The translations under genes were made by a program, and so were the position numbers. This document shows, piece by piece, positions 1 through 64,000 of a stretch of 64,000 nucleotides of DNA. The stretch's first letter is position 1. The number at the start of each line of letters is the position of its first letter. This stretch comes from Prostheceraeus crozeri (lineage: Eukaryota; Platyhelminthes; Polycladida; Euryleptidae). Under the pieces are notes generated by a model. That model searched no databases. It worked only from the letters and a program-made list of their open reading frames with translations, and was not told the DNA's origin. The stretch covers positions 248,001 to 312,000 of the forward strand of contig CAJQUW010004443.1 of assembly GCA_907163375.1 (NCBI GenBank), written 5' to 3'.

Positions 1-1518
1 TAACATACACCTAGTAGATAAAACGATAAAATCCCGCACTGTACATGCGTTGCTACTTCGGTTCATGCGACAGTGGATGCTTGAACCGATTAGTACAGAG
101 TCTCGCCGCTCGAGTCTTTATACCGTGCGTAATGAAATGTTGCTTTTAAGTACTCAAATAAGGTATCGCATCATGAATTTTGCGCTTAATTCTAGTCGCG
201 AAAAATGCAAAATTTCTTGCTATTCTTTTGTATTTTACTATTTTTAGAAGTGATGATTTAGCATGAATCACTCCAGTTTGAATTACGTAAGCTATTAATT
301 AAGTAACTCGAATCACGAATATGCCCAAATTTAACGCTCCAAAAGATTTTAAGTTATCCGTTTTCTCCTTACTAAAAAATGAAAATGACGATATCAAAGC
401 TACAATGAAATAAAACAACTATCAATTGGAAAATAATGCAATATATACAGTCAGATATTCTCAGCCTTCCTCGCAGTCCCTCCTCACTACAGTGGAAAAG
501 TAAGACTAACTGATCATCTGTCCTTAATCAGACAGTGTTTCAGACATACTGTGACTAATTGATGCGCCAACGAAGCATGGTTGTCATAGTACACAACAAC
601 ATGCCATGATATGTGCCAAAATTGCTTCAAATTGAACCACTTAGCATTTTCATCTTCATCTGCTCTACAAAACACCGTGAATGTGATCCATCACCAATAT
701 GTAGTGCGGAAACGACGCACTCATAGATAAGCAACCAGTTCCTTTCGAATATGGAATAGCTTCAAGCCAATGTTTCTCAACCTTCTTCATATCGCGGCAT
801 CCTTGATCGTGCTGTTATTTTTGACGTAACACTTAGGATGCTCATATCGTCGAATTGTATAAAGTCGTATGGTCTCAGCCGCCTGTACTGCATGTATTGG
901 CCCTTTATGGTTATGAATTGGTTAAAATCATCTTATCTTTGCCCTTGGTGGTTTATATTTCTGATAAAAAACAACAAGAAAACAGTTTTGAAAGTTTCTG
1001 GTAGCTAAGTTTTCCTTTGGAAATTATTAAGCGCTCAGAAACATGAAGAATTATTTATCTTATGATTAATGATATTAGGACCAAGGTGTGTACTATTTGT
1101 GATGGTAGAACAAGCAGCTTATACCACGCATTCTTGCAAAAAAGGAAACATATCAGCGAAGCTTGCGCAAAAAGGATAATAGTACAAATAAAGCATTCGG
1201 GGTGATGATTTAGCACATTGCTCGTAATCATGGTGGAAGTACATTATGTATAATAGCCCACTGTTTACTGGACTCCTCAATTGAATTTTACCAATAGTTC
1301 ATGCATATATTTCTACTCTTTCATCATTGCACTGCATGTGAATTAATAAGATGGCGGCACCTCGAATCAGAAAACTGGTCTAGACCCTATTTGGTGCAAG
1401 ACTGCGAAGTCTCTCGCTTTTGCAACAGGGCTCCGACTCCGAATTATAAATGTTTGATATAATATTCTGTGCAAAGAAGTTACACATACAAACAAATTGT
1501 TGCAACTACATTCCTTAC
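1..1518. other. No recognisable gene
   Basis: Host intronic or intergenic DNA downstream of the last visible pyruvate dehydrogenase exon. I looked for the next minus-strand exons of that gene and did not find them, so they lie outside the window or are too diverged to see by eye. No convincing repeat or coding signal. Confidence 0.4.
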
Positions 1519-1696
1519 CAGGATCATTATCCCGTATAGCTGCCTTGAGCAGTCCTTTGGCATCTTCTGAGTTGAATGGGGAGACTACTTTCAGACCGGG
1601 ACAATGAGAATACCATGCAGCGAAGTCTTGACTGTGTTGAGCTGCTACACCAGCCGCAGCACCATTTGGGCCTCGAAACACAATTGGAACGTTGAC
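1519..1696 (-). CDS. PDHB: Pyruvate dehydrogenase E1 beta, internal exon (most 3' one visible)
   Basis: This exon encodes 59 codons plus one base of the E1 beta subunit of the mitochondrial pyruvate dehydrogenase complex, the thiamine-diphosphate enzyme that decarboxylates pyruvate. Seen directly: [20 protein letters not shown], then a stretch including [20 protein letters not shown] and ending at DP, all typical of the family core. The acceptor is TTGCAG at the upstream edge and the donor is GTAAGG, leaving phase 1, which fits the next family residues starting with valine. It follows the exon at 12924-13031 across an 11.2-kb intron with no missing residues relative to the family. Confident identification. 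Confidence 0.95.
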
Positions 1697-3298
1697 CTGC
1701 AAGCCGAAAATTTCAACCAGAAAATGTGAGCATTAAATTCTGGATACACTGCGAATGCATGATGCGCTAAAAAGTAGGAGACGTTCCAGCGTTTTTGACT
1801 CAGTAATGGGAACAGAAAAAGGGATCATTCCAAAAACTCGGATGCATAATTCTTTGCCCTATCAGTGATGATAAGTGAAACATGTTGATTATAATAATTA
1901 TTGCCCTAATCAATAGACAGAAGTTCCTTTCAGCACATATCTACAAACAGCGTCGAACAGGTTCCTCAATTCGCCCCAGATAAATTTTCTGCAGCTTAAA
2001 AGAGCGGTGGAGCATTCTCTTACAATACTTCATGACTTGATGCACTGTTTCATTCTGCATGCAACAGCATAATTCTGCAACCGCATATACAACTCGTACA
2101 TGATTTCTTTTAAGGAGGCTGAATGTCTGAGATAAATCGTTAAAAAGTGTCGCTGAAACATTCATTAGGATTAAATTCATTGTTCATCCACCAGCTTTAC
2201 TAATTCTACTCGATCAGAGTCGCACGTTATAGTCATCCATTCACCATTCTATCAATATCGAATACCAAAACTACCAATTTTCGCTTCAAAGTAATGTGCC
2301 CTCCAAATTCGAAATCATCTTACGCAAGATTGATCTACTATCATCCCAGGCACGGCCGAAATGGGAGGAAGTGCACCGGGGACACGTCCCCCTCCTAAAA
2401 AATTAACAACTTTCCATGTCTTTCTCCCATAATCTAATTGATGTTCAAAATTTTCAGAAATCTCATTGATTTGAAAGAGCCAAAGATTGCCGATGAGTTG
2501 CCAAGTTATCAATTTCCACTTTTATCTGTTAAGCACAATCCCATTTAAGTGAAAACGATGCCGCAAAGCGTGGAATGGAGGTAATTGCCATACTTGTCAG
2601 GCAATGGATAAAGCAAACAAATATAAAACAGAATTATTTATGATAACGGATATGCCTACGACATGTCAAACGACTTTTAATTATCTACCTACTGAGATAT
2701 AGATAAAAAGAAATGCTGGGATGTCAATATACAGCGATTGTTTGTTTCCGTGACAAATGAAGTGTAATTTTATCGGTCCTTCATCGGTTTTAAGGGACCT
2801 ACTGGAGACTATAAAGACTTATATGAGAAGCCGAATGTCACAGATAAGATACAACAATTCCTTTCTGCTAAACATCCACAAACAAAGAACAGACTATCTC
2901 AACTCAACAGACACCACGAAACAATTCATTCAAAACCAACCACGACGACTTAAGTTTTTGGAAGTTTTGACTGACTGTATTTTGATTGGCATATATGAAC
3001 AACATTCAATAGCATTATCAACTTTCATTATATTGTGTTTTTATTTCAGTATGGCTCAGCTTCGAAGTCGGAATCAACATGTTTGATAAATGAAATCTCA
3101 ATAATTTTCAAGAAAAAGTCTAATTGATTTAAATGTGCGGAATATTTGAATGTCTGTACTTTACATACTTGAATACGCATAGACTTTCCGATTTATTTGA
3201 TTAATGAATAAACTAGAAGTTGAGTGGAAATACCTGGAAAATTCCGCCGTTTCTTAAAGCTTATTCAACTAATACGCGCCTGATATGGCATATGGCAT

Positions 3299-5008
3299 GT
3301 GCGTGGTGCGTCCAATACGTTTCCAGACTAATGTAGGTTAGGATGGTATGCCAAGTTTTAATAAGTTTTAGTTTTTTGTTAGTCTGCAGGACCATTTCAA
3401 AAAACATGCGAATTTGATGAATTTTCAGGGTTATCGATAGATACAGAGGAAGACAATGCATCAAATAGAATCTGCTGTGTTGGATAGTTAATAATATTCA
3501 GGCGCACAAGAATGCAGCATGCAGTTTTGTCAGCTACCTCTATTCACAACGCAACCGTCCATTCTCGAATGAAGTTCGATGTGAAATCAATTACAACTGT
3601 GCAACAATGTCTCCACTTGAGTTTCGCGTTGAAAAGTTTGAATGCAGGTGTCCAATTCGTCTGTGTGTTCTCGGCAATCAGAATCACGAAATGCTGGATA
3701 AAATGGCAGCTGCGTAGCGATGAAGGTCAACTATCTAATTTTGAGCGGCAGACTTTAGACGACGTCAACAGATTATCACTGATGATCCACCTGAAAGTAG
3801 GCCTGCCGAGGCAGTGACAACCACGAAGTCCGAGCCGACGGAAAAGCTTCTGAACGAGGATACACGCATAACCAAGTACTACTCTTGGTCAGGAGCTGAA
3901 TATATCCATTGGAGGTGTTGGGGAACCTCGTAGAAAAGTAAATGGGCATCGAAAAGTCAGTAAGCGGTTTTTTTTTCTCGCGGATCCCGATTTCTTGCAT
4001 CCGACATGCGTGTAAGACGATTGCAGGCTTGCTGAGAGGATTTGGGCATCACTGAATAGTTAAGGGAGCGTTTTCTTCTTAATATCTTCTTACTGTCGAT
4101 GAAGCTCTTTTTTCTCTATACAATACATCTTCAAAACGGGTGTCATCCGAATAGAGGAGACCTATCCAGGGGAGCGATCGAGTTCTAATAATTGACGATG
4201 CCGATAACTGTTTTTTCCTTCAACGTAACTGAGATTCTGCTTGATGATTTTTTTGGAAGGACGGTCTGCCGTTACATGCGCTCATTACAAACAGTTCTCA
4301 TTCATGTTTTCAGGTTAGACTCCCCATAACTTTTTATTGACCAATTTTCCATTCAAAAAGCTCGAGCAACTAGCCGGAATCCCCGTTCATTACCCATTGT
4401 TTTCTCCATGATAACGTTCCTTCTCGCACATCCGGTATCGCGTAACATGCTATCAATGATGCTGGTTCAATGGTTGCCCATCCTCATAAAGCCCGAACCT
4501 TTCTCCATCAGATTTCTAGTCGTACAGAACTCTGAAGAAACATTTGTGTGGAGAATCATTTGAACGTAGGTCTGATCTGGCAGAAGCCGTTCGAGAAATC
4601 CTCGGTAAATTTCGCTCTTCAAGATGCTTTGAAATGTGTTCAACATGATGGAAATTGACTTGAAAAGGTAACTTCTGAAGACCTATTATTTTTATCTGAT
4701 CACATCAGAGTAGAGTACTTTTGTTGATATATGATTAAACAACACAACCATCAACGAATGAATTCGTCATGCACAAAATAGGGAAAAAGATATTATTTTG
4801 TTTTACATTCATCAAAACAATCAAAATTTCGCATCTTTTTAAAAATGGGCCAGCAGACTAACAAAAATGGAAACTTTTTGATATTTTGCATACCATCCTA
4901 ACCTACATATGCCAAATGAATGATCCATCATGTCAGAATTGAAAGATCTGCAGTTTTTCTACATTTGCCCGGGAACTTATTGGACGTACCACGTATTTAC
5001 GCACACCC
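3299..5008. repeat. Inverted-repeat pair about 1.5 kb apart
   Basis: A segment at about 3299-3393 (containing TAGGTTAGGATGGTATGC and TTGTTAGTCTGCAGG) recurs in reverse complement at about 4848-5008 (GCAGACTAACAAAAATGG and GCATACCATCCTAACCTA). Both arms also carry related GTGCGT and ACGTCCAATA sequence at the outer edge, so they are homologous over most of their length with indels. The interior shows no transposase. It may be a decayed foldback or terminal-inverted-repeat transposon; I could not define target duplications. Confidence 0.5.
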
Positions 5009-7958
5009 AAATTTTATTTTCAATGTCAGCAGCATTTTAGAATATATTCCATAGTTATACTATGGTCGATAAACTCAGGCATGAATATTATGCTTCTGAT
5101 TTGATGCCCCTGCTGCTTTTATCGTTTTCCGCCGTCTCTGCATCATCCCTACTTATCGGGATGCATCATATGCTGCTTTGATTATTTTACCTTAATGAGC
5201 GAGTACAATTGAGTCCAATTTAAGAATAAGTTTAACTTAACCCTCGCCCCGTGGGGGGGGGAGGGGCAATGGTTACCATGAAATAATCGCATGATTGTGA
5301 AATCTATAATCAATTGATTGATCAGTGAAGAATCATTATCGCGCCCAGTGCCAATCCTGAAAAATAAGTTTAGAATTGAATAAGCCGAATCTTCATTATC
5401 TACATATCTATGTACAAATTACTTTTGTTACTTCTATTCTTCCCCCTCCCCCACATATTCCATTTTTTTTGATTTCACTAAAGTTTGTCGAACTTAGTCA
5501 CATTGGATTCTTGGCTCAAACAGCACTGAGAAGATTTACTTGAACCCCGACATGAAGGATTGGTCCCTTGGATACAGAATACAAAATTCGAAGGTAAATT
5601 TCAGACACAGTTGTGATCATGAACAACTGAGGAATTGTTGTCGACAGTGAACGACAAAGCAAGTATCGTAAATTTTCAACAAACCAGAGGAATTTTACAC
5701 ACTCAGCGCCTTCTGCGACGGTGGTCATGAAATCAGACTACACTTAGGAGCGAGAGAAGAAGTGAATGTGAACTGAAATGTGGGGGGGGGGTGGGAAGAA
5801 TAGAAGTACCAATTACTTTTATGCATATTCATGTTTATCATACTCTCATTCGTCAGAAGCTCTGACTCAGAACTTTGGTTTATGTTAGTCCTCCTCCTCC
5901 TACTAGCCAATCATATCTTCACTCCTATATTCAGTCATTATTGAATTTAAACTTGCAATTGATACATGATTTACTGAAGCAATTGAAGTACTGAGCAGGA
6001 TTTACTTTTTTAGCAACCATTCAATTTATCAGTTTTTTTTTTAATTAATTGTTTCTGTCTCATTGATGGCTTTTAACCACAGAATTAGATTCATCTATGC
6101 GCGCGGCTTCGGTAAAACAATCTAATTCCGTGCATTTAACACATTACATAGGACAGGGACTTCAGGACGTAATACTAAAGTGCTCAATTTAGTTTAAATT
6201 TACTGAAAGGTATAATCCGGACATTCGTTTATGATTTTATTGTCTCAAAAGCAAGTGTACTGTCATTTCTATCCGTATACGGCACTGCAACGATTTGCCT
6301 TACAAGATATCCGCTTGTCTACTTCTCGTGATGACGTCAGCGGTGTTACACACCACTCTGCACTCTGGAGGCATCGCGTGCAGTGAATGAATAAGCCGTT
6401 TTCGCGAGGAAGCTGTGAAAGCCAATGGGGTAGCAGTCACATGTGAATAATAACATGGACAACACGAACGAGGGTGAACTATTGTAATAGTTTATAAGCC
6501 TTCTTATACGTACCTGTCGACAAGTACACGGTATAATTTAATGACGCACATCATACAGAGAGTTCATTTTAGTCTGCTCGTGAAGCAGAATTTTGATCAG
6601 AAACTCGAAAGCGATTCCCCATCAACCATGTAAACATAATGCAGATTTACAAGTGTATGCAGATTACTTGTATAAACCCTTTTATGTAGACCTTAGATAA
6701 ATTTATCGGTATCACGCTACCTACGAAAGGACTCGATTTATTGCCGAACACACGGAAGGTTTCCATTAGCCACTATTAGAAAAAGACTGAATTGTCTCTC
6801 CCAGAAATATCAGTAAAAAATCACTAGCTGCCCGACGTCACGTATCGCAGACACATGCTCATGGGACTTTGTTGAGTCAAATGCATCGACAGCCAATGCT
6901 TATATAGGCCTAGCACATATAAATACAAATCAGCAATATTTACCGTACATCTGCTCGTGTTTGCGGTTCATAGCCAAGCTTCAGAAATCCGAGCACGGGT
7001 CAGTCTGACAGTCAAGGAAATCAACACAAAAATTGTCAGCAGATAGAAGAGAATCAGGGTGAAAATTGATGTATTCAGAAATGGCACTCTTATTATCGAA
7101 ATTAATAATATTGCGACGATGCTCATGAAAACGTAAGTAGAAAGGGCGGTTAGTACAGCCGATGTAGGCATTGTGACAGAAGTTACAGGTCAGGCTGTAC
7201 GCAACAGAACGCGATTTTCTCAGTTGAAGTTCTACAACCAGTCCTTTTCATTCCTGGTTCAGCATCGATCTTTCAAGAAATACTGGTTGTTTTGCTTTAC
7301 ATGACCTTTATGAACAAATCATACTTCTTTTTTAGGTGTCTTGTCGCTATCGGAAAAATGTTCAGAGCAAGCGTGACTTTGCTGAGACGGCTGAGAGTGA
7401 AACCTCAGTGCTGCAGCCAGCGCTGTGTGTGACTGCCGTCCCTTATTGTCACCGTATCACAGCTGACGTCATCACCAAGAATTGTTCGACGCGTAGCGAT
7501 AGAACTACGCATCGAGTTGTAAAACAACGGCACTAAATCAACTTAACTGATGCCGTAGTATCGATACGGGCCAACTTAAAGAAATTGGGTACTTATGGGT
7601 TTTCTCCCAGGGTTGCCGTGGGTATGGTTTGTGAGGTCATCCCCACAGCTTCCATAGCGCTTCTATGAGGATTCTGTGGGGATTATCCTGATTTTTGACA
7701 TTCACTAGAAGCAATCAGAACTGACACTATCACACAAAAAATTCTGATTTTGCCAATTAACAAATTGACGAACAGTTCGCCATCTCCCCACTTAGATTCT
7801 ATGAGATATCTATGCTGATTTGACATCCATAACACATTGTCAATGATTTTGAATGACTTATAATAGCTTCGTAGTGTCAGGAACGTCTGAAGGGGAAGAG
7901 CGCTACTACAACACAAGCCTCCTTTACTGCAGAATTGAATGGAGGCCTACATATACAT

Positions 7959-8045
7959 ACTTCAGCGTCCCGTGCCCTCAAAGGTCGATAGAACCAGGTT
8001 GACCAAAAAGTTCTATCGACTTTTGAAGGCGGGGGACGCTGAAGT
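7959..8045. repeat. Short near-perfect hairpin, MITE-like
   Basis: Two arms of about 35 bp, beginning ACTTCAGCGTCCC and ending GGGGGACGCTGAAGT, enclose a loop of about 16 bases. The inner stem pairs GGTCGATAGAAC with GTTCTATCGACT. The size and symmetry fit a miniature foldback element, but no clear target duplication is visible, and it could instead encode a structured RNA. Confidence 0.6.
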
Positions 8046-9544
8046 ACTTGTCATGATTTAGAAACTAAATTTAACAGAAATTCGATTGTAAAACAAAGGG
8101 GAACTACCTTTTTAATTTTCTCAATATAATTCCGATTTCACAGGATTATTAACTTACTCTTGATGCTTTTCAATGAAAACTATTATGCAACCGGTTTAAG
8201 GTCTCCTCACATAATGTTTCTTTTAGAAGAACATAAAAATTCTCATTTAATTCAATGTCAAGAAGCTCTCTGATTTAAAGAAAGAAAGGTGATATTAGTG
8301 GGATTGAAAAAGGACTGAAATAACTTCAACAAGCGCTCATTTTCGGTGCAGTAAATAGTAATATATGAATTCGTCTTGTCCCTAGGACTTTGAGTAATTG
8401 GTGTTCGCTTTGACTGAATTTCGCTTCAACTTACAGAGCTAAAAACGATTTCTCTCAGCATCGCCAGAGGTGCAACATTCAATGGCAAGGTAAAGGCATC
8501 GAATCGGTCAGGGGTATAGCGATAAGCGAAAATTTTGGTTACATCAAAGAAATCCCGCTGCACCATTGGCAATTCATCCGAAATCTTCTATCAACATCGT
8601 GATTTCTCTTTTCCTGCTTTTTCTATCTATATAGGCATGGCTCGTAACGAGCATTCGGTTTGCCTCACCAAAACTAAGCCATCACGCTTACTCTCGCAAC
8701 GCATCGGCGTTTTCTGATTGGGCGATGTTCGGTACCCAAAAAAGTGCTCAAAGATCGGTCGTCCTGCTGTAGACGTGATGCAAAACTTGCAGTCGCACTT
8801 GCAACAGAAGGGAAAGCTGAAGTTAGTTAAAACTATTAATAGTCTGCACGAAGAACCTACTTAAAAGTAACAAATGAAACATGAGTTTAATTTCACAGTG
8901 ATCGATAACCTTAGATTAACATTTCTTTTGACGCGTTTCATCTCGGCCTGCCGGCGGGAAACTTGTTAAGAAATATATAAACGCTTTCAGTTTGAAACTC
9001 CACCACTGAGTGATGGTCATGTTCCATGTGATTACCAAGAAAAACAGTACTGCAGTCGCTGCTTATGATAAAAATTATATCCAGTGTGATAGGCTGACTG
9101 CAAAATATTCTCATGGGACCTGGCCAAGTGTACTTTGTTTAACCATGTGGCCGGAATTGCACCTTTTGGCCAAGTACAAATTATATCAATTGGAACCCGC
9201 TCTCTGACAGTTTGGCAATCATGAAGACCATAATGTTCAATACAAATCCATTTGTCTGAGTTCGGCTGTGTTATAAAAATGAGTTGATAAGCTGGCAAGG
9301 AAATTGTAATCAAGAAAGTCATTGTGTTATAATCCAATGATCAAGGTCGGCAGCCGGCTTGCATCATGTCATAACTTCTTCTGAGACAGAAATATTACTT
9401 AGGCATCATTTATTTTGTATGAAGAAAATAGAATGTAGGCTACATGTAGGTGTCTTATCCTGTCGGGGTATGGGGATTCTGTGGGTATACCCACAGGTTT
9501 TTCTGTGGAGATAGGGTGTGGTGAGGATTCAAAATTCAATCCCC

Positions 9545-9740
9545 AAGGCAACCCTGTTATCTCCCACCCACGTTTTCAAATTTGCCTAAAATCCGTAGAA
9601 ATGAATCAACCGTCACAAAACTTTATGTACAGGTCGGTGAGGATATTTTCTTCCTACATACCAAAATTTGAGCAATGCGGACAAGCACTTTTTGAATTAG
9701 GGGCGATAACTTGAGGTGCAGCTATGCCTGCAACTTGATT
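9545..9740 (+). repeat. Dispersed repeat, copy 1
   Basis: First of three related copies. Shared landmarks are TCTCCC near one end, TTTTCAAATTTG next to a CCTAAAATCCG-like string, ATGAATCAA, then AAGCACTTTTTG-ATTAG-GCGATAAC at the far end. The other copies lie at about 10870-11100 and 14690-14880 in the opposite orientation. The open frames over these copies are translations of the repeat and look non-genic. Confidence 0.6.
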
Positions 9741-10869
9741 TGACTTCTTCTGACCTAAACGTCTTAGCAGAAAGCACGTTAGGTCAACAAAGTCATTTCT
9801 CGACAACTCGTAAAGTGATGATGACCAGGCCGCTTCTCTTAGACTAACATTTATAACTTAAAAACGGTGTTGCAAGGTAGTGGTAGTGGGAAGATCTCAA
9901 ACTGCAGTGAATGAGACGAAGAGGGAGAGAGAACAATGCACACATAGGGCTTGCAATCTCGAGCCGTTTTTCCAATCCCGGAATTTTCGAGACATGACAA
10001 TCGCAATTCCGGGATCTCGATGGAGATTTAGATAAAATTTTCAAATAATCAATTTTCAAGGAATTTTTCAAAAGACGTCACCTGCTTGTAAAATATATAT
10101 CTCTCATAACTTGAACTAGACAAACATATACGTGAAACTAGTCAACTCGTAAAAAATACTGGCGAAGTATGGTAAGACACTGGATTGTGTCATCATTCAG
10201 TCTCGACCGCAATTTTGTCATGAACAGAACGGTCGCCGAGAATGCCCTTTTGGATTCAACCGATATTAAGGGCGCGGATTCCAGGGCATGCTTGACTCAT
10301 TTCGTCGATCGAAGACTGCACTAATCAATGAGTAGATCACACAGTTAGTTTCACTGCGACTTTACGACTTCAGTCACTCAGAAACAATAACACACTATCA
10401 TGAACAAATCAGGTCATGTTCATGTCCTCTTTTGTTGGTTCCCTTTTGAAAATTTGATTTCAATCCCCAGATAGAAGCAAGATAGAGTGCGTACATGATA
10501 ATGTCGGATATCTTGGAAGTGCTGTGAACACACCGGCTCGCCAGTCGCCAAGCCAGAATCAATGACTCAGCTTAGCAACTGTTGTAATGGCGCAGATGTT
10601 CTGCAATGCATTAATCTCTAGCCAGTTGGCTCAGCTAACATAGCACGTTGGCTATTTATCAAAATCAAAACATAAAAAAATGTAGATATATTTTCAAAAA
10701 AGCCCTTGATTTCCTCACTATGTCACTCAGAATTCTGGGCCAATTTCTCAAATATCTCGAATTTCCTCAAGATTTCGAAGACGTAATCCCGTGATTTTTA
10801 ATCTCGGAAAGAGGGTCGAGATTGAGATCTCGGGATTGTAAACCCTATGCACATACGAGCAACAATAAC

Positions 10870-11100
10870 GCGTTGAACAGACGAAGTCAGATCAGGCTAT
10901 TTGACATCGCTACACTTCACGTTATCGTCTCTAATGCAAAAAGTGCTTGTTCGATCTGCATAAATTCTTGTATGAGGGTAGAAAATATACTTAAGCACGT
11001 CAACCTGAAGTTTGTTGATGATTGATTCATATTTGCAGATCTTAGACAAATTTGAAAACCTGGGGGAGATAATCCATAAGTGCCAAAAATTGACCGCGGT
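10870..11100 (-). repeat. Dispersed repeat, copy 2
   Basis: Reverse-strand copy of the repeat at 9545-9740. The complement shows TTATCTCCCCCAGGTTTTC, ATGAATCAATCATC and AACAAGCACTTTTTGCATTA in the same order. Divergence from copy 1 is substantial, so the family is old. The two overlapping minus-strand frames here are products of the repeat. Confidence 0.6.
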
Positions 11101-12454
11101 ACACCTTTGAAGTACAAGATTTGCATTTTTCACTGTCGATCATTCATCAGTTACTGAGCAGCAATACCATATGTTAACATAAATGGTCTTGTTTCCATTA
11201 ATGCCATCAATTGATTTCGACTTCATTACTCCACTTCCATTTGAAAAATGAAGGCCATTTAATTATTTTAACTTTCGTATTTGCTTTTGCGAAGATTTCG
11301 AACAACTGGCATGTTCCCATGAATTTCCTTTTAACCTAGGTGATGAATGCTTGGACGATGTATGTATTTACTATGCTCATATGTCAGGTATATGAAATAT
11401 CACCTGTATTAAATGCTTATCCTTAATAAGTATTGCCCAGTGCAGCAGCAATGGATACCATTCATAAACCATCGCTAAATACTGACGGCAATTAACGAGT
11501 GATTATTCAAAGAAGATCACGTGATCATGAGTTTAAAATGTAGTGGCAGAAACATAATCGCCTTCCACCACACGGTTGTGGTCAGCCCTGAACTCTTAGA
11601 ATACTGGTCTTGAGTTTGCAGAGAAATTGCAAGAAGCATTCGCTGGCCAACCAAATCTGAGTACAAGCCTAGCGAAATTTTCCGGAAGAGGTTCAAGCTG
11701 CTGCCGGCCATGCCTTGCCGCACAAAAAGCCATGTCAGACTTCCTCTGTGTGAGGAAGTGACATCGAGGTCGAAGCTCAAGAGTGTTTCTGACAGATATG
11801 GTATTGACAGCCCGGAGGCATGCAACGCCGTGGAAATCATTCTAATGTGCATAAGGAAAAGGCTGAGGGCGGTGCGAGACAGTGTACTGACGAAATTGTG
11901 TCAAACTTGGAGAGCTGTCGTGCAGCTTGGAGGGCAATTAATAAGCTTACCAGAAGAAATGTTCGACGGCGGTTTACTATTCCTTCAGAATGAATTTCTC
12001 AACGGAATCAGTTGTTACTCGATCACTAAACATTGTTGATGAATGCTCAAACTCTAACTGATATAGACTTATATCCCATACCTCAGAGGAGCTAAACATC
12101 AATTGGAACGAATTCAACACTTCGCAGAAGTAAGGAAGGCGGTTAGCACAATGCGCACTGACGTCGCTCCAACTTCCGACCATACACCAAAGCGAGTCCT
12201 CCAACAGTCAGACCTTCAAGAAAATTTTACTACTTTTCTCAATGCTTCAAGCATTCTTGGATGTGAGAGTGATGTCCTAACTGAAATATTAAAACGATAG
12301 GTGATTATTTACACTGCTAACATACTTATATACTACTATTTAATGAATAATGAATAGCACAAATAACCCTGATTTTTTTAAAATTGGACGCGGTTAAAAA
12401 CCGCTACGGGCCCTGATCAAAGCTTGCGGAACTCCACCGTTGGGGACCCTGAAT

Positions 12455-12802
12455 GTAAACCTGTTAAGGGCCCCTGATGTGATTTATCTCCGGGCAAAAC
12501 CGAAGAAAGGAAAATCACCATCATTGAGTAATCAAAGGGGAATCTCTATGATTTGTAGTGCCGCTTAACTGTTGAACAAAATTCTCATTAAGAGTAGTCC
12601 AGTGAATCCACACACTCTTCAACTTCAAAGTGGTTTCAAACCAGGTAGATCAACTATGGAGCAAATTCTGACATTCAGATGTGCTATTAAAAGCTGCAAA
12701 ACTATGAAAAAGTCAAGGTCTATTATTTTTGTTGATTCCTATAGGCATATGACAACATTTATTGACTTCAAACCGTTCATCGTGAAAATATTCAATTTAT
12801 AG
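12455..12802 (+). pseudogene. Non-LTR retrotransposon reverse-transcriptase fragment
   Basis: A short, frameshifted piece of reverse transcriptase from the fingers/palm region. The first part reads PKKGKSPSLSNQRGISMI, matching the P-KKG...-NWRGISL pattern of LINE elements. After a stop and frame change it reads SGFKPGRSTMEQILTFRCAI, matching the GFRPGRST-QI motif that precedes the first catalytic aspartate, followed by a degraded FVDSYRHM and a downstream TFIDFKPF that resembles the FIDF-KAFD motif. No endonuclease or 3' end is visible, so this is a dead 5'- and 3'-truncated insertion in the PDHB intron. Confidence 0.7.
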
Positions 12803-12923
12803 CTTACATCGTTGCCCTGTTTAAAAAGCGTTGAATTACTGAGCTTGCATTCAAAAGTTCAAGAAGAACTCATCAACATGGACTGATAAATATAAATTGA
12901 CATCTCAAAACACCCAAACTCAC

Positions 12924-13031
12924 CGCTCCAGCTGACATATAATGCGTTTTTGCCGCTGAGTTGATCACTTGGTCAATTGCTTGCATGGAGAAATTGAATG
13001 TCATGAACTCGCAAACTGGTCGGAGACCGGC
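12924..13031 (-). CDS. PDHB: Pyruvate dehydrogenase E1 beta, internal exon
   Basis: A 36-codon exon with phase 0 at both edges. It reads [20 protein letters not shown] and continues [15 protein letters not shown], the conserved segment of the E1 beta pyrimidine-binding domain. The acceptor is TTTTCAG and the donor is GTGAGT. It is joined in the mRNA to the exon at 13162-13197 upstream and to 1519-1696 downstream. No damage is seen, so the host gene looks functional here. Confidence 0.95.
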
Positions 13032-13161
13032 CTGAAAATCACAGAATGATTAAGGCATCTAATATACAAGTACATAGGAAACCCTTGAATCAATGTTGAT
13101 TATAGACAGATAAACTTATGGATTCACAACAAAACAAATAGGATAGAGCAAATTAACTTAC

Positions 13162-13197
13162 CATAGCAGCTCCAACAGCGATACCAGCAAATCCCAT
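13162..13197 (-). CDS. PDHB: Pyruvate dehydrogenase E1 beta, 36-bp micro-exon
   Basis: A 12-codon exon, MGFAGIAVGAAM, bounded by TTTGTAG and GTAAGT. It is too short for ordinary open-frame detection, but the protein sequence is exactly the conserved family motif that sits between the neighbouring exons (TPITE before it, AGLRPVCEF after it), and both introns are phase 0. Confident because it fills the alignment without a gap. Confidence 0.93.
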
Positions 13198-13702
13198 CTA
13201 CAAAGAAATTGATAATGATTTGAAATATTCTTGCAACCTTTTGTAGTTAAGTCTCTAATTCTTCATATAATAGGATCTGACGGGACAATAAGAGCGGCAG
13301 CCAGGGGGCTTGATAAGATCAGTGACTACATTAAATTAACTTAGGCGAATTAAATTATCGCTCAAAGAATGAAAAGCAACTGGTTTCAAGCCTTGATACA
13401 TTTCCAATAGCACTATGGCTACATATGCACATTACCATTATTCAATATCTTCACACGACTAGGTTTCAGCCGAAGGTGGTTGTGTCAATACCTTGGCAAA
13501 GAAACAGATTTGAATACATGATATTTTTTCAGGACCGTAGTAACTCCCATCTTTCAATGAACATTAACAACCCATACCAATAGCCAATGCGATAAATAGA
13601 TACCGCATTTCAACTACTGCTCTTTATTACTGAAATATGATCATCACATCGTCAATTGTAGGAGCTTCTCAATCTGCGTCACTGACTAAGATGGACACTC
13701 AC

Positions 13703-13765
13703 CTCTGTGATTGGCGTATCAACGACACGTCCATCCCCGAACGATTTCCACAAACCTTTGCTGAC
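13703..13765 (-). CDS. PDHB: Pyruvate dehydrogenase E1 beta, most 5' exon visible
   Basis: A 21-codon, phase-0 exon reading VSKGLWKSFGDGRVVDTPIT followed by E. It matches the V-S-GLWKKYGD-R--DTPI motif near the N terminus of mature E1 beta. The acceptor is ATTTTCAG and the donor is GTGAGT. The earlier exons (mitochondrial leader and the EEVAQYDGAYK region) were not found between here and 21 kb; transposons occupy most of that stretch, and the first exons may lie beyond it. Confidence 0.93.
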
Positions 13766-14689
13766 CTGAAAATGAATAATTATCAGAATTGAAAGAAGAT
13801 CATTCACTTAATGTCAGCAATGTATAAAATCACGAAGTTCCATTAATTTGAAAATCTCAAACAATTTTCATTGAAATCATTCATTATGTTAAATAATGGA
13901 TGATAACAATTTTCGGTATTCCAATGTCTACACAACGGAATGTCAGGCTTCTCACAAGAGCTTATTCTTGCATATTGACACCTAATGCGGATGGGTCTAT
14001 TAAGTCTTGTAATTCGTTTACGGATTAGTAATGAACATTGAACATGCACCATGAGAAATGGTTGGATCATTTTCCTTAAATTGATACACATTTCAGAAGG
14101 TGGACAAACAAAATTTCAATTTGCTTTTTGAGGAACTTGTTGACGAAGACTCATGCACTTTAAGCCTGCTATACCTTCATCTACCTTCAACACGACACGA
14201 AATTTTTCAGCCGAAACACGAACATGACTCAATTCCTTTAATAGAGACTATCAGCATTGCTGATAGTTAAAGATCGCTGCGATTGATTTCAGAGGAAATT
14301 TGTCTTTTAAATACAAATTCTCTTGAGCGTGATGTTGATGGAAGATCACATGTCTTCATTAAGGGCAAATATACGTATTTGCCTAAATAATACCAGGCCT
14401 GTGATTAGCCTATGAAAAAAATTGAGGATTTTTTGTGAAAAATTTGAGGAATGGAAACGGAGCCTAATATGACAATTGCAAGAAAACTACAAATTTTAGC
14501 ACGGATTTTGGGCCAAACTTCAAATCATGAAAGTCACAGCGAAGAAAGTAACCAAAGGGTTGACCACACCACACTTTTTGAAATTGTGTATATTGCAAAG
14601 GAATACTGACTTGGTCATAATCACTTACCGCGTTGTTACGAAATTAATTTGTTGGCTCAAGTATTATCTGCTTAAAATGTGTCGAACAG

Positions 14690-14880
14690 AGGATGTCAGA
14701 TCAAGCTGCTGATATCGCTCTGCTTCACGCTATCGTCTCCAATTCAATGATGCTTGTCAGATTTGTATACTGTAATTTTTTGAATGTAGGATATATCCTC
14801 AACCACATGTATCTAGGGCTTTGCAACGATTAATTTTGACGGACTTTAGACAAATTTGGGAGGAGTAACCCATAAGTATA
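14690..14880 (-). repeat. Dispersed repeat, copy 3
   Basis: Third copy of the family also seen at 9545-9740 and 10870-11100, on the minus strand. The complement carries ACTTATGGGTTACTCCTCCC, AAATTTGTCTAAAGTCCG and GACAAGCATCATTGAATTG in the same order. It lies inside the CAGGCCTG-ended element, so that element either carried it or received it later. Confidence 0.55.
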
Positions 14881-17102
14881 GAAACCTTAAAATCGTTGAC
14901 GGAATGCTTGTGACTTTACACACTAATTTATCAATATTACTTTATGCCACATAAGTTTTGGTGGGTTTTGTTCACCTGTTAGCGCTTTGATCATATCGTT
15001 CCGATCTACATTCAAATGAACATGAATTCTCTCATACAACACAAAACAAGTGTCGGGAACAGGCTTGCCAGTTGAGTTGTTGGTCTCATACAGGCAAAGA
15101 GTGAAAGATTATCACCTCTATTCGCATGAAGTTGCGCAGAGATATTGACGTCCACATCTTGCAGTAGACCCAGGTTGAAAATCTACCAACCCAGTACTAT
15201 GTGGTTCAATGTTTTAATTAATCTAAGTTCACATACAACGATAAGCAATGTGTGCACTAGTTTCACACCAACCTGTGTTCAGCAAATTATGAAAACGATC
15301 TATACGTGAATAATTCATCCAGGATAAATGTCGGTCGGCAGACCCTGGAAAATGTAGCTGCAAAAAGGCTCATGAGATAGCAGAGCTTCATACGCTTCCA
15401 AACCCCGCACGGTAGTGACCAGGAGGCAGGTAGACACTAAATTCAGGGACCATCCGCTTTACCCCGTCGGATGTGTTCATGTTCAGCGGAAATAAAATGG
15501 AAGAGAGTGAGTGAAACATACGCTTCAGTTGATAAGAGCACTGAAATCCATGTGGGCTGGGCTACCTATATGTTATCATATAATGGATATGGAAGATCGA
15601 TATCCTTAAGTTCTTTATGAAGTACAGGCATGCATTTTGCAGCCATATAGTCGCAGAAACATATAAAGAAGGTTGTGAAAAAGGTCAGGATAATTAATGA
15701 AAATAATTGAATGTGCATTTTATAGTTGGAATTCTAAGCAATATTATGAAGTTAGAAGTAAAAAATTGCAGTGTTCAAATATACAATTTCTGTAGGTTAA
15801 TCGCAGTGTTTCACTCATTAAATGAGTGAGTTCGACAGACAATAACTTCGGACAACTTCTCTGCTTAGCAAAATAGGTCCAGACGAACCGGAACATCTGC
15901 AGCCCTGTAGCTTGCAGAAATGAAAACGACATTCAACGTATTCAACGTAACAAAGTGCGTCAAGGTAACAAAATTAAAAAAAACAAGCTAACGACTGGTT
16001 AATTTTTGATGTGCTAAATATGACATAGCTAAAAAAATCATTATATCCTAAAATGTCTAGAAATTTAAAAATACTAGAAGGACAAGGAACGGTTCTCCTC
16101 TCATGTGGAATGAATTGGTGAGTAAGTCGCTCTTTTCAAAATTATGTTAATCACTTATATATTGAAAAGATTCTATTTAACAGTCTGCCCATTCAGATGA
16201 TAAAAGGACAGGTCTGTTTCCAATCAAAATATCAGATCTAGCTAGCACGGCGGGATTGCGCTATCTAAAATCTACCAGGTGTGTGAGAGAAAAGTTATAA
16301 ATCATGAGAGAAGAAAAAGAAAAGAAATATATCATGAGTGATTCATGATTAGCAGCATGGATGCAGGGTACATCTTACAGGATTCTATCTTAAGGTGCGT
16401 TTACACATGAAACTTTATTGCTGCCACCTAAATTGCACGTGTAAACGCTTCTGACACACTAGTCTGACACTAGATTGCTGACCTTTTTAATAGTTGCTGC
16501 AACCGAGTGTCAGTGAAAATATTGCACGTGTAAACGGCTCCTGACATTTTCTGAAAAGTGGCTGCAACAAGTGTCACTGCAGTTGAACGAGGTGCAACTT
16601 TTAACTGACACTTTTACCGACACTCACGTGACACGACCGTGATCGGAACACAGAAACCTGACTTCTTCGAGGCTGGATTTGTTCTTACTTTTTTCATTAT
16701 CGCCTGTCATTAAATTGCTAATGATGTGCTAATATGCACAGTTCATACATACATATTTTCTGCTTTTGCTACTGCGCACTATTGTGCATACAGTTAACAT
16801 CAATTTCAGCTTCATTTTGCTAGGACAGAATTGATTTTCCTGACTGTCATTATGCAAGAAACTCCACCTGCTTGTGGGAGTATTAAGCATTGTCTGACCT
16901 GAAATTCTTCACCACAGACATACGTGGAAATTCAATCGTCGACTTTGCAGTCGTGTATCGGTGCTAGGCCGCTTGACAACCGGTCAATAGATAAAAGCAT
17001 CAGCAGGTGGGACTCATCTTTCTCGAGTAAAATGAATCACTGATTGATTGGTTGTTATGTTGACATCGACATCGGCAGATTTATACAACATTCAGCAAAA
17101 CA

Positions 17103-17427
17103 TCTTGTGAAACGATGACCGCTGGTTCAACGATGAATGAGAATGAAATGACACAAACAAAGTGTGAGTGGACAAGAGCATTAACCGATGAACTGATCGG
17201 TGAATACGAACTGTATCCGTGTTTGTGGAACGCGACAGAATGAGAAGGTCGAAGCATGGAAGAAGATTGCCGGAAAATTTAAAATGCAGTCAATGAGGTT
17301 CAGCGAAAAATGCACAACCTCAGGACTCAGTTCCACAAAGAACTCAAAAAGCAAAAAACTTGCAGTCTGGGAGTGGTGCCGGCGACAAATTTTTATAGAT
17401 TTTATAGCCGTCATTGTATCCATCTAA
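17103..17427 (+). pseudogene. MADF/Myb-SANT-like protein of the Harbinger element, frameshifted
   Basis: Two plus-strand frames together make the start of a MADF domain. The first reads WTRALTDELIGEYELYPCLW then hits a stop; the second, shifted, reads NEKVEAWKKIAGKF. The L---Y---PCLWN...K--AW--IA spacing is the MADF signature used by the accessory DNA-binding protein of Harbinger transposons to recognise the element's ends and assist the transposase. The frameshift and the short remaining downstream sequence mean it is dead. The open frames on the opposite strand over this stretch are shadows. Confidence 0.6.
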
Positions 17428-17988
17428 CACTAAAGGCTTATTGTCAATCCTACCTTTCTTTTCTTCCAAAAACGATCTATTGTTTTGAAGCACACAATTG
17501 CCAAAATTATTCAGCAATAATGCTCCAGTAGAAAATCTACAATTAGACTGTTACATCAACTCAATACAGGCTATTTTCTTATTTCAGTTCTGCTTCTATG
17601 TCATTTTATCGTTGCACATAGGGCCTATAGCAACTAAAGAAACATAAATGAATAATAATAGTTTTCAAATAATCATAATTGGGTTCTCCGTATTTTTAAA
17701 ATACTGTATAGGCTATAGATGATGCTGAGAGACAATTGTTAAAGAAAACCAATAGAAAACAAATTAGATAGCACAGCTCTTTTCTTTGTGCGAGTAATGA
17801 AGTATGAAATGAATAGCTTTCTTGTCAAAGTTAAAATTCATGTCAGATAAATTTATACAGCCACGAAACTTCACCATCGGGTGTCATGAAGAAATCTCGA
17901 AATTCCTCTCGTGTTGTTTTTGCAGAATCCGCAATATTGTTGCTGCAGCTTCTTTCAATTGGCAGCATGTTTGCTTCAAGCATTCCCA

Positions 17989-18387
17989 TCATGCGCCAAG
18001 AACCGTCTTTAATTGAACCATTTCAAAGTTCTCTGTGTCAAATGAATCTTTTGGAGCATGCCTCTTCGCCGATTCTTTCTTCGTAATAAGATAGTTGTGC
18101 AGTACACAAGAAGCCAGTAAAATCATATTCAACCATATTCGCCGTTCACGCTTTGTTTTCTTCGTCAAGATGTATGCAGTAACTGCTGCAGCTGTTCGCT
18201 TTCTCGATGACATCGTGAAGAATAAGTGTCGACTAAAAGTGTCAATGTAAACGCTCCTGCAATCTCCAGCAATTTTCTGACTCATCATAGATCGATAAAG
18301 TGTCAGTAGCAATTTTTCCTCGAGTGTCAGCAACTTTTTAATGTCAAGTGTAAACGGCCTCTGCCATCTGATTGCAGGTGGCAGCAA
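17989..18387 (-). pseudogene. PIF/Harbinger transposase C-terminal fragment
   Basis: A 132-codon minus-strand frame near the right end of the element. Its recognisable piece is NMILLASCVLHNYLITKKE, matching the A--LHN motif that closes the DDE nuclease domain of Harbinger transposases. The N-terminal two thirds with the first two catalytic aspartates is not present in an intact frame. The far upstream part of this frame overlaps the terminal repeat and is unlikely to be native protein. Confidence 0.6.
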
Positions 18388-18604
18388 TAAAGTGTCACGT
18401 GTAAACGCGCCTTTAGCTTCTTGTTTGGAAGTTTACATATCATCACCATTCGCCGAAAAACAATACATTATCCGACATTTAGTCTGTAGTGTGTCGTATT
18501 TGAGGAATTTCTCATAGTTAAGCTATATTTGAGGAATTTTTGAGGATTTGAGGAGTAATAAACAAATTTGAGGAATTTGAGGAGTAATCACAGGCCTGTA
18601 ATAC

Positions 18605-19589
18605 AAAAAATTGGTACAGTTACTGCGGAAATGCTTCTTCAATTCCAGGATCTTTTGAACTTAGTGCTCACAGGATAGTTTAGAACAGGAACAGAGTCGA
18701 AGGTGTATTTATCTTTACCAAATACTATTCATTTGTCTAACCACAATTACTCCCTTCATTTACAGTTAATTCAATTTAGTAAAGGTCATTTACTACTTGA
18801 TCAATTATTGAAATCGTAGAGAAAGAGTTCGCACCTACGATTTCGATCTTAAACTATCTTCCGTTCTCGACTATTGTTGAGAATAAAATTGAGTTGTTAT
18901 AAATAAAAATGCACTGTGAAACTAAAACCACTTGTTTCAATAACTTCATGTCCTTTATCTTATGAAAAAACGAATGAAATGTTCAATTAAATAATTTCTA
19001 TTGTGAATTATCACTAATTTATAGATAATATTAATAATTCATTTTGAATTCAAAAACTTGTTGTTCACGCAAATTAATTTATCAGTGGTAAATTCACCAC
19101 ACGTTTCTATCTATATGGCTGAAATAACTATAAAACGTTCCATTGAATAGGTCCAAGTGATATTTTCGTGTCATGGTTTGATTATCGTCTATTGGTTCAT
19201 AATTGATTGTGTCCATTACAAAGCGCACGTTTGTAATGAAAAAGTACCAAAAGTTTGAATTTATCGAAGTAATTCAACATGCTGCTCAATTTGATCAGTT
19301 AAGAGAAAGCACTTCAACTATCTAGTAGTCATGCTATGTCAAGTTTTAAATTTGAACTTTCATGTTTTGAGCTACAGCTAGCTATGATTTCGTACGTCCG
19401 TAACACCCGGCGTTAAGAACGTACTATTTCACATCCGTACGTTCGTAACATTTCGATTCTGGCAACTTTTTGTCGTCAAGTCATGCTTTCCAAGATGTTT
19501 TCCATCATGTGGGAGAATTACTGTAACATTTGCTTTCTGGGAATCCCGATTACGGAATTTCATATCTAAAAACAGTTCTTCTTGGAGAC
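18605..19589. other. No recognisable gene
   Basis: A/T-rich host DNA between two repeat elements. The short inverted string around 19390-19450 (repeated CGTACGTCCGTAAC-like words) is the only visible structure. No exon with family similarity seen. Confidence 0.4.
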
Positions 19590-20625
19590 CCAGACGAATT
19601 CATGTCGTTGAAGTTAGCACCAACTTTTTGAATTGAGTTTGTACAGAATAGAAATCCACATGTACAGGTATTATTGATGACACAGAGTTTGTACAGACAT
19701 AAATTTTTCCAAAATTCGAACTCCTTCACTTTCAAAATTCAAATTTAAATTCGAAAAATTGGTGCAAGTATTGGTGCTACCTAGTTAGCGAGTTTGTGCA
19801 GCATTCCGATGGACAAATTCAGATACAAGAACAAAAAACTGAGTTTCTACAGCAACTTCCAGCATTTCCCTACACGAACAACCGGTAAAAACCGCCAAAA
19901 ACCGTTTTTTTTTCAAAAAATGTTAAGATTTTCCACAAAAGTACTTGGTGCTACATGAAAAATGAGTTTGTACAGTGCTCTAACCGGTGGAATAGTGTTC
20001 TACTAATCGAGTCTGAGTTTGAACACACACTTCTCCGACACTCCAGCACTCCCGCGACCGGCATACTGGGTAGTATTCTTGTAGTTACTCATTTTTCATG
20101 TAGCACCAATTGATTTGTTCATAAACGGGCAGTGTTCTTGCACTTACTGTATAATAACCGGTATTTGCCGGTCGTAGGAGTGCTGGAGTGTCGGAGAGTT
20201 GTGTGTTCAAACTCAGACTCGATTAGTAGAACACTATTCTACCGGTTAGAGCACTGTACAAATTTATTTTTCATGTAGCACCAAGTACTTTTGTGGAAAA
20301 TCTTAACATTTTTTGAAAAAATCAGTTTTTGGCGGTTTTTACCGGTTGTTCGTGTAGGGAAAATGCTGGACGTTGGTGGATGTTGCCGTACAAACTCATT
20401 TTTTTTCTTGTATCTGAATTTTTCCATCGGAATGCTGTACAAACTCGCTAACTAGGTAGCACCAATACTTGCACCAATTTTTCGAATTTAAATTTGAATT
20501 TTGAAGGTGAAGGAGTTCAAATTTTGGAAAAAGTTTTCGTCTGCACAGACTCTATTCAAAAAGTTGATGCCAACTTCATCGACATGACGAATTCCTGGAA
20601 ATCATCAACTGCCGCAAGGAATCAT
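19590..20625. repeat. Long foldback palindrome with reiterated GAGTTTGTACAG motif
   Basis: The left arm runs about 19590-20060 and the right arm, its reverse complement, about 20165-20625, with a spacer of roughly 100 bp. Matching landmarks include CCAACTTTTTGAAT, GGTGCTACCTAGTTAGCGAG, ACACGAACAACCGGTAAAAA and TCTCCGACACTCCAGCACTC. The left arm has an extra block of about 60 bp. The words GAGTTTGTACAG or close variants recur at least five times per arm, spaced about 50-100 bp apart. No coding capacity. It behaves like a foldback-type element; no clean target duplication was found. Confidence 0.75.
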
Positions 20626-21334
20626 TTTTCGTCTGCTCCTACGAAGAAGGTGAGTAGGGCATACGATACTATTTCTTAACCATTACAATTACATTAAAGA
20701 AACACTGCAATGAAGCTTAGGCAGCGGACATAAGTAGGCATAATCTTTGATATATGGCCGAAATGTGCACAAACCAGCATAGGTTTCAACTTTTCGATAA
20801 TCTAGGTTTAGAGGTATCATTATCAATATTTTTTAAACCCCGAGTAATAATTAGTGCTTTTTTCTGTGTTAATTTACCAAAAATGTGTTTACATTTTTAG
20901 CATCAGTTAATCGAAAAGTGTTCAATTCTTCCGTAGGGTATTAAGTAGTCCACAATTATAAACAAGAGGAAGATTTTATGCACGATGTTCTATGTTCACA
21001 TGCAGTAATATTAATTGATCTGATCAGGTATTCACTTATCAATAGTCCTCATGATTGGGTTTACATGCCATTGTTAAGTGTATGCAATATATTGACTTCT
21101 TCCAGAAAGATGAAAAAATCTTAGTAGGCCTATCTGAGAAATTTCAACAACTTGCTCTATTTGATTTCAACAACCTGCTCGATCTGTTTTCAACTTCAGT
21201 AGGTCTAGCAATAATACAACGCAGAGGATGTATTCAGATTCGAATTGATGCGAGTGCGTGTTTCAGGGAATCAATAAATGCTAGGCTGTTCGTGACATTA
21301 TTATCATATTTCAGATAGGAAAACGTATTGCAGA
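20626..21334. other. No recognisable gene
   Basis: Host DNA between the palindrome and the outer Polinton. The frame at 21055-21318 shows no family features. It ends at the GTGATG copy that starts the integration site. Confidence 0.4.
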
Positions 21335-21340
21335 GTGATG
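21335..21340. repeat. Target-site duplication GTGATG, left copy (outer Polinton)
   Basis: The six bases GTGATG immediately precede the AGTAGTTAATAATG end of the outer element and recur exactly at 61357-61362 just after its other end. Six-base duplications are diagnostic of Polinton integrase. Confidence 0.92.
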
Positions 21341-21680
21341 AGTAGTTAATAATGTGAACGCAAAAAGTGAGGATTTAAACGAGGATGCGAACACGGCGTT
21401 CCAAACATGTAAATATGAACATTTGAATTCGAACCGCGTTCCAATCATGTGAATAGGAACCACGTTCCGATTGGGATTTGAACTGAGTTCGGTACAATCA
21501 ATTGTGTACTGAGGTTGTAACAGCCTGTTCCGAGATTGAATTAAAGTGAGTGAATTAGAACAGGGATGCGAACATTTATTTCGGAACTTGAATAGATAGT
21601 TGTTTGTTTTGAGAATGCTTGCTCAAATGCGACAATTGTGACCATTGTGACTATGATGACAATTTTATTTATTTTCATAA
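21341..21680. repeat. Left terminal inverted repeat, outer Polinton
   Basis: About 340 bp matching the complement of 61003-61356 to the TTTTCATAA boundary. It lacks about 14 bases that the right copy has near the middle. It is rich in GTTCC/GGAAC words (for example GCGTTCC, GGAACCACGTTCC), which may be recognition sites for the integrase or the terminal protein of protein-primed replication; that role is inferred from the element class. Confidence 0.9.
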
Positions 21681-21789
21681 TGCGTTTACAGATCAGAAAT
21701 TATGTTATGAATGTTCAATTATTTGCTAATCAGAATCCCATTTACAGAATTTGTGAAATAAAAACAAGAGGTTTACAATGTAAGTGTAA

Positions 21790-21993
21790 TTAACCATAAA
21801 AAATGAAGGAAGGTAAGTCACGTCCCTCGGGGGACTCCGTTAACTTCAAGAAGTCCTCGGCCCATTCGAGGAATGTTGCATTGTTTGTGAAGTCGTGATC
21901 ACACTCATGTATAGGACACTTCGCCGACAGTCCTTTTCTCCTTTGGAGTGCTGTCACTGTTATAAAGTCTTCCAGAGTTCCACTTTGCATCCG
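21790..21993 (-). CDS. Possible small protein next to the left terminal repeat
   Basis: A frame of about 66 codons starting at an in-frame ATG, rich in charged residues and ending FLKLTESPEGRDLPSFIFYG. It contains a C-x4-C-x-H-like cluster (CPIHECDHDF). I recognise no family. Its position just inside the terminal repeat is where Polintons often keep small lineage-specific genes, but with no homology the call is weak; it could be chance. Confidence 0.25.
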   Translation of the reverse strand, partial: RMQSGTLEDFITVTALQRRKGLSAKCPIHECDHDFTNNATFLEWAEDFLKLTESPEGRDLPSFIFYG

Positions 21994-22359
21994 CAACACA
22001 AATTAACCTTCGCATCCAACGCTCCACCCATAATTATCTGGCGTTCATTGTGGTAACAGAACAGTTGTTTCTGGGTACTCATCATGAAGTAGATTCGTAA
22101 TAGATTCCTAATGTCTACTCAAGTCACGAGGATTAGAACTTGCTTAATTGGAACAATGTCATCCTTATATATCCCTTTAGGGAAAATCGGAACCTCTCTG
22201 ATTGGCTGTTGGGAGTTCTAATCCTCAAGTACCATATTGAAAGTTATCTCTTATAATTACGCTAACCATGCATAGTATCACTACACCTCCCGCTCCTCCA
22301 GCTCAAGTTGAAAGGATCGAATCGGAACAGGTATTCGGAACAGGACCGATGAGGATTGC

Positions 22360-22638
22360 ATGGTACAGAGTAGTGTGTTCGAAACACCGGTGGAGGCCTT
22401 GACAACGGTGAAGACACGCTGTGGAAGAGATGTTCGGAATGCGCCCAGGAGGATCCACACGAAGCGAATATGTGTGCGTATGGAACCCGATGAGAAAAAT
22501 CTCACAACTGCGCTGGAGTTCAGCATTATAGAACCACCAACGCCTCGCCGCTGCCCTGGTGCCCCCAAGAAAACAAGAGTGTGTGTTCGTGTTGACTTAA
22601 AAATACTCATTCCTTTTCCCAATATCAACAACATGTAA
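22360..22638 (+). CDS. Possible small basic/proline-rich protein
   Basis: A 92-codon plus-strand frame, with basic character in the middle (NAPRRIHTKRICVRMEP) and a proline-rich stretch (SIIEPPTPRRCPGAPKK). The opposite strand is also open here, so the evidence for coding is only the unusual composition and its position in the element's rightward-transcribed arm. An earlier in-frame segment without ATG suggests the true start may lie in an upstream exon. No family recognised. Confidence 0.25.
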   Translation: MVQSSVFETPVEALTTVKTRCGRDVRNAPRRIHTKRICVRMEPDEKNLTTALEFSIIEPPTPRRCPGAPKKTRVCVRVDLKILIPFPNINNM

Positions 22639-22814
22639 CTTTTTATCTTAAATATGACTATACATAAATGAACAATCTTGTTTTGTAATTTCACAAATTG
22701 AATTCCTGTTAAGGTTCGAATCGGAACTGGGGATATATTCATTTCTGAAAGTTATCAACAGGTATCTCTGGGTTTAATGTTTCTAAGTCAAATATTTCAA
22801 ATGCTTGTACCACT

Positions 22815-23136
22815 TCAGGATGATATCATAAACATTGCATACAATACATCATTAGTTAGAGAATTAAAAGAGCTTTCGAATGATATAAGGCATGTACCCA
22901 TTCGATGAAAAAATCTCTGTTGTATGCAAGTGCATGCACGAAGTAAATTAATGATTTCAAATTTCAAAGTTTCTCAACTAAATTTTATCTATCTTTCAAA
23001 GGTTTATAGCTGGTCTGGATGGTGTCATACATGTTGCATACAATACATGGTTGGAAAGAGAATGAAAAGAGCTTTCAAATGATGTACGGTATGTACTGAT
23101 TTGATGAAAAAATCCCTGTTGTATGCAACTGTATGC
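22815..23136. repeat. Direct repeat of about 120 bp, two copies
   Basis: Copy one at about 22815-22935 and copy two at about 23010-23136 share CATTGCATACAATACAT-like sequence, GAAAAGAGCTTTC, GATGAAAAAATC and CTGTTGTATGCAA in the same order. Both lie in non-coding sequence upstream of the E2F-like array, so they could be part of a control region or an enhancer-like duplication. Confidence 0.65.
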
Positions 23137-23393
23137 AATTGTGTATAACAAGAAAAAATTCTAAGTTTTTATCATAAAATGACCAAGTTTTCAAATTTCT
23201 AAGAATTTTCAAAGTTAAAGTTTGAATCTCAAATCAGTAATATACATAACTGTTTGATCACTGACCTTTGACCTGACATTGACCTTTGACGAAGCGCTCT
23301 CGAAATTTTTCGGATTATAGGGTAAATAAATTTTAAACTCGAAAATTTATTTACCCATGGGGTCCGGGTGCCATAGCTACCTTTTTTTATTTC

Positions 23394-23460
23394 CTAACCC
23401 TAACCTAACCTTAACCCTAACCTTAACCTTAACCCTAACCCTAACCTTAACCCTAACCTA
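23394..23460. repeat. Telomere-like CCCTAA/CCTTAA run
   Basis: About 65 bp of tandem CCCTAA mixed with CCTTAA and CCTAA variants, the complement of the TTAGGG-type telomere repeat used by most animals outside insects and nematodes. It sits inside the outer Polinton about 2 kb from its left end. It may be an interstitial telomere-type microsatellite captured by the element or formed after integration. Confidence 0.8.
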
Positions 23461-23470
23461 TTATTTGAAT

Positions 23471-23536
23471 TTTGGCGCGAAATTTAAAATTTCGAAATTT
23501 GGCGCGAAATTTAAAATTTCGAAATTTGGCGCAAAA
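23471..23536. promoter_or_regulatory. Array of three E2F-type sites
   Basis: TTTGGCGCGAAA occurs at 23471-23482 and 23498-23509, and TTTGGCGCAAAA at 23525-23536, each separated by an AATTT..AATTTCG spacer that gives a 27-bp period. TTTGGCGC and TTTCGCGC (its complement here) are the canonical binding core for E2F/DP cell-cycle factors. It lies about 450 bp upstream of the TATA box of the spliced gene. DNA tumour viruses use such sites to tie early transcription to S phase; that role here is inference from motif and position. Confidence 0.5.
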
Positions 23537-23952
23537 TTTGAAATTTAGCTATTCCAGATTTTAATATTATCTCCAAGAGTTTTAAGCCAATATTTCGTCG
23601 CGAAAATTAAACTTCAGAAATTGACATGCAATTCAAATATCTTAAAATATTGACTTCAAACATGTTACCATATATATATATTTACAAATTGAATAATTAA
23701 TTTGTATGTATCAATGTTCAAACTCTCTGAATTCATTTGGATTAACTTGCTTGTGTTTTTAATAGATACATATAGTACATTTTATATTATTTACAAGAGT
23801 CATATTCATAGCATTTGATTGCCATTCCATTCTAATGGATAAAATAAGCCACCTAATTATTATTTTGTTTAAAATTGTCAAGTTTGTTTTGCTGTACGAA
23901 ATTGATGACACGATGTCATCAAGTCTTTGTTCATGGTTCCTTTGTTGAATCT

Positions 23953-24067
23953 ATATATAAAGAAATTGTAGAGCTCCGTTCTTCACTCAGTTTTGAATTA
24001 TTTGGTGTGCATACAAGACCTCGTTCTCCGCTTCCTCGTTTCGTCGATTTACAATTATATTTCTGAA
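23953..24067 (+). promoter_or_regulatory. TATA/initiator promoter and 5' leader exon of the spliced gene
   Basis: TATATATAAAG ends at 23962, and an initiator-like CACTCAGTT follows with its A at 23989, 33 bases after the TATAAAG start. A leader exon from there to 24067 would end at GAA followed by GTGAGT, and a fitting acceptor TCCTTTGTAG lies at 24661-24670, two bases before the ATG at 24673. This gives a 603-bp leader intron. Start site and leader splicing are predicted from signals only. Confidence 0.5.
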
Positions 24068-24672
24068 GTGAGTTTCATCATTTAGTATTTACTACTTTCT
24101 AAGTTTGGGAAATAGGTACATTACTAACTTCTTATAACCAAATAGTTTAAAATACATGGTTGGCTTTTAGGATAGGAAACAACACAATGTTATATTATTA
24201 ATCACAAATCCTTACTTCGTTTTTTATTATAGCATATGAAATACACATGAATCAAGCGATCTTGATTGATGTAGTGCTTGAATTTAAATAAAAATCGCAA
24301 GATTTCGTTTCTAAATAATAAAACACTAACACATTAATTTCATTTTCAATCAGCTGTTCTTCTAATTAAGATACTTTTAATCAATCTCTACACTTTCGTT
24401 TTTTCGAAAAGTCAGCTTCGTTTCAATGTTTTTTTCGAAATTAAATAACATTTACTCAGCTGATTCCAAACCTGATGTTTCTATATCAAAAACACCTCTT
24501 AAAAATTGATTTAAGAGTTCGAATCTCGGTTTCTGTTTCATCTCAATATTTTTCTAATTGAGATTATTAAACTTTTTAATATTACTTCTTTAAGTTTGGA
24601 AAATAGATTCATAAATGAGTTCTAATCTACAGAGAGATAAGAATATAACAAACGATTATTTCCTTTGTAGAA

Positions 24673-26750
24673 ATGGTTCGAACGTCAAGCATTTCCCGAC
24701 AGAGACTTATTTTTCATTATTGCAGTACTTGCAATTTGCCGGTTCGCCACGCTAGCAAAAGCAGTCATAAGGGTTTCTCTTTTAAGGAGGATGGTACATA
24801 CCTGTATTGCCTTACATGTAAGGCATATCTAAAGAGCACTGAGAAGGCGAACAGTGAGGAAGATAAGGCGTTTATTCAAGCCCATACTGCCTGTGCACTT
24901 GGTAATGGACGCAAAGGCATCAATCTGACCTCGACCGCAGAAAAGCGGAAATTGGAAAGATTGTTTGCCAAGGAGGACAGGCCGGCGACAGGGGTTTTGA
25001 GCCAATGTGATCAGGTCGCGAAAACTTCTAAACCTCCAAAAAAGGCGCGATCCATCAGAGTAAAGTCGAGAAAATTCATTGATAGTGACACGTCACTATC
25101 TGATTATGAAGTGAGTACTGTTAAATGCTTATTTTAAATTAGGGTTTTAAATGAAACAATGATGAATGTCACCTACGATTCTAGTGCAAGTATGCATGTA
25201 GTAAACATATTTTTTAACATTTCAGAGTTCAGAACTTCCAACGAAGAGTGCCAAGGTAGTTTTAAAGAAATTGCCTACAGCAAGAGATGTAAGTATTTTA
25301 CAGTCAAAATGTTTATGATTATAAATATGTTTTACTACTAAACTCTTTCTTTCAGCATTTCAACAGTCTGCCACCTGTTCCGAAATTGACTATGGTGGAG
25401 AAAAAAGTAAATCCACATCCCGTAAGTATTATATACAAGGTCTATACGTATATAACTAGAAATTTTAAAACATTGTTAACTTTTCAGCTGTTCCAAAGTC
25501 TGCCCCCTATTCCCAAGTTGAGAACGGTGGAAAATAATGGATGCCAGAGAACTGTAAGTATGATTGTTCCAGTCTACACTCACGGAAATCTATCATGTCT
25601 TAATAATCACTCTCTAATCATTTGTCTTTATTCCTATTGCAGGCAATTCGATCTTTATCACTGAGAAAGACTCGAGATCGCAGTGTCCTCTCAACGCCAC
25701 CTACCTCAACGTCCATGGAGGACAATGAGGAAACACCCTATAGCATCCGCGAGTCCCCATCAGATGAGTCCTCTTCGGATGGGTCCTCTTTATCAGCGAC
25801 ATCATCGCCAACTTCTTCTGATGATGACAGTGATGATGGTAGAATTGCTAAGGTAAGGACAATATTAGGAATGAATATGAAAGCAGATAATTGAAATGTA
25901 AAAAGATTGTAACAGTTAAATTTTGATTTTAGAATAGTTCATACAACGTTGAGGTGGAAGATGGATCAGATCATGAGATCATCATGACTCCTAAGGTAAG
26001 ATACACATGTTTACACGTGTTTACATTATTTAGATATTATTATATTGTTAATTCTACAAACATTATTAACTTCTTTCCCATATAATGATGTATGGATAAT
26101 ACAAATATTTTCTATTCTCATTACAGGATGCAGCGGTCTGCGCATCACAGGAGGAAGTATCCTTCTCGAACATTCGATCGTCTCCAACCTGCAGCGTCCG
26201 CTTCCCCTTCACTCCTATACTGGAGTATAGGGGTGCATCACCACCGCACACAGCACAACCACCTACCCCGGGGACTGCTCCTCCTACGACTTCCCACGAT
26301 CCTCCTCCTCCTACTACACCATCACCTACGACTTCCCATGATCCTGCTCCCCCTACGATCTCCAACACTACTGTCCACGCTCCTGCTTCCATCATGCTGC
26401 GAACCAAGGAGTACAATGTTGATCTAGATGAATCTAATGACAATAGTGAGTTGAGGCGCTGTGAGGAGCGACTGCGACTCGCTGAGGAAAGGGAAGCGAA
26501 GTTAAGGACTGAAAATCGGGATTTAATCCAATCTGTTCGAAATTTGACGCAGTCAAACTTACATATGTCATCACTCCTTTCAAGAGGTAATAAGCCTTTT
26601 GAAAAAGAGACTTTAATGCATATTGAGTATGCAAATTCGAACATTGAAAAGGTGAGGCTGACTCACATGGAAGACAGGGGTGCTTGCTCTGCACAGTGTC
26701 AGCACATCAAGATGTGCCACAGTGGCATTGTAAAATGCATAAAAATGTGA
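24673..26750 (+). CDS. Seven-exon, 509-residue putative regulatory protein of the outer Polinton
   Basis: Coding exons: 24673-25110, 25226-25288, 25356-25421, 25488-25553, 25643-25852, 25933-25995 and 26127-26750. Every junction has a GTAAG/GTGAG donor and a polypyrimidine-AG acceptor, all introns are phase 0, and all internal exons are multiples of three, so the frame stays open for 509 residues. Exon 1 has a zinc-binding-like pattern (YCSTCNLPV, then YCLTCKAYL, then HTACALG). Exons 3 and 4 are duplicates (FNSLPPVPKL and FQSLPPIPKL). Exon 5 is an acidic serine-rich tract. The last exon is proline/threonine-rich, then a coiled coil (RRCEERLRLAEEREAKLRTE), then a C/H-rich tail (CSAQCQHIKMCH). 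No family recognised. Its position ahead of the polymerase and its acidic/zinc make-up suggest an early regulator; that is inference. Confidence 0.7.
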
Positions 26751-26884
26751 TGTACTTTACTTTTTTCTTTTGGAAAATGAAAATTGTTGTACATCCTGAA
26801 TTTTTTCCTTTATATCATCGGTGATACTACATCTATCTCAAAAGTGAAGAGATCGGAACAAATTCTATTGGGTGGTAATAGCTC

Positions 26885-26942
26885 TGACGTCATAGAATGA
26901 TGAAAATATATAAGGACTATCAAAAATTATAATCCTCATCAT
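26885..26942 (+). promoter_or_regulatory. DNA polymerase promoter: CRE, TATA box, initiator
   Basis: A perfect palindromic CRE, TGACGTCA, lies at 26885-26892, TATATAAG at 26907-26914, and an initiator-like TCATCATT with its A at 26938, exactly 31 bases from the TATA start. The polymerase ATG follows at 26955. The compact layout implies a leader of about 17 bases and control by a host CREB/ATF-type bZIP factor. Confidence 0.7.
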
Positions 26943-26954
26943 TTACTATTAAGA

Positions 26955-29900
26955 ATGGTTGTCTGTTTCAAGTGTGGAAAATCTTTTACTCTTTATGGCA
27001 ATTTGCAACGTCATGAAAAATTTTGTAAGTTGGGGATAACATATAAGTGTAGCAAGTGTCCATATCAAACGAATAGGAAGGATAATCTAAAGCGACACAA
27101 TCTAGTTTGCAATTTAAGTTCAAATTCTCAAAATATGTCAGTTGTTAATCAAGTAGAATCACAAAATAATCACATATTCAGATCTAGCATTGTTGAGCCA
27201 ACGTCTAGACATACGTCAACCAGCGCTTCAAATAATACCTTTATGCAATGTTGCTCCCGTTGTGGTAAAAATTATAATTCTGTTAGCAAATTTCGTCAGC
27301 ATATGAATGTACATAATACAAAAAGTGAGATGAATATTCATAATAATCATGGAACTCTAAATCTCAGTGAAAGCGCACTTAATGGGCACGCTCGTGTATA
27401 TGACATCACACCATCAACACATACAATCGACATTAATTCTTTTTTATTGAGTATGCGACCTATATTAGGGAACTTAGTGTCAAACCTTCTAGAACAATTT
27501 CAACTACGTGGCCGTCAAATTGCACAAATTCGTTATGTGCGATCAGATCCTCAAGAAGATGAAACGTTTCTCGCACACTTTACATCATCATCTACAAACT
27601 ATATTTATGACTATGATACCTGGTTCCAAGATAATTTGAATAGTCTTTCAAGCCATATTGAAGCATTTGCAAATAAGGGTAGCAACTGGGTTATAGATGA
27701 AATACTTAATATTGAATTCAATGTTATTACCAGTCAACTACTATCCGGTGGACAAACATTTACTCTACCAAAGAGCTTAAAAGATTCTAAGGCTGTAATC
27801 AATGTACACTCGAATGTAAATGACTGCTTCAAGTATTCAGTTTTATCAATACTACATTATGATGAAGTACTTCACTCGAGGAATGAGATGAAATCATATA
27901 GCAAGTGGACATCAGATCTGAATATGGATGGCATTGCCACACCAGTATCAATAAAAGATATTTCTAGGTTTGAGAAAAATAATGACATCAAAATTAACAT
28001 TCACTTTTATGAAAAAGGACTCAAAGGTGTTCGTTATAGTAGCAACTTTATTGGTAAACGAACTGTCAATATACTTTTAATTGTTAACAATGAACGCGCA
28101 CATTATTGTGGAATCAGAAAGATATCGAGACTATATAGGAAAATTAATAAAAGATTTAAACATTACTGTGATCGATGCACCCAATCGTTTACATATAAGA
28201 CAACTCTAGACCGACATTATCAATTTTGTGTTCGAGGAAAAGCGCAAATAGAAAAAATGCCTAAACAACTACAGGTAAGTATAAGTAGCATGGAATATCA
28301 TCTAAGTCCACCTTTAGTAATTTATGCAGATATAGAGTGCTACATCGATAATAAAGTGCATAAACCTGCAGCAGTTGGAGTTTATCATGTTTGGCGCAAC
28401 GCTCTCCAATCAAAATTTGACAACGAATATTACGTCTTTAAAGGAGAAAATTGTATTACGAACTTCTTAAATCACCTAGAAAATGTAGCTCAAAATTTGT
28501 ATGACAATCAGCGTGCAATAAGTAGACAACCGATGTCTCTATCCCATGATGAAGAAGAAAAACACAAAAGCGCACAGAGTTGCAGTAAATGTAAATCTAA
28601 GTTCAGTGATGATTGTATCAAAGTGAGAGATCATGATCATATAACAGGAAAATATAGACAAACATTATGTAGCAAATGCAATCTTCGATTGAAACTGAAT
28701 AGGCGGAAACTGCCCATATTTTTCCACAACTTCAAGAATTATGACAGTCACATCGTTTGCTACAAAGCAATTGGAAAGAAGAAACCATGGAAATTAGAAG
28801 TGGTAGCAGCCACAGCTGAAAAATACATAACTTTATCCACTAGTGTACCTGTGAACGAGTACAATGGAAAAACAATATATTTTAAATTAAAGTTCTTGGA
28901 TTCTTTTCAATTTCTATGTGCATCACTAAGTGAATTAGCAAAAGGATTACAAGTGTATAAGCATGTAGAAAAATTAAGAAACGAATTTCAACTGATTAAT
29001 GATGACATCCTATATCAAAAGGGATTGTTTCCCTACTCATATTTTAAAAGTCTAAATACATTGTTGGAAAATAGTCTACCACCACAAGGTGAATTCTATA
29101 ATGATCTCACACGAGATCATTGCTCAGACAAAGAATATGAACACGGTTGTAATGCGTGGATTGCTTTCAGTTGCTCCAATTTTGGCGATTACATGCTTGC
29201 ATATCTCAAATTAGATGTGTTATTGCTGGCAGATATTTTTGAAGTCTTTAGATCATTGAGTCAAAATGAAGATGAGGTGGATCCTGTGAATTTTGTCAGC
29301 CTTCCACACCTTAGGTTTACTTCAGCTTTGATTTTCGCTTCATCTGATCCTCCACACTACATACAAGATGAAAACATGTACAATCTATTTGAAAGAGGAA
29401 TAAGAGGAGGTATGACATTTACAAATATTCATCGAGCACGTGCACGCATTACGGAATTACAAAATAATACAAATGAAAGCCGTCACTTATCCTACATAGA
29501 TGTCAACAACCTTTACGGCTCGTCACTCAGCAAGAGTCTACCACATTCAAATTTCAAATGGTTGAATGAAGATGAAATGGACTACTTTTCAAACGAAGTT
29601 AACATTCAAGCCATAGATGATGATAGTCAAATCGGGTATATTTTTGATTTAGATTTGGAATATCCTGCAAGCATACATGATGACACTGCCGATTTTCCAT
29701 TGGCGCCAGAAATGCAGATGATAGAACAAAAAATGTTTTCAAGTTATATGAAAGACTTGTATAAAAAAGTAAGACCAAATACTAACTTTTCTTCAACTAA
29801 GAAACTATTGTTACACCAATTTGATAGGGAAAATTATGTTATACACTATTCAATATTAAAATTTTATTTATTTATGGGCATGAAAGTCAAAAAAGTTCAT

Positions 29901-30841
29901 AGCGGTGTAAAGTTCACTCAAAAGCCCTGGTTAAGAACGTTCATTGACATGAATTCCCAAAAGAGAGCTCAGTCAAGAAGTGATTTTAAAAGTCATTTTA
30001 CAAGTTGAAGAATAACTCTTTATATGACAAGACAATGGAAAATGTAAGACGAAGGAGAAAATTCAGATTAGTTAATAGTGTTGAGCAATGTCAAAAATTA
30101 TCAAATCATCCACTCTATGTTCAGCATAAGATCTTTGATGAAGATCTAGTTGGCATGGAAATGTACAAGCCTTCAATGATGTTGAATAAATTAATTTATG
30201 TTGGTCAAGCAGTTCTTGATTGTAGCAAGTTGGAAATGTATCAACTATTTCATAATGATTTAAAAAGATGTCCACTGATAAATAGAACGCGACTTTGTGG
30301 CGGTGACACTGACAGTTTTTTCCTATGTTTATACACCTCACCTTCTATCCGTCTGGAGGACATACTTCTATATTTTGGTGAAAAATTTGACTCTTCAAAC
30401 TATGATGTACATCACCGACTATACTCAACTACAAACAGAGCTAGGTTGGGCTGTTTTAAGGAAGAGTGTGCGGGAAAGTTGCTTGAGGAAATGATCTTAT
30501 CAAAACCGAAAATGTATTCAATGAAATATCTAGATTCATCTTGCCACAGCATCAAACGTGCAAAAGGAGTGCAGAGAGCTGCAGTTAAAAAACTACAACA
30601 TAATGATTATAGGACCGTGTACTACAGTGAAATGGATACAAGTGAAGAAATGACAGTAATTAACTCGAAAAACCACTTAGTTACTACAAAATCATTTAGG
30701 AAGCGAGGACTTTCACTCTGGGAGGATAAGCGCTGTTGGTTAAATAAAAATTTGTCACTACCATATGGACACTACAGCTTGGGACTTCCCCCACCTTCAA
30801 AAAGAAGGAGAATCCTTCCTGCTATAGGTGATGTGGAATAA
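26955..30841 (+). pseudogene. PolB: Protein-primed DNA polymerase B of the outer Polinton, one frameshift
   Basis: Replicates the linear element genome from its ends. The first frame (26955-30008) has N-terminal C2H2 fingers (CFKCGKSFTLYGNLQRHEKF; CSRCGKNYNSVSKFRQH), a Cys/His-containing globular domain (DCFKYSVLSILH ... AHYCGI), exonuclease motifs (VIYADIECY; FHNFKNYDSH; LKLDVLLLADIF) with a zinc-binding KVRDHDHITGKYR insert between the first two, and the polymerase A motif SYIDVNNLYGSSL. It stops at 30008. The rest continues in another frame from 30005, with the B motif (NNSLYDKTMENVRRR, where a glycine usual in the family is aspartate) and the C motif CGGDTDSFF. One indel at about 30000 therefore splits an otherwise full-length enzyme of about 1,290 residues. 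Confidence 0.93.
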
Positions 30842-30912
30842 GTCTAAATAGATTCAACAAGGTAATTTACAAGTAAAGTAACCAATCGTCATATCTTCCT
30901 GCTTAGTTATGC

Positions 30913-31047
30913 TTACTAATATATAGGTTGTCTAAACACAAAATGAAATTTCTACATTTTTCCGATGTGTAGAAATTATTACTAAAATATAGGTAGTCTT
31001 ATTATGAATTTAAGACATAGCACTCAACATCATTCCGATATGTTGAG
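30913..31047 (+). promoter_or_regulatory. Tandem box-plus-hairpin repeat, two units
   Basis: Each unit has a 21-base box, TTACTAAWATATAGGTWGTCT (30913-30933 and 30979-30999), followed by a hairpin. Hairpin 1 pairs AATTTCTACA (30947-30956) with TGTAGAAATT (30968-30977); hairpin 2 pairs CTCAACAT (31023-31030) with ATGTTGAG (31040-31047). The stems differ in sequence yet pair perfectly, and both loops keep TTCCGAT. This is what selection for structure would produce. It lies between the polymerase stop and the PC4-like start, so it could be a promoter/operator array, an mRNA 3'-end or leader element, or a replication or packaging signal. Confidence 0.6.
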
Positions 31048-31101
31048 ATGTGAAATAGCAAACTTTATGCAAACAGATGAATTAGGTTTATATTTGAAAA
31101 C

Positions 31102-31662
31102 ATGCCTCATTACACTAGAACATGGAAATTAAACGACTTACAAAGCGTTCACATAACAAATTCTAAGAAAGTAGTCTTTCGTCACTCAATAACAAATAGT
31201 GGTGGAAGACATCGTGGCGTTTGCATTAGCCTTCACGCATTATCTTCACTGAAAGACTTCGCTGATCTGATTGACAACCACAAGACTCGACTGAAGATTC
31301 CCCTCGATCAAAAGGTATGGATAAAGTGTGACTCTACCGTCAAGCTGTACGTCTGTTCACCAAAGAGGGAAGATGTTGACTATCGATTCTTCCGTTTCAG
31401 TGACGTCACATGGAGAAACTTTACAAAGGAGATACTACCACACATGATTTCATTCATTAAGGATGGAGGACATCAAGCGGATGGAAGTTGTGAATCGGAT
31501 GTTAACTTCAAAAGTAAACTCAAAACTCAATCTTCAAGAGATCGAGCGGTACATTCCGAACCGAAAGCAATGGTTATTAATAAAACACAAAATGAAGCCG
31601 ACAACGAACCTGCATCAGGGAAGACCCTCAATGTTAACATGGAGGATACAGAGGAAGGATAA
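31102..31662 (+). CDS. Possible PC4-like (transcription coactivator p15) protein
   Basis: A 186-residue frame. Residues about 22-60 (KKVVFRHSITNS, then RGVCISLHALSSLKDFADLI) and about 78-118 (VKLYVCSPKRED, then FRFSDVTWRNFTKEILPHM) each resemble the strand-turn-helix of PC4 domains, in which a KGISL-type strand leads into a W/L-rich helix. PC4 proteins bind single-stranded DNA and cooperate with TBP and TFIIB. The resemblance is weak and by eye only. The tail is polar and acidic. Its 3' end overlaps the TBP-like frame by about 200 bases, so either the genes truly overlap or one ancestral fusion has been frameshifted. Confidence 0.45.
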   Translation: MPHYTRTWKLNDLQSVHITNSKKVVFRHSITNSGGRHRGVCISLHALSSLKDFADLIDNHKTRLKIPLDQKVWIKCDSTVKLYVCSPKREDVDYRFFRFSDVTWRNFTKEILPHMISFIKDGGHQADGSCESDVNFKSKLKTQSSRDRAVHSEPKAMVINKTQNEADNEPASGKTLNVNMEDTEEG

Positions 31663-32032
31663 ATATGTGACTATCCTATTCTTTCCAAATGGAACAATCC
31701 AGTGTGTTGGTGGCTTCTCTGATGGTGATCTACCATATCTACATTCTAAGTTGGAAAATTTACTTAGAGACTCATTATCTAAATGGGAAGTGAAGACAAT
31801 GACTGTGCTATGTGAATTGAACTATCATTATGACTTTCGTAAAGTCACATCATCAAATAATCTCACTTATGAAGTGGAACTATTTCCAGCAGCACAGATG
31901 ACTAACTGGCACCCATATCATGTTCATGTATTCCATAATGGAAAGATTGTGATAACCGGCATTAAATACATAAATGATGTTCCTACCATCCTATGTGATT
32001 TGAGAAAAATATTTGTGAAATCTACATTGTAG
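31463..32032 (+). CDS. TATA-binding-protein-like protein
   Basis: A 189-residue frame whose C-terminal two thirds has the two-repeat layout of TBP. Repeat 1 contains KYVTILFFPNGTIQCVGGFS, comparable to the TBP strand ALIF-SGK-VCTGAKS. Repeat 2 contains YEVELFPAAQM, comparable to TBP's Y-PELFPGLIY, followed by VHVFHNGKIVITGIKYINDV, comparable to TBP's LLIFVSGK-VLTGAK. The order, spacing (about 85 residues between repeats) and final helix (LCDLRKIF) fit. TBP folds as a saddle that nucleates promoters; an element-encoded version could direct its TATATAAG promoters. The ATG at 31463 may not be the true start; later ATGs near 31591 and 31636 are also possible. Confidence 0.6.
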   Translation: MEDIKRMEVVNRMLTSKVNSKLNLQEIERYIPNRKQWLLIKHKMKPTTNLHQGRPSMLTWRIQRKDKYVTILFFPNGTIQCVGGFSDGDLPYLHSKLENLLRDSLSKWEVKTMTVLCELNYHYDFRKVTSSNNLTYEVELFPAAQMTNWHPYHVHVFHNGKIVITGIKYINDVPTILCDLRKIFVKSTL

Positions 32033-32189
32033 CTATGTAAATATTTAGAAAAGAACTGTACATTTGTAAATACATATTGAAATGTAAACGTGTTTTGCTT
32101 TCCCTCTAAACCCAACGATTTGGAACATAAAAACAAGGATATTAAATATATAAGGATATGCAAGGATATTAAATATATTAAGCATATAA

Positions 32190-32203
32190 AATAAAACTTT
32201 ATT
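32190..32203. terminator. Bidirectional polyadenylation signal
   Basis: The 14 bases AATAAAACTTTATT contain AATAAA on the plus strand (32190-32195) and on the minus strand (32198-32203). They would end the rightward TBP-like transcript and the leftward protease/capsid transcript, which converge here; the minus-strand signal overlaps the protease stop codon. Such shared signals are typical of compact DNA virus genomes. Confidence 0.65.
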
Positions 32204-32663
32204 ACAAAACAGTTTCAATATACTTTGTAAGAATTACATCATTTTTATAGCAGTCTTTCGAAAAAAGTTGTAAAACACTTTTACAGTAATTTTTTAATGG
32301 TCTTTCGTTGACGAAATATAGCACATAACCGCCGCACATGAGAGATACATTGCTTTGGAGTGGAAACGATGTAACTTTCTTAATCGTCCAGGAGAACCTA
32401 TTCATCCATAGTGCAATGTCATTTAAGCGAGGTAGATTAAGAAAGTCAAAATATTCAGCCACTTTATAGCGATTGATGTACACTGCAACCCAATGTTTAC
32501 CAGGAAGATTGTTGCTGTCCATATTGATGATAAGCGAACAAGGATAGAAAGGAATTGAATTAGGTAAATTATCTCTAGAAAAGACATCAAGAAATATTGA
32601 CTTGGAGTAGGGATGAGCATTTCCCATTTTCCTCAAGATTTCGGTGTTGCTTAGGTTACTCAT
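32202..32663 (-). CDS. PRO: Adenovirus-type cysteine protease (adenain-like), outer Polinton
   Basis: A 153-residue maturation protease that would cleave capsid and core precursors. The catalytic histidine is in LPGKHWVAVYINR, an acidic/aromatic segment VAEYFDFLNLP follows at the usual distance, and the nucleophile cysteine is in SNVSLMCGGYVLYF; this H...D...C order and length match the Polinton/adenovirus family. No disruption seen. Its ATG overlaps the stop of the upstream capsid gene as ATGA, suggesting one transcript translated by reinitiation or coupled start. The plus-strand polyA signal pair lies at its end. Confidence 0.88.
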   Translation of the reverse strand: MSNLSNTEILRKMGNAHPYSKSIFLDVFSRDNLPNSIPFYPCSLIINMDSNNLPGKHWVAVYINRYKVAEYFDFLNLPRLNDIALWMNRFSWTIKKVTSFPLQSNVSLMCGGYVLYFVNERPLKNYCKSVLQLFSKDCYKNDVILTKYIETVL

Positions 32664-33942
32664 CTCTGATAGCTGACAGTTACGTCTCGCATTCTCGTTA
32701 TTTCAACTTTGCTATCATAGATAGCATAAATGAGGCAAGTAATTGTTTTCTTCAAAGGTGACTCAAATGACACCTCTAGTCGTAGATTACCAGGCTTTGT
32801 AACTCCTACGCTTTCACCGCCTAGATCTGCATCTGCTGTGAGATTGTATATAATGAAGAAGTAACCATTTTATACATATCCATTGTAATTCCATTTGAAT
32901 CATCTGTGTTAAACATGCTCAGTGCAGTGAAAGTAGAACCATATTGACGTGCAAATTTACCCTCTTTAAAATTAGGCTCATAAGCTTTGCAAGCAACAAA
33001 TTTTCCATCCTGATAGAGTGCTAGTTTACTAACGTTAAAGTGTTGGAAATTAAATGGATTATTTTCAAAAGCACCAATAAATGACTCATTTTCCACAAAT
33101 GTGATATACACCGCCTTCGGCATCGCAGTGGGAAAAAGATTTGGGTAGGCATGAGAGGATGATCCCGCACCAATTGTGAAGTTTGTTAACACACTGTGAT
33201 TAACTGGATATATTGCATTGCTTTTCCTCAATCCTGTCGCATGCTCGTAGATGACTGACGGGTTCATTGTTACTCTCCTTACATTGAGCACGGCACTACT
33301 TGTGTTGATTTGATAGTTTGTAGCTCCAAAAGCCATTAACGCGAACTCAGGATTTGCACGAATAAATTTTATTTGCATTTTAACCTGTGATAGTAGATAT
33401 CTAGATTGACGAAGGAAATCAAGATAGACAGGTCCTTTCAAGTATAATTCCTTTGAATCTGCTGTCAATTCCATTCGTTTTGTCAAACCTCCATTTGAAA
33501 CATCATCAAATTTCCCTTGCTGATCATCATACCAGCCGGCAACTTGCAAGTGTGACTGTTTAGCTTGCTTCTGAAATTGCGTCATTGTATTTATGTATGC
33601 TCCATAGGGATATGCTCGATCCCCTCCTTCAATCTGTTTGTCATTCAATATTAAATACACATCTGAGAATAGACTGGCAATAGGAAGATTTGTTAATCCC
33701 ACTTTATCCTTGGTTGAATCAATATTGGTACCATCAGTCTTCTTAATTTGTATACACAATTCTAAATCAATGGATTGACGGTCAATATAATCTTGAGGAT
33801 TAGCAGGTATATCAAACTGAATAGGCTGTTGGTTGCCATCGATATTTGTTGTGGGGAATATGTCTACAATAGTTGAGGAAATAATGTCAGTTTGATGAGG
33901 CGGTGAATCAAAGAAACACAAAGCTGAATTGATACTCTGCAT
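32660..33942 (-). pseudogene. Capsid protein of the F54H12.2-like family (major capsid candidate), frameshifted near its end
   Basis: The main frame (32821-33942, 373 residues) matches a protein family widespread in invertebrate Polintons and known from Caenorhabditis F54H12.2. Landmarks are IQFDIPANPQDYIDRQSIDL, SLFSDVYLILNDKQIEGG, YPYGAYINTM and LLSQVKMQIKFIRANPEFAL. The family's closing segment appears in the next frame: YNLTADADLG, GNLRLEVSFESPL and ITCLIYAIYDSKVEI, ending at 32660. So a single indel near 32850 cuts off the last 55 or so residues. The family is predicted to form jelly-roll capsomers; I assign it as the main shell protein from context, since no other large capsid gene is present in this element. 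Confidence 0.75.
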
Positions 33943-33952
33943 CGTATTAGCT

Positions 33953-34435
33953 TTACAAATATGTTGTTTTCCTTCGTTTTGACTTGTTTCCAGTCGCTGT
34001 GGAATTTCGTTTGCGCTTTCTTGCTTTCACACGACGTCTTGATTTAGAACGTGCTGCTCTGGTGGGCTTTTTACTTTTCCTACGCCTTTGCTTAGTAACT
34101 CGACCTGATCCAACTTGTCTTGACTTCCTACGTTTCTTCCGAACTGTACGCCTCGTCTTTGTTAAATCATCTAATGCGTCTATGGCAGACTGCTGTGGAC
34201 GCAATTTCATGGATTCACCGATATTCTCCCCTTGAAGTGCATCAGCTGCAACATTTGCACCAATGTCTAAAGCTCTGTTTCCAACCCGCTTCATGAATGG
34301 TACGCCATACTTTTTGAGTGTTGGGAGAACCATACGTCTTAGTGCACCGAATATGCCTCCTCCAACTTGTCGTCTACCTCCAGCAAACACGGGATAGCCG
34401 CTCTGATAGGATGGACCACTGTAAATGCCTGACAT
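33953..34435 (-). CDS. Basic core/minor virion protein (adenovirus pX/pVII-like)
   Basis: A 160-residue protein. The N terminus has a glycine-rich start (SGIYSGPSYQSGYPVFAGGR) and a hydrophobic/amphipathic segment (GIFGALRRMVLPTLKKYGVP). After residue 95 it is almost wholly Arg/Lys/Ser (for example RKKRRKSRQVGSGRVTKQRR), ending with several nuclear-localisation-like clusters. This combination is the hallmark of the DNA-condensing core proteins of adenoviruses and of Polinton/adintovirus relatives. It lies 10 bp upstream of the capsid gene and appears intact. The plus-strand frame over it is a shadow. Confidence 0.8.
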   Translation of the reverse strand: MSGIYSGPSYQSGYPVFAGGRRQVGGGIFGALRRMVLPTLKKYGVPFMKRVGNRALDIGANVAADALQGENIGESMKLRPQQSAIDALDDLTKTRRTVRKKRRKSRQVGSGRVTKQRRRKSKKPTRAARSKSRRRVKARKRKRNSTATGNKSKRRKTTYL

Positions 34436-34478
34436 TATGTCCTGTGGATAATTATAGATCCTACAATAGCGTAAAGCC

Positions 34479-35297
34479 TTAATCTCGTGTCCTGATGTGT
34501 AGTGTTAAAACAGTAACAACACCACAGAATGGTACTACTTCACCAGTGTCATCATGAATTGATATGTCAATTCTATTGATGACATTTCTGCTCATTGGTA
34601 CATACATTGTGTTAATAAATTCTCGATTGATTAGTTGCTTCCTCACGGATGAGAGCGGAAATGTGCGCAAAAGTGGGGCTTCAATGTCACCAACCCTTGT
34701 ATATTCAATGATGTTACAATAGACGTACAAGTTGCTTATATCCCGCTCTAATGATGGTGTTGTATCGCCTGTTGATGTACCTTCATAAATAGTTGATTTT
34801 GAGAATCCCAATGTGGTCGTTAACACGCTATCCAGCTTGATAAGAGAGTTCTTTCCTACCTTTAGAATCATGCGTTTCTTATGTGGGTCATAAGAAAAGT
34901 GATATTCATCTGCATCAAGGTAATCTACACCAAACTCATTTAACTTTGTGCACAATTCATATGGCGTTTTCAAGCTTTCAATGTTTAAATTAACTCTTTT
35001 TACCAGTTCACTAGAAGTAGTCAATTCATCACCCACAATGTCTTCGCTGTATACGTGGATATCCCATGAAACGTTTGTTGATGCTTTGAGTTTAGAAGAG
35101 GATAAATGAACCTTGTATGTATCATTTAATTCTGTCAGCAAAGGTGCGCTTTCAAGGCCTTTAAACATCCCAAACATTTCAGATCCGAATTCAATAACAG
35201 CGGACTTAGACCTTTCCAATGGTGTCTTTTTACTAAAAACAAGAAATTCTACCTCCGTTTCAACAGTAAATAAAGATACTCTCTTTCTTATATTCAC
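34479..35297 (-). CDS. Penton-like minor capsid protein, C-terminal part
   Basis: A 272-residue frame matching the conserved partner of F54H12.2-type capsid genes. Signature segments: DADEYHFSYDPHKKRMILKV, then TTTLGFSKSTIYEG, then NLYVYCNIIEYTRVGDIEAP followed by LLRTFPL, then YVPMSRNVINRIDISIHDDT and a short terminal beta strand. It is taken to form the vertex or minor capsomer. The inner element's 50724-51467 protein is the counterpart. The frame begins at a non-ATG codon and overlaps the end of the upstream minus-strand frame by 38 bp, so the two were probably one longer gene now separated by a frameshift at about 35280. Confidence 0.7.
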   Translation of the reverse strand: MNIRKRVSLFTVETEVEFLVFSKKTPLERSKSAVIEFGSEMFGMFKGLESAPLLTELNDTYKVHLSSSKLKASTNVSWDIHVYSEDIVGDELTTSSELVKRVNLNIESLKTPYELCTKLNEFGVDYLDADEYHFSYDPHKKRMILKVGKNSLIKLDSVLTTTLGFSKSTIYEGTSTGDTTPSLERDISNLYVYCNIIEYTRVGDIEAPLLRTFPLSSVRKQLINREFINTMYVPMSRNVINRIDISIHDDTGEVVPFCGVVTVLTLHIRTRD

Positions 35298-35682
35298 AAG
35301 TCATTAACGTTTCTGGCACTGATCCTTGAATCTTTCTTGCAACGTCTTCAACACTTCTAATAACTTCAAATTGATTCTTTACTCGGATGCTCCTTTTTTG
35401 TAATGCATACAATGGCACGATTCTACATCGAAAATCAGTGACTTTCCTCTCCGAATTCCACCCACGTCCATTATACCAATACCTTGATGAGAATGTTGTT
35501 CTGGAATACCCTAAAGTATGACTCATATCCTTATCCAATACAAGAAGAACATGCTTCCCTTCCTTCAACAATTTTGTTGACCCCTTTACGACTGGTCTGT
35601 AGAATTTATTCAAAGTCAGCTTAAAGAGATCATTTATTCGTTGAAACATTCTACCGATTTCCTTTTCTGTATCTTGCAAGCT
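35260..35682 (-). pseudogene. Virion-region gene interrupted by the inner Polinton, downstream half
   Basis: 141 codons, beginning LQDTEKEIGRMFQ just after the serine at the insertion point and including FYRPVVKGSTKLLKEGKH, DMSHTLGYSRTTF and KVTDFRCRIVPL. The start-proximal half lies 18 kb away at 53672-53845. The two halves are in the same register once the insertion and one CATTGT copy are discounted. It ends 38 bp into the penton-like frame and may have been its N-terminal part: residues FEVIRSVEDVARKI resemble the helix before the second conserved domain. Apparently functional until interrupted, apart from the frameshift at its end. Confidence 0.7.
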
Positions 35683-35688
35683 CATTGT
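35683..35688. repeat. Target-site duplication CATTGT, left copy (inner Polinton)
   Basis: CATTGT precedes the AGTAATGTACAT end of the inner element and recurs exactly at 53672-53677 after its other end. Confidence 0.93.
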
Positions 35689-36255
35689 AGTAATGTACAT
35701 AAGACCGTTCCAGGACAGGCCAAAATTCTCAATTTTTTGCACCTTTCAAAAACGACTAAATTTATCAATTTAGGTCTTAAAACTTGAAAAAATGACATAA
35801 ATTTAAGAATTTTGGTCATTTTTAAATGAATATAAAATTCTCAAATTTTGCACTTTTTAACACGTCTAAATTCATAAATTTAGGCGTTTTTAAAAATACT
35901 GAATTTTTCAAATTTTTCATAATCTTAAAATTTGAGAAATACAATTTTTACTCTTAAAATCATGACCGTTCCAGGACACCGAAAATCATAAAAGTCAAGA
36001 ATCTCAAATTTGAGATTATGACATTTTACTCCCAAAATCATGACCGTTCCAGGACACCGAAAAAATCATAAAAGTTACGAAACTCAAATTTGAGATTATG
36101 ACATTTTACTCCCAAAATCATGACCGTTCCAGGACACCGAAAATCATAAAAATTGGTATTTTTAAAAACGTCTTTTAAATCCATTTTTCAGGTTTTAAAA
36201 TATCAGATAACTAAAATTATGTGTCTAAAAATATTTCTTTAAAAATGGAAGAAAC
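35689..36255. repeat. Left terminal inverted repeat, inner Polinton, with internal subrepeats
   Basis: About 567 bp complementary to 53077-53671, ending at ATGGAAGAAAC inside a coding start. Inside are three tandem copies of a 78-80-bp unit starting near 35949, 36026 and 36106, each with AATCATGACCGTTCCAGGAC. The same GACCGTTCCAGGAC also lies at the very tip (35704). The reiteration suggests integrase or terminal-protein binding sites. The right copy has fewer units, so unit number varies. Confidence 0.9.
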
Positions 36256-36412
36256 AAAAGTGGAAGAAACCGCTAGAATATATCCTTCGTTATCTCAATT
36301 AAAAACAAGTGAAATGGATCTATTATTATTAAGATTAGAGCATTATGATAAATTAATAAGACGCAATTATTACTTAGACATTCTTCGTCATTGTATTCTC
36401 AACATTATTTAA
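36246..36412 (+). CDS. Short gene starting in the left terminal repeat; truncated paralogue of the gene at 52395-53088
   Basis: A 55-residue frame from the ATG at 36246. It reads MEETKVEETARIYPSLSQLK then LLLLRLEHYDKL. The right-end gene starts MEETPRMYLSLSQLK and later has LLVRLEH followed by DKL, so they are homologues reading inward from the two ends. Both share the promoter-proximal sequence in the repeats. After the common part this copy diverges and stops, lacking the hydrophobic and C-terminal helical parts of its partner; it is probably a truncated duplicate. Confidence 0.5.
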
Positions 36413-37091
36413 AGTACTAATTGTGTGAACTAGAAGATCATTGTAACTCATAAACTCAAAATTATTCAATGAACCCGTACATTGGCTGATAATTGAAGAG
36501 ACAGAGATTGAAGAGCAGCTTTCCCCATAAAATTATCGTGGAATCTCTTGTCATTTCAATTTACCCATCGATAAACTTTTGACATTTCAATTTACGCGTG
36601 CGTAAAAGTTTTGACATTTCAACTTACCCCTACGTAAATTATTTTCAGTATGTTTTCAAAATCCATTTAAAAAAAATCTGTTCTCAAAGTCAGTTTTAGA
36701 AATCCATTTGCAAAATTCATTTAACGTTTGCCAAACACATACGGGTAGTAAAGTACTTCCCATTGTGAAGACATGAATAGATTAAGCACATAAGAGTGCA
36801 TTGACAATTAAGCAATTCTTCTTGTGAACTCAGAACGCATAAACGCTGATATGCGGGTTAGTTGTTATGGCAATTTTAAACAATCATTTTAACGATGAAA
36901 CATATTAACAAATGAAGTTCATGAAGAAAATGGAAATATGTAAAAATATATAGATTAGAATAATTATAATATAATCTTTTCAAAATCGAAAAAGTAGTAA
37001 GGAAAGTCATCATTATGGGACAGTTGTAGATCAATACCCCCACCCCCTTCTGACTTTTAGGGGTCCCTATAATAAATTTTTTTATTATAAA
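36413..37091. other. Non-coding A/T-rich interval with a threefold motif
   Basis: Between 36549 and 36640 the string TGACATTTCAATTTAC (first copy TGTCATTTCAATTTAC, third copy AACTTAC) occurs three times about 36 bp apart, each followed by a CGTAAA-like or CGATAAA word. No gene seen. It could hold the promoter of the protease gene that starts at 37092. Confidence 0.5.
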
Positions 37092-37575
37092 ATGAGCAAC
37101 ATAAATGAGTTTTTAAAATTATATGGAACACAAACAACTACAAACTTTGATCTAAAGAATATTGCTAATCAATTGGGAATAGAGAATTTTCACTTATTGA
37201 TGAGAGACGAATTACAATTCCTAAAAAATATGCCAACAGGAACCTTCAGTTTCCAACTATAAATTTCATAACAAATCTTCATACGTCAGATGAAAAAGGA
37301 GTACATTGGTCAGCGGGACAAAGAAATATAAACAGAGATAATTGTTATTTTGACCACCCTGAGGCTGAGAACTAATATTTTGACTCTTATGGACTTCCAC
37401 CTACAAATGAAGTTAAAAACTTGGCAATGGAACTTATAATACATTTCAAATTCAAAAACCGGGAACTACTTATTGTGGTCAATTATGTCTTTATGTTTTA
37501 TTTAAATTACAAAAAGGAGTACCATTTCTTGATATTATGTTAGAATTGAATAATAATAATAATAATGATAATTAA
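37092..37575 (+). pseudogene. PRO: Adenovirus-type cysteine protease, inner Polinton, frameshifted
   Basis: No single long frame remains, but three frames in order give the family landmarks. The start is MSNINEFLKLYGT; the histidine motif is TSDEKGVHWSAGQ; the aspartate region is YFDSYGLPPTNEVKN; the cysteine motif is TYCGQLCLYVLFKLQ, ending in an asparagine run at 37575. Spacing matches a roughly 160-residue Polinton protease. At least two frameshifts and a stop have killed it. It converges tail to tail with the integrase gene, which ends 18 bp further on. Confidence 0.75.
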
Positions 37576-37592
37576 AAATCAAGCGAAGCTAG

Positions 37593-38894
37593 CTAAAGCT
37601 CACTTCGTTGTAATTCATTTTGATAAAATCGGCCTCTGATATCTTCATCATCTAAATCTTTGATTTCGTAAGTTTGATAAGTTTGATTTATTTTACAAAC
37701 TTCAAATATTTCTTTAGTCCAATAGCCAACGAAGCCTTTTTCAAATTTATTCTTATACTTAAATATTCTAACTCTATCTCCAATTTTAAATTTCGGCTTA
37801 TGTTTCTGTAAATTCGGATTACTCTCATTCGAATAATTATTTTCGAATATTTTCTTTCCGATTAAATCAGGGTCGTCAGAAGCATTCTTTGGGGTTTCTT
37901 CAATACCTGAATGAACTTTATTATTGTACTGCTCTACAATTCCTGGTAATATCTTCAACCATTTCTGATTTCTTTGCTCAGTAAATTTCTTGAATAATTT
38001 ACTTTTTAACGTCCGATTGAATCTTTCTATCACTACGGCCTTCCCTGCATTTTCAGTTGAATAAACAGTTTCAAATAGTGGCTGAACGTTTCGGTTATAA
38101 AATTCCGACCCTTTATCAACAAACAATTTCTTTGGCTTTCTATTAGTTTCTTTAAAGATTTCTTCAAACGCATATTTAACTGATAGACCACTTTTGTTTT
38201 TTAAAGGCTTTACCCAAGCATATCGTGTATATAAATCTATAACGGTCAATGCGTATTTGTGGTCCCTTTCATTCGGCATATGAATAAGATCAGCACACCA
38301 AATATCATCTTTATTAAATACTTCTACTTTCAATAGATATTTCGGCTTTCTGTATTCTTTATGAATTTTGGACGCGTAGGTTCGAGCGTTGCTCTCAGAC
38401 AGCTTTGCTGTCGTTTCAGAGTTATGAGTTTTTTCTAAACCCTGACCGAATAATATTTTTGCTTGTAAAGCTTTCTTAACAAACATTCTTTCAATTCTTT
38501 CTCTAAATGTAGGATTCTGAATACTATCTAATTCTTGAATCATCTTCTTATCAGCTGCATGACGAGATTTTAGGTCACGATTTCGATAAGCTATATCATG
38601 TCTGAAAGCTGCGACATCTACTCTATTTATTGGTTCTTCACCTGGTTTCGGATTATTATTCTCATCTAGTCTTATATCTAATCGAGTTCCTGGACCGGTA
38701 TATGAATGACCAGGAAGATTTTTTTCTTTCGAATATTTACTACAAATAAATCCAGGAAAGTTTTCTAATGTTTTTTGTATGTCACCTCCAATATGCTGAC
38801 AATTTGAGGTTTTCTGTACTTTTTAGAGATAATTCAATAAATCTAAATTAGCAATTTTTAATTTAATTAAATTTTCGGAATTTGTAGAATTCAT
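37593..38894 (-). pseudogene. INT: Phospholipase A2 domain fused to retrovirus-like integrase
   Basis: One reading frame runs from the ATG at 38894 to 37593 (about 433 codons), broken only by a TAA at 38823-38825. Next is a parvovirus-type phospholipase A2 domain: LPGHSYTGPGTRLD (calcium loop), then VDVAAFRHDIAYRNRD (His-Asp catalytic pair), then RHAADKKMIQEL and the basic tail KKALQAKILFGQG. This module helps virions cross membranes in parvoviruses. It is followed without a stop by the integrase: NKDDIWCADLIHMPNERDHK, LTVIDLYTRYAW, FVDKGSEFYN, and AVVIERFNRTLKSKLFKKF, a D,D-35-E core. The C terminus is KIGDRVRIFKYKNKF-type. No zinc-binding N domain is seen. A polyprotein cut by the protease, or an indel fusing two genes, would both explain this. 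Confidence 0.8.
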
Positions 38895-38916
38895 TTTAAA
38901 AGATAAAATAAATGTT

Positions 38917-39399
38917 TTACCTTATCATACTAGGACTTAGATATATTCCAGAACCATCTTTAGTTTCTTTAATTTCAATTAAATCATCAACATTGTGGAG
39001 AATATTTTTAAGAACTCGTTTTCCTTCATCAACTAAATTTAATTTACTAATAAAATTATCTACTATTACTTCACCCCTAGCAACTTTCTCTAACTCCCTA
39101 TTATGACGTTTTTGTTCTTCTAATGCTGCCTTCTCTGATTTATTTTTATTTACTGCTTGGACAATACCAGCTGTCCCACCTGCAACACTTCCTGCTGCTG
39201 CTATGCCTCCTATTATCAGTGGAATTAATGGGAGAATCCCGCCATTCTTTTCTTCTTTTAATTGAATATTCTCTATCATTGGTTTTCTTATGTAATACTT
39301 TTTTTTGTTAATCGTGATAGTTTTAGGGGTATTTTTGTCAACAATATTACGTAATTTTAATTCAAAAGTTTTATTATTATTACTTTTCGCTTCCGACAT
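38917..39399 (-). CDS. Membrane-active minor virion protein
   Basis: A 160-residue protein with a hydrophobic, glycine/alanine-rich central stretch at about 55-82 (GGILPLIPLIIGGIAAAGSV), then a charged helix (EKAALEEQKRHNRELEK) and the C-terminal motif GSGIYLSP. Cnidarian and arthropod Polintons carry proteins of this make-up close to the capsid and integrase genes; it recalls adenovirus membrane-lytic or cement proteins, but I cannot align it to a named family. Apparently intact. It lies just upstream of the PLA2-integrase gene in the same orientation. Confidence 0.65.
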   Translation of the reverse strand: MSEAKSNNNKTFELKLRNIVDKNTPKTITINKKKYYIRKPMIENIQLKEEKNGGILPLIPLIIGGIAAAGSVAGGTAGIVQAVNKNKSEKAALEEQKRHNRELEKVARGEVIVDNFISKLNLVDEGKRVLKNILHNVDDLIEIKETKDGSGIYLSPSMIR

Positions 39400-39525
39400 T
39401 TTTAATAAAAAAATTTTGAGTTTGGAAAAAATTTTAATCTAAGAATTTTTTTAATCTATTCTAGTTATGAAAAAATTTTAAGTTAGGAAGTATTTAATCT
39501 ATTCTAGTTATGAAAACATTTTAAG

Positions 39526-40764
39526 TTACCTAGCCATCTTTCCATTAAGAATTTCAATAAAATATTTTACATCTTCTAGCAATAAACCATAAGCCATCAA
39601 TGAAGTTGAGGAATCTTTCTTTTCAATATTAATTGTTACATCACAACCAGTCTTGATAATATCTTCAGATTGTGCACTTAAATCGAAACAGAAAACAGGA
39701 TATAAATGTCTCCAATCTCCAGGAGTTAATTGTGGTTCAACTCCAAATTCTATACAAAGATTTCGATAAGAATCATATCCTTCCATAAATTGATTATTGG
39801 TATCATCGAATCTTAATGGATCAATTGGATATCGAGTTTGATTTAATGAAACTTGTAAACTTCGAATTGCATCAATATGAAAAAGATTATTGTTCTTATC
39901 AAAACTTGGAGAATTATTTCTTTGAAAAGTTAGTAATAAATATCTTGGAGTATTCGCAGTTCTAGTAAAATGCCAGTTAAATCTTTGTTCGAAAAAGTTA
40001 CTGAACTAGCAGTTCTCTTTAGAAAATTAACTGGAATTGGTTTGTTAGTATTTAATCTTTTAGCAATAGCTGTTTCAACCTCTAAACTAGGAGTAATATG
40101 CTTAATCCACCATTCAAGTCTATCAATTTTTAAATATGCTTTTTTTCCAGTCTTGCCAAAAAAGATTAATTCATTATTTGCTGTGCGATGAATTATTAAT
40201 TTAAATTTTAATTGATATGATATTTTATCATAATCTAAATAACCGAATAATGGAGACAATGACCAATTTACAGTCTGTTTACTTTTCTTATTAAACTCAC
40301 GTCTTTCTTTATATGCACTATTGTTTGTTTTATTTAAATGTTTTGCAATATTTTCTACATCTTTCGCAATTCCTGCTGCATCTGTTCCAGCGTGAGTTAA
40401 ATCATCAACAATTATACCATCATTAGTATCAGGAAACCAACCTTCGATTTCATGCTTTTTATTATTTTCACCAATTGTTACAAATCTAAGCATTGAATCA
40501 ATTACACCTGGAGAATCACTTATTGTTTCTATATCTTGAGTTGCAACATCTAAACGCATTTGTGTAAATAATTTTGGAAAAAAAATTATTCTCTAATGCA
40601 ATATTATCGGTTTCTGGTAATGGTGTTGTAAAATTGGCATCACTATATAAAGAATATTCACAGTGTAAAAATGAATCAGGTAGATATATATAACTTTGTT
40701 GATTATCAACTTCAAAAATTAAATCACCTCCAGTATTTACTCTACTAGAAGATCCGGGATTCAT
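39526..40764 (-). pseudogene. MCP: Major capsid protein (double jelly-roll type), inner Polinton, two frameshifts
   Basis: Three frames in order make a capsid protein of about 410 residues. Frame 1 (40516-40764): NTGGDLIFEVDNQQSYIYLP. Frame 2 (39930-40559): DSMLRFVTIGENNKKHEIEG, WFPDTNDG and LSPLFGYLDYDKISYQLKFK. Frame 3 extends from an untracked part (PRYLLLTFQRNN, then LQVSLNQTRYPIDPLRF) into 39526-39786 (GDWRHLYPVFCFDLSAQ). These are landmarks of the Polinton shell protein best known from Hydra-type elements. The frameshifts fall near 40530 and 39945. It is unrelated by eye to the outer element's capsid gene, which shows that the two viruses differ. Confidence 0.8.
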
Positions 40765-41096
40765 AGCAATTCTTATATAGTCATTCTTTTTTGATTGTAA
40801 CCGACGAACGGAGGATCGTCTAATCTAAATTTATTTTCGATAAGAGAAGATATTTTTATAAAAAATAATTTGACTTTTTGTTTTTTTCTCACAAAAAAAA
40901 TTTTACTAAAATATCATTTTAGAATTTTACCAAAAAATTTTACTAAAAAAATTTACTAAAATATATTTTTAGAATTTTGCTATACCAGCTCCGCTGTTCA
41001 CACAATTGCCTCTGATTTCTTCAATTGTTTTTTCATTATTTTTATTTTCATTGTATTTACTATCAGACCCTACAGCTATGTTAGCAATTTTGTTTT
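40765..41096. other. Non-coding A/T-rich spacer
   Basis: Contains a repeated AAATTTTACTAAAA-type string (40895-40975) and no frame with protein character. It separates the capsid gene from the minor-protein cluster and may carry the capsid promoter on the minus strand. Confidence 0.4.
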
Positions 41097-41654
41097 TTAT
41101 TTCCTCTGAAATTTTGCTAGACCAGCTCCGCTACAGCTTTGCTGGTTAAACCGAAGGTTGCTGCTCACGCCATTGCCTCTTATTTCTTCAACTGAACGAA
41201 CCGTAGGTTCAATTGAACGTTCTATGGCTACGCCTGTTTTCTTCCCCTTTTTACTATCAGACGGAGCTCCGCTCCTCAAGGTTTCCCCCACAGCTATGTT
41301 ACCAATTTTGTTTTTCGTTTCCTCTGAAAGTTTTTTTAATTTTTTTAGTTCTTCAGAATCATTCTTAAGTTTACGAATAGCTTCTAGTTGTTTTAATTCG
41401 TTTTGTGACTTGACAGCATTTGATATTGCACTAGCTGTACTACCTATAGCAGCCGCTCCTTTTGCAGATGTAATCAAATCTTTATTATTTTTAATTAAGT
41501 TAACGATACTTCCAATACCAGAAAAGATGCCAGCCCCTTCTTTTTGAATTGTTTCTACACTGTCATAATGGTAAACAGATTTCATAAATGGTTCATGTGC
41601 TATTTTTTGATTTGAAGCAAAATGTTTAAGATTGTGTTTATAAATTATAGGCAT
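41097..41654 (-). CDS. Minor virion protein with amphipathic segment
   Basis: A 185-residue protein. A glycine-containing hydrophobic segment at about 40-80 (EGAGIFSGIGSIVNLIKNNK, then AKGAAAIGSTASAIS) is followed by a charged coiled coil (QLEAIRKLKNDSEELKKLKK). It resembles the small membrane-interacting virion proteins of Polintons and adenoviruses in layout but not clearly in sequence. Its start overlaps the preceding coiled-coil gene by 17 bp, showing tight packing. The C-terminal 70 residues overlap low-complexity GC-richer DNA with repeated GCTCCGCT words and may be partly extended by a frameshift. Confidence 0.55.
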   Translation of the reverse strand: MPIIYKHNLKHFASNQKIAHEPFMKSVYHYDSVETIQKEGAGIFSGIGSIVNLIKNNKDLITSAKGAAAIGSTASAISNAVKSQNELKQLEAIRKLKNDSEELKKLKKLSEETKNKIGNIAVGETLRSGAPSDSKKGKKTGVAIERSIEPTVRSVEEIRGNGVSSNLRFNQQSCSGAGLAKFQRK

Positions 41655-42165
41655 TTTTTAGGAATAAATTTGACTTTTGGGAAATAGATTTCAGTTCAGA
41701 TTTACGTGTGTGAATGTCCAACAACTTCGTGATAACTTTATTAATTTTCCGTTGTACGTTATCTATTGCGTCAAGCAGTGTGTGATGTACTTTAATTTCT
41801 TTTTCAGTCACTTCTAATTTCTTCTCACTTTTCTTTAATTCTGTTTTTAAAGCATTCAATTGAACTTTAAGAAAATCTAATTGTTTTTTAACAGCATCTA
41901 ACTGTTCTTTATTTTCTTTAGAGTTTTCTTGTAAATTTTTCTTTAATTCATTTTCTAAATTGATTTTAAGAGTTTTCATTTTTTTAACTTTTTGATTAAG
42001 TGCTTTTACTTCAATTATTAAATGATTTATTTTTTTAATTTGTTGAGCAATTTTAGAACTTAATTCATCAACACTTCTTTGGAATGTAGATTGTAACTGT
42101 CTTAAATTTTTTAAAATTCTTTCAGGTAGTTTTTCTATTTCATCTTCTAATTGTTCTTTTAACAT
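41638..42165 (-). CDS. Coiled-coil protein
   Basis: A 175-residue protein that is nearly all heptad repeat (for example INHLIIEVKALNQKVKKMK and FLKVQLNALKTELKKSEKKL), rich in Lys, Leu and Glu, with no globular domain or membrane segment. It lies between the fibre-like gene and the minor virion protein in one leftward cluster, so it may be a structural rod, scaffold or tether. No named family recognised. Appears intact. Confidence 0.6.
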   Translation of the reverse strand: MLKEQLEDEIEKLPERILKNLRQLQSTFQRSVDELSSKIAQQIKKINHLIIEVKALNQKVKKMKTLKINLENELKKNLQENSKENKEQLDAVKKQLDFLKVQLNALKTELKKSEKKLEVTEKEIKVHHTLLDAIDNVQRKINKVITKLLDIHTRKSELKSISQKSNLFLKNAYNL

Positions 42166-42177
42166 TTTTATCTGATG

Positions 42178-42582
42178 TTAATTTTTAATGACTGCAGATT
42201 TTAAATTTATAGAAAGCAATATTAAAATTTTTGATTGTTCAGAAATTTTTTTAAAAAGTTTTGCTATTTCTTTTTCTAGCTCTCTATCCTTTTTATCAAG
42301 TTTTAATAATTTTTCGTTTAATGATTTGTCATTAAGTTTAAGCAACTTTAATTCATTCATCAGTGGAACCAAAACATCGATTATATATTTTTCTTTTAAG
42401 TCATTGATTTGTGTATCAACATATTGTTTATTTGTTAACTCTGTATTTTGTTGCGGAAGAATAGAAAGATGCAATGGACCAGATAAAACGTCTCCAGTTT
42501 TCATAATATAATTTTCTATTTCTATTTCTGATTCACGATTATTCGGGATATATGCACCTCCACCAACATTTGGTAACATCAT
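42178..42582 (-). CDS. Fibre-like protein with phage tail-fibre-type repeat
   Basis: A 134-residue protein. Residues about 27-58 read MKTGDVLSGPLHLSILPQQN then TELTNKQYVDTQI, which is the trimeric-fibre motif (G-LSG-L-----P--...LTNKQYVD) common in phage tail fibres and in some cnidarian Polinton fibre proteins. The rest is a coiled coil, LNDKSLNEKLLKLDKKDREL. It is the first gene of the leftward structural cluster. A role as vertex spike or attachment fibre is inferred; it has no obvious receptor-binding head, so it may be truncated or work with the neighbouring coiled-coil protein. Confidence 0.55.
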   Translation of the reverse strand: MMLPNVGGGAYIPNNRESEIEIENYIMKTGDVLSGPLHLSILPQQNTELTNKQYVDTQINDLKEKYIIDVLVPLMNELKLLKLNDKSLNEKLLKLDKKDRELEKEIAKLFKKISEQSKILILLSINLKSAVIKN

Positions 42583-42677
42583 TTTTTAAACAATAAAAAT
42601 AAAAAAAAATTCTTTTCTAATATAAAATAAAATTTTTTCTTAAATAAAATAAATTTTTTTCTAATAAAAATAAAAAA

Positions 42678-43585
42678 ATGGAAATGACTCAAATTTGTCA
42701 AGTTTGCAAAATGCGTTTTTTATATCAAACGCTATTATATTCTCATATGAAAAATACACCGTGTGGTATGCATACTAAAAATATATCTATGAGTAATACT
42801 CCTATGAGAAATATATCTATGAGTAATACTCCTATGAGAAATATATCTATGAGAAATACTCCTATGAATCAATTTCAAAATAATAATAATATTCAACCAG
42901 TACAAAAATTAAAACATTTATTTATTTCAGATCAAGAACAAAATCTTTATACTGCTAGAAAAAATAATAAAATAAATAATAATATAAATAATACTGTAGC
43001 ACAAAATAATTATGTTGAAAATAATAATAATAAAAATCAATTTATAGAATGTAATAACAAAAAAATATGTTCTGGATGTAATAAAAATATAACATCTAAA
43101 AATTTTCCACGTCATTTAAAATTATGTGAACAACCAGAAGAAGTTAAAAAAGAAAAAAAAGATAAAATGAAAGATCAGCTATGCCGTAATTGTAATAAAT
43201 ATTTTACAAGTCAAGGAATTACTAATCATTATAATTCATGTATAAATTCTACAAGACAATGTACAAATTGTCAAATTATTAAATCTAAGTCAGGGTTTTA
43301 TGATAGTAAATATCAGTGTAAGGATTGTTTAAAAGAAAAAGTAAAATGTAGAGGTTGTCAAAAAATTATATTAAAGAAAGACTATATTTGGAAGATTTAT
43401 ATTCACCGGTTATAATTTAAAGTAATAAAAGTAATCTAAGTCGTCATAAATCTATTAATGTAATAAATGAATTGTTGGATAATTATATGAATAACACTGA
43501 GTTTCAAGATACATTAACTCCTCGAGATTTAAATTTAAACAATAATATATATAATAATAAATATTTAGAAACACCACCAAAATAA
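42678..43585 (+). pseudogene. Multi-zinc-finger protein with a tandem NISMSNTPMR repeat, one frameshift
   Basis: The main frame (42678-43415, 245 residues) has a C2H2-like finger (CQVCKMRFLYQTLLYSHMK), then three 30-bp DNA repeats coding NISMSNTPMR (42778-42870), an Asn-rich linker, then fingers CSGCNKNITSKNFPRHLKLC, CRNCNKYFTSQGITNHYNSC and a CxxC-rich CTNCQ...CKDC...CRGC tail. The protein continues in another frame (SNLSRHKSINVINELL) to a stop at 43585. It lies at the head of the rightward gene block, like the finger region at the start of the polymerase. Likely DNA-binding regulator; family unnamed. Confidence 0.6.
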
Positions 43586-43635
43586 TTTTTTCCCTAATTT
43601 ATCTAAAAAAAACCACAATCAGATCTTACACGTCT

Positions 43636-44871
43636 TTGGATTTTTTTAAAATTTCACTGTATAAAAATAATTTTTGTATGTATTTTATTATTTTTATTTA
43701 TTATCTTGTTATATGTATTGGAAATCAATTTGGTTACTTTCTAACAGAGGAACAAAAGAGGATAAATTTTTATATAGAAGAAACAAAAAATTTTAAAGGA
43801 TGGAAGACTGAAGAGGATAAAGAAAATGAAAAGAAGAATAAAGATAAAAAAGATACAATTAATAATTTAGAAAATCAAGAAACAATATTAAAACAAGAAA
43901 CTAAATTAAAACAAGAAAATTTGCATTTCGTTGTTTACGGTGCAACTGGAAGTGATAAGACTATGTTTATTAAAAAATATATAAAAGAACATTATTCTAA
44001 TGAAATGAATGTACATATTTTTTGTAAGAATACTTCTGAGTGGCCAACTTTTACAAACATTTATGATGAAACAGAATTAAAGCGTTTAGAAGATACGAAA
44101 GAATTTGCTGGTACATAGGAACAAAAGTCTTTAATAATTTTAGATGATGTTATAAGTTTAGTGAAAACTAAAAAAGACATCAGAAATATTTACAAAAGGA
44201 AGACATCAAAATATTCAAATAGTTGTATTAGCTCATAAAGCTTGTGATGTAGATAATAAGACTAGAGAAAACATTCAAAAAATTTTTGTAACCACACAAA
44301 ATAATGCTAAATTTTTTGTAGATATTAATAAAAATTATGCAATAAATATGCTCTTAACATATTACAGTAATTATGAATACGGTATAATACGTGTTAGTAC
44401 TCTGACTGAACATATGCAAGTCTATGATAAAGATTTAAATATATTAATAGATCCTGAACGTGAAATATATGAAAACTCACCAGACTTTAATATTGGAATG
44501 TATAAGAATGCAAAAGATTTAAAAGAGGAAGCTATATCCAATATAATTCTCTTTTTAGAAAATGAAGCAAAAGAACCAACAAAAATTAATTCTGATACAT
44601 TTTATTTTTATTTTGATCATTATTTTAATACAAAATTTGGTGTACCAATACCTAATAGATTACAAGATAATGAAACATCAACGTTTTTAAAAAATGCAAT
44701 AGATGGAACAAGAAATGCCTTGAAAAAACATCACCAATAATAACTGAAGCTAAAAATTCATTAGGCGAGATCAAAAATATATTAGATGAAGCCCATAAAG
44801 TATTTAATAATATAAAATTAGTAAAGGATACTGGTAGTGAAATATTAAATAATTCATCAGTTTTGTCATAA
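43636..44871 (+). pseudogene. P-loop ATPase (FtsK/HerA- or A32-like), first of two in the inner element
   Basis: The N part (43636-44118) has a long charged leader, then LHFVVYGATGSDKTMFIKKY, a Walker A motif in which the usual GKT glycine is aspartate. A TAG at 44116-44118 interrupts it; the same frame goes on with SLIILDDVISLVKTKKD (Walker B). A further frameshift leads to FTKGRHQNIQIVVLAHKACD, the conserved motif after Walker B in packaging ATPases, then 44348-44740 and a last shift ending at 44871. It differs from the ATPase at 51.5-52.1 kb, so the element has two. One may serve genome packaging and the other another DNA-pumping task. Confidence 0.65.
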
Positions 44872-45043
44872 TTTTACAGTTTATATTTATAATATTTTTA
44901 TATTTTTTTATTTTTTTAAATAAAAAAAATATTTTACTAAAAATTATTTTACTGAAAATTATTTATAAAAAACTATTTATAAAAAATTATTAATAAAAAA
45001 ATAAAACACAAATTCTTTCTTTAAAAAACAAAAAAATAAAAAA

Positions 45044-45229
45044 ATGGAAAACACCAAGTTTTATTGTAACTTATGTAAAAGAAAGTTGCAAACAAAAAGA
45101 AGTTATCAATCTCATTTAAATAGTAAAATGCATTTACAAAATGTAGATCGAGTTGATGAAGGAAATATATTAAAATTAAATAATTATATAAACTATCTAG
45201 AAACATTACCTACTGATTTAAAAAATTAA
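45044..45229 (+). CDS. Small C2H2 zinc-finger protein
   Basis: A 61-residue protein whose first half is one finger, YCNLCKRKLQTKRSYQSHLN followed by SKMH, of the U1/matrin-like C-x2-C-x12-H-x5-H type, and whose second half is an acidic helix. It starts at a good ATG after an A-rich leader and ends five bases before the next frame. It may be a stand-alone DNA- or RNA-binding factor or the detached N-terminal finger of the polymerase gene, which begins shortly after. Confidence 0.5.
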   Translation: MENTKFYCNLCKRKLQTKRSYQSHLNSKMHLQNVDRVDEGNILKLNNYINYLETLPTDLKN

Positions 45230-45233
45230 AAAA

Positions 45234-45470
45234 ATGTTTGATGATTATTCACATTCGGAATATAAAAAAGTTTTTAATAGTGAATATGAACAGGTACCAG
45301 ATGGAAGATATTTATTTAGCGATACTGATGAATTTAACGAAATAGATGAATTTGATGAAGCTGAACGAACCGATGAAGCCGTAACAGATATAAAATATTT
45401 ATTTAATGAATCTGTTGAATATAATGACACCGATAAAACTTTTTATGATGTATTAACAAACTTTTTTTAA
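45234..45470 (+). CDS. Small acidic protein
   Basis: A 78-residue, strongly acidic frame (SDTDEFNEIDEFDEAERTDE) with several Tyr residues. No family recognised. It sits between a finger protein and the polymerase. It may be the start of the polymerase reading frame, shifted, because the family often has an acidic/aromatic segment there; as an independent gene it is uncertain. Confidence 0.35.
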   Translation: MFDDYSHSEYKKVFNSEYEQVPDGRYLFSDTDEFNEIDEFDEAERTDEAVTDIKYLFNESVEYNDTDKTFYDVLTNFF

Positions 45471-45486
45471 AATATTTAATAAATCT

Positions 45487-48400
45487 TTCAAATGTTATGT
45501 GAATGTAGAAGTACTTTATACAAAAAATGGACCTGATGGAATTCCTGAAGAAATAATACAAGGACATTTTACAAATTCACAAGAAATTCATAATGTAAAT
45601 GATATACAACCCATATTTGAACAAATGATACTTAAATTAGAAAATTGTATAATTGAAGCCCAGTTACGTGAATCTGGTTGGAGATTTGTTAAAATACTAT
45701 CTAAGAAAATAGTAATTGATAAATATAAAAATAATACCGGTGGTAGTTATGTTCCTTTACCTTTCAGTTCACCGCAAATAATCAACATAAAAAAATGAAG
45801 ATGAACGTTGTTCTCTGTGGAGTATTATAGCACATTTACATCCTGCACGATATCACAAAGAAAGACTAAGTCATTACAATAAAGAAGAATACATAAATGA
45901 GTTTGATCTCTCTGATGGATTAGATGAATTTCCATATGATTATAATAAGCTAACAAAGTTTCATAAAAAGAATAAAAATTTAATAGAAGTAAATGTTTTT
46001 GAATCAAATGTGAATTATGTTTCTATTGGTGATATTACTCCATTTTACTCAGATTCAAAAAAATGTTATTTGACTAATAAAAATTTATGTCAATCAGAAA
46101 TAGTTTATAATGATAGAGGAAACTACATGCATCATAATATTTTTTACCAAGGAAATATAATATGTACTGAGAAATTTCAAATTGTAAAAACATTATCACC
46201 AATAATGATTAATCATAATAATTATAAAGGACGTAATTTAAATTATGATTATGATTCCCCCCAACCCAAATACCAACCCAAATTACGAGTATCTTGATAT
46301 TAAAAAAGTTATCAATAATTCACAAGACTGGAATTGTCTGCTTACCTGAAAAGGGTCTGAAGTGCTAATGACTTGATAATTCAAGCGGAATCGTTAATAA
46401 ACGTTATTATGTAATTGTGACTAGAGGGATAATTCGAGGCGCTGTATCTTATTGATATCTTAGAATATCAACAAAACATACAAAATTTACATGAAATTTT
46501 ACAAAATTGTAAAACAGAATATTATCATCAAGTAAAAATGTTAGTAGAAGAATATCACCATAAATATCAAAATAAGATAGAAACGGTTGAAGAATTAAAT
46601 AATGAGGACAATAAAGAAATAAATGAATGTTTTAAAAAATGTCAACAGCAATATAAAGAAAAAATAAATGAATGTTTTAAAAATGTCACCAGCAATATAA
46701 AGAACAATATAATAAAGAATATGAATAACAGCTACAAATATTAAATCAAAATTATCAACAGTCTGAAAAAGATTTACAAAGACAAATTGATTTAACACAT
46801 GAAATGTATTTTGATTTATTTGAAAAATTAAAACAATCAAAACAATCAGCACAAGCAAATATATTAAAACAACCAGCACAAGCGAATATATTATATTATC
46901 AGGGTCATTTTGTATTATGTAAAGATGTTTCTATATTTACAAAAACTTCAGATAATACAAACTTTCCTTGTCTTCAATGTATGACAAGTTTTAGAACTTT
47001 AGAAGAAATGAATAGACATTTGGAGAATTGTCAACAAAATGAAGCAGTCAGAAACACATTTCCAAAAGATGATTATTTAGAATATAATAAATGGTATTTT
47101 AAAAATAAAGTACCCTTTACTATTTATTGTGATTTTGAAGCATATAATGTTAATATGACACAAAATTCTGAAAATGATAATTCTGAAAATGATAATTATC
47201 AAAAATGTGCACCTGAACAAAAAAAGAAAAATATTTATTTGAACAAAAACCATTATTTTGGGGAATGTACATTCATTCAAATCATCCTAAATTATTTAAA
47301 TCAGAATATTATCAATACTATGGCGAAGATAGTTCAGAAATGTTTACAAAGAAAGTAGAAGAATTACAAAATTATTTTTCACAATTGCTTGAAACAAATA
47401 TACTAATGATGCCATTAACGGATGAAGAAAAAATTAATTTTGTTAATGAAACAAATTGTTATTACTGTGGAAAAGAATTTACAAAAAATTATAAAAATGG
47501 CAAAGGTAGATATAATGATAAAGTAAAAGATCATGATCATCTAAATGGATTATATAGAGGTGCAGCACATAATTCTTGTAATCTTAGTGCTAATAAATTT
47601 AAATATAACTTTGTTCCTTTATATTTCTACAATGGTTCTAAATATGATTTCCATCTAGTAATGAAAGATTTATTTTCATCTGAAAAATTACAACAACAAC
47701 AAATAAATGTACTATGTAAAACAGAAGAAGAATATTTTTCAATGCAATTAGGTTGTATTAGAATTTTAGATGCATTTAGATTTTTTACTCCTTATTCATT
47801 AGATGTTATGGGAAAAACTTTGAAACCTGAACAATGTAAAATATTAAATAAATATAATTTAAAACCTCTAAAAGGCATATTTCCCTATGAATATATAACT
47901 GGAGACAAAACCTGCGGTTCACAGTCGAAGACTGATATAAATAGAATAAACGAAATAATGAAAGAACAAAAACTTCCTCCAATAAGTAAATTTAAATCAA
48001 CATTAAAACAATCACAATTATCTGAAGAAGATTATGCAGAAGCTGAAAAGAATTGGAAAGAGTTAGATTGTAGAACAATGTATGATATACAATGAAATAT
48101 CTTCAGATAGATGTATTAATCCTTGCTGATCTTTTTGAAAACTTTCGTGACATGTGTTTAGAATATTATGGAATAGATCCATGTTATTGTTATTCTACAC
48201 CAGGTTTAACATGGTTAGTAGGATTAAAACATACTGGTGTTAAACTTAAACATTATAAAGAAAATACATATGATAAATCATTATTTTTTGAATCTGGAAT
48301 TAGAGGTGGAGTTTCATCAGTTTTAGGTAATCGTTATGTACAGTGTTACAATAAAAAAGTAAATCCTGATGATGATGGAATAATGAAACCTTTATCTCCA

Positions 48401-49738
48401 AAAGTAGGCGATCAATTTATAAAATTGTTTAATCAAAATATAGAAGGACTTATATCGAACGAAGATAGTCAAGCAGCAGTTAATGAATACATGAGAGAAA
48501 ACTATTTGTTATATTATGATTTTAATAGCTTATATTCTTCTTGCATGATACAAGAATTACCAACAGGTGAGATGGAATGGTGTAATATTCTTGATTATCA
48601 AAAAACATATGATGAAAATTATAATTATGGTTATATATATGAAGTTGATTTAGTATATCCTGATGAAATAAAAGATAAAACAAAATATTTTCCTTTCAGT
48701 CCCGAAAACAAAATTCCCAATATGGAAGATTTTTCAGATTATCAAAAATCTTTAATTCCTAATAAATACAGACCAACAAAAAAACTTATGTTAACACAAA
48801 GTAATAAAGGAAAATATGTTGTTGAAGGAAGAATGCTAGATTGGTATTTAGAACATGGAATGATTCTCACCAAAATACATCGAAAACTATCTTATCAAAA
48901 ATCTAAATGGTTAAAAAATTATATAGAGTTCAATATTGAAAAACGTAAAATAGCTAAAAGAAATAAAGATGATTTTGGAAACGTGTTCTTTAAATTAATG
49001 AATAATGCATTTTATGGTAAGACTTTAGAAAATGTGCGTAATAGACAAAATATTGAAATAGTTTATGATAAAGATAGGTTTCAAAATTTAACAAGGAAAC
49101 CTACATATAAAAGAACTACTAGATTTAGTGATAATCTATGTGCTGTACATCTAAGAAGAAGCATTGTAAAACATGACAAGTTTAATTTTATTGGATTCAC
49201 TATATTAGAACTAGCTAAGCTATTTACGTGTATGTATAGATTTGTATATGATTATTTAGCACCTGCTTATGGCAAAAACTATAAATTACACTTTACAGAT
49301 ACGGATTCTGTTTTCTTAGAATTAACAATACCGTATAATTCTACACTTGTTAAGGAAATAGATAAAATAAAAGATATCATTCATCCTTCTGATTTATGTT
49401 AAGTAAAAGATGAGTTAGGAAATGACGATTTCATAACAGAAGCTATATTTTTAAAATCTAAATGTTATTCTTATAACACAACTAATAATATTAAAACACG
49501 TAAAACAATAAAAGGAATTTCAAAGGCATCAGTGGCTAATCAAATAACATTTCAAGATTATAAAAATGTATTATTTAATAATGAAATAAAAACAGCATGT
49601 AATTATAGACTTAATTCAAAAAAACATAAAATGTATTTAAAAGAGGAACATAAATTAGCATTAGATCCATTTGATGATAAAAGAAAAATTTTGCCTGATG
49701 GAATAACAACTGTACCTTTTAAATTTTCAAATTTCTAA
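45487..49738 (+). pseudogene. PolB: Protein-primed DNA polymerase B, inner Polinton, multiply frameshifted
   Basis: Family segments appear in order across several frames. N-terminal: LRESGWRFVKIL and GGSYVPLPFSSPQIINIKK, then CSLWSIIAHLHPARYHKERL in another frame. A coiled-coil stretch (46480-46800) and a finger (CLQCMTSFRTLEEMNRHLEN) follow, then exonuclease I PFTIYCDFEAYN, the zinc/HNH-like DHDHLNGLYRGAAHNSCN, exonuclease II FYNGSKYDFHLVM and exonuclease III LQIDVLILADLF. The polymerase motifs are YYDFNSLYSSCM (A), KLMNNAFYGKTLENVRNR (B) and FTDTDSVFLEL (C). Breaks include shifts near 45800, 47270 and 48095 and an in-frame TAA at 49400-49402, after which the same frame resumes to 49738. Between about 46010 and 46500 sequence unlike the family intrudes, so an insertion or rearrangement is likely. 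Confidence 0.88.
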
Positions 49739-49815
49739 AATAGTTAAATTTAATAAAGTAATATAAAAATATAAAATAATATAAAATAATATATTATAAA
49801 AATATAATATAAAAA

Positions 49816-50623
49816 ATGGATAAAATTAGAGCTGATAGTTTTAAAAGAATAAAACAACTAGAAGAGTTAATAAAACAAAGAAATATTATGAAAGAAAATC
49901 ATCTTCAAAATAGAATAAAAAAGGCTGGTTTTCAAACTGATATGTTTGAAACTGTAAAGTTATCTGAAGAAGTAAAAACTGATTATGAAAAAGCTGTTGA
50001 ACCATTTAAAACTCTAGAAAAAGAATTAAATGAAAAACGTGTTGATATAGCGGATCCAGTACTTAAAACATTATTAGATGACTATGGATTACTAGAAGCA
50101 AACATAGATAAAAAATTACCAAAATCTATGTTATTTGAACATACTACTTTATTTTAGATAAAAAATTATTTGCAAGATTTTATCTTGGTGGAAAAGAAAT
50201 ATTTCAACGACCTTTACGGGGGTTAATTTTTACGCCAGATAAAGCACCTATTAGTTTAGATAGAAATTTTGTTGATCTTTTAAGAGGAGCAGATTTAAAA
50301 ATTATGCTGTAGAAGATCTCATAAAATATAAAGCTATGTTAGATAGAGTTGGTGTAGCAAAATCTCTTAGACGTTATAAACAATTAGAAAATTTATTATC
50401 AACGGGAGTTAAAGTAGGAAAAGGTTTTAAAACTGAAACAACTGTATTCTTACCAGATGATCCACAAGAATTACTAAATAGATTAAATATTTTAATATCT
50501 GCAATAAAAGAAGGACATAATTCTAGTTTCAATGAAATTCATGCTATATTGAAAAGACTACTAGAAAAGAAGATTCTAAATGAAGAGGATTATAAAAGTA
50601 TAGCTGAAATATGTTGTTTCTAA
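49816..50623 (+). pseudogene. Conserved Polinton protein of unknown role, frameshifted
   Basis: The first frame (49816-50157) is helical and charged: LEELIKQRNIMKENHLQNRI, then LNEKRVDIADPVLKTLL. A middle part in other frames reads RFYLGGKEIFQRPLRGLIFT. The last frame (50336-50623) has a typical ending DDPQELLNRLNILISAIKEG then NEIHAILKRLLEKKIL. It sits just before the penton-like gene, a location shared by a family of helical proteins in cnidarian Polintons; the outer element's 56956-57606 gene looks analogous in layout. Function unknown, possibly a capsid scaffold. Two or more shifts make it a pseudogene. Confidence 0.55.
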
Positions 50624-50662
50624 TTTTTATCTATAATATTTATTTAAATTTTTTAGTTAAAA

Positions 50663-51467
50663 AATGTCTTCGAGAGAATTATCATCAGTAGATTTTGACA
50701 AAATTAATAATCATTTATAAAATTTGACAGAGATTTTGGGTTCATTAAAATTAAGTACGACGTTAAAAATTATAACAACTACTTCATCACACACTTGTAA
50801 TTTAGAACCCATTCTACATTTGGAACAAAATAAAAATTATCAAATTGCATTGACTAGTTTCTCCACATTTAACACTATTCAAAACGTTATCAAAGATGTG
50901 AATGATCAATTTACATATTCTACTGATAAAGGCAAAACGTGGAAAGTACTAACTTTTCTTCCTGGTTCTTACGAAGTTGAATCAATATCAAATGAAATTA
51001 AGAGACATTTAGGTATACCATTTAAAGATAAGAAACAACTGCATTTTGCAGTTGAACCGGCAGTTAATAAATTTTCTCTTACTTTAGACGAAAATCATCA
51101 AGTTGATTTTAATCATGATAGATCATTGTCAAAGCTATTAGGATTTAATAAACAAACCTATAGTCAAGGTTATCATTTAGGTGAGAAGATTCCAAAAATA
51201 ACTGAAATATATTCAATTGTTGTACATTGTGACATTATTGAAGGAGGATATATAAATGGTAAATTGCCAAATTTAATATTCAGTTTTCCAGCTTTTACTG
51301 TACCCATTGGTTATAGATTAAATGTATTTCCCCAAACATTAATATATTTCCCTATTACAAGAAAAACTATTAATAACATTAACATTAGAATTACGGATGA
51401 AAAGGGACAAGAAATAAATTTTGGAGGTGAAGAGATTATGATAGATCTTTTGGTTCGGGAGGTATAA
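50663..51467 (+). pseudogene. Penton-like minor capsid protein, inner Polinton, early stop
   Basis: A reading frame starting MSSRELSSVDFDKINNHL stops after 18 codons and then continues without another interruption to 51467. Conserved segments: SFSTFNTIQNVIKDVNDQFT, STDKGKTWKVLTFLPGSYE, then LLGFNKQTYSQGYH, VHCDIIEGGYINGKL, and LIYFPITRKTINNINIRI followed by GEEIMIDLLVREV. It is the counterpart of the outer element's 34479-35297 protein: both share LGF, a V-CDIIE-like strand, a Y-P-SR/TR-I--I-I strand and a short terminal beta strand. Likely the penton or minor capsomer with a jelly-roll fold. Only the TAA at 50717-50719 breaks it. Confidence 0.7.
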
Positions 51468-51527
51468 ACTCCCGTTCGAGAGGTATAAACTCCCGTTCGA
51501 GAGTTAACGACTCCAAATTTTTTGGAT

Positions 51528-52142
51528 TATAACAATCTTATAATTTATACAACAACAGCAGAACAACCCGTCCATCAATTTTTAAAATATGGATTTGAAA
51601 ATAATCTTAAAAAAACAGCAATTGTTTAATTATTCAAAGAATATGAAAATTCTGAATATGAAGAAGAAATAAGTTCGTGGTGTGAAGAAGCAGCAAAAAA
51701 TAATCAGTTAGTAGAATCCAATAAAAATAAGCATATAAAAATACAATTAATAGATGATAGTGGTAATATGCAAGATCCTAGTAAACTAGATAAAACAATG
51801 AAACATTGTGTAATTTTTGATGATTGTGTTAATGACAGAAATCAGTCAGTTCAGAGAAATTATTTCACAAGAGGTAGACATAATAACTGTAGTGTATTTT
51901 ATTTAACACAAAGTATGTATTCATTAGATGGAAGTGTTATTAGAAAGAATGCAAATATATTTATACTATTTGAAATAAATGCAAGAAACTTAAGTGATTT
52001 GTTAAGAGATTTATGCGTAAGAAATAAAGATGAATTTAAACAATCGTGTAACAATGCTTGGTCAAAAGATTATGGATTTATCACAATTAATATTGATAAA
52101 AAAATTCATGATAGAGTTATCGAACAATTGTTCTCTGACTGA
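51528..52142 (+). pseudogene. ATP: Genome-packaging ATPase (A32-like), Walker A end lost
   Basis: The intact frame 51768-52142 (124 residues) has Walker B HCVIFDDCVNDRNQ, the arginine-rich NYFTRGRHNNCSVFYLTQSM motif and FILFEINARNLSDLLRDL, all typical of Polinton packaging ATPases. Upstream, 51528-51767 in the same and a shifted frame reads LDYNNLIIYTTTAEQ, QFLKYGFENNLKK and EYEEEISSWCEEAAKNN, with one TAA. The first 30 or so residues including the P-loop are missing: where they should be is a 21-bp tandem repeat (GGTATAAACTCCCGTTCGAGA, near 51460-51500) abutting the penton-like stop. A deletion there removed the gene start. Confidence 0.75.
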
Positions 52143-52263
52143 AAGTCGATAGAAGATTTGTTTACTGAGTAATAAAAAATTTTTGACAATTACAATTAAT
52201 TTTACAATTAATATTGATAAAAAATTCATGATAGAGTTATAGAAGATCTGTTTACCGAGTGAT
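52081..52263. repeat. Partial duplication of the ATPase gene end
   Basis: The end of the ATPase gene (ATTAATATTGATAAAAAAAT then TCATGATAGAGTTAT near 52090-52120) recurs about 110 bp later (52204-52240) with GAAGATCTGTTTACCGAG following, and GAAGATTTGTTTACTGAG also occurs after the first copy. It is a decayed tandem duplication and not a gene. Confidence 0.6.
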
Positions 52264-52394
52264 AAAAATATACAAATATAGTATTATAATATTTTTTGTT
52301 ATTATTATCAGCTCTAATTTTATCCATTCTTAAAATATAATATTTGAATTTTGTGGTAACATTGGAATACAACAAAAACATTTTACTGAACAAA

Positions 52395-53088
52395 TTATTT
52401 TTTTATTGCTTTGTTGTCTGACATCTTTTCGTTTAAAATTTTCTCGTCTAAAGATTTGTTTAATAAAGTTTTGTCTAATAAAGTCTTTAGTTCTTCTAAA
52501 AAAATTTTATCATTTTCTTCAGTAGAAATTTTACCATCACTAAAAGTTTTACCATCACTAGAATTTTTATCATCAACTTTTTCGGACTTTAAATGAAATG
52601 GCATTTTATTAGCTTCATCAGCTATTTGATCAAATTTTTCAATCTCATCTAACGTAATAACATTATCATCACATACTCTTTGAAAATAATAATGCAGTTT
52701 ATCATAAACTTCTTTAACGTGAGAATGTTCATTTTTTAATGATTTTCGTTTCTTAGTTATTAGAGATTTTTCTAACATTGTAATAAATGAAGTTGTAAAA
52801 ACACCCGTACCTGTTAAAGCAGTAGCAACTACTGGAATTACTAAAACACCTCAAGATATAAAAATTGTAAATACTCCTAAACTTATTGTTAAAAAGATTC
52901 CAATTCCTTGTGTTACATTCTTAACTTTAGACCATCTCTTTCTTAATTTATCCTAATGCTCTAATCTTACTAATAATTGAGATTCCTTATTTTTCATATA
53001 CCTAACTCCATCCTTGTGTTTTTCTTTATTCAATTCACTTATTTTTAACTGTGATAACGAAAGATACATTCTCGGGGTTTCTTCCATT
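52395..53088 (-). pseudogene. Gene starting in the right terminal repeat; paired with the left-end gene
   Basis: Reading from the ATG at 53088 the frame gives MEETPRMYLSLSQLK, then LLVRLEH, a TAG, then KLRKRWSKVKNVTQGIGIF, a hydrophobic stretch (VLVIPVVATALTGTGVFTTS), another stop, and finally the intact 52395-52778 part (SLITKKRKSLKNEHSHVKEV; DDNVITLDEIEKFDQIADEA). It is probably a membrane-anchored helical protein with one or two transmembrane segments. Its first four codons lie inside the terminal repeat, and the short gene at 36246 is its partial twin. Two stops indicate decay. Family unnamed. Confidence 0.5.
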
Positions 53089-53671
53089 TTTAAAGAAATA
53101 TTTTTAGACACATAATTTTAGTTATCTGATATTTTAAAAACCTGAAAAATGGATAAAATTCATGAATTTAGACGTTTTTAAAAATACTAATTTTTCAAAA
53201 ATGGTACTTTTAAAAACGACTAAATTTATGAATTTAGGTCTTAAAAACCTGAAAAATGGATTTAAAAGACGTTTTTAAAAATACCAATTTTTATGATTTT
53301 CGGTGTCCTGGAACGGTCATGATTGTGGGAGTAAAATGTCATAATCTCAAATTTGAGATTCTTGACTTTTATGATTTTCGGTGTCCTGGAACGATCATGA
53401 TTTTAAGAGTAAAAATTGTATTTCTCAAATTTTAAGATTATGAAAAATTTGAAAAATTCAGTATTTTTAAAAACGCCTAAATTTATGAATTTAGACGTTT
53501 TAAAAAGTGCAAAATTTGAGAATTTTATATTCATTTAAAAATGACCAAAATTCTTAAATTTATGTCATTTTTTCAAGTTTTAAGACCTAAATTGATAAAT
53601 TTACTCGTTTTTAAAAGGTGCAAAAAATTGAGAATTTTGGCCTGTCCTGGAACGGTCTTATGTACATTACT
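53077..53671. repeat. Right terminal inverted repeat, inner Polinton
   Basis: About 595 bp complementary to 35689-36255. It contains two copies of the GTGTCCTGGAACGGTCATGAT subrepeat, fewer than the three in the left end, plus an extra internal AAACGTCTAAATTCAT-type block, so the two ends have drifted by repeat-number change. Confidence 0.9.
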
Positions 53672-53677
53672 CATTGT
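53672..53677. repeat. Target-site duplication CATTGT, right copy (inner Polinton)
   Basis: Exact match to 35683-35688. On the minus strand it forms the codons ACA ATG of the interrupted gene. Confidence 0.93.
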
Positions 53678-53845
53678 AGGAACTTTAGAATCAAAAGTGG
53701 ACGTTGCAAATGCCTTTTGAATTTTAATCATGTTTTGGACAGATGGCAGAGATGTTGAAAAAGGATGTAAGGTTATATGATGAAAAGCCCATGTACCATG
53801 TAGACTATTTTGAAATATGCGAAAGCAATCATCCTTCTCTCGCAC
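53672..53845 (-). pseudogene. Virion-region gene interrupted by the inner Polinton, start-proximal half
   Basis: 58 codons from an ATG at 53845, reading MREKDDCFRIFQNSLHGTWA and ending VPT and M at the duplicated hexamer. The downstream half lies at 35260-35682. The 174-bp length is a multiple of three, so both halves are in phase across the insertion. GTWAFHHITLHPF resembles the GEWEVALTEITYP strand found near the start of penton-like proteins in invertebrate Polintons, supporting the idea that this and 34479-35297 were one gene. The upstream sequence to the Tc1 element is open only in short pieces. Confidence 0.65.
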
Positions 53846-54057
53846 TTCTTAATGTAATTCAAAATAATTGTTTTTTAGTAAACTGATATCGTTGTAATAA
53901 GTAATTTCAGTTAGAGCAACTTCACGGGGTCCGTGCAGAGTAATTGGATTAGCGAATTCAACAGATTATTGAGATGGTCTGTTGCCTGGGAATATCTTTG
54001 GGTTGCTATTGCTTGGAAGAATGATGTTGAAGTTAGTAGACATGTTGACCACATATA

Positions 54058-55673
54058 CACTCAAGGAAAAAATAAAGTACCCGGTTAGACATTTAACTCT
54101 ATTTCGAAAACAACAAGACAATATGCACTACTTGTGCTTCAGAGTCGATCACAGAAACAATATCAATACACGTATCAAGTCACGAAAGGCGTACTAGTAC
54201 ATACAAAACAGTCGAAATCTCGTAAAATCACCTTCAGCATCCAGTACTGCTTCTACGCGATCATGCATTGAACTGATAAGAGAAGCTCGATAATTGACAT
54301 CATCCATCAGTTCATTCCAAATGACATCAAGCGTAGCAAAGAGTTGGTCACTGTCTTCTGGGTCCTCACATTCTCTTTGGAGTTTCAGTTCCATCTGTGC
54401 CCACACGTGTTCGATGGGATTCATGTCGGGACTAAATGCAGGCCAGTCTAAGGTAGGGATTCCATTGTGTTGAAGGAACAGTTTTGTCCGGTTCGCCGAA
54501 TGTATCGGTGCATTGTCTTGCTGGAAGATGCCACCTGCTTGAGTGATTGTATTCCATACTGGAAGAAGATTACCTTCAAGGATGTCGATGTGATAGTTTT
54601 GTGCATCTAATCTCTCTTGAATTCTCACCAGGTTCGTATGTCCATTACTTGAGAATGCACCCCACACCATACATGCGCGACAGATCTGTTCGGAGTACGG
54701 CAGACGTAGCGATCCGTGTATCGATCTCCTATTGATCGACGGACATACTGTACTCGTGACTGACCGAAGCAAAATTTCGATTCGTCAGAAAACACCACTT
54801 TCTTCCACCTCGTCAAAGTCCACGATGACTTTTCTGTAGCCCATTCCAATCTGCGATGTTCATGATCTGCTGTCAAGGCTGTCTTTCTAGGTGGTATAAA
54901 TGCCTTGAGACCATCGTTCAAGAACTGATTTGTTACGGTCCTTGTGGTGCATTCTAGATTTAGGTTTTGCTTAATTACTCTGGCAGAGCAAAAAGGATGG
55001 TTCGAAGAGAAAGTTAAAATTTCCTCATCTTCTTCAGTTGTACTTTTCCTACGGCCACAAGAAGCTCGATTGGTTGCTTTAGCATCTCCACCAGCTGATA
55101 GCCTCTGTAGGTACTTTCTGGCTGTGTTCTCTGATATCTCGAGGCACTCAGCAATTTAAGGTCTTGAAAAATTCGCATGAAACTTTAAGGCGTAGATCAG
55201 ACCTCTCTGGAATTCAGTCAAATCACATCCACGTGTCGCCATGACTAATTTGCTAATGCTACGATACTGTCAATGATTGTGGTGTATGTAGCTAGCGGAT
55301 TGAACAGAGTACAGCTCGGTGTGCATGAAAGAACAATGAATGGAATCACAGCATTAGGCCTCAGCTACACTGAAAGCAAAGCAAACACGAGCGTCCCAAG
55401 CGTCTCGAGTAACCGCATGTCCGCAAGCTATCAATCGCTCTAGTTTGCTTTGCGTGCATCATAGAAGTCTACAAATGCTGCAATGATGACTTTGTATTTG
55501 CTGCAAAACGCTTGAAAAAGCTCGCTGTGAGGTTGAGACCTAATGGTTTGACTATTGATTAACTTCTACAGTTCATATTTCACACCAACGAGTAGAAAAA
55601 AATGACTGAAATGATAAATTTGTTACTGTTAACATAGCTTTTTCCACCGGGTACTTCATTTGTTCCTTGAGTG
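54058..55673 (-). mobile_element. Tc1/mariner transposon in the outer Polinton
   Basis: Ends are CACTCAAGGAA... and its complement, extending through about 30 bp (AAGTACCCGGT-type inner part), flanked by TA at 54056-54057 and 55674-55675. The 1,616-bp length is typical. It contains one transposase gene on the minus strand, broken. It sits between the interrupted virion gene and the integrase gene, so it did not itself break a coding frame that I can see. Confidence 0.9.
54194..55242 (-). pseudogene. Tc1-type transposase, frameshifted
   Basis: Starts MATRGCDLTEFQRGLIYALK at 55242, with a helix-turn-helix (IAECLEISENTARKYLQRL), after a stop in the first helix. The middle frame (54625-54921) has RWKKVVFSDESKFCFGQS with the first catalytic aspartate; the last frame (54194-54772) has GGIFQQDNAPIHSANRTK (second aspartate) and WPAFSPDMNPIEHVWAQME (glutamate), giving the D,D34E arrangement. 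At least one stop and one frameshift make it inactive. Confidence 0.88.
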
Positions 55674-55701
55674 TATGTAAGAAGTCACATGTTATATTAG
55701 C

Positions 55702-56788
55702 TTAAAAGGTACGAGTTTCTCCCACCTCCACATTTTGTAGATCCTGGTGCGTTATCCAGCTATTGAATGAATCAGGATACCCTTTCCATTTAACTAGATA
55801 TTTCCTTTGATTGCCATGTCCTTTCTTCCTGATTATTTCATCAATCATATAAACCTCGTCATTTCTGTCTACTACTTGCAATTCATGAGTAAAATTTTCC
55901 TTCAATTGGATTACCATGATAATCTATCAATTTGTACATGATGGGTCTAAATTTTCTATTTACTTCATCTACAAAAAACTCTTCTTCAGTCCAATTAGGT
56001 AGATAACCCTTCTCAAATGTAGACTTAACCTCCAAAATCCGAACTCTATCACCAACATTTATTTTCTTTTCATTGGAAATGATTTTCGCTTTCTTATCAT
56101 ACAATCGAAGCCATACATCCATTGCATTATCTGGGGTAACATCAATTGGTCGCATCTTAATAATACGATGATAGCTTTCATTGTAATTCTTAACAAATTT
56201 CTGCAACTCATCTAGCCAAACATGTGTATTTTTTGCAGTAAAATAGCGCCATATTTTCGTTTTCAATGTGCGATTGAACCTCTCAACCATGGCAGCTTTA
56301 TAAGCACTTTTAACGCTAAACAATTCCACATTATGACTTTTGAGGAGACTTCGAACATGAGAGTTCTCAAATTCCTTGCCTTGATCGGTCTGTATTCTTT
56401 GTGGAACACGCCCCTCATCGAAAATACTCTGAAAAGCCGCTTCAACTTCTGGTCCTCGTTTAGATTTCAGCGCACGTGCCCAAGCATAGCGAGATAAAAT
56501 ATCTATTACGGTTAAGATGTATTTATAGCCATCATTGTACTGTGATATCTTTTGCATGTCAGCCAAGTCCGCTTGCCATTGACTATCTATATTGTTAACA
56601 ACATATTTTCTCGTTGGAAATCGCTTTCTCGCATTTTTGTGAAGAGTGTAAGTCGGTTGACTCCTTAACCACTTCTTGACTTTCTCTATTCCCACACCTG
56701 CTGCACGAGCTAGAACCTCCGGACGACTGAAACTTGCGGGGTGATTTAAGTCGTAATAAATCTCCCTCAGCTTCACGGCTGTACTCAT
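55702..56788 (-). pseudogene. INT: Retrovirus-like integrase with C-terminal chromodomain, outer Polinton
   Basis: Inserts the element and makes the 6-bp duplication. The likely start is MSTAVKLREIYYDLNHPASF at 56788, a helix-turn-helix rather than a HHCC zinc domain, then WQADLADMQKISQYNDGYKY (first D), IQTDQGKEFENSHVRSLL (second D) and MVERFNRTLKTKIWRYF (E). It then has an SH3-like KINVGDRVRILEVKSTFEKG segment. A frameshift at about 55890 separates the tail, which is a chromodomain: YMIDEIIRKKGHGNQRKYLV followed by KWKGYPDSFNSWI. Chromodomains target integration to marked chromatin. The upstream in-frame ATG at 56851 adds a non-conserved leader. Confidence 0.88.
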
Positions 56789-56955
56789 CGTCTTTGTTCT
56801 GATTTGCACGCGTACTACTCGCACAGCAACTGCTAACACAATTGATATCAACCTCTATGCCCTCTTCTCCTTTACCTTCGAGAGCAGATTTCAAACAGCA
56901 GCAAAATTTTTGTAGCTACATGATATGAGAGAAGCAAGGTTTAATTCATATTTGC

Positions 56956-57606
56956 TTAATATTTACTATAATCCTTCCCAAGACGCACTGAGCGCCTAGT
57001 AGCTCTTTTTGGTTGAAGATCATCGGGATCATGAAGCTCTCGCTTGACCGCCATCGTGGGTGTTTTACTTTTTGATCCATCTTGCAAGTGACCCTTGTCC
57101 AACTCATTCACAGTCGGTCCTCCAATAATATTGTGAGGTACATTTTGATCAGATAAAATTTTCTGAAAATATGACCACCCTTGTGGTGCACCTAGTTTTC
57201 GCCTTACATCTCTGACAGCATATTGTAGAAGGTCATCTATGTGACTATTTCTAATAACATCACCAGTTGTTTCATCTATTATCTCCCCTCTCTCATTGAA
57301 CTTCACATGTGGATCAATGAAGTCAAATAATCGCTCAGCGCGCACACGATATGGTCGAGGTGTTGATAAGGTTATAAATCGACGCAACTTGTCACGAATC
57401 TGTCGTCTCTCATCAATGTTTTCAACTGCTAACTGCATTCGTCGATAGGGATCCTTAATCGTCTGAATTTCCATATCCTTTTGTGTTAGTTCCTTAAGTT
57501 GATTCGTAATAGGCTGATCTATATTTTTGACTTCCTTTGCACTTTGTAATGTAGTCAATTGTACATACTCCTCTTGAGGAATGACTACCATCTTTGAATA
57601 TGACAT
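56956..57606 (-). CDS. Conserved Polinton protein of unknown role
   Basis: A 216-residue protein starting MSYSKMVVIPQEEYVQLTTL. It is helical and charged, with a conserved-looking middle (RRMQLAVENIDERRQIRDKL), then FNERGEIIDETTGDVIRNSH, then AVRDVRRKLGAPQGWSYFQ, and a basic tail with KRATRRSVRLG. Proteins with the VVIP-E----L start and this position between integrase and ATPase are common in invertebrate Polintons. No enzyme motif seen. It could be a scaffold or minor capsid component; its layout recalls the inner element's 49816-50623 gene. Intact. Confidence 0.7.
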   Translation of the reverse strand: MSYSKMVVIPQEEYVQLTTLQSAKEVKNIDQPITNQLKELTQKDMEIQTIKDPYRRMQLAVENIDERRQIRDKLRRFITLSTPRPYRVRAERLFDFIDPHVKFNERGEIIDETTGDVIRNSHIDDLLQYAVRDVRRKLGAPQGWSYFQKILSDQNVPHNIIGGPTVNELDKGHLQDGSKSKTPTMAVKRELHDPDDLQPKRATRRSVRLGKDYSKY

Positions 57607-57644
57607 GTTTAAAATAATAAGGCAACAAAGTACATTGCTTAAAA

Positions 57645-58280
57645 CTAACTGTGAACCGAGAAAACTGTCATTGGTTCAATGGAATTAGGTATGATATTAG
57701 TTCGAAATCGAAGTCGTTCCGGACATTCCTGGGTTAGATCAATAAATAGATAGCCATGTGGTTTCTTTGTTACATCTTCATATATTTTTGAAAGTACTTT
57801 AGGTTGTTGAGGTAATAGCTGTCCACTGAGATGATGTATCTGACTGCTGTCTCTTGGATTTTTAAATATTGCTAAATAATGTGTATTCAAACTCCCAGTT
57901 CTTTGCTCTTTCCCTCCATCAAAGATGTTTTGGGTGATATAGATTATGAAGGCTTCCCTATGATGTGCTGTCTAAATAAACATTTCAGTTACATCTTTCG
58001 ATGATTTGCTTTCACGCAATAGATCATCTAGCACAATTAAGTCACCTGCTTTGATGTCTTCAGTTGTCGGTAACCCTTGCTTCACATCATAACCTTTCTG
58101 GCGAAGTGCAGAATGCAACTGTGGTTGAAATATACCATAATACCATTTAACTCTTTTAATTTCTTTATTAAACATCTCATTTCTAAATTGTAGTAATTGA
58201 GTTACAAAAGTAGTTTTACCGGACTGACTTGGACCGGCCACACACATTGTACGATCAGTGAATAGGCGAAAATCTGTCAT
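57645..58280 (-). pseudogene. ATP: Genome-packaging ATPase (FtsK/HerA superfamily), one in-frame stop
   Basis: Starts MTDFRLFTDRTMCVAGPSQS, completing a Walker A loop GPSQSGKTT. Walker B is DLIVLDDLLRE. The frame meets TAG at 57972-57974, then goes on without shift through HHREAFIIYITQNIFDGGKE and LNTHYLAIFKNPRDSSQIHH to 57645, about 211 codons, the usual family length. The stop falls between Walker B and the Q/N sensor motif. It would pump the genome into the capsid. An acceptor-like TTTCAG lies directly before the start codon. Confidence 0.88.
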
Positions 58281-58357
58281 TCTGAAATTTCAAAAGCTTT
58301 AAAGACTAGCACCCACCAGTTTGCTTAGAATAAAACAAGTCATGTTCCATAACAACT

Positions 58358-58363
58358 TTATTT
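58358..58363 (-). terminator. Polyadenylation signal AATAAA (minus strand)
   Basis: TTTATT on the plus strand gives AATAAA on the minus strand, about 25 bases beyond the stop of the 58389-59135 gene. It probably ends that transcript before the ATPase gene starts. Confidence 0.5.
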
Positions 58364-58388
58364 ACATTTAGAAACTTTCATTTCACAT

Positions 58389-59135
58389 TCACAGCATTTG
58401 TGTTTCCTCATCAATGTCAGCATTAAAATAACTTTTCGCGTCAATTTGAGCATCTTGGCGCTTCAATTTCAACTTAACACTCCCTTCCTTGAATTTTCGT
58501 CCCCGCTTTTTGCATTCTTCAGCATCCTTCCCATCTTTTGAATTAGGTTTATTGATGGTGATTAGGCACTTATCAATCGGCATTGGCTCATAAACCAACT
58601 GTAGAACTTTCATTTGTTACGATGCCACCTTCCCGGTTGAGCCGTGAGCACCAATGTATAGTCCGTTGACGTGTATTAAACCCATGTATCGTCCGCGCTT
58701 CAGATCATCACACTCCATTGTATTTCTAAGTAGATCGAATGCTTGAAAGTGATCGGACAATTTCAGGAATAGTGTATCGAACTCGGGTAATTCCTTATAG
58801 CCAATTCCTTCCTCTAACGCCTTCCTCCAATGTGCAGGAGCACTTTCGGGCAACTCAACGCATTCCTTCGCCAAAGAGTCGATGGTTTTGAGTATCATCT
58901 GCTGCCATTTCGGAAAGGTCACTCGCATTTGTCTCATGTTGCTTTATCCAGATGAAGACATACCATTACTGTGGAAAAATGGAACTTGAAGGTAGAAACC
59001 ATCGTCACCATAGCTCAACGTTTGGAAGTAAAAGGTATTTCCAATCCCTTGAACCTTCCTTGTCGGTCGTAATTTTAAGAGATCACGTTCAAATGAGTCG
59101 CTCTCCTCTCTAATTATATACATTTTTTGAGACAT
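58389..59135 (-). pseudogene. Conserved Polinton protein with two in-frame stops
   Basis: One reading frame of 249 codons, including two TAA (58944-58946 and 58617-58619). The part before the first stop reads MSQKMYIIREESDSFERDLL, then FYFQTLSYGDDGFYLQVPFF. After it come RVTFPKWQQMILKTIDSLA, AHWRKALEEGIG and RGRYMGLIHVNGLYIGAHGS. After the second come VLQLVYEPMPIDKCLITINK and a basic tail. The MYI-REE-D-F start and MGLIHV-GLYIGAHG motif are a hallmark gene of invertebrate Polintons with unknown role. Three separate small genes is unlikely because the frame never shifts. Confidence 0.75.
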
Positions 59136-59196
59136 AATTCAAAGTTATACTTATTCGAAGCTTTTCAACCACCGGCGATGAATGATAGCTTGAAAG

Positions 59197-59268
59197 TGAT
59201 TAAAGAGTACAAGCGCGTCTCTCTTATATACATATTCACATGAGTCATCAATCAATGATGACGTGTCA
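59197..59268 (-). promoter_or_regulatory. CRE/AP-1 plus TATA promoter for the 58389-59135 gene
   Basis: On the minus strand, TGACACGTCA (59259-59268) and an AP-1 site TGACTCA (59241-59247) precede TATATAAGAG (59221-59230). An initiator-like TCACTT has its A at 59197, 33 bases from the TATA start. The coding start is 62 bases further. Confidence 0.6.
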
Positions 59269-59284
59269 ATCCATGATTTGTCGT

Positions 59285-59677
59285 CTACAGCAACACTGCG
59301 GCACCTGCTACAACTTTCCCTAGTGGACTGTTGAGTATATTGTAAATGCTGTTTCCAATATCATTCAACATATTCAAAAACCCACCACCTCCACGCTGAA
59401 CCAAGTTCCGCCTTTTCGTATCACTGCTTCTTGGATTTGAAATTTTTTTAATGTTGTTTAGAGAATCAGTACTCAATAAAGGCTTGTATATTGGGAGGCA
59501 TTTGTGTATTGCAAAAGCCAAATCACGGATGAAATCATCACTTGAGTTTTGAATTAATTTGCACTTAATTTTATTATTTCGCATGCTGTTTAACTTTCGC
59601 AACGCCTTCTTAAACTGACTTGAAGGTTTAAAAGAACCATTCTTCCGAGAAAGAGATGCCTTTCTTTTTGCAGTCAT
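59285..59677 (-). CDS. Small basic Polinton protein with C-terminal hydrophobic segment
   Basis: About 130 residues from MTAKRKASLSRKNGSF at 59677; an upstream in-frame ATG at 59734 adds 19 non-conserved residues. The central part FKKALRKLNSMRNNKIKCKL followed by DDFIRDLAFAIHKCL matches a small conserved protein of invertebrate Polintons, with a KALRKL...FI--L---VH/IH pattern. The tail, GGGGFLNMLNDIGNSIYNIL then VVAGAAVLL, is glycine-rich and hydrophobic and resembles membrane-active virion peptides. Function unknown; intact. Confidence 0.65.
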   Translation of the reverse strand: MTAKRKASLSRKNGSFKPSSQFKKALRKLNSMRNNKIKCKLIQNSSDDFIRDLAFAIHKCLPIYKPLLSTDSLNNIKKISNPRSSDTKRRNLVQRGGGGFLNMLNDIGNSIYNILNSPLGKVVAGAAVLL

Positions 59678-59743
59678 TTTTATTATGATAAAAGCAAAGC
59701 ATTTATGAAAATATACATTTTTGCTTAGTTCCATACAATAAAG

Positions 59744-60355
59744 TCAAACGGTAACAGATGGTAGGTCGTAATCATCAACATCACTTAAGGTCTGAGTCGT
59801 TGCAGCTATAAGCTGTTCTATATCACACATTAAATCCTTTGATAGAGGACAGCATGAACAGCATGGTTTTGAAGCGAAGACTTTTAAAAGATTAGCATAG
59901 TATGCTCTGAACTTGATTATATCCCGCTCATCTTGCACTGCCACGTTGACACTCATCGACGGGGGTCCGACAAACATGTCCACTTTGAATTTGCCACCAT
60001 TTTCCTCATAGTGGCTAAATGTGATTATATCATGCAAGCAAGTCTTCAATTTCCGTGTTCTGATTTCACAATAGCAACGAGAACTCCGTGGAATAGCTTC
60101 CGTCAAACTCAGAGGTTTGAACACTTCATCGAGCCAAAATCTTAGTACTCGCGTAAGGGCATTGGTCAATGTCCTCATAAAGAGTTTCTGAAGTTCAATA
60201 TCATCTTCACAGTGGTAGAATGTGACAATATCCTCCATCAGATCTATAAGATCAGCTTTGTAACCAATAACATCATTTGCAGAGTAGAAAATCTTGCTAG
60301 TAAACAGATTGTCTTTGTGAATAATTGAAACAGGAATGATTGTGGTAAATGGCAT
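59744..60355 (-). CDS. Uncharacterised 203-residue protein
   Basis: Starts MPFTTIIPVSIIHKDNLFTS. Two internal segments resemble each other: LMEDIVTFYHCEDDIELQKL and CLHDIITFSHYEENGGKFKV, suggesting an ancient duplication of a DI-TF-HYE unit. A Cys-rich patch (KPCCSCCPLS) precedes an acidic tail (SDVDDYDLPSVTV). No family recognised and no membrane segment. It ends 10 bp before the next gene's outer frame. It has its own TATA and AP-1 promoter just upstream. Intact. Confidence 0.6.
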   Translation of the reverse strand: MPFTTIIPVSIIHKDNLFTSKIFYSANDVIGYKADLIDLMEDIVTFYHCEDDIELQKLFMRTLTNALTRVLRFWLDEVFKPLSLTEAIPRSSRCYCEIRTRKLKTCLHDIITFSHYEENGGKFKVDMFVGPPSMSVNVAVQDERDIIKFRAYYANLLKVFASKPCCSCCPLSKDLMCDIEQLIAATTQTLSDVDDYDLPSVTV

Positions 60356-60390
60356 GTTTGTTAATGTCTACAATCCTCAACAAGCATGAT

Positions 60391-60465
60391 TGAAATAGAA
60401 GTGTGATAACCTTATATACAAAAGCTGCACAATAGCAACCAATTACAGACACACATGATGACTCA
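60391..60465 (-). promoter_or_regulatory. AP-1 plus TATA promoter for the 59744-60355 gene
   Basis: On the minus strand an AP-1 core TGACTCA, written TGAGTCA there, lies at 60459-60465 inside the palindrome ATGATGACTCATCAT. An ATTGGTT (inverted CCAAT) box follows, and TATATAAGG lies at about 60410-60418. The coding start is about 60 bases further. The AP-1 site directly abuts the stop codon of the upstream RING gene. Confidence 0.55.
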
Positions 60466-60971
60466 TCATGAACGATATACATTGACTGTTGAAATTATTT
60501 CTCCATCACAAAAGGGACAAAATATAGTTTCCAAGGGTACATAACATGTAGAACACATAACAAAATGAGAACATGGAAACAAGAGAAGGGATCTTTCCCG
60601 TTCAAAACACCTAATGCAGTTCCGTTCACATAATAATTTAAACGTCTATTTCTAAATTTCTTTCTGAAGTCACTTTCACTGCTAGAGCATTTCGATAAAT
60701 CAGTTGAAGGTTTCACTTCTTTTATCTCCGTTTCAGATAGTTCCAATTCTATCCTTCTAATTTCACTGTCTTTGAAATGTAGCATTGAGAAATCCTCTAT
60801 CCAACTACGATCCAAATTGTAATTCATGGCATGCTCATCCAGATCCATTAGTCGTTCAACTAAATCGCCAGCTTTGATATTTTCATTTAGATTTGTAACA
60901 GTTTCTATAGCCTTTAGCGAATAACCAAGATCTCTTGCAACAATCCATGAAATTGGGAGGCTAACCATCAA
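60466..60971 (-). pseudogene. UBA-like plus RING-finger protein (IAP-type), frameshifted before the RING
   Basis: The first frame (from 60971) has a UBA-like helix set (ARDLGYSLKAIETVTNLNEN, then AGDLVERLMDLDE) as found before the RING of inhibitor-of-apoptosis proteins, then an acidic linker. At about 60640 the RING continues in another frame: NCIRCFERERSLLLFPCSHF, then VMCSTCYV and FCPFCDGEI, a complete C3HC4 pattern of the IAP type, ending at 60466. The RING would be an E3 ubiquitin ligase. No BIR domain is seen. One indel therefore disables it. A TATAAATA lies only about 15 bases before the first ATG, so a downstream start is possible. Confidence 0.7.
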
Positions 60972-61002
60972 GCAACTTCCACGTATTTATAACTTAACCT
61001 AG

Positions 61003-61356
61003 TTATGAAAATAAATAAAATTGCCATCATAGTCACAATGGTCACAATTGTCGCATTTGTGCAAGCAGTCTCAAAACAAACAACTATCTATTCAAGTTCC
61101 GAAATAAATGTTCGCATCCCTGTTCTAATTCACTCACTTTAATTCAATCTCGGAACAGGCTGTTACAACCTCAGTACACAATTGATTGTAACGAACCTCG
61201 AAACATGAACTCAGTTCAAATCCCAATCGGAACGTGGTTCCTATTCACATGATTGGAACGCGGTTCGAATTCAAATGTTCATATTTACATGTTTGGAACG
61301 CCATGTTCGCATCCTCGTTTAAATCCTCACTTTTTGCGTTCACATTATTAACTACT
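61003..61356. repeat. Right terminal inverted repeat, outer Polinton
   Basis: About 354 bp complementary to 21341-21680. It has about 14 bases that the left copy lacks, near ATGTTTCGAGGTTCGT in complement. Confidence 0.9.
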
Positions 61357-61362
61357 GTGATG
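61357..61362. repeat. Target-site duplication GTGATG, right copy (outer Polinton)
   Basis: Exact match to 21335-21340, directly after the terminal ACTACT. Confidence 0.92.
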
Positions 61363-62560
61363 AAACGAATCAGTGATGAGTCAGAAATCATTAAGAATTT
61401 TCCTCACTTAATCAAGAAAAAATATTAATACACCTCTACAACCTTGAAAATATTAAACAATGTACTTTATAATTTCAGGTATTTATTCAGATCATCATTT
61501 GGAATGCAGTGATGGATATAGAGAGAGACTTTCTCATGTTCCACCAATTTTGTGTGGTGCACTAGTAGATGCTGGTCAGAAAATGGTCCCAATCCTAATG
61601 TAGGAGCTTGTTAGAGTAGAATTATCTTCAGCTACCGGTCCGTGCAGATTTTTCCGAGCAATGGCCTTGTCTTCTCTAGAATCCATGCAGATGTGTTTGA
61701 AATATTTAAAATCAATATGCCTCAATGTATTCGTATTTCCTTCCCACGGAGATCGTTTACAGAATCAGGACAAAACGTTTCGCTTTGCCATGAGCAACAA
61801 ATCATGGATCAAAGAGAAGGATTTTCTATCTGACTGTGAAGCTCTTTCTAAATATACAGATATTTAGACTTCATATATTTTATAACAGAAACCAAATGTA
61901 CAACAAGGGTACGCCGTAGTATGGAATATCTAAAGAGAATGACACCGGTCAACTCACTAACACACTAAACACTTCACCCGCTAGAGTGGCCTAGTGGAGA
62001 AGGTGCGAGCTCATGTCCACCGCAGACTTAGGTTCCATTTCTGGGTCAGGCGAGTGAGGTCGGGGAATCAAGGGTGTTGGTGTCTTTATTGACTTTACCG
62101 CTGTCATTCTCATTAGATAATCCCGATCTGACATCTAAAAACTTCAAAGAATTAACCATACTACTGATGATAAATGGAATGAACATGCTACTGATGAAGA
62201 CAAATGATAAATTGCTACATTTACCACATTTACAAAGGTGTTACGCATCAGATCAGCAAAAAATCGCCCAAAAGGAAATGGTTCGAGGATCCCTCCAGAT
62301 AGAGACTAGATGGACCCCTTGATCGAACCACTATTCGATTTACTAAAAGATCGTTAGATTTCAGAAAACTACATACATGTAGTTGATTTTGTTTTGAGAA
62401 ACATCAAAATTACATCGTTGTGCGGATTGTCATTTTTTTCGTTATAAAAGATAAGAAACAAAGCACAGAAAAATACAAAGTCCTGATGTTTGTCGTAGAG
62501 CATGTAATACTGTGTTGAAACTACATGGACAAATTCTTACGTTCGTAACGAAGCCTTAAA
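61363..62560. other. Host DNA without a recognisable gene
   Basis: Open frames at 61642-61867 and 62074-62322 overlap in several frames and show no family features. No exon with clear PDHB similarity was found here. Confidence 0.4.
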
Positions 62561-62730
62561 ATCAATATGTGAGTGTTAGTAGTAAGTAAAACTCCATTTC
62601 TGGATAGCGCAAGATGGCCGCCATCGAAAAAAGTCGCTGACGCCCCCCTCGAAAACGACAGAGTGTGAGACTCGGGTGAGTTGGCCTCGGGTGGGTTGAC
62701 GTGGGCGACCGTCTAGGTTGTCGTGGTGAA

Positions 62731-63290
62731 ATGGTGAAACGGACTTTCGATTCGTGATCAGCGTAAAATTCTGCATCGGTATGGTGAATTTGAAAGCAAT
62801 CGGCGAGAAAAAATGTTTCTTCAAAATTTTGACAGAGGTAAAATTTTGGACGTTTTGGCCTGTAGCGCCAAAACGAAGCATCGGATGGGAAAACGGATTT
62901 CAGATTCGGATTCAGCGTTAAATTCTGCATCTGTATGGTGAATTTGAAAGCAACCGGAGAGAAAAAATTTTCGCTGACTCCCCCCCCCCTCTGGCACCGA
63001 ACTTCCAATTTTGCTTCTAGTGGATGGATTTTGTCGTGCAATAGCTCGTTTGAAAGCTAAGAGTGAGACAAATTCACCGAAAGAAACGGCTTGTTCATAT
63101 CTGTCTTCGTTTAGATGCGAGACGCCATTCAAGATTTGGGAGATTGGTGAAAAAACGACAGAGTTAGAATTTCCCAAGAAACAGCTCCAGTGGGCGAACG
63201 AAGGCTCGGATTGGTAAACGGAGGCCAGATTTGGAATCAGCGTCAAATTCTACATGGAAATGGTGTATTTCCAGCTCAATCGGAGCACTA
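62731..63290. repeat. Three diverged copies of an 80-bp unit
   Basis: Units near 62731-62810, 62888-62967 and 63213-63290 share GGAAAACGGA-type starts, ATTCAGCGT-AAATTCT-CAT, ATGGTGAATTTGAAAGC and an ACCGGAGA-like ending. Spacing is irregular, so intervening sequence was inserted or duplicated. The overlapping minus-strand frames here arise from the repeats. It may be the body of a repeat-rich transposon whose promoter follows at 63333. Confidence 0.6.
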
Positions 63291-63330
63291 GAACCGGAGA
63301 TAGACGGGTTTTTAGTGTTTGGATGATGGG

Positions 63331-63419
63331 TATTACGTCATCAGCTGATCGCCACACACTATATAAGCTGGGAACCGACAGAGACTTGTCATTCAGACGA
63401 GAGATTGCCAACGGTAAGT
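63331..63419 (+). promoter_or_regulatory. CRE-TATA-initiator promoter with immediate splice donor
   Basis: TTACGTCATCAG at about 63333 contains a CRE core, TATATAAG follows at 63360-63367, and an initiator-like TCATTCAG has its A at 63391, exactly 31 bases from the TATA start. A strong donor GTAAGT begins at 63414, so the predicted first exon is only about 23 bases. No coding exon is seen in the remaining 600 bp. It could start a host gene or a transposon running beyond the window. Confidence 0.55.
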
Positions 63420-64000
63420 CGTCTCTCTGAGCTCCGATGATAGCTTCGGACATTCCAAATCCCGGGTTTCTGTAAGAAACCGACTTAGAAAATTTCATTG
63501 CTGATATCAGCTAAGGCGTCAGACTTAGAGGTTAGCCAGGAGATGGCCTTCGTCTCCAGGCCATAAAAGACTCCAAAACTTTAAAGGCTTGTAATTTTGC
63601 TTCTACAAGTCCGTTTGACTTGATTCAAAAAAGTTTCGGTCGCTATTGACCTGCCCTAAGTGATAGACTACTGATAAAATTTCATAAGTAGTGCTAAACA
63701 ATTGAAAAATTTAAATTCACTAGTTTTGGAGGTTTTCTGGGGTTTTCGACCCTGCTGAATTCAACTAAGACATTTATAAAGTTGTGGGAGGCGAGCTTCG
63801 GCTTGGAATTTGCAACCTTTGTAAACAATCCACTGGTTTTCATGTCAAAATCAGGGTCCGGATACCAACACGGTGATATGATGCACGCTCTGTCCGCGGG
63901 AGGTTGGATTTGTGGGCCGAGGCCTTGGAGTTGGGATAAGATCCCCTCTGAGTAATGCCTGTAACGGATTCAAAGGTTCGACACTTTCCACCAATCTCAC
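63420..64000. other. Probable intron start, no recognisable gene
   Basis: Follows the predicted splice donor at 63414. GC content is moderate and no further exon or repeat is obvious. Confidence 0.35.

Follow-up and report, generated by a model that had tools for sequence, protein, structure and literature searches.

Several DNA viruses of eukaryotes encode proteins related to the TATA-binding protein (TBP), and the nearest working precedent for the locus described here appears to be the TBP-like protein of herpesviruses (EBV BcRF1, KSHV/MHV68 ORF24 and HCMV UL87). In passages of PMC4893493 and PMC7498053, these proteins are described as working with host RNA polymerase II (Pol II) and taking the place of TBP at late promoters. 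A changed promoter preference, for TATT, is given in part of PMC4893493, which also mentions TBP-like proteins of giant viruses. Excerpts of PMC7498053 place the TBP-like domain within a large protein that has a Pol II-binding domain, and report that it was found by fold threading. According to part of PMC10132985, TBP is present in 59% of mirusvirus genomes versus 0% of Nucleocytoviricota for that gene cluster, and part of PMC10675990 describes sporadic TBP genes in mirusvirus-linked algal elements lacking DNA polymerase and double-jelly-roll capsid genes. Polintons and TBP are mentioned in unrelated places in PMC7786948, and the main text of PMC10120064 has no mention of TATA, TBP, PC4 or transcription. 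The literature searched, mostly open-access and including part of PMC12220804, contained no report of TBP or PC4 in Polintons, Mavericks or adintoviruses. This search agreed with the original prediction, which knew of no TBP described for Polintons, and a Polinton-encoded TBP is likely, though not certainly, new. To our knowledge, Polintons have been regarded as relying entirely on the transcription factors of their host. A TBP present across deeply diverged families would show that virus-like elements of ~22 kb can carry a general transcription factor. It would also provide a very small viral TBP for study, tell which TBP surfaces Pol II recruitment can spare, mark a Polinton lineage and give a testable promoter code.

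The window (the whole 64,000-nt stretch that was analysed) contains an outer Polinton at 21341-61356, which measures 22,033 bases once the element inserted in it is excluded. Our preferred reading, with a probability of about 0.62, is that this element encodes the virus-type TBP of an animal Polinton lineage, which would help host Pol II start on the promoters of the element. As in Polintons, Mavericks and adintoviruses, there are terminal inverted repeats (340 and 354 nt, in two blocks, 98-99% identical), a 6-bp target-site duplication, an rve integrase, a DNA polymerase B (PolB), a putative protease and the probable start of a packaging ATPase. The Polinton context claimed for the locus was thus confirmed, with a second Polinton nested inside the first. 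Unlike such elements in the literature found, the outer element has a TBP gene and a PC4-like gene. The features of the element were as follows.

21335..21340: left target-site duplication, GTGATG, 6 bp (right copy at 61357-61362)
21341..21680: left terminal inverted repeat of the outer Polinton, beginning AGTAGTTAAT; two blocks, 98-99% identical to 61003-61356
26955..30841, plus strand: DNA polymerase B in two frames (26955-30008 and 30005-30841), which a frameshift separates in this copy
30947..30977: first of two inverted repeats ahead of the PC4-like gene, with TTCCGAT in its loop
31023..31047: second inverted repeat, its loop also containing TTCCGAT; the repeat is imperfect in subfamily D
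31102..31662, plus strand: putative PC4-like protein of 186 aa with one unit near residues 8-52 and another near 66-118
31463..32032, plus strand: TATA-binding protein homologue of 189 aa with two TBP repeats (Pfam, selection, alignment)
32202..32663, minus strand: putative cysteine protease; the family E relative matches Peptidase_C48
32821..33942, minus strand: probable major capsid protein; no Pfam match, 38-44% identical to the gene at the same position in families E, G and H
33953..34435, minus strand: basic protein without a family match, which we take to resemble adenovirus core/minor proteins
34479..35297, minus strand: probable minor capsid protein, named by position only; 24-36% identical to other families
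35689..53671: second, AT-rich Polinton inserted in the outer one, target-site duplication CATTGT
55883..56851, minus strand: integrase, rve core with E=5e-14
57972..58280, minus strand: probable packaging ATPase (start), P-loop GPSQSGKTT, weak AAA matches
61003..61356: right terminal inverted repeat of the outer Polinton, matching the left repeat

The outer element appears to encode the protein-primed PolB by which Polintons are recognised. Its PolB had no Pfam polymerase match of its own, and polymerase motifs were read by eye in both frames. The pieces matched the polB of family F, one of the further Polinton families described below, and a piece of locus L071 at 38-55%; family F polB pieces also aligned with the polB of the inner element, which has a Pfam DNA_pol_B_2 match. 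When 615 open stretches of the window were searched with profiles, TBP and the PC4-like protein each gave a single match within the outer element, and neither profile matched the inner Polinton. No RNA polymerase or TFIIB match was obtained when 20 frames of the outer element were searched against Pfam, and the use of host Pol II is assumed for this reason.

The frame at 31463-32032 is a true TATA-binding protein homologue with two repeats. It matched Pfam PF00352 in two stretches with 53.9 bits (cut-off 22.9, E=1.6e-14), as did 19 of the 19 rows of alignment A3, the window counted in. These data uphold the claim of two TBP-type repeats in the right order. In the profile check that the original prediction had proposed, the profile of the relatives matched 35 sequences of solved structures at E<=0.01 (best 2.7e-9). 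All but one of these were named TBP or TBP fusion, the exception being the ECU04_1440 protein. When the lone sequence was used, TBPs were matched from 1.1e-4, intermixed with designed proteins and caspase-1. The protein collection yielded 16 homologues, and a chance motif is ruled out by the Pfam match, the structure-profile matches, these homologues and the 19 rows. Searches of viral contigs with TBP, TBP profiles, capsid and polB confirmed no relatives, and phage records gave no useful match.

The first half of repeat 1 aligned weakly to cellular TBPs when the window and the homologue P0002 were used alone, and at least 13 of 1000 shuffles equalled the match in 11 of 12 comparisons (0/1000 in the twelfth). 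The alignment became clear once families E-G were included. In the family G TBP, repeat 1 was matched over Pfam profile positions 2-84 of 85, which implies a complete repeat 1 in the window as well, through an alignment with an insertion of about 14 residues. The listed start corresponds to codon 57 in 7 of the 16 homologues and lies later in 8, and P0002 is full length. A protein beginning at codon 57 was ruled out by P0002 together with the selection data given below, and the start is placed at 31463.

The copies of the gene in the host genome (2.05 Gb) were then compared. At least 150 copies of the window TBP were present, and 149 of the 150 listed had no inner stop, each listed copy spanning residues 1-188 or 1-189. 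The copies were sorted into subfamilies A (window), B, C and D, and the first 18 loci were read. Because the copies were chosen by TBP score, an open TBP frame is a biased measure; the substitution ratios are less so. Substitutions were counted between subfamilies in 8 pairs of representatives. In TBP codons 68-189, dN/dS was 0.08-0.34 in seven of the eight pairs; the value for pair A-B was 1.12, on just 2 synonymous changes. For PC4-like codons 1-120, the ratio was 0.16-0.35 in all eight pairs. The two frames, both on the plus strand, share 200 nt, and in this overlap all eight pairs gave 0.07-0.23 for the TBP frame, 0.9-2.7 for the PC4-like frame and 0.7-1.5 for the third frame. These ratios place the start of TBP at 31463 and mark its first 66 codons as the constrained layer. 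Purifying selection therefore acts on the TBP gene from codon 1 onwards, also in the 66 codons shared with the PC4-like frame, and the tail of the PC4-like protein seems to be carried along by the constraint on TBP. The 31102-31662 frame is itself real and selected as protein. At its fixed offset it was interrupted in 6 of the 18 copies (L004, L005, L007, L014, L016 and L018).

Very numerous near-identical copies in one genome would also be expected if the frame were a recently captured or domesticated fragment of the host TBP without a function in the element. This origin is highly improbable. The host's own TBP was matched in two separate stretches of a single contig and, once these are joined, shows 86% identity to human TBP; the window TBP is only 21-26% identical to it. 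A TLF-like gene is also present in the host genome, and TLF is not known outside animals, which points to an animal host. Identity of the viral TBP was 18-26% to three eukaryotic TBPs and 19-23% to an archaeal TBP. In a maximum-likelihood tree of 15 sequences, the viral TBPs were split from cellular and archaeal TBPs with an ultrafast bootstrap of 100 and a branch of 1.9 substitutions/site; families E-G adjoined the cellular branch, and long branches restrict further reading of this tree. The long-branch split and the low identity largely rule out a recently captured host TBP. The gene is moreover common to families E-G, and the dN/dS values lie far below 1 in seven of the eight pairs.

Those families were recovered with the Pfam TBP profile, which gave at least 150 matches in the host genome; among the matches listed, four were pieces of the host TBP or TLF. 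Nine other matches were read in context and represent further Polinton families: E (L065, L066), F (L067, L068, L073), G (L070-L072) and H (L069). Their TBPs were 27-32% identical to the window TBP by tblastn and 29-33% identical in alignment A5. By tblastn against the window, their capsid proteins showed 38-44% and PolB 38-55% identity, and integrase 53-58% over near-full length or 32-63% in pieces. Intact TBPs matched Pfam in two stretches each, with 83.1 bits (1.2e-23) in family E, 76.2 bits (1.8e-21) in family G and 66.7 bits (1.7e-18) in family F.

The gene pair, for which a search of related Polintons had been suggested, was conserved in families E, F and G. An upstream PC4-like frame overlapped TBP, with the phase seen in the window, in L066, L067, L068 (partly), L070, L072 and L073. 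The two genes were in one frame in L071, the upstream frame was broken in L065, and no PC4-like frame was recognised upstream of TBP in L069. The PC4-like profile was significant only in family G, in which the best frames gave 1.2e-6 to 8.8e-7; the upstream frames of families E and F appear PC4-like by position, phase and pattern. Among the PC4-like rows, 14 of 16 (window included) end in a peptide able to encode MLTWR..TILFF in the TBP frame, a coding reached by 0/100 shuffles for each of those ends. The two misses were the short rows P0030 and P0031 (133 and 102 aa). These arrangements indicate that TBP and the overlapping PC4-like gene have been inherited together by Polinton families whose TBPs are 27-33% identical. 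Since distant relatives carry the same pair, the elements probably bring their own promoter-recognition factor.

The partner was harder to name. The PC4-like frame had no significant match in Pfam, PDB or PHROG, and PF02229 did not match the 8 members of the PC4-like alignment searched at E<=10, so the profile search proposed for this frame gave no PC4 family assignment. A PC4 reference profile built from human PC4 and MoSub1 was compared by hhalign. With the single sequence, 17 columns were aligned. With a 16-row alignment, 47/200 shuffles scored at or above the whole protein and 13/200 each for unit 1 and unit 2. In a 22-row alignment that included families E-G, unit 1 aligned with PC4 end to end over 48 columns and was reached by 0/200 shuffles, compared with 1/200 for the whole protein and 18/200 for unit 2; the hhalign probabilities were 16%, 4.6% and 0.9%, respectively. 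Of the two PC4-like units originally proposed, the first was thus recovered in the wider alignment only and the second was not. The units also showed no similarity to each other (111/200 shuffles at or above). On balance, a PC4-like product of 31102-31662 is fairly likely, a grade set by the absent database match, the shuffle result of unit 1 and the low hhalign probabilities. That the frame encodes an unrelated DNA-binding or regulatory protein has a smaller but appreciable chance: it would fit the absent family matches, the values of unit 2 and of the narrower alignment, the unlike units and the 16% probability of unit 1, and the end-to-end match of unit 1 over 48 columns speaks against it. 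The protein would also differ from the PC4/Sub1 coactivator in having two units per chain, in overlapping the next gene and in lacking a family-level match.

To compare TBP residues, 10 viral sequences were aligned to cellular TBPs in yeast numbering, and the positions were given the roles (DNA kinking, TFIIB contact and so on) that we take them to have in yeast TBP. Cellular TBP, TLF and TRF2 form a two-repeat family, like the viral TBP. F116, F190, F207, E186, P191 and T215 were retained in 10 of 10 viral TBPs, the E188 position was Glu in nine and Asp in one, and N69 was retained in all seven sequences that cover it; F116, F190, F207, E186 and E188 are thus as in TBP. The stirrup Y-E-x-E/D-L-F-P was among the best-conserved stretches. 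Three of the four DNA-kinking phenylalanines were kept, and F99 was replaced by Pro in 7/7 sequences covering it. The two pairs of kinking phenylalanines, a hallmark of canonical TATA binding and not of family membership, were therefore incomplete. V122 was replaced by Gln (10/10), T124 by V/I/L/M (10/10), L205 by His or Ala (10/10) and V71 by Met or Leu (7/7). The changes at F99 and V122, found wherever these positions are covered, set the viral proteins apart from cellular TBP. L114 was Gln in families E, F and G. N159 and V161 were additionally lost (Thr/Ser and Thr) in the seven family A-type TBPs, and families E-G retain both. The carboxy-terminal repeat and the TFIIB stirrup thus look near-cellular, and the amino-terminal repeat looks altered.

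The amino-terminal repeat of TBP faces the other half of the TATA box. The loss of DNA-contact positions suggests that canonical TATA binding may be weak, and the losses in this repeat could mean a changed, not canonical, TATA recognition. The losses at F99, V122, T124, V71 and L205, with L114 in E-G and N159/V161 in A, count against our preferred reading.

We propose that the viral TBP folds as a TBP saddle and would kink AT-rich promoter DNA mainly through its well-kept carboxy-terminal repeat. The retained Y-E-x-E/D-L-F-P stirrup would bind host TFIIB and so nucleate host Pol II on the promoters of the element, without helix 2 of repeat 1 and the amino-terminal stirrup surfaces. TFIID, TFIIA, NC2 and Mot1 use these surfaces on cellular TBP. 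The PC4-like protein may be a single-stranded-DNA or coactivator partner. Use of host Pol II, as in the herpesviruses, is thus proposed for the Polinton TBP, and a changed promoter preference is possible as well. Unlike the herpesvirus proteins, the Polinton TBP is a bare core of 173-189 aa, is found by a plain Pfam search and overlaps the PC4-like gene. With mirusviruses and giant viruses it shares a TBP encoded by a eukaryotic double-stranded DNA virus; they are far larger than the Polinton and are likened here by description, not by sequence.

Two other uses of the protein were weighed against this pattern of residues. A viral TBP that occupied TFIIB or TATA boxes unproductively, and so lowered host transcription or defence, would account for kept TFIIB-side residues beside degraded amino-terminal DNA contacts, as in a partial, dominant-negative TBP. 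We consider such a decoy unlikely, as three DNA-kinking phenylalanines, T215 and N69 are retained and the gene is inherited with a second, possibly DNA-binding gene and with TATA promoters. Similarly unlikely, with a marginally better chance, is an architectural role in which the TBP-like and PC4-like proteins bend and coat the DNA of the element for replication, packaging or integration instead of transcription. The binding of single-stranded DNA by PC4-type proteins, the position of the gene beside polB and the conserved inverted repeats immediately upstream would all suit this role; the TFIIB-contact Y-E-x-E-L-F-P, needless for architecture alone, is among the best-kept stretches. An Rfam search of both inverted repeats gave no match, and one sub-threshold match lay elsewhere in the stretch.

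If the TBP helps host Pol II, as we prefer, promoters of the element should be recognisable. The sites considered were as follows.

26885..26914, plus strand: candidate polB promoter with TGACGTCA (26885) and TATATAAG (26907), the latter 48 nt upstream of the polB ATG
31064..31073, plus strand: TTTATGCAAA, ahead of the PC4-like gene, candidate core element of a second promoter class
31401..31428, plus strand: TBP promoter-like stretch within the PC4-like frame, TGACGTCA at 31401 and TACAAAG at 31422
59223..59230, minus strand: TATATAAG, putative leftward promoter, conserved in A and C
60411..60418, minus strand: TATATAAG, upstream of the leftward gene 59744-60355 and kept in subfamilies A, B and C

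The window held 10 copies of TATATAAG versus 3.74 expected, a count reached by 0/100 shuffles; five were in the outer Polinton, one in the inner and four in the host flanks. Three of the outer sites (polB, 60411 and 59223) were conserved between subfamilies at promoter positions. The copies that could be aligned numbered 5/8 at polB, 5/8 at 60411 (one over 28 nt only) and 2/8 at 59223. The polB site was exact in subfamilies A, C and D and read TATATATATAG in B, and TGAGTCAT lay upstream of the 60411 site, with ATTGG in 4/5 rows. The repeated promoters of the original prediction hold for these three sites. The copy at 32147, tried as a TBP promoter, was rejected; it sits where two genes end facing each other, and drives neither of them.

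TGACGT(CA), TGAGTCAT or TGA(C/G)TCAT, and ATTGG were found near the conserved TATATAAG promoters. CRE/AP-1 words were equally common in the host flank (10 in 24 kb) and the outer element (9 in 22 kb), and any meaning they have depends on where they lie and on their conservation. With these CRE/AP-1-like and CCAAT-like sites, the conserved promoters look readable by host factors. Host factors alone could use the CRE/AP-1-like sites, an observation that counts against our preferred reading.

A separate promoter within the PC4-like frame probably serves the TBP gene. In D, E, F and G, TATAAAG or TATAAAAG occurred 41-46 nt upstream of the TBP ATG (L065 with one extra A), in the coding context Phe-Ile-Lys in D and Tyr-Lys-Arg in E-G; L073 lacked this TATA and read TATAAATG. 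A synonymous-codon null gave 0.09-0.19 for each intragenic TATA, and this evidence is accordingly suggestive. In subfamilies A-C, the TATA was degraded to TACAA(A/G)(A/G) in 31 of 34 rows. Among all 36 A-D rows (two of which repeat a place), 2 D rows read TATAAAG, 31 TACAAAG, TACAAAA or TACAAGG, and 3 otherwise, and TGACGTCA lay ~21 nt upstream of the TATA position in 35. Leaky scanning to the TBP start is unlikely because five ATGs lie between the PC4-like start and the TBP start. The degraded TATA in A-C, the weak null and the missing TATA of L073 are further points against our preferred reading.

Under that reading, host activators and host TBP would first open the promoters with CRE/AP-1 and TATA sites (polB, TBP and the rightmost genes). 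Viral TBP would then build up and, with host TFIIB, Pol II and perhaps the PC4-like partner, drive transcription of the element, possibly preferring a second promoter class. A specific division of the promoters has a low probability: host TBP would read canonical TATA(T/A)AAG at polB, TBP and the rightmost leftward genes, and viral TBP would read a motif close to T-Y-T-A-W-G-C-A-A-A that lies 30-50 nt upstream of the start codons of structural and other late-type genes. F99P, V122Q and T124V/L would swap the contacts that read T-A, so that a G-C step is tolerated. If true, the TATT late switch of herpesviruses would have been invented independently in a 22-kb integrating element.

In frames without TATA, GCAA was sometimes present 25-55 nt ahead of the ATG. 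AGCAA was the top 5-mer upstream of frames (10/41 versus 1.8; 0/200 Markov shuffles). Any NNNGCAAN occurred in 12/41 frames at -55..-25, 6/41 at -85..-55 and 2/41 at -110..-80, compared with 0, 0 and 1 of 12 in the inner element. The GCAA element was derived from the very data in which it was counted, and its ten-letter form was read by eye, so it is a lead only. In the held-out loci L075 and L076, it was present in 0/8 frames, with a single TCATGCAAT at -33 truncated at the edge of the counting interval. None of 14 Polinton proteins searched was found in these loci, which places the held-out pieces outside recognisable Polinton genes. CTTTA[TG]GCAA was present upstream of the PC4-like gene in 9/9 aligned copies (A-D). 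Three upstream regions were compared between subfamilies A and C: one was 95% identical, too similar to tell, one had no GCAA element, and the ATPase region keeps TTCTAAGCAAA at 71% overall identity.

TBP-bearing Polintons were very abundant in the host genome, with at least 150 matches in each of four whole-genome searches. Among the matches listed, many copies were near identical in sequence, which points to a recent burst of these elements in the host genome.

Two inverted repeats lie upstream of the PC4-like gene of the outer Polinton:

30947-30977, inverted repeat 1
31023-31047, inverted repeat 2

The first was near-invariant across 9 copies from four subfamilies, and the subfamily D version of the second was imperfect. 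The motif TTCCGAT was common to both loops; the stems were unlike in sequence, with complementarity retained. No counterparts were found upstream in the five loci checked from the further TBP-bearing families E to G, and an Rfam search with both repeats returned no family. The repeats may form hairpins in RNA or serve as a site for a protein.

The PC4-like gene was arranged differently at two family G loci. Locus L072 carried two in tandem (reverse-complement coordinates):

L072:3288-4001, PC4-like gene
L072:2954-3328, PC4-like gene

At locus L071, a PC4-like frame continued into the TBP frame as a single 292-aa frame.

The remaining features within or beside the outer Polinton were as follows:

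22284-22742, 26069-26644 and 60498-60971, frames of the outer Polinton for which Pfam gave nothing at E<=1
35689-53671, second Polinton inside the outer one (TIR, 6-bp duplication, PolB, integrase and a weak DJR-like match)
54194-54772, DDE_3 transposase frame (E=5.7e-9)
19701-20535, large foldback, imperfect, whose arms of 137-156 nt match at 96%

Some of the three unmatched frames may be chance frames. Insertion of the second Polinton interrupts a gene. The transposase frame is adjoined by a second frame, and together (54194-54921) they are probably a Tc1/mariner-type insertion into the outer Polinton. The foldback, in the host flank immediately left of the outer Polinton, resembles a foldback transposon.
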